A stretch of 34,183 bases of DNA from Acidobacteriota bacterium (GTDB taxonomy: Bacteria > Acidobacteriota > JAAYUB01), in contig JAAYUB010000119.1 of the NCBI GenBank assembly GCA_012517875.1, positions 1 through 34,183 of the forward strand, read 5' to 3'. This document shows, in pieces, positions 1 to 34,183 of the stretch (position 1 is the stretch's first letter; each line of letters starts with the position of its first letter). Position numbers and translations under genes: made by a program. Below the pieces are notes generated by a model. It was not told where the DNA came from and did no database searches. It saw only the letters and a program-made list of their open reading frames with translations.

Positions 1-858
1 CCGGCTGACCCGCCGGTAGCTCCTGCAGGAGATGGTGGTGAGCTTGTCACGCCCCTTCTCCCCGTTTTTCTCCCGGAGCAGTGCGTCCACTTCATCGGGG
101 TACAGGATGCCGTCAATCAGTTTGTGCGCGGCGGCTTCGGTGGGATGGCTGAGTCCCTCCTCCATCATGGCCGCCACCTGCTCGGCGGGGATTTTCCGGA
201 AGCGCGCAACCATCCCGTTGAACGATGCGACGGTTTTATCCAGAATATTGTTCATCACCTCGCGCTGGGCATCGCTGGCCGAATTCCGTTTAAGCATGTC
301 GCCGGCGCTTTTGTATTTGCCGATGTTCTCGACTTCCGGGTCGATGCCGAATTTGTTGAGCGTGTCCTTCAGAAACATGGCCTGGGCGATGAAACCATTC
401 AGCTCGAAGAACCCCTCCGGTGGCATATAGATCTTGTCGGCGGGCAGGGCGCAGGCGTAATCCCGCTCGTTGCAGACCACCGTGGTGGCATAGATGAACT
501 TGCCGGTTTTCTTGAACGCGGCCAGCTTATTCTGCAGTTCCTCCACTTTGGACCAGCCCAGATTGGGGCTCTCGACTTGGAGCCAGATGCCGGTGATCCG
601 CTTGTCGCTGCCTGCCTTGTCGATGCTGTTCAACACCTGCTGAAAAGTGAGGGCGGGCGGCTCAAACAAGCTGAGCGTGAAATCCGATGGGGCGTTCTCC
701 GGTAGCTCTCCGGTCAGTTCCACCACCAGCACGGTCCTGTCCTTAACCGACGGCTCGGCCTGAACCATCGCCTGGACCGCAAAGTACATCATCAACCCCA
801 CCCCGATGAGCACCATCAGGACAACCAGGGTGATGATCCAGCCCTTCTTGATTTTCAT
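1..858 (-). CDS. sppA: Signal peptide peptidase SppA, N-terminal part (runs off window)
   Basis: This is a membrane-anchored serine protease of the SppA (S49) family, which cleaves leftover signal peptides in the membrane. The visible 286 codons stay open to the window edge. Residues about 6-30 form a single membrane anchor, followed by an S49 domain starting with the VVELTG strand. Lys183, in the motif GKYKSAG, matches the general-base lysine of long (67K-type) SppA, which sits in the N-terminal repeat. The nucleophilic serine would lie in the C-terminal repeat outside the window, so catalytic completeness cannot be judged. The ATG at 858 is preceded by GGGAGG about 7 bases upstream. The gene follows ruvC on the same strand after a 94-bp gap. 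Family assignment is secure; only the truncation by the window limits it. Confidence 0.9.
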   Translation of the reverse strand, partial: MKIKKGWIITLVVLMVLIGVGLMMYFAVQAMVQAEPSVKDRTVLVVELTGELPENAPSDFTLSLFEPPALTFQQVLNSIDKAGSDKRITGIWLQVESPNLGWSKVEELQNKLAAFKKTGKFIYATTVVCNERDYACALPADKIYMPPEGFFELNGFIAQAMFLKDTLNKFGIDPEVENIGKYKSAGDMLKRNSASDAQREVMNNILDKTVASFNGMVARFRKIPAEQVAAMMEEGLSHPTEAAAHKLIDGILYPDEVDALLREKNGEKGRDKLTTISCRSYRRVSR

Positions 859-952
859 ACCCGTTCCTCCCGCTCCGATGATTGAAAGTCGACCCGTCTG
901 CTGGAGCCGCGGCCGTCGGAGTTCACCGGCGGCGGTGGCCGGTTTCGATATC

Positions 953-1465
953 TCAGCGCCCCGCCCGGGACGGATCGTCATGCATTCGCGCCCGGGTGGG
1001 ATACGTGTGTGCGTGGCACAGCGCCACGGCCAGCGCGTCTGAAGCGTCCAAGGGAAGCTCCTGTCCGCGCAGGCCAAGCAACAGGAGAACCATTCCCCGC
1101 ACCTGTTCCTTCTCGGCGCGGCCATACCCCACCAGTGCTTTCTTGACGGCCAACGGGGTGTAGGACACGACCGGAACGTTCGCCAGCTCCAGACCCAGCA
1201 GAATGGCCCCCCGGGCCTGCCCCAGCTTGAGGGCGGAGCGGGGATTGGCCGCGAAGAACACATCCCCGACCGCGGCGAAATCCGGAGGATACGCCGCGAG
1301 CACCTGGCGGAGCCCTTCGTGAATCTGCCGGAGTCCGGCGGAGAACGTCGCCGCACCGCGGGGACGAACAACACCCCAAGCCAGCGCCGTCAGCCGGTTG
1401 TTCCGGTGTTCGATCACGCCGTAACCCGTCGCCTCGCTGCCCGGATCGATCCCGATCACACGCAT
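953..1465 (-). CDS. ruvC: Holliday junction resolvase RuvC, with one catalytic Glu apparently replaced by Gly
   Basis: RuvC resolves Holliday junctions as a dimer together with RuvAB. The 170-residue length is normal, and the family signatures are clear: IGIDPGSEATGYGVI at the N-terminus (catalytic Asp7), SALKLGQARG in the middle, and LDASDALAVA near the end (Asp140, Asp143). The strand that normally reads AxE(D/Q/E)VF reads A-V-G67-D68-V-F here, so the second of the four acidic catalytic residues (Glu66 in E. coli) is Gly, with Asp68 next to it. The codon is GGG, one transition from GAG. Either the enzyme is altered, Asp68 substitutes, or there is a sequence error. The gene lies downstream of yebC, a common pairing, but ruvA and ruvB do not follow; sppA does. 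The ATG at 1465 has a weak GGGA site 7 bases upstream. Confidence 0.93.
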   Translation of the reverse strand: MRVIGIDPGSEATGYGVIEHRNNRLTALAWGVVRPRGAATFSAGLRQIHEGLRQVLAAYPPDFAAVGDVFFAANPRSALKLGQARGAILLGLELANVPVVSYTPLAVKKALVGYGRAEKEQVRGMVLLLLGLRGQELPLDASDALAVALCHAHTYPTRARMHDDPSRAGR

Positions 1466-1630
1466 GGAACTGTCCCGTCCTCAGGGAATGCTCCTATTTC
1501 ACCACAAAGCGCCCCGGCGGCCAAGGTCGAATCGCGAATACCGAGACTCGCGTCAGCGTCGCCTGTCGATCCGGCACCCTGTTTCCGCGATCGCTCCGGT
1601 ACAGCAGCCTGCCCCCGGCGGCCGGCTTTG

Positions 1631-1662
1631 AAACAATCAGGCGCCCGGAAGGGGCGCCTGAT
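1631..1662 (-). terminator. Probable intrinsic terminator or attenuator downstream of yebC
   Basis: An 11-bp perfect stem (1636-1646 paired with 1652-1662, five-base loop) lies about 30 bases past the yebC stop codon. On the minus strand it is followed by a short TGTTTC run. The T tract is weak, so it may only partly terminate and let some transcription pass into ruvC. The rest of the 227-bp yebC-ruvC gap shows nothing else I can name. Confidence 0.55.
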
Positions 1663-1692
1663 GAGGAAACCGGCTGACGTACCAATCGCAGG

Positions 1693-2433
1693 TTATTCCT
1701 GCATTTCCGACTCGTCGATATCAAAGTTAGCGTAGACGTTCTGCACGTCGTCGTGGTCCTCTAGGGATTCCATCAGTTTCAGCATCTGCTGGGCTTCCTT
1801 GCCCGTCAGTTTGACCGTGTTCTGGGGGATCATGGAAATCTCGTTCTCGAGCATTTCAAGCCCCGCGCCCTCCAGCTTCTCCTTCAGCGCGTCGAAGGCT
1901 TCTGGTGCGGACGTGATCTCGAAATTGCCATCATACTCCTCGATGTTTTCGGCGCCCGCGTCGAGGCTGATCTCCATCAGCTCATCCTCGCTTTTCTGGC
2001 CTCCTTTCACCAGGAAGTAGCCTTTGCGGTCAAACAGGTAGGCCACGCAACCGTTTGCGCCGAGGTTGCCGTTGTATTTCGTAAACAGGTGGCGGATCTC
2101 GGATACGGTCCGGTTGCGGTTGTCGGTCATGACCTGAAGCATGACCGCCGCGCCACCCGGACCGTAGCCCTCGTAGGTGATCTCCTCATAGTTTGTTCCG
2201 GGCAGTTCGCCGGTGCCCTTCATGACGGCCCGCTTGATGTTGTCGGCGGGCATGTTGGCCGCTTTGGCATCCAGGATGGCTTTGCGGAGCCGCGCGTTGC
2301 CGTCGGGATCCCCGCCGCCGACCCGGGCGGCTACGGTGATCTCCTTGATCAATTTGGTGAACACCTTGCCTCGCTTGGCATCCACTGCGGCTTTCTTGTG
2401 TTTGATGGAATGCCACTTGGAATGTCCAGACAT
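1693..2433 (-). CDS. yebC: YebC/PmpR-family (TACO1-like) translation/transcription regulator
   Basis: A 246-residue member of the YebC/TACO1 family. These proteins are described as DNA-binding regulators in some bacteria and as ribosome-associated factors that help translate proline-rich stretches in others. The N-terminus [20 protein letters not shown] is the family hallmark. It is followed by the [15 protein letters not shown] segment, the NIKRA helix, and the EGYGPGG and TDNRNRT motifs. The length matches the family norm (about 240-250). The ATG at 2433 has an AGGAGA site 8 bases upstream. It heads a minus-strand group with ruvC and sppA and shares a short intergenic region with the divergent phosphorylase gene. 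No oddities were seen in the protein. Confidence 0.96.
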
Positions 2434-2494
2434 ACAAATATCTCCTCTGTTGTCAGAATTGCAGGTTGAGCTCCGTCGTATGAATCAAAGGCCG

Positions 2495-2544
2495 TAGAAC
2501 ACACGGAATAGGTATATTATAATTTCGTTTTAAGCGAAAGTACA
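2495..2544. promoter_or_regulatory. Divergent promoter region with overlapping TATAAT boxes on both strands
   Basis: The 130-bp gap between yebC and the phosphorylase gene holds an AT-rich island. TATAAT occurs on the plus strand at 2518-2523 and, overlapping it, on the minus strand at 2521-2516. Weak -35 candidates at 17-bp spacing are TAGAAC (2495-2500, plus) and TGTACT (2544-2539, minus). An imperfect palindrome, TTTCG-N7-CGAAA, lies just downstream on the plus side (2523-2539). The overlap suggests the two promoters compete for polymerase. Both -35 boxes match consensus at only three of six bases, so this is a moderate call. Confidence 0.45.
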
Positions 2545-2563
2545 CAGGGTATAGGAGCCGCCG

Positions 2564-3448
2564 ATGCCCGATGTCCTGGCTGTGATTGGGGGAAGCGACG
2601 CATACCGCCTGCTCCAGGCCGGCGCCTGGCGCATCCTCGAAACAGTCGCTGTGCCGACGCCGTTCGGCGAAGTTTCTGCGATCCAGCGGATCGCCGTGAC
2701 GGAAGACCTGACCGCCTGGTTTTTATCCCGTCATGGCCAGGAGAATTACGCCGTCAGCGCCCCGTTCGTCAACTACCGCGCCAACATCTATGCGTTGAAA
2801 GAGCTGGGGACGGCCCGCATTCTGGCCTGGTCGGGACCCGGCACTCTCCACGCTGACCGGCACCATCCCGGAGAGCTGGTCCTGCCCACCGACATCATCG
2901 ACGAAACCCGCCGGCGCTCTGCCACGTTCTTTGCAGGCCGCGGCTGGGGGTTCATCCGCTCATCCCCCTGCTTCTGCCCCGGCATCCGCTCAGCCTTCCT
3001 GGCCGCCGGAGCGGTCGCCGGACTGGCCATTGCAACAGACGCAGTGTACGTCTGCACGGAAGGCCCTCGCCTGGAGACTGCGGCGGAGATCCGGAAACTC
3101 CGCCGAGACGGCGGAGACCTGGTGGGCATGACACTGGCTCCTGAGGCGTTTCTGGCCCGCGAACTGGAGATCTGCTACGCCCCGCTCTGCTACGTCACCA
3201 ATTACGCCGAAGGCGTGGTGGAGCGGGCGTATCGCGGCGACAGACTGTTCGGGGGAATGCTGAGTGAGACCGAGCGTGACGCCGTCGACCGGGCGGTTCA
3301 GCACTTTCCTCGCCTGTTCTGCCGCGCCCTGGAACTGCTGGCTGAAGCGCCGCGAGACTGTCCGTGCGCCCAAGCCATGCGACGCTACACGCGCGACGGC
3401 CGCCTCGACGAGGACTGGCACAAGTGGATCGGGAACTCGGACGCCTGA
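2564..3448 (+). CDS. Purine nucleoside phosphorylase, MTAP/PNP family 2, probably 6-oxopurine or methylthioinosine type
   Basis: A 294-residue trimeric-type phosphorylase that cleaves a purine (thio)nucleoside with phosphate. Visible motifs are IGGS (9-11, phosphate loop), RHG (56-58), VNYRANI (69-75), the substrate loop TEGPRLETAAEI (165-176) and the GGDLVGMTLAPEAFLARE segment. The base-recognition position reads T-N213-Y-A. Adenine-specific MTA phosphorylases carry Asp here, whereas enzymes acting on 6-oxopurines, including S-methyl-5'-thioinosine phosphorylases, carry Asn. I therefore favour inosine, guanosine or methylthioinosine substrates, which fits the deaminase encoded at 7132-8481. 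The ATG at 2564 has AGGAG about 6 bases upstream. The C-terminal tail beyond about residue 245 is longer than in many relatives and looks unstructured. Confidence 0.85.
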   Translation: MPDVLAVIGGSDAYRLLQAGAWRILETVAVPTPFGEVSAIQRIAVTEDLTAWFLSRHGQENYAVSAPFVNYRANIYALKELGTARILAWSGPGTLHADRHHPGELVLPTDIIDETRRRSATFFAGRGWGFIRSSPCFCPGIRSAFLAAGAVAGLAIATDAVYVCTEGPRLETAAEIRKLRRDGGDLVGMTLAPEAFLARELEICYAPLCYVTNYAEGVVERAYRGDRLFGGMLSETERDAVDRAVQHFPRLFCRALELLAEAPRDCPCAQAMRRYTRDGRLDEDWHKWIGNSDA

Positions 3449-3456
3449 GACGACTG

Positions 3457-3485
3457 TTGTCATCCCCCCGGTCTTTTGCTATCAT
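3457..3485 (+). promoter_or_regulatory. Predicted sigma-70 promoter of lepA
   Basis: TTGTCA (3457-3462) and TATCAT (3480-3485) are separated by 17 bp, starting just past the phosphorylase stop codon. Predicted initiation near 3492 gives a leader of about 50 bases before the lepA ATG. The possible in-frame TTG at 3476 would fall in this spacer and -10 region, so it is not the lepA start. Confidence 0.55.
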
Positions 3486-3544
3486 ACCCGCTCTTCGCCT
3501 GCCGGCCGCCGTCAGGGGCCGACTCACCCGGACAAGCGACACAT

Positions 3545-5353
3545 ATGAAACAACCGCTCACCCACATCCGCAATTTCTCCATCATCGCCCACATCGACCA
3601 CGGCAAGTCCACGCTGGCGGACCGCATCCTCGAGCTTACCGGCGCCCTCACCGCCCGTGAAATGGCCGACCAGGTGCTGGACGACATGGACCTGGAGCGG
3701 GAACGCGGGATCACCATCAAGGCCCACGCCGTCCGGCTGAATTATCGCGCCCAAGACGGCTGCGACTATCAGTTCAACCTCATCGATACGCCCGGACACG
3801 TGGATTTCACCTACGAGGTGTCGCGCAGCCTGGCCGCCTGCGAAGGCGCGCTGCTCGTTGTGGACGCCTCCCAAGGCGTCGAAGCCCAGACGCTGGCCAA
3901 CACCTACTTGGCCGTGGAAAACGATCTGGAGCTGATTCCGATTCTCAACAAAATCGACCTTCCCGGAGCCGACGCCGAACGTGTTTCTTTGCAGGTGGAG
4001 CAGGTGGTCGGCCTGAAGCGCAGCGAGGTCCTGCTGGCCAGCGCCAAAGAGGGTCGCGGCATCCAAGAGATCCTGGAGGCGATCGTCGCCCGCATCCCCC
4101 CGCCCCAGGGGGATCCTGACGGCCCGCTAAAAGCCCTGGTGTTTGATTCCTGGTACGATGTCTATCGTGGCGTAGTGATCCTGCTGCGTGTGTTCGACGG
4201 CCGGATCAGCAAAGGGATGCGGATCCGCCTAATGAGCACGGCCAAAGATTACACCGTCGAAGAGGTGGGCGTGATCACCCCCAAATCTCAGATGACCGGT
4301 CGCCTGGAGACGGGCGAGGTGGGCTTCATCATGGCGGGGATCAAGAACGTCGACGACGCCCAGGTGGGCGATACGATCACCGAGGCCGACCGTCCGGCGG
4401 GGGAACCCCTGGCCGGCTTTCAGGAGATCAAGCCGGTGGTGTTCTGCGGGTTGTATCCGGTGCAGAGTGAACAGTACGCCGATTTGAAGGACGCCCTCAG
4501 GAAACTCCAGCTCAACGACAGCGCCTTCCGGTTCGATCCCGAAACCTCCACCGCCCTGGGTTTTGGCTTCCGGTGCGGCTTCCTCGGCCTGCTGCACATG
4601 GACATCGTCCAGAGCCGGCTGGAACGGGAGTTCGAGCTCGACCTGATCAGCACTGCACCGAGCGTGCGTTATCGCATCATCCGCAAGACGGGCGAGGAGC
4701 TGTATGTCGAAAATCCCGCCCACATGCCACCCACCGGCGATATCGCCCGGATCGAGGAGCCGATCTACACCACCATTGTCATGACAGCAGACGAATACCT
4801 CGGCGGCATCCTCAGCCTGCTCGAGGAAAAACGCGGCGTGCAGCGCGGTTTTGAGTACGTGGGCGCAAAGCGCGTCATGCTCACTTATGACCTGCCGCTC
4901 AACGAAATCGTCATCGATTTTTACGATCGGCTCAAATCGGTCAGCCGCGGGTATGCCTCCATGGATTATCACTTCGCCGGTTATGCCGAGTCCGACCTGG
5001 TCAAACTGGACATCCTGGTCAACGGTGAGCCGGTGGACGCCCTCTCCAGCATCGTTCACCGCAGCCTGGCCTTCCGACGCGGCCAGGCGCTGACCACCCG
5101 TTTGCGCGAAGTCATTCCTCGCCAGTTGTTCGAAGTGGCGGTCCAGGCGGCAGTGGGCAACAAAGTCATCGCCCGGACCACCGTCAAGGCGATGCGCAAG
5201 AACGTCCTGGCCAAGTGCTATGGCGGCGACATCACCCGCAAGCGCAAGCTGCTCGAAAAACAGAAAGAAGGCAAGCGGCGGATGAAACGGGTGGGCCGGG
5301 TGGACATCCCTCAGGACGCCTTTCTGGCAATCCTCGATATCAAGACGGACTGA
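3545..5353 (+). CDS. lepA: Elongation factor 4 (LepA GTPase)
   Basis: LepA/EF4 is a ribosome-binding translational GTPase implicated in back-translocation or 30S maturation. The 602-residue protein matches the usual 595-605. The GTPase motifs are all visible: P-loop AHIDHGKST (15-23), DTPGH and NKID. The C-terminal half keeps the EF4-specific features, [16 protein letters not shown] and the basic tail around [21 protein letters not shown] that enters the peptidyl transferase region. I chose the ATG at 3545 because it gives the conserved [20 protein letters not shown] start and lies downstream of the predicted promoter. There is no clear Shine-Dalgarno sequence before it. It ends 21 bp from the convergent DUF502 gene. 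Confidence 0.97.
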
Positions 5354-5374
5354 GGCTCGTCTGCCGTGGCTTGG

Positions 5375-6007
5375 TCAGGGGCTTGTCAATAGCGGTTCTC
5401 CGCCGAGCTGCCGTGGATTGACGATTCCTCCCGAGATGATCAGTTTCATGGCCTCCTCCACGGAGAGAGGGACCCGCACGATCTGCTCCATCGGCAGCAT
5501 GGTCAGCAGCCCCGTGGTCGGATTGATCGAGTTCAACAGCAGCACCAATCCCATCCGCTGTCCTTCCTGCAGTGTGATCGTGCCGTTCAGAAATCCGAAC
5601 GCCCACAGGCCCCGGGATGGGTACGGTATCATCACCACCGCTTTGGGCTCCTCCGCCTGGCCGGGTGCGAACGCGTTCAGGATCTGCTTGATCGCCCCGT
5701 AGATGGACCCCGCCAGCGGAATTTGGGCCAGCAGCTGGTCCGCCAAGCCAAGTAGCCGCTGGGCCACATAGTTTTGGGTGATCAGCCCCACGACGAAAAT
5801 CAGCAGGACGGTTGCGACGATGCCCAAGCCGGGGATGTAGGTGGAAGTGAATCGACCGATCAGCGGCACCAGCAAACTGTCGGTGAAATGAAACAGAACA
5901 ATCAGGATGTACACCGTGATCACCACGGGCACCACCACCAGCAAGCCGGAGAAAAACGAGCGGCGCAGCGTGCGAGCGACCGAGCCGCGGACATTGGTTG
6001 CCACCAT
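5375..6007 (-). CDS. DUF502-family inner-membrane protein
   Basis: A 210-residue protein of the DUF502 family, whose function is unknown. It has a short basic N-terminus, a first membrane segment at about residues 17-40 (FFSGLLVVVPVVITVYILIV) and a second at about 58-78 (IVATVLLIFVVGLI). A soluble C-terminal part follows with the family motifs IPLAGSIYGAIKQ and the PYPSRGLWAFGF stretch. The ATG at 6007 has GGGAGG 6 bases upstream; an in-frame GTG two codons earlier overlaps the Shine-Dalgarno site and is less likely. It is the last gene of the minus-strand group deaminase-deacetylase-DUF502 and converges on lepA. Confidence 0.88.
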   Translation of the reverse strand: MVATNVRGSVARTLRRSFFSGLLVVVPVVITVYILIVLFHFTDSLLVPLIGRFTSTYIPGLGIVATVLLIFVVGLITQNYVAQRLLGLADQLLAQIPLAGSIYGAIKQILNAFAPGQAEEPKAVVMIPYPSRGLWAFGFLNGTITLQEGQRMGLVLLLNSINPTTGLLTMLPMEQIVRVPLSVEEAMKLIISGGIVNPRQLGGEPLLTSP

Positions 6008-6068
6008 GTACACACCTCCCCTGGATGATCGCGGTCATCTTATCACAGCCCGGTGTGTGGTTCGGAGT

Positions 6069-7142
6069 TCAGGGCGGTACGGGCGATCCGTCGGTCTTCC
6101 CGCGGTCGCGAGCGTGGGCCCAGCCCACGGTGATGAGCCGCGACACCGGCACGAAGTGATAGCCTCGCCGGGTCATGCTGACGATCAGATCGTCCAGGAT
6201 CGTCCAGCCACGCTCCTCCCGCCGCTGACTCCCTGTGTGCATGAGGATGATCGCTCCGTTGGCTCCACCCGGAACACCGCCGTCGAATGCGAGCAGCCGC
6301 TCCAGGATCTGCGGGGCCGTGAGGTAGCGGGGTTCGACCCGGTCCGCGACCCAGTCCAGGGAGTCCATTGACTGGTCGCGTGATTCACTTCGTGTCCACG
6401 TCACATGCCAGTAGCCGAGTTCCGCCGCCCACGCATTGATCGTCGGATTGGTCTCGCCGAACGGCGCCCGCCACAATTTAACCATCGGCTGGTTGGTTAC
6501 ATTCCGGAACGCGATCTCGTTTTTTTCGAGCAACTCATGCAGATATTCCCGAGTGATCCCCGACCGGGTGTCGTGATGCCGATTTGCTTCCCAAGTGGTC
6601 AGATGCACATGGCGGTACAAATGGCTGCCGATTTCATGGCCCCCGGCCACGGCGGCCCGCACGGATTCGGGAAACCGTTCCAAAAACTCACCCGTCAAGA
6701 AGAACGTGGCCGTGATACGGTGTCGAGCCAGCACCTGGAGGATGGCCGGCAGATCGCAGTCGGTCGAGTCGCCGTCGAACGTCAGACTGATATTGGGCAG
6801 ATCGGGGGAACCACGGGTAAAATGGTACGGTCCTTCCGCCGACCACTCCTGCTGCAAGTGCCCCGGCAACGCCAAGGCTGGAGTGAACCGAGCGGTGTCT
6901 GGTCCGGCCCCTGGGACCGTGTTCAGTGACGGCGCCGGCTTCACCACGCCGTCCGCACCGGCCGGTTTCACTGGTTGGTGACGCAGTGATGTCGGAAATG
7001 GCGGGGCGACCAGTGCACCCATTGCCGTCAAGACCAGCAACAATCCAAGCCCCCAAACCAAGGGGCGGAACAACGCGGTCTTTGATTGTCGCACACCGCC
7101 GGCCGGTTTCGAATCCTCGATCCTGGGCAGATCAGAAGCCAT
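6069..7142 (-). CDS. Membrane-anchored NodB-fold polysaccharide deacetylase
   Basis: A 357-residue protein with one N-terminal membrane anchor (about 27-46), a proline-rich linker and a NodB/CE4 domain from about residue 117. CE4 motifs are visible: TFDGDS (121-126) in the place of TFD(D/A/G)G, the metal pair His174/His178 in HEIGSHLYRHVH, RAPFGE (Arg225) and LMHTG (His302). It should remove N-acetyl or similar groups from an envelope polysaccharide at the outer face of the membrane; the substrate cannot be read from sequence. The unusual point is Asp125 where relatives have Gly. The start codon overlaps the end of the upstream deaminase gene by 11 bp, suggesting translational coupling, since no good Shine-Dalgarno is present. 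Confidence 0.87.
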   Translation of the reverse strand: MASDLPRIEDSKPAGGVRQSKTALFRPLVWGLGLLLVLTAMGALVAPPFPTSLRHQPVKPAGADGVVKPAPSLNTVPGAGPDTARFTPALALPGHLQQEWSAEGPYHFTRGSPDLPNISLTFDGDSTDCDLPAILQVLARHRITATFFLTGEFLERFPESVRAAVAGGHEIGSHLYRHVHLTTWEANRHHDTRSGITREYLHELLEKNEIAFRNVTNQPMVKLWRAPFGETNPTINAWAAELGYWHVTWTRSESRDQSMDSLDWVADRVEPRYLTAPQILERLLAFDGGVPGGANGAIILMHTGSQRREERGWTILDDLIVSMTRRGYHFVPVSRLITVGWAHARDRGKTDGSPVPP

Positions 7143-8481
7143 ATTTTTCGGCGCGGGCGAGGTGTCGCGGCAATTCCAGGCGGATGTCTTCCTGAACTGT
7201 CTCCCGTTGAACCCGGGTGAACTGGCCGTTGCGATACAGGATCTCCCCGTCTACCAAAACCGCGTACACATCCGACGCACGGTACGCATAGACAATGGCT
7301 GCTACCGGATCGGGCGATGGAAAACTGTGGAGCGGATCGCGCGCCAGTACCACCAGATCGGCCTTTTTACCCGGCTCGATGCTGCCGATCTCCGACTCCA
7401 TCCCCAGAGCACGGGCGCCGTCGATGGTGGCCATCCGCAGGACTTCCTGCGCCGGCAGGGCCAGCGGTCCCCGCCGCACCTTCTGGATGAGCGCCGCAGT
7501 GCGCATCTCGGTGAACATGTCCAGGTTGTTGTTGCACGGCGCACCGTCCGCCCCGAGCGAGACCGAGACGCCGCCCGCCCGCATCTCCGGCACCATGGCC
7601 ACGCCGGAACCCAGCTTCAGATTGGACGAAGGACAGTGCAGCACATGCATCCCTTCGTCCCGCAGGATGGTCATCTCTTCGTCATCCACCCAGACGCAGT
7701 GGGCCAGGTAAAGCAGCTCCCCCGGCAGTTCCAAATCGCGGAAATACGTGACATTTTTTCGGCCGGTCTTATTCCAAACCGCCTGCACTTCCTTGAGATT
7801 TTCCGCGGCATGGGAATGAACGGGCACCCGGTCAGCGACGGCAAAGTCGCGGAGTTCCCGAAAGAGCCGATCCGAGCAGGCCAGAGCGAACCGCGGCGCC
7901 AGGCCGGCGCGTATTCGACCGTTTCCCCGACCGTTCCACTCCTGATGCAGTCTCTGACATTCCCGAATCGATTGGGCGGTCTTCTCGCGCAACGGCGCCG
8001 GCACCTGGTCTCCCTCGTCCATCATGCACTTGCACACGACGGCGCGAAAACCCATCTTTTCGACAGCTCGGAAGACCGCATCCGTGTGGTTGACCGTTTC
8101 CATGGTCAATGCGGTGGTCGTCCCGGACGCAATCAACTCCATCCCTCCCAGCATGGCGCTGAGATAGAGTGACTCCGGTGTGTGCGCCGCCTCGAGTGGC
8201 CAGATCCTGCGGCGCAGCCAGTCCAACAACTCCAGATCGTCGGCCATCCCGCGAAACAGGGTCTGCGCCAGATGGATGTGCGTCTGGACAAATCCGGGGC
8301 AAAGCAGCCGGCCGTCAAGATCAATGACATTGGTCAGGGAACTATCGAACCGGCCGACGGCTCGAATCCGCCCCCCGTCGATTGCGACGTCACCGTCGAT
8401 GACCTCCAGGTCCCGGTTCATGGTGACGATCCGGGCGTTTTTAAGTACCAGGAAACGTTCGGGAGCCACATTTCCGTCCAA
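7132..8481 (-). CDS. Amidohydrolase of the 5'-deoxyadenosine/MTA/SAH deaminase type
   Basis: A 449-residue metal-dependent amidohydrolase related to MtaD/DadD and the TRZ/ATZ group. Expected product activity is hydrolytic deamination of a 5'-modified adenosine (5'-deoxyadenosine, methylthioadenosine or S-adenosylhomocysteine) to the inosine form. Ligands are visible: His68 and His70 in QTHIHLAQTLFRG, His224 with Glu227 in HSHAAEN, His261 in AHCVWVDDEE, and Asp312 in LGADGAPCNNNLDMF. The NLKLGSG loop is typical of the subgroup. The start is TTG at 8481, with GAGG 9 bases upstream; a GTG four codons later is too far from that site. Its partner could be the phosphorylase at 2564-3448. Exact substrate is uncertain because guanine or triazine hydrolases share these motifs. 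Confidence 0.85.
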   Translation of the reverse strand: MDGNVAPERFLVLKNARIVTMNRDLEVIDGDVAIDGGRIRAVGRFDSSLTNVIDLDGRLLCPGFVQTHIHLAQTLFRGMADDLELLDWLRRRIWPLEAAHTPESLYLSAMLGGMELIASGTTTALTMETVNHTDAVFRAVEKMGFRAVVCKCMMDEGDQVPAPLREKTAQSIRECQRLHQEWNGRGNGRIRAGLAPRFALACSDRLFRELRDFAVADRVPVHSHAAENLKEVQAVWNKTGRKNVTYFRDLELPGELLYLAHCVWVDDEEMTILRDEGMHVLHCPSSNLKLGSGVAMVPEMRAGGVSVSLGADGAPCNNNLDMFTEMRTAALIQKVRRGPLALPAQEVLRMATIDGARALGMESEIGSIEPGKKADLVVLARDPLHSFPSPDPVAAIVYAYRASDVYAVLVDGEILYRNGQFTRVQRETVQEDIRLELPRHLARAEKYGF

Positions 8482-8526
8482 AACAGATATCCTCGAGCCA
8501 GAATGACGGCCGCCGTCGGCACAGGC

Positions 8527-8562
8527 AAAAAAAAAGTGCTAACCCGGCCGCCGGATTAGCAC
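8527..8562 (-). terminator. Intrinsic terminator of the LysM gene
   Basis: A GC-rich hairpin at 8536-8562 (outer 7-bp stem GTGCTAA/TTAGCAC, inner CCGGC/GCCGG, one mismatch) is followed on the minus strand by nine consecutive T residues (8535-8527). It lies 18 bases past the LysM stop codon and separates that gene from the downstream deaminase operon. Confidence 0.92.
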
Positions 8563-8580
8563 GATCTGAGTCAGGTTGTC

Positions 8581-9846
8581 TTACTGCGGCTGGATGTAAT
8601 TGCCCAGATCCAAGGCTTGGCGGGCATTGATCACCTTGGCCTTGGCGGTGTTCTCGAAGACTTGGATAATGACCACCTCGCCCAAAATGATGCGGGGAAT
8701 CTCCCGCTTGACCGTAGCCGTATGGCTGGCTGACTTGAAGCCGGGCTCCACCTTTTCCTTGTAGCTGTCATACCGGTTTGACGGGTAGAACTCATCCGTC
8801 TGCTTATATTGCCCCTCGACGCGGTACACCGTGCAGATCTGACCGGGCGCGACATTCTGGTTGCGACCCAGGTTCAAGTACACGACATTACCGGAGCCGG
8901 CGACACTCAGGCTGTCTTCGATGTACACGATGTTACCGGTGGCCTTTCCGTTGTCTTCGATAAAGCGCTGTGGTTTGCGTGCCTTGTCCCGTACAAGTTT
9001 ATCGGCTTCCTGGAACGGCACCAGGGCGTCCCCGATGTGCACGGCCCGAGTGGCGAGATCAATCTGCGCGATGGCTTTGTCGTCATGGGCGATGAGCACC
9101 TTCAGCGTGCCCAACTCCAGATAGTAGTATCCCACAAAGGCATTGGTGACCGGATTGTGGATCTCACCGGCAGAGCGCAGAATGCTGAAGCGCTGGCCCG
9201 GGGATACATTCTGCCGCATCCCCTTGTTGATGTAAACGATTTCACCCTCATCAAAATAGCGCTGGATGTTCTCGTCCTCGGCTCCGACAATGAACGTGTC
9301 AAAGGTCATCGGCGTCTGGTTGATGCGTCCCGTGCCGTACAGTTCGTAGTCGGTGGCATAATACGTGTCGATGTCTTTGACTACCAGTTCCAGTGGCTTG
9401 CGCTCGAAGGTCGTGGGCGGCAACTGCTTCTTGAGCGCAACCATGCCTTCAGCCGGCTCTTCGGTCACAACTTCGGATTCAGCGGGAACCTCGGGCTGCT
9501 CCACCAGCTTTGGCTGCTCGATCAGCAGCGGATCGCCCGGATAGATCCAGTGCGGATTGGTGATGTATGTGTTCAGTTCCCAGATCTGGGGCCAGAGGTA
9601 GGGATTGTTCAGGTACTGGCGGGCCAGATCCCACAGGGTATCACCTCGCTGGACCACGTGCACCCTCGCCTCTTGGCCGAACGCCGGCGCTGTGTACGGC
9701 GACCAGTGACCGTCTTGCTGCTTGCTCAGATTTTTGAGCGGTACGCCCTGGGCCGGAACATTGGTTGCGGGTGCCTGTACGGTCTGACTGACCGCCACGG
9801 CAGTCAAAAGAGACAGAAGAAGGACAATTTTAGCTATCTTGCTCAT
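8581..9846 (-). CDS. Secreted LysM-domain envelope protein
   Basis: A 421-residue exported protein with a signal peptide (about residues 1-20, cleavage near AVS-QT). One LysM peptidoglycan-binding domain follows at about 62-110 (VHVVQRGDTLWDLARQYL, then NNPYLWPQIWELN and NPHWIYPGDPLLI). The remaining 300 residues are beta-rich, with two similar segments around NVSPGQRFSILR and NVAPGQICTVYR that may be repeated small barrels. Proteins of this layout are common in envelope biogenesis loci, but the C-terminal function is unknown. The ATG at 9846 has GAGG 5 bases upstream and is preferred over a GTG two codons earlier. It has its own strong terminator and lies downstream of the OmpA lipoprotein gene, also with a terminator, so it is probably transcribed alone. 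Confidence 0.85.
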   Translation of the reverse strand: MSKIAKIVLLLSLLTAVAVSQTVQAPATNVPAQGVPLKNLSKQQDGHWSPYTAPAFGQEARVHVVQRGDTLWDLARQYLNNPYLWPQIWELNTYITNPHWIYPGDPLLIEQPKLVEQPEVPAESEVVTEEPAEGMVALKKQLPPTTFERKPLELVVKDIDTYYATDYELYGTGRINQTPMTFDTFIVGAEDENIQRYFDEGEIVYINKGMRQNVSPGQRFSILRSAGEIHNPVTNAFVGYYYLELGTLKVLIAHDDKAIAQIDLATRAVHIGDALVPFQEADKLVRDKARKPQRFIEDNGKATGNIVYIEDSLSVAGSGNVVYLNLGRNQNVAPGQICTVYRVEGQYKQTDEFYPSNRYDSYKEKVEPGFKSASHTATVKREIPRIILGEVVIIQVFENTAKAKVINARQALDLGNYIQPQ

Positions 9847-9949
9847 GACCACCTCGTAGGCAGTAAGCTAATTCATTGTATTCATTTGATCACTAGTAAT
9901 AGCACGTTAACAAATAACGATTGTTTTTGTCAATACAAAATGTGATAAA

Positions 9950-9977
9950 AGTGTAGCACTTACAAGAAATCTGACAA
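9950..9977 (-). promoter_or_regulatory. Possible promoter of the LysM gene
   Basis: In the AT-rich 237-bp gap upstream of the LysM gene, the minus strand reads TTGTCA (9977-9972), 16 bp, then TACACT (9955-9950). A full TTGACA also occurs closer to the gene (9933-9928) but without a good -10 partner. The leader would be about 100 bases. This is a weak-to-moderate match. Confidence 0.35.
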
Positions 9978-10027
9978 AATAATTTAACCCAGCCTGATTG
10001 CAATCTGATTCAAGAGTAACCCGGTGT

Positions 10028-10061
10028 AAACAAACAAGGCCGGGCGATGCCCGGCCTTGTT
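10028..10061 (-). terminator. Intrinsic terminator of the OmpA lipoprotein gene
   Basis: A 13-bp perfect stem with a three-base loop (10033-10045 paired with 10049-10061) sits 22 bases past the ompA-like stop codon. On the minus strand it is followed by a T-rich TTGTTTAC stretch, and a run of eight T precedes it. The stem itself is very strong. Confidence 0.8.
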
Positions 10062-10083
10062 AACATTTTCAAAAAAAATACAG

Positions 10084-10782
10084 TTAGCGAGCTTCGAGCA
10101 ACTTGATGGTCACGCGCCGGTTCTGCTTGCGCCCTTCGGCGGTCTTGTTGTCGGCCACCGGGTTGGTTTTGCCGAGCCCGACGACGAAGATCCGGTTCAG
10201 ATCCACGCTCTTTTCGCCCACCATGTAACGCACGACACTCTGAACACGCTTCTCGCTGAGGCCGTAGTTGTATTCTTCTGATCCGATGCCGTCGGTGTAA
10301 CCTTCAAGGGTCATCACCATGTTCTTGTTGCCGGCGAACAGGCGGGCCGCCTCATCAAGCGTCGCCTTGGCTTCAGCGGTCAACGTGGACTTGTTGAAGT
10401 CGAAGTGGACGTTCTTGGTGTCAATGACCGCATAGTTGTTGCGGGCATCAAAGCGGGCACGCAGCTCGGTGACACCCGTGTTGGCCTGGGTGGCAAGCCC
10501 CTTGGCATCGGTGCCGATCCGCTTCGCTTCTTCAGCCTTGGCATCAGCCGTGGCAGCCTTGTCGGACACCTGCTCGATGCGCGAGCTCAGCTGCTTGTTC
10601 AGGCTGGAGAGCTCATTGATCTGGCCGTTGAGCTTGGACACTTCCTGATCCATCTTCTGGTTGACGCGTGTTTCCGACGACTGGACCTCTTCCCGGACGA
10701 ACTTCTTGGTCGCGCAGCCGGAGAACAGAACCAGGGCCAGGATGGACAGCACCACCAGGATCAGCATAGTGTTTCTCTTCAT
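10084..10782 (-). CDS. OmpA/Pal-type lipoprotein with coiled-coil stalk
   Basis: A 232-residue outer-membrane lipoprotein expected to tether the membrane to peptidoglycan. Residues 1-22 are a lipoprotein signal ending in the lipobox LFSGC (Cys23). Residues about 28-105 form a heptad-like, Lpp-style coiled coil rich in Lys, Glu, Ala and Gln. Residues about 120-232 form an OmpA domain with HFDFNKSTL, Asp164 in GYTDGIG, and Arg179 in NYGLSEKRV, the pair that binds diaminopimelate, then NRRVTI. I chose the ATG at 10782, preceded by GGAGG at 7 bases and yielding a proper signal peptide, over an upstream in-frame start. The coiled coil combines Lpp and Pal features, so it is not assigned to either name. 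It has its own promoter and terminator. Confidence 0.92.
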   Translation of the reverse strand: MKRNTMLILVVLSILALVLFSGCATKKFVREEVQSSETRVNQKMDQEVSKLNGQINELSSLNKQLSSRIEQVSDKAATADAKAEEAKRIGTDAKGLATQANTGVTELRARFDARNNYAVIDTKNVHFDFNKSTLTAEAKATLDEAARLFAGNKNMVMTLEGYTDGIGSEEYNYGLSEKRVQSVVRYMVGEKSVDLNRIFVVGLGKTNPVADNKTAEGRKQNRRVTIKLLEAR

Positions 10783-10857
10783 GATCGAACCTCCAAAAGC
10801 ATTGAAGTGGATAATACCTGTATTCAATAATTATTTGGGACTTGCTTTTTGATGCAA

Positions 10858-10887
10858 ATTATGTCGAACCGTGCCTATCATAGTCAA
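10858..10887 (-). promoter_or_regulatory. Predicted sigma-70 promoter of the OmpA lipoprotein gene
   Basis: On the minus strand TTGACT (10887-10882) is followed after 18 bp by CATAAT (10863-10858), each five of six to consensus. The predicted leader is about 70 bases. The truB start is only 36 bp away on the other strand, in the same AT-rich island; I could not pick a convincing truB promoter. Confidence 0.55.
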
Positions 10888-10923
10888 TAAAATTCTAAAA
10901 GACAACAGTTTTATGGGAATTTT

Positions 10924-11829
10924 ATGACCCAATCACGAAGCAGTGGAGTTCTGATCATCGACAAACCGGCGGGGATGACCTCGCATGATGTCGTCGCCCG
11001 ACTCCGTCGGTGCTTGCCCGACATCAAGGTCGGTCACGGCGGGACCTTGGACCCGATGGCCACCGGGGTCCTGCCCGTGCTGCTGCACCGGGCCACGCGA
11101 CTCGCCCAATTTCTTCTGCATGCCGACAAGGAATACGGCGGGATTATCCGCTTTGGCTGGGCCACCGACACCCATGACCGTGAAGGCGAGCCGCTGACGG
11201 CTCCCCGGCCGGTGGATTTTAAACGTAACGACCTAGACGGGTGGATCGGGCGTTTTGTCGGGGACATCGTCCAACTCCCCCCGGCCTATTCGGCGGTCAA
11301 GTGGCGGGGCCGTCCGCTGTATCGATACGCCCGAAGCGGCCAGACAGCACCTCGTCCGGAGCGAACGGTGCGCGTGGAGGCATTGGATGTTCTCGTCTGG
11401 AATCCCCCCGATTTGCAGTTCAGGCTGGTCTGCTCCGGGGGGACATACGTCAGGTCCATTGCGCATGAGCTCGGAGAAATGGCGGGGTGCGGCGCGCATC
11501 TCCACACGTTGTGCCGTCGGCGACTGGGCCCGTTTTCGCTGGCGCACGCCGCCGCGCTCGCAGATCTCCTTGCCGCGCCAAATCAACTCGCTGACCGAGT
11601 GCTCCCCCCGGAAAGCCTGGTGCAGCACCTGCCCCCGTGGCCGTGTTCGTCGGATACCGCCGACCGCATCCGAAACGGTGTGGAAATAGCCCTGCCCGAA
11701 AACGATCCACATCCGGATGGGATCCGGTTTCGCCTGATGGACGCAAGGGGTGCGTTAGTCGCCGTGGGCCGGGTGCGCACTCTGGAGGAGGGCCGGAAAG
11801 TGCTTCGACCCGAAATCGTGCTCGCTTAA
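10924..11829 (+). CDS. truB: tRNA pseudouridine-55 synthase TruB
   Basis: TruB converts U55 of the tRNA T-loop to pseudouridine. The 301-residue length is typical. The catalytic motif GHGGTLDPMATGVLP places the nucleophilic Asp at residue 43, preceded by the N-terminal IIDKPAGMTSHDVV and followed by KEYGG, PPAYSAVKWRGRPLYRYAR and CSGGTYVRSIAHELG, all family hallmarks. A C-terminal extension after about residue 225 corresponds to a small PUA-like tail. The ATG at 10924 has only a weak GGGA site. It stands alone here, away from the usual infB-rbfA-rpsO neighbours. Its TAA stop overlaps the convergent M20 peptidase stop in a shared TTAA. Confidence 0.96.
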   Translation: MTQSRSSGVLIIDKPAGMTSHDVVARLRRCLPDIKVGHGGTLDPMATGVLPVLLHRATRLAQFLLHADKEYGGIIRFGWATDTHDREGEPLTAPRPVDFKRNDLDGWIGRFVGDIVQLPPAYSAVKWRGRPLYRYARSGQTAPRPERTVRVEALDVLVWNPPDLQFRLVCSGGTYVRSIAHELGEMAGCGAHLHTLCRRRLGPFSLAHAAALADLLAAPNQLADRVLPPESLVQHLPPWPCSSDTADRIRNGVEIALPENDPHPDGIRFRLMDARGALVAVGRVRTLEEGRKVLRPEIVLA

Positions 11830-13217
11830 ATGCCCGATCGGTTGGGGCACCCGAACAAATCGAGCACCCGTCCGATGAATTTGATCCCCTGGATGAAGTC
11901 GTGCACCCGGATGTTCTCGTTCGGGGCATGGATGTGCGACCCTTGATGGGCAACACCAAACGAGAGCACCGGCAACCGGTTCGGCGCGCACACATGGTAC
12001 ATCGGCCCGCTGGCCGCCATCATCGGCAGGAATGATGGTTCGGAGTGGAAGGTCTCAAGACTGGCCTGGCGAATTCGAGCCAGGTGATCCGCTGACGGCT
12101 GGTGCCGATAACCGGGTATCGCACATTTGAGCAGCAGCTCGACGTCGCCAAAGCCGAGGGTGTCCAGATGGGTCCGCAACAGGTTCACCACCAGCTCGGG
12201 TGTCAGATCCGGTACCAGGCGCAGGTCTACGTTCGCCCAAGCCTCCCGCGGCATGATCGTCTTGGTGCCGCCCTTCGTGTACCCCGCTCGAATGCCACAG
12301 ATATTGAGCGACGGATGAAAAAACAGCCGCTCCATGAGTTCACGCGGATCGTTGGAGTGGAGGAACTCCTTGATCCCAAAAAGATCGCGGAAATAATCCG
12401 GATCGAAATCCGACGGCACCAGGCGGTCCCGGTCCTCGGCCGAGACAGGACGCACGTGGGTGTCCAGGCCGTCGATGGTGATAGTGCCGCGGGCATCGCG
12501 CAGTGAAGTCAGAGCATAGAGCAGCCGCCACACCGGGCTGTCGACGATCGCCGCCATCGCGGAGTGGATGTCGCTCCGCAGCGTGGAACACCGCAACTCG
12601 ATGTAGGCCATTCCTTTCAGCCCAAAACTGATGTAGGGATGGCCGCTGTTGTCCAGCACGCCCGACCCCCAGAAGCACAGATCAGCCTGAAACAGCTCCT
12701 TCTCAGTCTGGGCCAGCCGTTCCATATTGTAGCTGCCTACTTCCTCTTCGCCTTCAAAGAGGAACTTGACCCGGAACGGCAGGTCACCAATCACTTTACG
12801 GTAGGTTTCCACGGCGGCCAGCGCGGCAGACAGGCTGCCCTTGTTGTCAGCGGCACCCCGAGCATAAACATAGCCGTCATGCACCTCCGCGGAGAAGGGA
12901 CCGAAGTCCCACTCGTTCAGCGGTTCCACGGGCTGCACGTCGTAGTGGTTGTAAAACAGGATGGTGGGCGGTCCGGACCCGACCTCGCCGTAAAGATACG
13001 GCTTGCTGTCTCCGCAGGTGATTTGCCGGACCTGGCATCCCATCCGGAGCATGATCTGTTCGATCAGCGTCGCGGTCGAAGTCATTCCGATCGTGTTGGT
13101 GATGATCGACGGCTCCCGCAGCAGCGATTGCAGTTCCTGGACATAACCGGCGCTATGGTCTTCGACGTACCGGTAGAACTGCTGCATGTGTTTGTCGGCT
13201 TCACGCTTGCTGTTCAT
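11826..13217 (-). CDS. M20-family metallopeptidase/dipeptidase, one metal-ligand position apparently Gly
   Basis: A 463-residue dizinc peptidase-fold protein of the M20 family (carnosinase/ArgE/DapE relatives), likely a cytosolic dipeptidase or amide hydrolase. Visible ligands are His91 and Asp93 (HYDVQP), Asp124 (RGAADNKG), the Glu cluster 157-159 (FEGEEEVGS) and a C-terminal His in GSHIHAPNEN. At the remaining ligand position, where classical dipeptidases have SD and the closest subgroup has W-E, the sequence is W183-G184-S-G. A GAG-to-GGG change would explain it. Without that ligand the second zinc may bind poorly. The insertion with DIHSAM is the usual dimerisation lid. The ATG at 13217 has AAGGAGAT 8 bases upstream. 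It is 48 bp downstream of the DUF362 gene and probably cotranscribed. Confidence 0.9.
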   Translation of the reverse strand: MNSKREADKHMQQFYRYVEDHSAGYVQELQSLLREPSIITNTIGMTSTATLIEQIMLRMGCQVRQITCGDSKPYLYGEVGSGPPTILFYNHYDVQPVEPLNEWDFGPFSAEVHDGYVYARGAADNKGSLSAALAAVETYRKVIGDLPFRVKFLFEGEEEVGSYNMERLAQTEKELFQADLCFWGSGVLDNSGHPYISFGLKGMAYIELRCSTLRSDIHSAMAAIVDSPVWRLLYALTSLRDARGTITIDGLDTHVRPVSAEDRDRLVPSDFDPDYFRDLFGIKEFLHSNDPRELMERLFFHPSLNICGIRAGYTKGGTKTIMPREAWANVDLRLVPDLTPELVVNLLRTHLDTLGFGDVELLLKCAIPGYRHQPSADHLARIRQASLETFHSEPSFLPMMAASGPMYHVCAPNRLPVLSFGVAHQGSHIHAPNENIRVHDFIQGIKFIGRVLDLFGCPNRSGI

Positions 13218-13265
13218 GAATTCTGATCTCCTTAGGCGGCGGATCGCTCCACCGGCCACATCCGA

Positions 13266-14369
13266 TCACATGTCGACCAGCCGATATCGGCGGCTGCCGA
13301 GACCGATCTCCTCGGCATATTCCAACTGGCGTCGCCAGTTGACTTCGGGACACAGTGCGACCAATTTGTCCTCCCCTGCCGGACGGCGGCCGATCTGACT
13401 GGCTGCAAACGACTCCTCGGCGTTGAACAGGTCAACCGACGCTTGATCGATCGCGACAGGATCCCGGGAGGCCAGGATGCCGATGTCCGGAACGATGGGA
13501 TCGTCGTTGTAGGGGAAGCAGTCGCAGTCCGGCGTGATGTCAAGGAGGAAATTGACAAACAGACACCGCTCACTGAGCCGGTGCAACACGCCGTAGGTGG
13601 TTTCCGCGATTTTCTCACCCAGGATCTCCGGTTTCTCAGTCCAGAGGATCTTCAAGGCTTCCTCGGGACAGGCCGGGATGCATTCCGCACACCCAACGCA
13701 CCGCTCATACATGAAGTGGGCTTTTCCGCTCTCGATATGGATCACCCCCTGCTGGCAGACCGTGGCGCAGCGGGCGCAGCCGGTGCAAGCGGCCTGGTCT
13801 GCGAACTCGGGGCGGACGGTGCCGCTGTGCATCAGCTGCTTCATGGAGCGAGACCCCAGCCCCATCCCGATGTTCTTCAGGGTGCCGCCAAACGCGCAGG
13901 CCAGGTGCCCCTTGAAATGGGAAAGACTCACCAGCGCGTCCATCTCACCCACGACGCTGCCCACCTTCACCTGACGAAAATGCTTCAGGTTCACATCGGT
14001 CTCGAGATAACTTTCCGACCGCAGGCCATCCGCCATGATGATGGGTGCGCCCACCTGAGTCAGTCCGAAGCCGTGCTCCTCGGCGAGGATGAGATGGTCC
14101 ACCGAGTTGGTGCGGTGTCCGTGGTACAGGGTGTTGGAATCCGTGAGGAAGGGCTTGGCACCCCGCGCCTTGAGTGTGTCCACTACCCGGCGGACAAACG
14201 GCGGTCGTAAAAACGCGGTATTACCGCGCTCGCCGAAACTCAGCTTGATCCCCACCAGGTCGCGTGGCCGAACGAACTCGAGCCCCGCCGCTTCCAACAA
14301 TTCCTCCAGTCGTTCCAGCAAGCTGCGCTTACCCGTCAACCGCGACCGAATGAAGCAGACGTCCTTCAT
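13266..14369 (-). CDS. DUF362 protein with two [4Fe-4S] ferredoxin clusters
   Basis: A 367-residue iron-sulfur protein. The N-terminal and C-terminal parts form a DUF362 domain (GIKLSFGERGNTAFLRP, FLTDSNTLYHG, HFKGHLACAFGGTLKNIGMG, ILASRDPVAIDQASVDLF). An 8Fe ferredoxin unit is inserted at about 190-240, with Cys195/198/201/205 and Cys224/227/230/234 in CxxCxxCxxxC order. Such proteins occur in anaerobes and facultative bacteria; their reaction is not settled, so I infer only electron transfer or a redox-linked activity. The ATG at 14369 has AAGGGG 5 bases upstream. It heads a two-gene minus-strand unit with the M20 peptidase and diverges from pyk. Confidence 0.9.
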   Translation of the reverse strand: MKDVCFIRSRLTGKRSLLERLEELLEAAGLEFVRPRDLVGIKLSFGERGNTAFLRPPFVRRVVDTLKARGAKPFLTDSNTLYHGHRTNSVDHLILAEEHGFGLTQVGAPIIMADGLRSESYLETDVNLKHFRQVKVGSVVGEMDALVSLSHFKGHLACAFGGTLKNIGMGLGSRSMKQLMHSGTVRPEFADQAACTGCARCATVCQQGVIHIESGKAHFMYERCVGCAECIPACPEEALKILWTEKPEILGEKIAETTYGVLHRLSERCLFVNFLLDITPDCDCFPYNDDPIVPDIGILASRDPVAIDQASVDLFNAEESFAASQIGRRPAGEDKLVALCPEVNWRRQLEYAEEIGLGSRRYRLVDM

Positions 14370-14397
14370 GGTTGCCCCTTCCGAACGAATGGCTGAG

Positions 14398-14426
14398 TGG
14401 AACCCAGTGCAAAGTTATTATAGAAT
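14398..14426 (+). promoter_or_regulatory. Possible promoter of pyk
   Basis: A local AT-rich patch holds TAGAAT (14421-14426), five of six to the -10 consensus, with a poor -35 TGGAAC (14398-14403) at 17 bp. Initiation near 14433 would give a leader of about 26 bases before the GTG at 14459. Confidence 0.38.
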
Positions 14427-14458
14427 GCTACCATCCCATCCGCCAACAGGTGATCGCC

Positions 14459-15937
14459 GTGAAGCTACCAGCCCAGATGCAGCAAACCAAAATCGTGGCC
14501 ACCTACGGGCCCTCCCTGCAGACGCCGGACGTGCTGCGCTCGGTGCTCAGACTCGGCGTCGATGTCATCCGCTATAATTTTTCCCACGGCAAGCCTGATG
14601 AGTTCACGCGTCTGGTTCGGACGCTGCGGGGTCTGGAGCGCGAACTGGGCCGGCCCATCGGGATCCTTGCCGACCTGCAAGGGCCGAAGATTCGGACCGG
14701 CGAGCTGGCCGGCCACCAGCCCGTCGCCATTACCACCGGTCAGGACTTCTTTCTCACCCGCCGGGCGGTCGCCGGCACCGCCCGCGGGGTGTCCATCTCG
14801 TACGCCTTCACTCCCGACGAGTTCCAACCCGGCGCCCGGATTCTGATGGACGACGGCAAGATCGGCCTGCGGGTCGTCCGGATCACGAACGACACGCTGC
14901 ACTGTACCGTTGAGAAGGGGGGCGGCTTGCGCGAACGCCAAGGGGTCAACTTCCCCGGAACCTCCACCCGGCTGCCGGCGATGACCGCCAAGGACCGATC
15001 CGACGCCGTCGCCGCCTTGGCTGCCGGTGCTGATTTTCTGGCGCTCAGCTTCGTCCGGCAGGGGACGGATGTGAAGCTGTTGCGACGGCTCCTCAACGCC
15101 GCCGGCTCCGGAGCGGCCATTGTCTCCAAGATTGAGAAGCCTCAAGCGCTCGACAATCTCGATGATATCCTGGCCGCCACCGATGCGGTCATGGTCGCCC
15201 GCGGCGACCTGGGCGTCGAGGTGGATATTGAGCGGATCGGCGTCCTCCAGAAGCAGATCATCGGCCGCTGCCGCCGGGCAGGAATCCCGGTCATCGTCGC
15301 CACTCAGATGCTGGAGAGCATGACTGACCAACCCCGGCCCACCCGGGCGGAAGCGACCGACGTCACCAACGCCATCCTCGACGGCACCGACGCGGTCATG
15401 TTGTCCAGCGAGACATCCCTGGGGCGCTACCCCATGGAGACCGTTCGCACCATGGCCACCATTGCGGTCGAAACGGAGCGTTACCTGCGCCAGATGCCCA
15501 ATCTGCTGGCCGACCCGTATCCGCTCGAATCCGGCGAGGATCCCCTGACCGCCATCGCCCGCGCCGCCTACCACGCCAGTCGCGAAGTCCATGCCGCAGC
15601 CATCACCGTGCACACACTCTCGGGGCGGACCGCCCGGGTGCTGTCCCGATTCAGACCCGACTGTCCGATCGCCGCCATGACTCCGGATCCCGCCGCCTGG
15701 CGACGTATGTCTTTGTACTATGGGGTGCACCCCGTGCGGATCCCGGCGTCGCGTTCCAGTGATCATCTGATGGAGCAGGCGGAAAGCTGGGCCAAGCGTC
15801 ATTTTCAGCCGGACCAGCCGGCCCATTTCGTGATCCTGTCCGGACAGGCGCAGTCCGTCGGCGCCACCAACACGATGCGCATCGCCACCATCCAGACCAT
15901 GCGGCGGGGCCGCTCGTCCAAGCCTCGGCGAGGTTAG
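14459..15937 (+). CDS. pyk: Pyruvate kinase
   Basis: Pyruvate kinase transfers phosphate from phosphoenolpyruvate to ADP in the last step of glycolysis. The protein has about 492 residues. Diagnostic segments are [44 protein letters not shown] (active-site Lys), [13 protein letters not shown] and the long signature around [34 protein letters not shown]. The C-terminal allosteric domain is complete, including [13 protein letters not shown]. I place the start at GTG 14459, with AGG 8 bases upstream; an ATG at 14477 that gives [13 protein letters not shown] is the alternative. In-frame codons further upstream precede the likely promoter. The metabolic link to its neighbours is not evident. Confidence 0.95.
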   Translation: [492 protein letters not shown]

Positions 15938-16019
15938 TTCGCGTCGGCGCACCGCCACCGGGTTTCATGGGCGATAGCGGTTGCGTTTTCAGACAGGATT
16001 TGCTATTGATACCTACAGG

Positions 16020-17588
16020 ATGAAGACATTCGGACATACGCTGCGATCTGTCCGAAGCTGGCATGTGTTTCTCTTCCTGCTGCCGGCTTTGCTGTGCGGT
16101 GCCTGCCGGACAGTTCTCTCCGCCCCGCCCACCCGTTCGTGCGAGGACGTCAAAGGCGTCAACATCTTTCTAGTGGACAACTCTCGCTCCGTTCCCCGCA
16201 TTGATGCGAATGTGGAGCGCGCCCAGGTTCTGCGCGAGTTGATGAGTCTGCTCCAGGGCTATGAGAACCGGTTGATTCTCTTCGGCGGTCGTTCCGAAAT
16301 CGACGTGGATCTGCCGGATCGCTATGTGAACGACGGCTGGCACACCGATTTCTATTACGGCTTCAAGGCTGCAGCCGAGATACGTCGGGAATACCCGCCG
16401 GAATGCGACGTCAAGTTTATCTTGATCACCGACGGCATCTTGGACGCCTTCCCCGAGGATTACCCGGACGAGCGATTTGAACTCAAGCATCAGGCCCAAG
16501 CCTACGCCCGCGAGCAAACCTACCAGTTGTTGGAGCGCGAACGGGTCCCGACTTATATCATTCTCCTTGGCGACGAGTTCGACCCCCACCTGATCGAACA
16601 GTTTTCCATCAAAGCCAACGGTCTGGCCCGGGCCAACCCGTTGGTGGAAAAAGCTTCCGAGTTCCTAAAAAACAACGGCTTCCTGTTGAAACGCTTTGTG
16701 TACCGGGTCGAGCCTGAGGCCGGCTTGCCGGAAGTCAAACAGATCGTTCGTGAGATCGCGGCCAAGGACGCCCCGCGGGTGGAGTTTGCGCTACTCTTTC
16801 TGCTTCTGGTAGCGGTGATCGTTCTCGTGATCCTCGCCATCCGCAGCTTCCCGGCTCCGGGCGACAAGGAAATCATCGACCTGACCGACGGCGCACCGGT
16901 GCTGATCGGCGCCGACCAGCCCCTGCAGATGCTCCTATCCACGCCGCGGCGGGCCTCCCGACACGGCTTGCAGCCGGTTGTCGCCACGTCGGCCGCCGTC
17001 GCCAGTGTGAGCTACCAGCGCCGGATCTTTGACTTCACATCGCGTGGCCTTCGGAATGTCCAGAAGCTGACGCCCATCTACCGGCAGTTGTTGGATATGG
17101 ATGTTCGAGATCTGGGCCGCCACCTGGAGCGGATGGAGCGCAACGGGACCGACGACGAGATCATTGCCGCGACCGATTTGAAGTATTACTGCTCCAACAT
17201 GGACGTCGACCACATCAAGAACATCCTCCGGGCGCGGGAAATGGAGCGGATGGACATCGACGCCAAAGAGTTCCTGATGGCCAAGGTGTACGTCTCGCTC
17301 GCCCCCGACCTGGTTCAGGAGATGACCGAACAACGGATCACGATCAGCATCCCGAAGCGGAACTTGATCCGGGCGCAACTCCAGGAGGGCCAATTGTACG
17401 ATCTGGGGAGATATCAGGTCCGGGTGGTGGCCCTGCGCAAGGATTCACCCACCACAGCCCGTCTGGTGCTGGAGTACACCCGGATGCCGTCAACCCTGGG
17501 CCTGAAACGGATCATTCCATCCGCCGTCCAACGGGTTATCCGCTGCCGCAAACCCATCACCGCGTTTTTCAACGCCTCCGGCGTCTGA
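16020..17588 (+). CDS. Membrane-anchored VWA-domain protein, function unknown
   Basis: A 522-residue protein I cannot name. Residues about 13-29 are hydrophobic and end in LLCGAC, an imperfect lipobox or simply a signal anchor. Residues about 45-240 form a von Willebrand A domain with a complete-looking metal site: D53-N-S55-R-S57, Thr109-Asp110 and ITDG (Asp138). A strong membrane segment lies at about 256-274. The remaining about 245 residues should be cytosolic and have no domain I recognise. This layout suggests a protein that binds a partner in the periplasm and signals or anchors through the membrane. The ATG at 16020 gives the signal sequence; no clear Shine-Dalgarno is present. The ABC-export genes follow 171 bp downstream. 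Confidence 0.75.
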   Translation: MKTFGHTLRSVRSWHVFLFLLPALLCGACRTVLSAPPTRSCEDVKGVNIFLVDNSRSVPRIDANVERAQVLRELMSLLQGYENRLILFGGRSEIDVDLPDRYVNDGWHTDFYYGFKAAAEIRREYPPECDVKFILITDGILDAFPEDYPDERFELKHQAQAYAREQTYQLLERERVPTYIILLGDEFDPHLIEQFSIKANGLARANPLVEKASEFLKNNGFLLKRFVYRVEPEAGLPEVKQIVREIAAKDAPRVEFALLFLLLVAVIVLVILAIRSFPAPGDKEIIDLTDGAPVLIGADQPLQMLLSTPRRASRHGLQPVVATSAAVASVSYQRRIFDFTSRGLRNVQKLTPIYRQLLDMDVRDLGRHLERMERNGTDDEIIAATDLKYYCSNMDVDHIKNILRAREMERMDIDAKEFLMAKVYVSLAPDLVQEMTEQRITISIPKRNLIRAQLQEGQLYDLGRYQVRVVALRKDSPTTARLVLEYTRMPSTLGLKRIIPSAVQRVIRCRKPITAFFNASGV

Positions 17589-17759
17589 TTCCGAGGTATC
17601 GATTCTCCGCCGCCCAAACAGTGCCCAGAGAATTACGACTGAGCCGGACCGCCGACTCGAACCAGTTCCGGTACGTGCGGATTCACCGAACTGACGGACA
17701 TGAAACTTTTCCGGGTGTTCCGCCGTACTAGTCACAGACCGAAAACAGACGGAGGATTC

Positions 17760-19235
17760 ATGGACAAGAAGAAGAAGCGCGCCATATGGTGGATTGCGGG
17801 CGGGGCCGCGCTCGTCGTCATTATCATCGTCATCCTGCTGCTGGCGTTCAAAAGCAACGGCCGCCCCATCGTGGAAGCCGACCTTGTGCAACTTTCGGAC
17901 AAATTGACAGCGATCGTCACCGCTTCCGGGGAGATCAAGCCGAAAAACTACGTGGACCTCCAGTCGGAGATCACTGGCGTCATCACGGAGTTGTATGTCA
18001 AGGAGGGCGACTCGGTGCGCAAGGGCGACGTTCTTTTGAAGATCGACCCATTCCAGACCGAGGCCGACGCCCGCTCGGCGGAATATCAGTTCCGTGCCAC
18101 AGAAGAAGAGGCCCGCAACACCAAACACCAGATCGAGGAGGCCAAACTCAACCTGCGGATCACGGAGGCCAACCTCCGGAGTGCCCGAGCCGAGTTGGAC
18201 CAGGCGCAGATCAATCTGGAGCACGAAGCCTCCCTCTTCAAGCGCAAACAGCAACTCCACGAGGACAATCTGGTGTCCCGCGAGGAATACGACCTGGCCC
18301 GCTCCAGTTTCCGATTGGCGGAAAGCCGCGTCGAAGCGGCCAAGGCTCGGCTCAGCGAACTGGAAACGCGCATCGAGGTGTCCAAGGTCAACATTCAGCA
18401 GATGGAAAACAGCTACCAGGCCGCGGCCAGCCGGGTGGGACAGTTTCAGGCCATGCTGGATCGGGCCCGCGATCTGCTGAACAAGACCGTCCTGACTTCC
18501 CCGCTCACCGGCGTGATCACCAAACTGGAAGTCGAGAAAGGCGAGCGCGCCGTACCAGGCATGATGTTCAACCCCTCCGCCACCCTGATGACCATCGCGG
18601 ATCTGTCCGTGATCGAAGCCGAGGTCAAGGTCGACGAGACCGATATTGTCAACGTCAAGCTTAACCAGCCGGTGATCGTCAAAGTGGATGCGCTGCCTGA
18701 CCGTCCGCTCAATGGCCATGTCACCGAAATCGGCAACAGCGCCATCACCACGGGAACCACCACCACGACCGACCAGGCCAAAGATTTCAAGGTGGTGGTC
18801 CAGCTGGACAATCCGCCTGTCCAACTCCGGCCGGGCCTGTCCGCCACCGCCGAGATCACCACCGCGGTCAAGGAAAACATCCTGGCCGTCCCCCTTCAGG
18901 CGGTGGTGATGCGCGAGGTGGAGCTGGATGGCATCGGCGGTGTTGTCCACCCGTGGCAGAAGAAGGATGCCAAGAAGGAAAAAGACGCCAAAAAGCCGAA
19001 GCTTGTCGAGAAGCAGGGTGTGTTCAAGGTGGACAAGGAAAATCGGGTGGTCTTCGTTCTGGTGGAGACCGGCATCACCGGTGAAACCAAGATTGAGATC
19101 CTCAAGGGCTTGACAAAGGGCGACGAGATCGTCGTAGGCAGTTTCAAGACGTTGCGTAACCTGAAGGATGGCGACTTTGTGCAGAAACGGCGACCGGGCA
19201 CCGGCCCGGCCCGCGACGAGGAGCAGAGCTCATGA
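17760..19235 (+). CDS. Membrane fusion protein of a MacAB-like ABC exporter (HlyD/MacA family)
   Basis: A 491-residue periplasmic adaptor. It begins with a basic N-terminus and one membrane anchor (about 8-30), then a split biotinyl-lipoyl domain ([23 protein letters not shown] and its partner [17 protein letters not shown]). Between them is a long coiled-coil hairpin at about 100-245, rich in Ala, Glu and Arg. A beta-barrel and membrane-proximal domain complete the protein. An unusual lysine-rich segment at about 400-418 ([12 protein letters not shown]) interrupts the C-terminal domain. The ATG at 17760 has GGAGG 4 bases upstream. Its stop overlaps the start of the ABC ATPase gene (ATGA), so the two work together. 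The exported substrate is unknown. Confidence 0.9.
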
Positions 19236-19963
19236 GCCAGGGCAACCACATCATCATCAAGACCGAGGCTCTCTGGAAAACCTACAGCATGGGCACGGTG
19301 GAGATCCAGGCTCTCCGCGGGGTAGATTTCGAGGTCAAGCGCAGCGAGTTTGTGGCGATCATGGGACCCTCCGGCTCCGGCAAATCCACGCTGATGAACC
19401 TGATTGGATGTTTGGACACACCATCCAAGGGCAACTACTTCCTCAATGGCCAGTTGGTCAGCCAACTCAACGACAACGAATTGGCCCAGATCCGAAACAA
19501 GGAAATCGGGTTCGTCTTCCAGACCTTCAACCTGCTGGCCCGCTCCACGGCCTTGCAGAACGTGGAGCTACCCCTCATCTACAGCGGCATACCGGCCAAG
19601 AAGCGGCGCGAGATGGCTGAGGCCGCCCTGCATAACGTGGAGCTGGCCGATCGGATGGGCCACCGGCCCAACGAGCTTTCCGGCGGTCAGCGCCAACGTG
19701 TGGCGATCGCCCGGGCGCTGGTCAACACCCCCTCCATCTTGCTCGCCGACGAGCCAACGGGCAATCTGGATTCTAAAACCGGCGACGAGATTCTGAGCCT
19801 GTTCCATCGGCTGCACGAGCGCGGCAACACCATCATCCTGGTCACGCACGAACGGGATGTGGCCGCACACGCCCAGCGCGTCATCCACCTGCGCGACGGC
19901 CTCATCGAATTCGAGGAGATCAATCCCCCGTTCGCCGCCGCCGCGCCCCAGGTGGTCTCCTGA
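19232..19963 (+). CDS. ABC transporter ATPase, MacB/LolD type
   Basis: A 243-residue nucleotide-binding subunit with every canonical element: Walker [10 protein letters not shown] (45-53), Q-loop VFQTFNLL, signature LSGGQRQR, Walker [13 protein letters not shown] and the H-loop THE. The sequence around [17 protein letters not shown] and the EPTGNLDS motif place it in the MacB/LolD/FtsE-like group that drives mechanotransmission rather than classical transport. It overlaps the fusion-protein gene by four bases (ATGA). No FtsX-like permease follows within the window: the next gene is a small secreted protein of unknown type. The permease is therefore missing, encoded elsewhere, or replaced. Confidence 0.95.
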
Positions 19964-20179
19964 ACCGACCGGCGGCGACCGGCCACGCCGGCTCGACGTC
20001 CAGCCCGTCAGCCGGACGGGCAGCCGGGTTAGGACCCGCCGTGAATGGATCAATCTGCGGGAAATACCGGCTCCGGCACTCGGCTCGACGAGGCCATCGC
20101 CGGTGATGAGCATGTCACCCGATTGCAAACGGCCAGCGGCGGGACGGCGCGGACAACACATGCAGCGTCGGGGGTTTTC

Positions 20180-20956
20180 ATGAAACGAGCACTGCTCACC
20201 TGCGGACTTGGCGTCGCCCTGGTTTGCGCAGTCTGGGCAACAGATTTCTGGCTGCAGAAACCCTACACCCAGTGGCAGGTGAATGAGGCGCGCCAGATCC
20301 TCACCCGCTCGCCCTGGACCTACGTTTATCAGTGGGGATACATCGGCAGCATTCAACAGAATATTGCGGGCACGGGCGATCCAGAACGCGAATTCGTTGT
20401 CATCATCCGGGCCCACCTGTTTTCGGCTCGAGCGGTGCGCCAAGCCTACGTCGCCCTGATCGCCCAAGGCGACCAGAATCGACTTGCTCGCTACCGGGAT
20501 ATCGCGACGCGGGACTACCCCGACGAGATCGTCGTGTCGCTCACCGTCGACTCCAAGCCCAAGGGTGTTTCGGCTGTTTTTGATGTCGAGCGCGCACTGC
20601 ACAACCTCAGTCTGCCCGAACTGCGTTCGAACACCTTCCTGGCCACCAACTCCGGCAAGAAAGTGTATATCAAGGATTATCTCGCCCCGACACCGGACGG
20701 CTCAGGGGCGAAGTTCATTTTCCCCCGCTATGCCGACGACGGGGTGCCCCTGGTCACGCGCGACGACACGACCCTGCGTTTTCAAACGACCAAGATCAAG
20801 ATCAAGAGTCTGAGCGACCTGGAAGAGGATGAAAACCGGCCCTCCGAAAATGTGGCCTATGTCCTCAGCACCCGCACCCTCATTCAGAACGAGATGGAGA
20901 TCGACGCCACGTTCATGATCGCCAAGCTCCTCTTGAACAACCGTCTGGATTTCTGA
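20180..20956 (+). CDS. Secreted protein of unknown function, QKPYTQW family
   Basis: A 258-residue protein with a signal peptide (residues about 1-20). The mature N-terminus reads DFWLQKPYTQWQVNEARQILTRSPW, a pattern I associate with conserved hypothetical proteins common in Acidobacteriota, though I know no function for them. The rest is predicted soluble, with no cysteines and several charged strands near the C-terminus (TTKIKIKSL). The ATG at 20180 is chosen because it begins the signal peptide; an in-frame start at 20045 would add a 45-residue low-complexity leader. It lies 216 bp after the ABC ATPase. That gap carries a 7-bp GC stem at 20003-20021 with no T tract and nothing else I can name. 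Confidence 0.7.
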   Translation: MKRALLTCGLGVALVCAVWATDFWLQKPYTQWQVNEARQILTRSPWTYVYQWGYIGSIQQNIAGTGDPEREFVVIIRAHLFSARAVRQAYVALIAQGDQNRLARYRDIATRDYPDEIVVSLTVDSKPKGVSAVFDVERALHNLSLPELRSNTFLATNSGKKVYIKDYLAPTPDGSGAKFIFPRYADDGVPLVTRDDTTLRFQTTKIKIKSLSDLEEDENRPSENVAYVLSTRTLIQNEMEIDATFMIAKLLLNNRLDF

Positions 20957-20976
20957 CCGCAGCCGCCTCGGACGGA

Positions 20977-21005
20977 TTGTCTTCGTCCAGGGCTTCATCT
21001 ACAAT
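20977..21005 (+). promoter_or_regulatory. Predicted sigma-70 promoter of creBC
   Basis: TTGTCT (20977-20982) and TACAAT (21000-21005) are separated by exactly 17 bp in the gap before creB. The leader to the creB ATG would be about 70 bases and contains GCCGGC repeats able to pair. No CreB box is seen here, so the regulator genes do not look autoregulated by that motif. Confidence 0.6.
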
Positions 21006-21080
21006 GAGCGCAGCGCACCGCCAACCTATGCCGGCACCCCTGCCGCAAGCCGGCGTATGCCGGCGACACGTGGAGGCCCC

Positions 21081-21779
21081 ATGCCCGAACGTCCCCGGAT
21101 CCTGCTGGTGGAGGACGAAAAGTCCATTGCCGACATCCTGCTCTACGCCCTGGACACCGACGGGTTCAAAACCAGCTGGGTGAGCACGGGCGGTGAAGCC
21201 CTCGCGGCGTTGGAGCGCGACCCGATTGATTTGGTGATTGTGGACATCGGACTGCCTGATCTGAGCGGTTTTGAGCTGTTCGCGGAAATCCGCCGGCAGC
21301 ATCCGATTCCGGTCATCTTTCTCACCGCGCGCGGAAGCGAGATCGACCGCGTCTCCGGCCTGGAGATGGGTGCGGACGACTACGTGGTCAAACCCTTCAG
21401 CCCGCGGGAGGTGGCAGCACGGGTGCGGGCGGTTCTCCGGCGGGGACAGCGGCCGGCCGCCGGGCTGTCAGCCAAGCCCCGGCAACCATTCCCGTTCGCC
21501 GTGGACACCCAGCGGCGCACGATCAGCTACTTCGGCCGGACCCTGGAGCTGTCGCGGTACGAATATCGCATCCTGGAAAAACTCATTGAGCATCCCTGCT
21601 GGGTGTTCTCCCGCGAACGGCTGATGGAACTTGTCTGGGAATGCCCGGAGATGAGCCTTGACCGCACGGTCGACACCCATATCAAAACCTTGCGCGCCAA
21701 ACTCCGTGAGGTGCGTCCCGAGCCCGACCCCATCGTGACGCACCGGGGTGTGGGGTACGCATTGCGGGAGGACTGGTGA
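21081..21779 (+). CDS. creB: CreB-like response regulator (OmpR/PhoB family)
   Basis: A 232-residue response regulator. The receiver domain has the acidic pair Glu11-Asp12 (VEDE), phospho-acceptor Asp55 (VIVDIGLPDLSGFEL), Thr in FLTARG and Lys in VVKPFSPREV. A winged-helix DNA-binding domain follows, with the CreB-like ending DRTVDTHIKTLRAKLREV and THRGVGYALRE. Similarity to E. coli CreB is visible along the whole length (the LPDLSGFEL, GADDYVVKPFSPREV and DTHIKTLRAKLR stretches). The ATG at 21081 has GGAGG 5 bases upstream and is preferred to an upstream ATG at 21057. It overlaps creC by four bases (GTGA). Two CreB-type boxes lie upstream of the VIT gene, its probable target. Confidence 0.92.
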   Translation: MPERPRILLVEDEKSIADILLYALDTDGFKTSWVSTGGEALAALERDPIDLVIVDIGLPDLSGFELFAEIRRQHPIPVIFLTARGSEIDRVSGLEMGADDYVVKPFSPREVAARVRAVLRRGQRPAAGLSAKPRQPFPFAVDTQRRTISYFGRTLELSRYEYRILEKLIEHPCWVFSRERLMELVWECPEMSLDRTVDTHIKTLRAKLREVRPEPDPIVTHRGVGYALREDW

Positions 21780-23218
21780 GCATTCGCCTGCGGATCTTCC
21801 TCGGGTTTTGCCTTGCGATCATCGCCGGCTTCCTGGCTCTAAGTCTATGGATCACGGAGGACATCCGTCTTCAACCATTGAAATCCACGGAAGAAGCCAT
21901 GGTGGATACGGCCAACATCCTGGCGGCTGGACTAGAGGACCGCCTCCGGGAGGAGCGTCCCGACATCATGGATCTTCGCGCCGCCATGGATCGGGCGCTC
22001 CGGCGAAAGCTTGACGCGCGCTTGTATCAACTGGAGAAGCGGGCAGTGACGACTCGGGTGTACGTCACCGACGCGCGCGGCATCGTGATCTACGACTCTC
22101 ACGGCGGGATCGATGAAGGCAAGGACTACTCCCGCTGGAACGATGTCTACCTGACCTTGCGCGGCCGATACGGCGCCCGGGCCACACGCGGAGACGCCAA
22201 GGACTTCTATTCCACCGTGCTCTACGTGGCGGCACCGGTTCACGCCGGCGGCCGGCTGGCCGGGGTGCTGACCGTGGCCAAGCCCGTGAACAGCGTCAAG
22301 GTGTTCATCACCGAGATCACCCGCAGGATCGCCCTGGCGGCGGTCATCTCCTTTCTGGCTGCAGCGGTATTGAGCTTCGTTGTCTCCACCTGGATCACCC
22401 GCCCACTCGACCGCCTGGCCGGGTACGCCCAGTCCGTCCGCGACGGTCGGCGCGCCGGTCTGCCTCCGCTGGGCAGCAGTGAAATCCGCACTCTGGGTCA
22501 GGCGTTCGAGCAGATGCGCGATGCCCTCGAAGGCAAACAATACGTGGAACAGTACGTGCAAACACTGACCCACGAGATCAAGGCACCCCTGTCCTCCATC
22601 CGGGGTGCCGCCGAACTTCTCCAGGAGGAACCGCCGCCGGAGGCCCGCCGCCGCTTCGCCGCCACCACCGCCGACGCCGGCACCCGGATCCAGCGGTTGG
22701 TGGACAGGTTGTTGGATCTGACCGCGCTGGAGAGCCGCAAGGGTCTGGTGCAGGTGGAATCCGTCAACCTGGGTGAGTTGGTGGATGACGTTGCCGCGGC
22801 GGTTGACACCCAGCTCCGTGCCAAGGGAATCGCCCTGAGCCTTTCACTGGCTCCGAATCTGACTGTACCAGGCGAGCGCTTTCTGCTTCGCAGCGCACTG
22901 GTCAACCTGATCCAGAACGCCATCGACTTCACACCGGTCGGGGGCGCCATTCAGGTTGCGGCGGCCGCGGAGACCGGGCTGGCGGTGATTTCGGTTCACG
23001 ACAGTGGCCCGGGCATCCCGGCGTATGCATTGGATCGCGTGTTCGAACGCTTCTACTCGCTTCCCCGTCCAGACACGGGGGCCAAGAGCACCGGCCTGGG
23101 ATTGGCGCTGGTGCGCGAGGCTGTGGCGCTTCATGGTGGAAGCGTCGAACTGGCCAATCACCCGAGCGGAGGCACCCTGGCGACCCTCCGTCTGCCACTG
23201 GCGCCCCCTGCCAGATGA
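21776..23218 (+). CDS. creC: CreC-like sensor histidine kinase
   Basis: A 480-residue membrane kinase. Membrane segments at about 8-25 and 186-207 bracket a periplasmic sensor that keeps the CreC signature DYSRWNDVYLTLRGRYGARATRGD and STVLYVAAPV. A HAMP linker, the H-box TLTHEIKAPLSSIRGAAE (His266), N-box NLIQNAIDF, and ATP-lid motifs DSGPGIP and GLGLALVREA follow. The FERFYSLPRP and AIDFTP stretches also match E. coli CreC. In enterobacteria CreC responds to carbon metabolism or envelope stress, but the ligand here is unknown. The GTG start at 21776 overlaps the creB stop, with GGGAGG upstream. CreD, the usual third partner, is absent; the VIT-exosortase operon occupies its place. Confidence 0.93.
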   Translation: MSIRLRIFLGFCLAIIAGFLALSLWITEDIRLQPLKSTEEAMVDTANILAAGLEDRLREERPDIMDLRAAMDRALRRKLDARLYQLEKRAVTTRVYVTDARGIVIYDSHGGIDEGKDYSRWNDVYLTLRGRYGARATRGDAKDFYSTVLYVAAPVHAGGRLAGVLTVAKPVNSVKVFITEITRRIALAAVISFLAAAVLSFVVSTWITRPLDRLAGYAQSVRDGRRAGLPPLGSSEIRTLGQAFEQMRDALEGKQYVEQYVQTLTHEIKAPLSSIRGAAELLQEEPPPEARRRFAATTADAGTRIQRLVDRLLDLTALESRKGLVQVESVNLGELVDDVAAAVDTQLRAKGIALSLSLAPNLTVPGERFLLRSALVNLIQNAIDFTPVGGAIQVAAAAETGLAVISVHDSGPGIPAYALDRVFERFYSLPRPDTGAKSTGLGLALVREAVALHGGSVELANHPSGGTLATLRLPLAPPAR

Positions 23219-23310
23219 TTCAGACCCACCATCCGCTCCAGAGGAGCTCTTAACCAACGGTCCGGCGGCTTTGGTTGAACAGCGCCCGACCACTCCAACT
23301 GCACGTCTGC

Positions 23311-23326
23311 TTCACCGAAAATTCAC
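23311..23326 (+). promoter_or_regulatory. CreB-binding box 1, exact TTCAC-N6-TTCAC
   Basis: TTCAC (23311-23315), six bases, TTCAC (23322-23326). This is an exact match to the CreB direct-repeat tag defined in E. coli and Aeromonas, sitting 93 bp after creC ends and about 85 bp before the VIT start codon. It is the only exact copy I found in the window. Confidence 0.8.
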
Positions 23327-23343
23327 CACAATCACCCGACCAA

Positions 23344-23359
23344 TTCAAACTTCGTTCAC
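23344..23359 (+). promoter_or_regulatory. CreB-binding box 2, TTCAA-N6-TTCAC
   Basis: TTCAA (23344-23348), six bases, TTCAC (23355-23359): one mismatch to the CreB tag. It is offset from box 1 by exactly 33 bp, so all four half-sites fall on one 11-bp register and one face of the helix. No convincing -10 hexamer is visible downstream, consistent with an activator-dependent promoter between here and the start at 23412. Confidence 0.65.
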
Positions 23360-23411
23360 TCCACGGCGGGAGACTCGAACCAGAAACAAATCCATCCGTC
23401 GGGAGGTCGCC

Positions 23412-25400
23412 ATGAACATCCGTTTGCTACTCGGGGCTTTGCTCCTCATCGGGCTGGTGGCCGGCTTCGGCTCGGCCCAGAGCGACGACGATTTGGGCCG
23501 GAGCCTGTCACCGTTTTTCTATGTCCAGAGCGACGATCCGTTCACCGACCGGCTGCCGCTCAAATCTACGGTGGCGGATGTGCGCATCGCCGGTGTCATC
23601 GCCGATGTCACCATCACCCAGGTCTACCGGAACGAAGGGACGCGCGCCCTGGAGGCGATCTACATTTTCCCCGGCTCCATTCGCGCGGCGGTGTACGCCA
23701 TGACCATGATCATCGGCGAGCGCACGATGGTCGCCCGAATCCGGGAGCGGCAGCAGGCCCGCCAGGAATACGAAACCGCGAAAGCGAGCGGCCGGAGCGC
23801 GTCACTGCTCGAGCAGCTCCGGCCCAATGTCTTCCGGATGAATGTGGCCAACATTCTGCCCGGTGACGAAATCCGTGTGGTTCTTTCATACACCGAACTG
23901 CTCGTTCCCGCTGACGGCGTGTATGAGTTTGTATACCCCGCCGTGGTCGGGCCGCGCTATGTGAACCAGCCGTCGTCCGAAACACGGCCGGCCGAACACT
24001 GGACGGCCAGCCCCTATCTTCGCTCGAGTGAACCGCCGTCCTACGCCTTCGGCATAAAGGTGCGCCTGGACGCGGGTCTCCCGATCCAGGACGTCCGGTG
24101 CGCCAGCCACGAGGTCGCCATCGACTACCAGGAGAAGGACCGGGTCGTCATCGAACTGGCACCCCGCGAACGGACCGGTGGCAACCGGTCGTTCATCCTG
24201 AAATACCGCCTGGCCGGCGACAGGATCCACTCCGGGTTGCTGCTGGCCCGCGGGCCGGAAGAGAATTTCTTCCTCCTGACGCTGCAGCCGCCCCGGCGGA
24301 TTACGCCGGCGATCATCGTCCCGCGTGAATATGTCTTTGTGTTGGATGTGTCGGGGTCCATGCACGGCTTCCCTCTCCACACCGCCAAATCGCTCCTGCG
24401 GCAATTGCTGCGCGGCCTACGCCCGTCGGACCGCTTCAATGTCCTCCTGTTCGCGGGCGGGTCCCGGCTCATGGCGGAGCAATCCGTCACCGCCAACACG
24501 GACAATCTGGCCGTCGCCATGGAACTCATCGACGAACAAACCGGCGGCGGCGGCACCGAGCTCGTGCCCGCGCTGCGGCGGGCGATGGCCCTGCCGGCGA
24601 ACGAGGGGTTTTCCCGCAGCATTGTCGTGGTCACCGACGGCTACGTGAACGTGGAAACAGAGGTGTTCCGCTTGGTTCGAAACAATCTTCACGAAGCCAA
24701 CGTGTATGCGTTCGGCATCGGCAGCGAGATCAACCGCTGGCTGATCGAGAGCGTGGCCCGCGCGGGCATGGGCGAGCCGTTCGCGGTCACCCGGCCGGAA
24801 GAAGCCGCCGCCATCAGCGCCCGGTTCAGCGAGTACGTCCAGTCACCGGTCCTGACTCGGGTGGCGCTCGAATTTGCAGGATTCGACGCCTACGATGTGG
24901 AGCCTGTTCGGGTGCCCGACCTGTTGGCCGAACGGCCGGTGACCGTGTTCGGCAAGTGGCGGGGCGACGCCGCCGGAGTGATCCGGATGACCGGCCTGGC
25001 GGCGGACCGTCCGTTCGAGTCGGCGCTGGCTGTGGAACGCTTCAAGACCGAGACGTCGCTACCCGCGCTGCGCAACCTGTGGGCACGCCACCGAATCGCC
25101 CAGCTGGGGGACGAATATACTCTGCAACCCACTGACCCGGTACGGGAGGCGATCACCGGCCTTGGCCTGCGCTACGCACTGCTGACGCCGTTCACCTCAT
25201 TTGTGGCCGTGGACGAAGTCATCCGGAGGAAAGACGGCGATCTTCAACAGGTCAAACAGCCACTGCCTCTACCCGAAAGCGTGGCCGACACGGCTGTCGG
25301 CAACTACGTGCCCACGACACCCGAACCGGAAACCTGGTCGTTGATTCTGCTGGCGCTGGGTGCGGTGGGCTGGATCATGTTGCGGCGGTGGTTGTCATGA
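23412..25400 (+). CDS. Secreted VIT + VWA domain protein with PEP-CTERM-like sorting tail (probable exosortase substrate)
   Basis: A 662-residue surface protein. A signal peptide (1-22) is followed by a VIT (vault/inter-alpha-trypsin) domain at about 32-165, with KSTVADVRIAGVIADVTITQVY and the GERTMVARIRERQQARQEYE helix. A VWA domain at about 305-475 carries the MIDAS motif DVSGSM (312-317), then TGGGGTEL and VVTDG. The C-terminus has the three parts of an exosortase signal: P637-E-P-E-T-W642, a hydrophobic helix at about 643-656 (LILLALGAVGWIML), and a basic end RRWLS. The ATG at 23412 has GGGAGG 5 bases upstream. The exosortase gene overlaps its stop (ATGA), which strongly suggests enzyme and client. 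The function is probably adhesion or ligand binding; the ligand is unknown. Confidence 0.93.
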   Translation: MNIRLLLGALLLIGLVAGFGSAQSDDDLGRSLSPFFYVQSDDPFTDRLPLKSTVADVRIAGVIADVTITQVYRNEGTRALEAIYIFPGSIRAAVYAMTMIIGERTMVARIRERQQARQEYETAKASGRSASLLEQLRPNVFRMNVANILPGDEIRVVLSYTELLVPADGVYEFVYPAVVGPRYVNQPSSETRPAEHWTASPYLRSSEPPSYAFGIKVRLDAGLPIQDVRCASHEVAIDYQEKDRVVIELAPRERTGGNRSFILKYRLAGDRIHSGLLLARGPEENFFLLTLQPPRRITPAIIVPREYVFVLDVSGSMHGFPLHTAKSLLRQLLRGLRPSDRFNVLLFAGGSRLMAEQSVTANTDNLAVAMELIDEQTGGGGTELVPALRRAMALPANEGFSRSIVVVTDGYVNVETEVFRLVRNNLHEANVYAFGIGSEINRWLIESVARAGMGEPFAVTRPEEAAAISARFSEYVQSPVLTRVALEFAGFDAYDVEPVRVPDLLAERPVTVFGKWRGDAAGVIRMTGLAADRPFESALAVERFKTETSLPALRNLWARHRIAQLGDEYTLQPTDPVREAITGLGLRYALLTPFTSFVAVDEVIRRKDGDLQQVKQPLPLPESVADTAVGNYVPTTPEPETWSLILLALGAVGWIMLRRWLS

Positions 25401-26200
25401 GACTCCGCGCGACTCATCCCCTGGCCCTGCTCGTCGGATTGGCCGCCGCCACCTGGCCCGTGTGGCGGTGGTACGCGTTGCGACTGGGGGACGGCTCCGA
25501 CGAGCAGTGGGGGCTGTTGGCGCTGGGTGCGGTGATGGCGCTGGCGCTGAGGCGGCGATCGGCGGGGCCGCCTCCCGCCTCGCTGTTGCCGGTCCTGACC
25601 ATGCTGTTGTCTGTGTATGCCTTGTGCCTCGGGTGGGCGCCGCCCTTGGTGCGGGCAGTCCCGGCCGTGCTGGCTCTGGGCGTTTTAGCCAGCGCCACCT
25701 GTTTTGACCGGCTGTTTCACCCGGGCGTGGCCGGCTTGCTGCTCCTGGCCCTGCCGGTGGGTGCATCCATGCAGTACTGCCTGGGCTATCCGCTCAGACT
25801 GGCGGCCACCGCCATCGCCGCACCGTTGATCCGGCTCGCGGGTTTTGCCGTCGAAGCCCATGGTGTTAGCCTGAACTGGCTGGGGGAGACGGTGCTGCTG
25901 GACGCCCCATGCAGCGGTGTGCGAATGCTCTGGACCGGTTTGTTCATGGCCAGCTTCCTGGCGGTCTGGCTGGGGTTCGGCCTCTGGCGCACGCTGGGCT
26001 CACTTGTCGGTGCCGCCGGTGCCGTGGTTCTGGCAAATGGGATCCGGAACGCCGTGTTGTTCTTCCGCGAGAGTGCCATCGTGCCGATGCCGGACTGGGC
26101 ACATGAAGGCATCGGCCTGGGAGTGTTCGCTGCAGCGGCGGGCGCGGTACTGCTGCTGATGCATCTACTGGATCGGAGGGCGCCATGCTCCGCCGCGTGA
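25397..26200 (+). CDS. Exosortase (Xrt/EpsH family)
   Basis: A 267-residue polytopic membrane protein with about seven or eight hydrophobic segments, of the exosortase/archaeosortase family, which cleaves C-terminal sorting signals at the outer face of the inner membrane. The three catalytic residues are present: Cys172 in LLDAPCSGVRMLW, Arg217 in NGIRNAVLFF and His236 in HEGIGLGVF. The segment LPVGASMQYCLGYPLRL is also characteristic. I cannot assign a numbered subfamily by eye. The ATG at 25397 overlaps the VIT stop codon; a GTG three codons earlier is less likely. The only PEP-CTERM-like client visible in the window is the gene immediately upstream. It is followed by an overlapping EpsI-like gene. 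Confidence 0.93.
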   Translation: MRLRATHPLALLVGLAAATWPVWRWYALRLGDGSDEQWGLLALGAVMALALRRRSAGPPPASLLPVLTMLLSVYALCLGWAPPLVRAVPAVLALGVLASATCFDRLFHPGVAGLLLLALPVGASMQYCLGYPLRLAATAIAAPLIRLAGFAVEAHGVSLNWLGETVLLDAPCSGVRMLWTGLFMASFLAVWLGFGLWRTLGSLVGAAGAVVLANGIRNAVLFFRESAIVPMPDWAHEGIGLGVFAAAAGAVLLLMHLLDRRAPCSAA

Positions 26201-26694
26201 CCTTCTGGGTGGCGTGCCTCGTCGTCGCCGGACTTCCTGCTGTGGCGCCGATGGGCAACCGGACTCCCCGCCCTGCGGCGTTCCCCGGCTGGCCGGCGAC
26301 CTTCGAGGGCTGCCCGCTGGTTCGGGTCCCGCTGACCCAATTCGACCGCTCGATTGGTGCCAACTTCCCGGGCCGGATCGGCCGGTTTCGCCTCAACGGA
26401 CGGGTGGTGCTGTTACGCTGGCTGGCCGAGCCATCGCGTGGATTGCATCCGGCGGCGGACTGTTTCCGCGGTTCGGGGTATCAGGTCCGTCCGCTGCCTG
26501 TCTGGGCGGCACCCGGCGGTTCACGGTGGGGGTGTTTGCTGGCGGTACGCGGCTCCAAACGGCTGCAGATCCGTGAGCGGATCATCGGCACCGGAGGTGG
26601 ATCGTGGACTGACGTTTCCAGCTGGTACTGGGCGGCGCTGCTGGGCAGCAGCCGGGGTCCCTGGTGGGCCGTGACGGTGGTCGAGCCGGCATGA
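26185..26694 (+). CDS. Small exported protein, EpsI-like exosortase partner (tentative)
   Basis: A 169-residue protein with an N-terminal signal or anchor (residues 1-22) and a periplasmic domain. The central motif RWLAEPSRGLHPAADCFRGSGY puts a Pro-Ala and a Cys in an arrangement like that of EpsI-family proteins encoded next to exosortases. Overall similarity is low, so this is a contextual call. It overlaps the exosortase gene by 16 bp and has GGAGG 5 bases before its ATG at 26185, so it is translated from the same transcript. It ends the operon; the next 290 bp contain no plus-strand gene and no plus-strand terminator I can identify. It may help present or process the VIT client, or may itself be an uncharacterised accessory factor. 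Confidence 0.6.
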   Translation: MLRRVTFWVACLVVAGLPAVAPMGNRTPRPAAFPGWPATFEGCPLVRVPLTQFDRSIGANFPGRIGRFRLNGRVVLLRWLAEPSRGLHPAADCFRGSGYQVRPLPVWAAPGGSRWGCLLAVRGSKRLQIRERIIGTGGGSWTDVSSWYWAALLGSSRGPWWAVTVVEPA

Positions 26695-26912
26695 ACCTGA
26701 TCACTGGAATGGTTGGTAACTTCGGTTTGTGTTCTTGATCTGAGGCACACAAGTCATTCCCGCTCTTTTGGACGTTCCACCGGTCAATGTGATGCGCGGG
26801 GCGGGCGAGCGTTCACCCGCCCAGTCGTTCCGTTCGGTTGACCGTCGCGGTACGCGTCGTGTTGAACACCTCGCCACTACCTCGATCATGTCTCCGCTGG
26901 CAAACCGCCCAG

Positions 26913-26936
26913 AAAAAAGCTTTCCGGCGGAACAGC
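26913..26936 (-). terminator. Probable intrinsic terminator of the maltokinase gene
   Basis: On the minus strand a stem of seven pairs with one bulged base (26936-26919, loop of three) is followed by six T residues (26918-26913). It lies about 49 bases past the stop codon. The rest of the 290-bp convergent gap shows no other signal. Confidence 0.55.
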
Positions 26937-26984
26937 GCAAAACATGTCCCGGCTATCAGTTCACATTTTCATGAACGGCGAACT

Positions 26985-28511
26985 TCAGGTATGAAGAATT
27001 TCTTTCAGGCAGGCCTTGATGCCATTGCAGGGAATTGGTAACCAAGCGGGCCGATTGTTGATTTCATAATCCAGCTCGTAAACTGCTTTTTCCAGCTTGA
27101 GCACGGCCAGAAATTCGGATAAGCCGCCGTCTTCAATCCAGCCCATTTCCGCGAAATAGGTCTCCCGGAAGACCTGTTCCACCAACCGGCTCCATCCCGC
27201 CAGTCGGCATTCCAGGGCTCCAAAAGCTTCCTGCGACAGGGCATGCCGCTCCTCCCATTCGAAGAGGGCGGCGTACATGGCGTAGTGGAAAGAACGGAGC
27301 AGGCCGGCCACGTCCTTGAGCGGACTGTATTTGGCGAACCGTTGCGCTGACGCTTTCAGAGGCTCGCCCTCAAAGTCCATGACGAAGCAATCGTTCCCCA
27401 CCAGTAAAACTTGTCCCAGGTGGAAATCGCCGTGAACCCGGCACTTGACCCATCCCGCAGGTTGGAGTCCGGTCAGTCTGCTGAAGGCGGCCAGGATCTG
27501 CCGGCGCATTTCCGGAAGCCTTTCATAAAAATCGCGTGTGGCTGGGTGTGATCCAGGCTCACCGGACGCGATTTTGTCAAGGATGGCGGCCGCCCCGGCG
27601 GTCATTGTGCTGCACCAGCCAGCCAGATCCGCCGGTGTGATCGGCTCTGGCGCGAACGCCGCCTCCAGCCCCTCCGCAGACAAGGTGCGATGCATCGTCG
27701 CCAGAACCCTCGCCAGACGGCGCACCCGATCCAGATAACCGGAAGCATCTTCAAGCGGCGGCTCCGTGACGATTCCCGGTTGGGTCTCCGTCAGCAGATG
27801 GAGCCATTGGGATAGAAACAGCAGGGTACCATGCCAAAGATCGCCCTGATTTTCCACGAACCGACGGGCGATGACTAGGGTGTATTCTCGGCCGCCGACA
27901 TCCCGGTAGCTGAGCGCCCCCTCCAGAGGCGGCAGGTTCTGGAACGTGCCGGCGGCGGCAAAAAAACGGCTCATCTCCAATTCGGGTGACTGGCCGGCGG
28001 GCAACCGGCGGATGAATTTACAAACCACGTCGGCCTTGACCAGAATCAGCGAATTGGTTGAATTCTGCGCCAGCGAATGAACCTGCCGCCATAGCGGCAA
28101 CGGGAACGATTCAAAGTGGAACGTGCCGCGTCCGCCCGCTAGTGTGCGCCCCTCGCTCATGAGCCGGATCATCATTGCGTGCAACGCCGGTTCATCCAGT
28201 GCCTCGCGCACCGTCCAGCCTGCTCCCACCGCAAACGTGGATCCAGGCCCCATCTTTCCGGTCGGTTCCAGACAGAGCGGGAGTAGGTACAGCTCAGGGG
28301 TGCCGTCGCCGGCGGCCACCTCCACTAGGGAGATTGACAGGCGGCGATCTCCTGGAGGCAGCAACGGGGACAGATCCAGCACGTCGACCAGTCGGATCGA
28401 ACGCACCGATTCTGCTTTGGCCTGGAACCAGCGGGCCGCGCGGAACCACTCCGCCGGCAAGGCGGCCACGGCAGTGGCCCAGGCAGGAACCGGTCGGGTG
28501 GTTTTGTTCAT
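26985..28511 (-). CDS. mak: Maltokinase (Mak/Pep2 family)
   Basis: A 508-residue kinase that phosphorylates maltose to maltose-1-phosphate, feeding GlgE-dependent alpha-glucan synthesis. The aminoglycoside-phosphotransferase-like fold shows the catalytic loop RVHGDFHLGQVLL (His360, Asp362), the metal motif FVMDFEGEP (Asp379) and the P-loop-side Lys165 (LVKADVVCKFIRR). The maltokinase-specific segments KYSPLKDVAGLLRSFHYA and the C-terminal LEKAVYELDYEINNRPAWLPIPCNGI are both present. It is a stand-alone enzyme rather than fused to trehalose synthase. The ATG at 28511 has GGGAGG 7 bases upstream. It diverges from glgM, whose product makes the same sugar phosphate from ADP-glucose. Neither GlgE nor TreS is encoded in the window. 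Confidence 0.88.
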   Translation of the reverse strand: MNKTTRPVPAWATAVAALPAEWFRAARWFQAKAESVRSIRLVDVLDLSPLLPPGDRRLSISLVEVAAGDGTPELYLLPLCLEPTGKMGPGSTFAVGAGWTVREALDEPALHAMMIRLMSEGRTLAGGRGTFHFESFPLPLWRQVHSLAQNSTNSLILVKADVVCKFIRRLPAGQSPELEMSRFFAAAGTFQNLPPLEGALSYRDVGGREYTLVIARRFVENQGDLWHGTLLFLSQWLHLLTETQPGIVTEPPLEDASGYLDRVRRLARVLATMHRTLSAEGLEAAFAPEPITPADLAGWCSTMTAGAAAILDKIASGEPGSHPATRDFYERLPEMRRQILAAFSRLTGLQPAGWVKCRVHGDFHLGQVLLVGNDCFVMDFEGEPLKASAQRFAKYSPLKDVAGLLRSFHYAMYAALFEWEERHALSQEAFGALECRLAGWSRLVEQVFRETYFAEMGWIEDGGLSEFLAVLKLEKAVYELDYEINNRPAWLPIPCNGIKACLKEILHT

Positions 28512-28623
28512 GCTTTCGCCTCCCTAACCATTCGAACTTGTCAGGGCTTCAGCATCGGTTTCCTGTTGTTTGGTCCGGCTCCGACACTGACGACCGCAGC
28601 CATCCGACGGCATCGAGCTAAAC

Positions 28624-28651
28624 GGAATATGACGCTTTCCCTTTCCGTCAA
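28624..28651 (-). promoter_or_regulatory. Possible promoter of mak
   Basis: On the minus strand TTGACG (28651-28646, five of six) is followed after 16 bp by TATTCC (28629-28624, three of six), giving a leader of about 105 bases. The 334-bp mak-glgM gap is otherwise GC-rich and shows no gene. Confidence 0.4.
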
Positions 28652-28766
28652 GTAGAACCGTCGGCCTGTTGTGAGCCGGACGTTCGGCTCGTCAGGAGCG
28701 GCGAGCTGCGGTGTCAGGCTGGCCATGAACGTCTCCGTGCTGGAGTTGCAGCCGCAGGCGAAAGCC

Positions 28767-28795
28767 TTGCGGCCGGGAGAAAAAATCAATATGAT
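28767..28795 (+). promoter_or_regulatory. Predicted promoter of glgM
   Basis: TTGCGG (28767-28772), 17 bp with an A-rich spacer, then TATGAT (28790-28795, five of six). Initiation near 28802 gives a leader of about 45 bases to the TTG start of glgM. It faces away from the mak promoter across the shared gap. Confidence 0.5.
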
Positions 28796-28845
28796 GCATT
28801 GTACTGTCAGATGCGCAATACCCGAAAGGGCTTTGGAGCTGCGCC

Positions 28846-30057
28846 TTGTCACACCCGAGTCGAGTCGCCATTCTCACCAAGGAGTACCCGCCGTATGTGT
28901 ACGGCGGCGCCGGCGTTCACGTGGAGTACCTGAGCCGGGAACTGTCCCGCCAGGTCCCGGTGTTGGTCCGTTGTTTTGGCGACCAGGCGGTGGACGCCCC
29001 CAACCTCACTGTCCGCGGGTACGGACCTTGGACCGAGGCCGGCCAGCACACCGACGCCCGATTCGAGGGTGCGCTGGACGCCTTGCACCGCAGCCTGTCC
29101 ATGTCCAAAGACCGGTTGGACGCGAGCATCGTCCACACCCACACGTGGTACACGGCCATGGCCGGCTTCTGGGCCAGAAAATTGTGGGCCATCCCCCATG
29201 TGTTGACAGTGCACTCTCTGGAACCGCTCCGCCCGTGGAAGGAGGAACAACTGGGCGCCGGGTACCACCTCAGCTGCTGGATGGAACACACCGCCATGGC
29301 AGCGGCGGATGCCATTGTCGCCGTCTCGCGGGAGACACGCGCGGATGTGCTGCGCCATTTCCGGGTCCAGCCGGAACGCGTGCATGTCATCCACAACGGG
29401 ATTGATCTGGACCAATACCGCCGCACGACGGCGGTGGACGCCTTGCGCCGCTGGGGTGTGGATCCGGCCAGACCGTTCGTTCTGTTCGTCGGGCGGATCA
29501 CCCGGCAGAAAGGAATTATCCATCTGGTCCGCGCCATTCCTCATATTGACCCTGACCTGCAGGTGGTGCTCTGCGCCGGCGCTCCCGACACCGACGACAT
29601 CCGGCGCGAGATGACCGAAGGAGTCACCCGCGCCGCGGCCTGCCGACCCGGCGTGATCTGGATCCAGGAGATGTTGCCGCGCGATCAGGTCATCCAGTTT
29701 TACTCCCACGCGACTGTCTTCTGCTGTCCGTCGGTTTACGAGCCTTTTGGCATCATCAACCTGGAGGCCATGGCCTGCGAGAAGCCGGTGGTGGCTTCAG
29801 CCGTCGGCGGCATCAAGGAAGTGGTCGTGCCTGAAGCGACCGGGCTGCTGGTCTCGTTGGCCCTTCGGGAAGGAACCTTCGAACCCGTCGATGCCGACGC
29901 ATTTTCGCGCGATCTGGCCGCCGCCATCAACCGCGTAGCCGGTACGCCGACGTTGGCACGATCCATGGGTCTCGCCGGCCGAGCACGCGTCGAAGCGCAT
30001 TTCTCCTGGACAGCTATCGCCCGGAAGACTCTCAACCTTTACGAATCCCTAATATAA
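28846..30057 (+). CDS. glgM: GlgM-like glycosyltransferase (maltose-1-phosphate synthase, GT4)
   Basis: A 403-residue GT4 glycosyltransferase of the actinobacterial GlgA/GlgM type, expected to join glucose from ADP-glucose to glucose-1-phosphate (maltose-1-phosphate) or extend alpha-glucan. Visible features are the N-terminal TKEYPPYVYGGAGVHVEYL, the nucleotide-binding VGRITRQKGI and HNGIDL, and the E-x7-E motif in YEPFGIINLEAM. HTHTWYTAMAGFWA is also typical. The length matches GlgM (about 385-400) and is shorter than classic GlgA. The start is TTG at 28846, preceded by GGAG at 7 bases; the methionine-free start is supported by the conserved GGAGVHVEYL close behind. Pairing with mak argues for the GlgE pathway. 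Confidence 0.85.
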   Translation: MSHPSRVAILTKEYPPYVYGGAGVHVEYLSRELSRQVPVLVRCFGDQAVDAPNLTVRGYGPWTEAGQHTDARFEGALDALHRSLSMSKDRLDASIVHTHTWYTAMAGFWARKLWAIPHVLTVHSLEPLRPWKEEQLGAGYHLSCWMEHTAMAAADAIVAVSRETRADVLRHFRVQPERVHVIHNGIDLDQYRRTTAVDALRRWGVDPARPFVLFVGRITRQKGIIHLVRAIPHIDPDLQVVLCAGAPDTDDIRREMTEGVTRAAACRPGVIWIQEMLPRDQVIQFYSHATVFCCPSVYEPFGIINLEAMACEKPVVASAVGGIKEVVVPEATGLLVSLALREGTFEPVDADAFSRDLAAAINRVAGTPTLARSMGLAGRARVEAHFSWTAIARKTLNLYESLI

Positions 30058-30214
30058 ATGACACGTCCGTACCCTACGGGCAGACTGTACCCGGCCGGCT
30101 GGGTTGAAGCGCGGCGCCGGAATTGCCAGAGTGACACTATCCAAACGCTGTGGCATAACCCCGCTTCATCCGGCTGGATGGCAACCCGCCAAGCCCTTTC
30201 TGCCGTGTGTCAAT

Positions 30215-30243
30215 TTGACATACCCAAACCTATCAGATATAAT
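30215..30243 (+). promoter_or_regulatory. Perfect consensus sigma-70 promoter of carD
   Basis: TTGACA (30215-30220) and TATAAT (30238-30243), separated by exactly 17 bp, are a full 12-of-12 consensus match. Initiation near 30250 leaves a leader of about 20 bases, with AGAGG before the ATG at 30270. The preceding part of the 212-bp gap after glgM holds nothing else I recognise. Confidence 0.85.
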
Positions 30244-30269
30244 GAATTGCGATCCAAGAGGCAACGGTC

Positions 30270-30791
30270 ATGCATTTCAACATCGGTGACAAGGTCATCT
30301 ACCCGAACCACGGATTGGGTGTTGTGGAGACCATCACTCGTCAGAAAGTCTTGGGTCAGGAGATTCAGTTCTACCAGCTCCGGTTGCTCGAGAACAACTC
30401 CATGATCCTCGTGCCGGTGCAGAACGCCGAGACCATCGGCCTGCGTGGCATCATTTCCAAAAAGGACGCCCGCAACCTGCTTTTCCTCCTTCAGATGGCC
30501 AACCCCGAAGTCAAGCAACAGATCAAGGAGTGGAAGAGCCGTTTCCGCGAGAACACCGAGCGGATGAAAAGCGGCCGGATCACCGACGTCGTCGAAGTCG
30601 TCCGGATACTGGCCAAAGTAAACAGCCGAAAAAGCCTGTCGTTCCGGGAAAAGAAGATGTACGACAAGGCTAAACGACTCCTGGTATCTGAACTCGCCGC
30701 CGCCGAGAACATGCCGGAAGATGCCGTTGAACGGCAGATTGACCAGGCTCTGGTGGTGTCACTGAGCAACAAAAACATCGGAAACGCCTAA
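30270..30791 (+). CDS. carD: CarD/CdnL family RNA polymerase-binding regulator
   Basis: A 173-residue member of the CarD/CdnL family, which binds the RNA polymerase beta lobe and stabilises open complexes, mainly at rRNA and other unstable promoters. The N-terminal Tudor-like RNAP-interacting domain begins MHFNIGDKVIYPNHGLGVVE. The helical C-terminal part (about 60-165) binds upstream DNA and contains basic segments such as KEWKSRFREN and SFREKKMYDKAKRLL. The length fits the family (about 160-180). The ATG at 30270 has AGAGG 8 bases upstream. It has a perfect consensus promoter and is followed 12 bp later by the CNNM/CorC gene, probably in one operon. Confidence 0.94.
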   Translation: MHFNIGDKVIYPNHGLGVVETITRQKVLGQEIQFYQLRLLENNSMILVPVQNAETIGLRGIISKKDARNLLFLLQMANPEVKQQIKEWKSRFRENTERMKSGRITDVVEVVRILAKVNSRKSLSFREKKMYDKAKRLLVSELAAAENMPEDAVERQIDQALVVSLSNKNIGNA

Positions 30792-30803
30792 ACAGCAGCC
30801 GGC

Positions 30804-32117
30804 ATGCAATACCTGTTTCTTGGAATTGGGATCTTCATCACGGTCGGACTGTCGTTTTTTTTCTCATTGTCCGAGACGGCCTTGCTTTCACTCAACCGGT
30901 ACCGCATCCGGTTCCTGGCGGACACCAAGACCCGCCGCGCCGAATTTCTCCTGACCATTCTGGACCATCCGGAAAAGGTGCTGTCCCCCATTCTGCTGGG
31001 CAACACCTTGGTCAACACCGCCACAGCTGTGATGACATCCTATCTCATCGCCACCCTGACCACCCAAGAAATATTGCGCATTCAAAATGAGATCGCGCAA
31101 GTCGCCGCCAGCATTTTGATCTCCATCGTCATCCTCATCTTCGGCGAGATCACACCCAAAACCCTGGCCGCCCGGCAGCCGGAGCGCTACGCCTTCCGAG
31201 TGATTTTGCCGCTCCGCGGCGTCACCTGGCTGCTTTCCCCCATTGTCCGCCTATCGATGGCCGCCAGTCGTGTGCTGCTTCGCTTGTTCATCGATGTTCA
31301 CGAGCAGTCGCCACTCCGGCGATTGTCCATAGAGGAGCTCAAAACACTACTCACCCACTACAGCGATAACGATATCCCCCCCGAATCACTGGAGATGATC
31401 CACAAGCTGTTTGAATTCGCCAACATTCCGGCGCGCGAGGTTATGGTTCCGAGACACAAGGTCGTCATGGTCGATGTCGCGGCCGGCCTGGACGAAATCC
31501 AGGCCGTCTTTCTGCGGTATGATTTTTCAGCAGTCCCGGTTTATGACACCGTGCCGGAAAATATTGTGGGGGTCGTTCGGCTGCGGGACCTGTTCAGCCG
31601 GATGGCCCACGCCGGAACCGGCGCCACCAATTTGACTGTGCGGCAGCTGATCAGTCCAGCCACCTTCGTCCCGGAAACGGCGCCTATCGACGACATTCTC
31701 AGGCAGTTTCGGAGCACCGGCGTCCGGTTCGCCGTTGTTGTGGATGAACTTGGGCAGTTTGAAGGCGTAGTGACCATGGATGATGTTCTCGAAGAGATCG
31801 TCGGTGAGATCCAGCGGATGAGCGATGCGGGTCATTTCCCCATCCACCGGCTGGGTCCCGGTCAGTACTCGCTCGAAGGCCTGCTACCAATCCGAGAGTT
31901 CAACCGGTATTTCCCCGAGCCGCTCCCGAGCGATGAAACCTACGCCACCCTGGCCGGCTTCCTGATGGATCAACTGGGCCGGGTACCCGAGCTACATCAA
32001 TCGCTGAACTGGGGTTCCTACCGATTCTCCGTGCAGGAAGTATCCAACCGGCAGGTTCGCAGAGTCCGGCTGATCATCCTCGATCGCTCCGCCGCCTCCA
32101 CCACTGCAGACGCTTGA
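30804..32117 (+). CDS. CNNM/CorC-type membrane transporter (HlyC/CorC family)
   Basis: A 437-residue protein of the CNNM/CorC family, implicated in Mg2+ efflux and metal homeostasis and often annotated as hemolysin-like. The DUF21 membrane domain spans about residues 1-190 with four hydrophobic segments and the SETALLSLNRYRIRFL and FGEITPKTLAARQPERYA motifs. A pair of CBS domains follows at about 205-330 (REVMVPRHKVVMVD, then TVRQLISPATFVPETAPI). A CorC_HlyC domain lies at about 345-430. The gene begins 12 bp after carD and has no strong Shine-Dalgarno, which fits coupling within the operon. Confidence 0.93.
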   Translation: MQYLFLGIGIFITVGLSFFFSLSETALLSLNRYRIRFLADTKTRRAEFLLTILDHPEKVLSPILLGNTLVNTATAVMTSYLIATLTTQEILRIQNEIAQVAASILISIVILIFGEITPKTLAARQPERYAFRVILPLRGVTWLLSPIVRLSMAASRVLLRLFIDVHEQSPLRRLSIEELKTLLTHYSDNDIPPESLEMIHKLFEFANIPAREVMVPRHKVVMVDVAAGLDEIQAVFLRYDFSAVPVYDTVPENIVGVVRLRDLFSRMAHAGTGATNLTVRQLISPATFVPETAPIDDILRQFRSTGVRFAVVVDELGQFEGVVTMDDVLEEIVGEIQRMSDAGHFPIHRLGPGQYSLEGLLPIREFNRYFPEPLPSDETYATLAGFLMDQLGRVPELHQSLNWGSYRFSVQEVSNRQVRRVRLIILDRSAASTTADA

Positions 32118-32203
32118 TCCGAAGCGGTTACGTAAAGCGACTCGACCGTTTTGGCTGAGGCGCAGTGCGACCGATCAGTTGTGCCGTTTGGCCGGGGATC
32201 CTT

Positions 32204-32731
32204 TCAATCTTGAGGATGTTCGCCAGATCGCGGGCGGGCGCTCTGCCTATCCTTATGCCGCTCCATCATCCGGCGGCGCATTTCACCGCGAAAAGTCTCC
32301 TTCATCCGCTTCAACGCAACCCGCTGCTCCGGGGTCAGTTGATCCCGGATGTCCAGCTGCATCAGGATGGTGTTCCGCGCCATCTCCGCGCGCGTCTGGG
32401 CAATCTGATCCACCAGCTGCAGCGTTTGATCCCGGTTCACATCCACCTGATCGGAGATTTGCTGAAAGTCAAGCAGGAGCTTTTCCAGGCGGGCTTTGCC
32501 GTCTACCAGCTTCTTTCGGTGTTCCACAAACACGGTATCGATCTGCTCGATCTGCGCCGGTGTCAATTTCAGTTCGGCGACCACCCGGTCGTGCTTCCAC
32601 CACTTGCCGGGCAGATCCAACAGATCCAGCCGTTTCACGTCAGGATCCTGAGCCGACAGAGACACGCACAAGACCGCCCAAAGTAACGCCAACAGCATGG
32701 CAGACAGCATGTGGCGGGAATGTATCATCAT
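32204..32731 (-). CDS. Periplasmic CpxP/Spy-like protein (LTxxQ family)
   Basis: A 175-residue secreted protein. A signal peptide covers about residues 1-27 (LLALLWAVLCVSLSAQ). The mature part is almost entirely alpha-helical and charged and contains two LTxxQ-type motifs, LTPAQIEQI and LTPEQRVALKRM, as in CpxP, Spy and ZraP, which act as periplasmic chaperones or stress sensors. The C-terminus is basic and ends in a disordered tail. Two adjacent ATG codons at 32731 and 32728 follow GGAGG (5 bases before the first). It begins 16 bp after the anti-sigma gene, so it probably acts in the same envelope-stress circuit, either as a target or as a signal-binding partner. Confidence 0.8.
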   Translation of the reverse strand: MMIHSRHMLSAMLLALLWAVLCVSLSAQDPDVKRLDLLDLPGKWWKHDRVVAELKLTPAQIEQIDTVFVEHRKKLVDGKARLEKLLLDFQQISDQVDVNRDQTLQLVDQIAQTRAEMARNTILMQLDIRDQLTPEQRVALKRMKETFRGEMRRRMMERHKDRQSARPRSGEHPQD

Positions 32732-32747
32732 GGTTACCTCCGAATAT

Positions 32748-33338
32748 TCATGCTTTGAGTGAGCTATCCGCGGGGTTCGACAACAGTGCCTTGCCTGGCA
32801 TCCCGTCCGCCGGATCCTGACCGTCCACCGGATCCGCGGCTTCGGGCTCGGTGGGACGAACTTCATTGGTCATGTCCCATTCCTCGTAAACGTCCATCAC
32901 GCGACTTTCGTCATAATCCATCAACTGGTCCACCTCCAGCAAAAGCTGTTGGTCACGCTGGTCATTCGCCGAGAACTCCACCGGCGCCGGCGAGAGATCC
33001 CCCGGTAGCAGGAGCAGCAGGCTGAACGCAATCAGCAGAGCCGCCGCCCCCGACCACGCCACGACACGGACCGGCGGCGGCAGGAATGCAAGCCGCAGCA
33101 GCCGGAGGGGCTGCCGCGCTTCCGCGGCTTCAATTTTGCGCCAGACCGCCTGGTTGAATCCGGGCGACGGGTCGAGCCCGGGGTGGGCGGACAGGACGGC
33201 CCAGGTTTTTTCCACCCCCTCAAGCAGCTCCCGGCACTCGGCGCAGTCTGCCAGGTGCCGGGCGACCTCCGGATTCCGGGCCGGGTCATTCTCGTCATCA
33301 AGATTGAGGATGTGATCACGCACGTCTTCACACTCCAT
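32748..33338 (-). CDS. Zinc-binding anti-sigma factor (transmembrane)
   Basis: A 196-residue anti-sigma factor. The N-terminal ZAS domain carries the zinc motif H28-x3-C32-x2-C35 (RHLADCAEC) in the cytosol. A single membrane segment lies at about 91-110 (VVAWSGAAALLIAFSLLLLL). The periplasmic part is acidic and low in complexity (EPEAADPVDGQDPADG). Such proteins sequester the cognate ECF sigma factor and release it on an envelope or redox signal. It starts 11 bp after the sigma gene with AGGTG before the ATG. Its partner gene is directly upstream and the Spy-like gene directly downstream, forming a sigma/anti-sigma/periplasmic-protein unit. Confidence 0.87.
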   Translation of the reverse strand: MECEDVRDHILNLDDENDPARNPEVARHLADCAECRELLEGVEKTWAVLSAHPGLDPSPGFNQAVWRKIEAAEARQPLRLLRLAFLPPPVRVVAWSGAAALLIAFSLLLLLPGDLSPAPVEFSANDQRDQQLLLEVDQLMDYDESRVMDVYEEWDMTNEVRPTEPEAADPVDGQDPADGMPGKALLSNPADSSLKA

Positions 33339-33349
33339 GATACACCTGC

Positions 33350-33940
33350 CTAATCTGTGGCCGTGGGATCCAGCCGCCGCTCCGCTCGGAGCAGCGTCTC
33401 CCGCAGCCTGAGTTTGCCCCGGTGAATATGCGTTTTGATGGCCGCCACGCTGCACGTCATGATGTCGGCGATCTCTTGATACGAACAGCCCTCGTACTTT
33501 CTCAGCGTCAGCGCAACCTTCTCCTTGTCCGGCAAAGCCACCAGGGCCTGCTGCACCAACAGTCCCAATTCCTTCCGTTCCAGCGCCTCATGGGCGCCGT
33601 CATTCTCTCCGGCCGTGAGAAGGTCCAGAAAACGTTCCCGCGTCTCCGTCGCCAGCTCGGACTCTCGGACCACCCGCCGCTGCTTCCGGATGTGCTTCAA
33701 GGTGGTGTTGGTGGCCACCTTGAATAACCAAGTTGAAAACCGGGCGCTGGCGGTGTACCGCTTGCGCGCCAGGTAGATCTGGACAAACACGTCCTGTGCG
33801 ATTTCCTCAGCAGCTGCGGCGTCGCGGACCATCCGATAGACAAAATTGACGACCGGCCTCCGGTAACGATTCATCAGCAAGTCGAAACTCGCGGTATCGC
33901 CGTCCCGGACTCGTTCCATCAGCTGCGCATCGGCGTCCAT
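33350..33940 (-). CDS. ECF-type RNA polymerase sigma factor
   Basis: A 196-residue extracytoplasmic-function sigma factor of the sigma-E-like group. Region 2 contains FDLLMNRYRRPVVNFVYRMVRD and the -10-binding AEEIAQDVFVQIYLA with FSTWLFKVATNT. Region 4 contains ALPDKEKVALTLRKYEGCSYQEIADIM and the recognition helix CSVAAIKTHIHRGKLRLRE. The start is taken at ATG 33940, giving the typical N-terminus MDADAQLMERV; the extra upstream codons lie partly in transposon sequence and are rejected. The Shine-Dalgarno is weak. The IS200/IS605 end lies only about 28 bp upstream, so the gene's original promoter has probably been displaced. Confidence 0.92.
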   Translation of the reverse strand: MDADAQLMERVRDGDTASFDLLMNRYRRPVVNFVYRMVRDAAAAEEIAQDVFVQIYLARKRYTASARFSTWLFKVATNTTLKHIRKQRRVVRESELATETRERFLDLLTAGENDGAHEALERKELGLLVQQALVALPDKEKVALTLRKYEGCSYQEIADIMTCSVAAIKTHIHRGKLRLRETLLRAERRLDPTATD

Positions 33941-33968
33941 CGGTTTGTTCCACCACTCCGTCCGATAA

Positions 33969-34183
33969 GTCAACCACCCTCGCCTGAAGGCGAGGGCTTG
34001 GAAGGTGTTGATTCCGGCTGACACCGGCTGGAAGCCGATGTAAGCCTTCCTCGACCCTGAAACTGTCCCCTCCGCCCCGCGGCTCGCCCTCTTGTTGCAG
34101 CCGGATGTACTCTTGGATCACCTCGTCCGTGACGTTGCCCGAGCTCGCAACAAAATAGCCCCGCCCCCAGATATGCCGTCCCC
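33969..34183 (-). mobile_element. Right end of an IS200/IS605-type insertion sequence (runs off window)
   Basis: The minus strand carries the end of a transposase gene followed by a non-coding terminus. Two hairpins are present: CGGCT/AGCCG with a three-base loop (34025-34037), and the subterminal stem CCCTCGCCT/AGGCGAGGG (33977-33996). The latter is followed by GGTTGAC, the kind of sequence that marks the right end of these elements. I place the boundary near 33969; the exact base is inferred. The left end is outside the window. Confidence 0.75.
34050..34181 (-). CDS. tnpA: IS200/IS605 TnpA transposase, C-terminal fragment (enters from outside window)
   Basis: The frame reads HIWGRGYFVASSGNVTDEV followed by IQEYIRLQQEGE, the typical C-terminus of a Y1 (HUH-class) single-strand transposase of the IS200/IS605 family. 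Catalytic His and Tyr residues would lie outside the window. Relatives stop soon after this point, but here the frame stays open past 34050, through the terminal hairpins and into the sigma gene as far as 33807. The native stop codon may therefore be lost, or the copy may be decayed. The end I give marks the last conserved-looking residues, not a stop codon. Confidence 0.7.

Follow-up and report, generated by a model that had tools for sequence, protein, structure and literature searches.

A probable dedicated exosortase system under CreBC control, with a display operon in place of creD, in an Acidobacteriota genome

The window, a stretch of 34,183 nucleotides from an Acidobacteriota bacterium, carries five consecutive genes coding for a response regulator, a sensor kinase, a VIT+VWA protein (hereafter the client), an exosortase and a small protein (Table 1). 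As the first-pass annotation had described, creB and creC overlap (by 4 nt) and are followed by an overlapping three-gene operon, with 13 nt shared by the client and exosortase genes and 16 nt by the exosortase and small-protein genes. A gap of 193 bp separates creC from the client gene, which was scanned from position 23409, one codon 5' of its ATG at 23412. The five-gene set and its flanking genes stand in identical order in 2/2 congeners examined. Upstream, a match of the ORF at 20177-20956 to a Shiga toxin subunit (E 0.0082; 15.2 bits, cut-off 715) was discarded as noise.

Table 1. Genes and predicted regulatory feature of the locus.
Feature	Coordinates	Strand	Basis or remark
creB, OmpR-family response regulator	21057..21779	+	NCBIfam CreB NF008296; alternative ATG at 21081
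creC, sensor histidine kinase	21776..23218	+	NCBIfam CreC NF008312
CreB-box array, creC-client gap	23300..23359	+	TTCAC-type units in 11-bp steps; predicted
Client, VIT+VWA protein, predicted secreted, PEP-CTERM tail	23412..25400	+	Pfam VIT, VWA_3, PEP-CTERM
Exosortase, nearest XrtQ	25388..26200	+	PF09721; GTG start at 25388
Small protein, predicted exported, probable reduced EpsI (DUF3485) domain	26185..26694	+	Domain comparison, hhalign, AlphaFold2

The two regulators score above the NCBIfam cut-offs, with 314.5 bits for CreB (NF008296, cut-off 273) and 566.4 bits for CreC (NF008312, cut-off 356), and the CreBC-type pair read from the sequence is thereby confirmed. CreB shares with its E. 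coli counterpart the identical 15-residue stretch DRTVDTHIKTLRAKL, taken as the recognition-helix region. The window creC is the sole CreC match of its genome at E <= 1e-80.

As for the client, Pfam assigns a VIT domain (3.3e-34), a VWA domain (VWA_3) and a PEP-CTERM tail (25.1 bits, cut-off 20.7), the last at positions 25314-25388 and including PEPETW. The tail of PEP motif, helix and basic end, noted from the letters of the sequence, is thus recognised by PF07589 above its cut-off. The best NCBIfam model is TIGR03788, at 408.3 bits and under the cut-off of 551.65.

Relatives were collected by scanning GTDB species genomes with two peptide patterns, which gave at least 66 (67 loci with the window; G297 and G298 are the G002 and G001 assemblies, with the same contig places). 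The exosortase matches PF09721 with 81.7 bits (cut-off 25.7). Its residues first listed as Cys172, Arg217 and His236 are present, numbered C175, R220 and H239 when counted from the GTG, and they are invariant in 64/64 aligned relatives. Three loci are left out of the exosortase tree: L020, whose place is that of L072, and L116 and L119, in which the reading frame is broken.

The small protein has no confident Pfam family. Its domain is present in 66 of the 67 loci, fused to the C-terminus of the exosortase in 32 and separate in 34, and H88, C93 and G98 are among its invariant residues. An hhalign comparison with nine EpsI-type regions from exosortase C-termini, five of which match DUF3485, gave a P of 1.2e-4 and a probability of 54.7, while the Pfam DUF3485 model matched one of 46 sequences (E 0.019). 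In AlphaFold2 models, the small protein (pLDDT 91.3) and the EpsI-type regions have their core strands and helices in the same order. From these comparisons and models, the small protein is probably a reduced EpsI (DUF3485) domain. Foldseek returned nothing at E <= 0.001 for its model and VIA-align reached a Z of at most 6.2 (DcrB, PsbP and Mog1 rows), so no function is read from the fold.

Client types were labelled with our own HMM and a tail rule, which leaves 11 of the 67 loci unlabelled. A soluble VIT/VWA client is present in 29 loci, window included. Another 27 form the other-type class, in which Pfam was run on five clients and found VIT in all five, as also in the unlabelled L097; two other-type clients match TIGR04477 under its cut-off. 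The first-pass annotation had made the meaning of the association depend, among other things, on conservation of the creBC linkage in relatives. creBC is linked in 15 of the 29 soluble-VIT loci (15/26 counting those with at least 3.4 kb upstream) and in 0/27 loci with other client types. The linked loci belong to Acidobacteriota (3), Verrucomicrobiota (6), Myxococcota (1), Bdellovibrionota (1) and Burkholderiales (4). Furthermore, one CreC match was found in each of the soluble-VIT genomes (29/29), against 5/11 other-type genomes, and in those five creD is next in line after creC. CreC was found in at least 13 of 297 genomes, with up to five candidates scored per genome.

The gap between creC and the client gene contains an exact E. 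coli-type TTCAC-N6-TTCAC, the CreB box or cre/blr tag as defined in PMC4689548 and PMC3660660, at 23311-23326. Its start lies 101 bp before the client ATG. TTCAC units stand at 23311, 23322 and 23355, with one-mismatch units at 23300 and 23344, in an 11-bp phase that is interrupted at 23333, where the unit is missing. This predicted CreB box within an 11-bp-phased array is a new observation of the present work.

The box is conserved among relatives, being exact 5' of the client gene in 18/29 soluble-VIT loci and present with at most one mismatch in 25/29. Shuffled-letter controls of the same regions (200 sets) gave 0.005 exact boxes per set, and 0.455 at up to one mismatch. No exact box occurs in the other 474,522 bp of the 29 loci or in the 31 promoters of other VIT genes, and one was found among 28 other-type client promoters, that of L091. 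Exact TTCAC repeats are spaced mostly by N6 (22) or N17 (16), with every other spacing from N0 to N20 seen at most once, and both peaks are consistent with one 11-bp step. At loci with unlinked creBC the box is exact in 8/14 and within one mismatch in 12/14, counts that, like those of the 29, include L093 with its promoter of only 34 bp. Its presence where creBC lies elsewhere is as expected for control in trans.

As a yardstick for CreB control the exact box is imperfect. It adjoins creD in E. coli (L130), in 3/6 Acidobacteriota and in L211, and in 0/5 creD loci of other-type genomes. A box for every creBC-linked VIT locus was also rejected, with at least two mismatches at best in the scanned VIT promoter of L160. 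By chance, about 2.75 exact boxes are expected in the whole genome that holds the window; a sample of 298 kb out of 4.02 Mb has two, and the second (C4:3570), inside an ORF, was taken as chance.

Neither the window, where creD does not adjoin creBC, nor any of the 66 relatives matched E. coli CreD at E <= 1e-8. Elsewhere in Acidobacteriota, creD is directly 3' of creC in 6 of the 10 fetched CreC loci. Together with the shift of the box to the client gene, these results support the earlier proposal that the display operon has replaced creD. On a different contig of the window genome, C167, lies a divergent member of the CreD family (35.3 bits, above the Pfam cut-off).

The CreC tree splits into branches of 14 and 31 proteins with 100/99 support. 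In the smaller branch creD adjoins 13 members, E. coli included, and the remaining locus, L163, is cut. The larger holds all 15 module-linked CreC and 13 of the 14 unlinked ones. The CreC proteins of the module form a branch separate from the creD-linked CreC sampled, in a tree where the L094 and L163 proteins are partial and many sampled rows are metagenome-assembled genomes. Some loci count against a dedicated CreBC-controlled module. G320 (L093/L211) has the module, but its CreC is creD-linked and comes from the other branch. In G091 (L160), the neighbours of a module-branch CreC are a VIT gene and XrtK, an exosortase of another kind, and in G316 (L195) creD lies about 1 kb downstream of a module-branch creC. 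Lastly, the module-branch CreC of G275 (L162) entered the tree as of unknown linkage; the search with E. coli CreD found nothing at this locus, and an exact box stands before a hydrophobic ORF that is not a VIT protein.

These results bear on whether creBC is unrelated to the exosortase and the neighbourhood incidental. Two-component genes are common and 14 of the 29 soluble-VIT loci are unlinked; however, a box in both linked and unlinked loci and a separate CreC branch are not expected by chance. With the linkage of 15/29 against 0/27, the CreC branch and the box counts, incidental linkage was rejected, and we hold it to be very improbable. What the sequences show, namely the order of the genes, their domains, the catalytic residues and the tail, together with a conserved CreB box and a CreC branch of its own, makes a CreBC-controlled, dedicated exosortase system, with the display operon in place of creD, the likely reading of the locus.

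Whether the exosortase is private to one client depends on the other PEP-CTERM proteins of each genome. Many such proteins would have counted against the association in the first-pass annotation; the window genome has a single PEP-CTERM match, even at E up to 1, and a single exosortase match. Among the linked genomes, 7/15 have one exosortase and 14/15 have at most two PEP-CTERM matches; the proposed one-client enzyme does not hold in every genome, G307 having 15 matches. CreBC could also control the operon while the exosortase serves further PEP-CTERM proteins, including tails that Pfam misses here. PF07589 undercounts, since several genomes stay without a match at E <= 0.001 although the client has an evident PEPETW end (L114 and L123, for example), and unlinked Verrucomicrobiota with the module reach up to 20 matches. 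Nevertheless, a PEP-type client adjoins the exosortase in 60/67 loci (five of the other seven are without upstream contig), and every genome with at least 10 PEP-CTERM matches has at least two exosortase matches, against one and one in the window genome. We consider a shared exosortase unlikely.

Under the preferred reading, a dedicated system controlled by CreBC, CreC would sense a cell-envelope signal and phosphorylate CreB, which may bind the TTCAC array and switch the operon on. By analogy with CreBC work in E. coli and Pseudomonas, the signal could be cell-wall damage. The VIT/VWA client would be exported and anchored in the inner membrane through its tail of PEPETW, helix and basic residues. 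The adjoining exosortase presumably cuts this tail, with the EpsI-like small protein as a possible partner, and the cut client may pass to the cell surface or outside.

Alternatively, the client might never leave the periplasm or the inner membrane and would then feed back on CreC, as an add-on to the sensor and not a displayed protein. Client and sensor are neighbours in 15/29 loci and are co-distributed, and VIT and VWA are binding domains. A complete exosortase, with its catalytic residues kept in 64/64 relatives, and the PEP-CTERM tail point instead to processing, and we consider this alternative unlikely. Beyond this locus, the separate CreC lineage may, in several phyla, have become a regulator dedicated to VIT/VWA proteins that an exosortase processes, with envelope damage acting through the box array on a surface protein and its own enzyme. 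The envelope stress response would then include a branch for surface display, active also where creBC is unlinked; to this reading we give even chances.

Parts of this arrangement resemble known systems. XrtQ (NF012182) is the nearest named exosortase, and its cut-off of 270 is passed by 5 of 14 scanned relatives (L114, L123, L124, L125 and L129), all Burkholderiales with a soluble VIT client and the small-protein domain, four of them with creBC adjoining; the window protein, in contrast, reaches 163.1 bits. The cut-off of XrtT is likewise not reached (43.1 bits, cut-off 250). No title on exosortases was found for XrtQ, XrtT or exosortase Q in the literature searched. XrtN pairs with TIGR04477 and XrtK with TIGR04286, both being exosortases with VIT-domain clients, but the window enzyme has 40.9 bits with XrtN (cut-off 200) and its client no TIGR04477 match.

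The dedicated sortase system (TIGR03784/03787/03788) has a two-component pair, with TIGR03787 as the response regulator model. It shares with the window the client family and the pairing of one target with an adjoining private enzyme. The differences lie in a sortase and LPXTG there against an exosortase and PEP-CTERM here, and in the window CreB, at 129.3 bits with TIGR03787 (cut-off 335.7). A section of PMC3237569 describes the LPXTG-tailed VIT/VWA protein of this proteobacterial system, and also one of Verrucomicrobium spinosum with a PEP-CTERM tail and an exosortase as sorting enzyme. The V. spinosum protein agrees with the window in client family and tail type; neither its gene neighbourhood nor an accessory protein or a regulator is described in that section. 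In the case of PrsK/PrsR with EpsH, a two-component system is tied to an exosortase system, according to PMC1569441. That regulator is sigma-54-interacting and acts on many PEP-CTERM genes, whereas the window has CreBC and one client operon. Finally, creABCD of E. coli has the same regulator family, and a cre/blr tag likewise follows creC (L130), but the client, exosortase and small-protein operon takes creD's place in the window.

XrtQ and PEP-tailed VIT proteins are already known. The module had been put forward as possibly undescribed, which does not hold for the enzyme type; a link between CreBC and an exosortase was not found among the matches listed in the literature searched (titles and abstract openings). 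The function and timing of exosortase clients are mostly unknown, and this locus offers a single client and a single enzyme together with their likely switch. The site that CreB binds has been characterised in E. coli and Aeromonas. The switch is conserved enough for testing in Caenimonas soli, Ramlibacter ginsenosidimutans, Pelagicoccus and Verrucomicrobium. The little-understood CreBC system gains a probable target beyond creD, and VIT/VWA proteins are seen to pair with different kinds of private sorting enzyme.

The locus consists of creB, creC and three genes with overlapping ends, coding for a VIT/VWA client, an exosortase and a small protein (the module). The gap between creC and the client gene is 193 bp. 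The host genome (4.02 Mb, 95.9% complete and 3.7% contaminated, per the genome table) has a single exosortase match and a single PEP-CTERM match, the latter unchanged up to E 1, in line with the one client proposed in the first-pass annotation. The two congeners, named as Acidobacteria/Acidobacteriota MAGs (L064, L065), have the same five genes and flanks, and also one exosortase and one PEP-CTERM match each.

Features of the creBC-exosortase locus and its flanks in the window
Feature	Position	Strand	Basis or remark
ORF upstream of creB, hydrophobic N-terminus	20177-20956		no Pfam match; in both congeners too
creB	21057-21779	+	over NCBIfam CreB cut-off
creC	21776-23218	+	over NCBIfam CreC cut-off
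TTCAC-type units	23300, 23311, 23322, 23344, 23355		11-bp steps; two with one mismatch
client, secreted-type, with VIT, VWA and PEP-CTERM domains	23412-25400	+	Pfam
exosortase	25388-26200	+	Pfam
small protein, hydrophobic N-terminus	26185-26694	+	ORF reading
stand-alone maltokinase-type ORF	26985-28511	-	TreS_Cterm 317 bits, below cut-off of 375.05

A contig scan with two peptide patterns, built on an alignment of four exosortases, gave 66 relative loci, counted with the window as 67 places. These relatives belong to Acidobacteriota, Verrucomicrobiota, Pseudomonadota, Myxococcota, Bdellovibrionota, Armatimonadota, Planctomycetota, Melainabacteria and others. A neighbour with a PEP- or PES-type tail is present in 60 of the 67 places, the other seven having no upstream contig (L075, L080, L083, L099, L109) or being frame-broken (L116, L119). 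Clients are soluble VIT/VWA proteins like that of the window in 29 places, longer (other-type) in 27 and unlabelled in 11. All six longer clients scanned with Pfam have a VIT domain. NCBIfam scans of two longer clients gave below-cut-off matches to TIGR04477, the client model of the XrtN system.

The exosortase tree (65 rows) places all 29 soluble-VIT rows inside one group of 33, which also includes three unlabelled rows and one longer-type row, on an unstarred branch with support 80/89. The XrtQ cut-off is passed by five of 14 relatives scanned (L114, L123, L124, L125 and L129, 348 to 377 bits), with the remaining nine scoring 92 to 194, similar to the window's 163. In G003, a genome of another genus in the same family, there is a VIT protein 59% identical to the window's client; exosortase, PEP-CTERM and CreC gave no match there at the thresholds applied. 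This VIT relative (L056) has another C-terminal region in place of the PEP tail.

In terms of gene neighbourhood, the creBC linkage is kept in relatives, the search for it having been suggested at first pass. By strict scores, creB and creC adjoin the module in 15/29 soluble-VIT loci, and 15/26 is the fairer figure because <0.8 kb of upstream sequence is available at three of the 14 loci without linkage. The pair is upstream on the same strand in 13 linked loci and divergent in two (L067, L123). No linkage is seen in the 27 other-type loci. Three other-type modules (L111, L122, L128) adjoin two-component pairs that do not score as CreBC; in two Sphingomonas among them the pair comes directly after the small-protein gene.

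The replacement of creD by the display operon, also put forward earlier, agrees with these searches: E. coli CreD has no match in the window or the 66 relative loci, whereas creD directly follows creC in six of ten fetched Acidobacteriota loci with another CreC. The other four are L160, with a VIT-XrtK pair, L163, cut by the contig end, and L161 and L162, with no E. coli-type CreD match.

At E <= 1e-80, exactly one CreC match is found in each of the 29 soluble-VIT genomes, linked or unlinked. One such match is found in 5 of 11 other-type genomes searched, with creD downstream in all five. The 45 rows of the CreC tree fall into two sides of 14 and 31, separated with 100/99 support. The smaller side contains E. 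coli, six creD-linked Acidobacteriota, five other-type genomes, L163 and L211, which is the sole soluble-VIT genome there and has creD. The larger side, or module branch, contains all 15 linked and 13 of the 14 unlinked loci, plus L160, L161 and L162, a result that depends on the sample, whose Verrucomicrobiota CreC all come from genomes with the module. L160 (G091 C4:500-18500) is a second solution, with CreBC beside a VIT client and a different exosortase: consecutive genes at 8164-13538 code for a PEPELW-tailed VIT protein, exosortase K (100.1 bits against a cut-off of 55), CreB and CreC. In G136, a relative of L160, the VIT gene (L219) and creBC (L161) are each cut at contig ends. At L195 (G316 C45), after 2440, a 309-codon frame carrying a PEP-type tail of its own separates a module-branch creC from a downstream creD.

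Excerpts of two papers (PMC4689548, PMC3660660) place the CreB box, TTCAC-N6-TTCAC, upstream of creD, and describe it as critical to binding by activated CreB/BlrA and as needed for BlrA-driven induction. With this motif set in advance, the scan covered the stretch 700 to 60 bp upstream of the VIT domain; there the box is exact in 18/29 soluble-VIT loci and has at most one mismatch in 25/29, against 0.005 and 0.455 per set in letter-shuffled regions. The remaining 474,522 bp of the same loci have no exact box, and the promoters of 31 other VIT genes in Acidobacteriota-phylum genomes have none with up to one mismatch; the same is true of the 11.2-kb G003 contig carrying its VIT gene. The scanned VIT promoter of L160 has no good box. 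Among 28 other-type promoters (L020 and L072, both counted, are the same place), one has an exact box and four have one with at most one mismatch. Boxes are found at linked loci (10/15 exact, 13/15 with at most one mismatch) and unlinked loci (8/14 and 12/14, L093 being hardly testable).

In control loci, creC is immediately followed by an exact box in E. coli K-12 and 3/6 Acidobacteriota creBCD loci; L211 has one at creD. The five creD loci of other-type genomes have no exact box, which makes an exact match a strict yardstick. The 298 kb of host genome examined contain two exact boxes, that of the window and one within an ORF, versus 0.20 expected from base composition. A 15-residue stretch of CreB, which we take for the recognition-helix region, is the same in the window and E. 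coli. An exact box also occurs just before an other-type VIT client (L091:7413) in a Burkholderiales genome with creBCD of the creD-linked branch. In Verrucomicrobium (L206, L208), an exact box upstream of unlinked creB suggests possible autoregulation.

In the most likely reading, CreC would sense an envelope signal and CreB would bind the TTCAC array, with client, exosortase and partner produced together and the client's tail cut by the exosortase. In the window's lineage the signal may be cell-wall damage, to which CreBC responds according to excerpts on creD induction by loss of PBP4 in Pseudomonas (PMC2654508) and by colicin M in E. coli (PMC3599342).

As for what is already known, this includes the NCBIfam names XrtQ, XrtT, XrtN and XrtK and, from excerpts, a Verrucomicrobium spinosum VIT/VWA protein with a PEP tail, alongside versions of the family with GlyGly-CTERM or LPXTG (PMC3237569), and PrsK/PrsR together with EpsH (PMC1569441). 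The titles and abstract starts of the open literature searched did not tie CreBC to any exosortase, and XrtQ and XrtT gave unrelated titles only.

Lastly, the small-protein domain is present in 66 of the 67 places, fused to the exosortase in 32 and separate in 34; the exception, L086, ends at a contig edge. Residues G63, R78, H88, C93, G98, E131 and W149 are invariant in 46 small-protein sequences. The C-terminal regions of nine other exosortases have an H..P..C....G-like stretch in 8/9 rows, and five of the nine match DUF3485 (Pfam). Pfam finds DUF3485 in only one of the 46 small proteins (E 0.019), and hhalign between the two stretches gives P 1.2e-4 at a probability of only 54.7. We read the small protein as a putative reduced EpsI partner. 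In AlphaFold2 models, the small protein (pLDDT 91.3) shares its core strand/helix order with one DUF3485 region (pLDDT 75.6), which has an additional short strand and a final helix.
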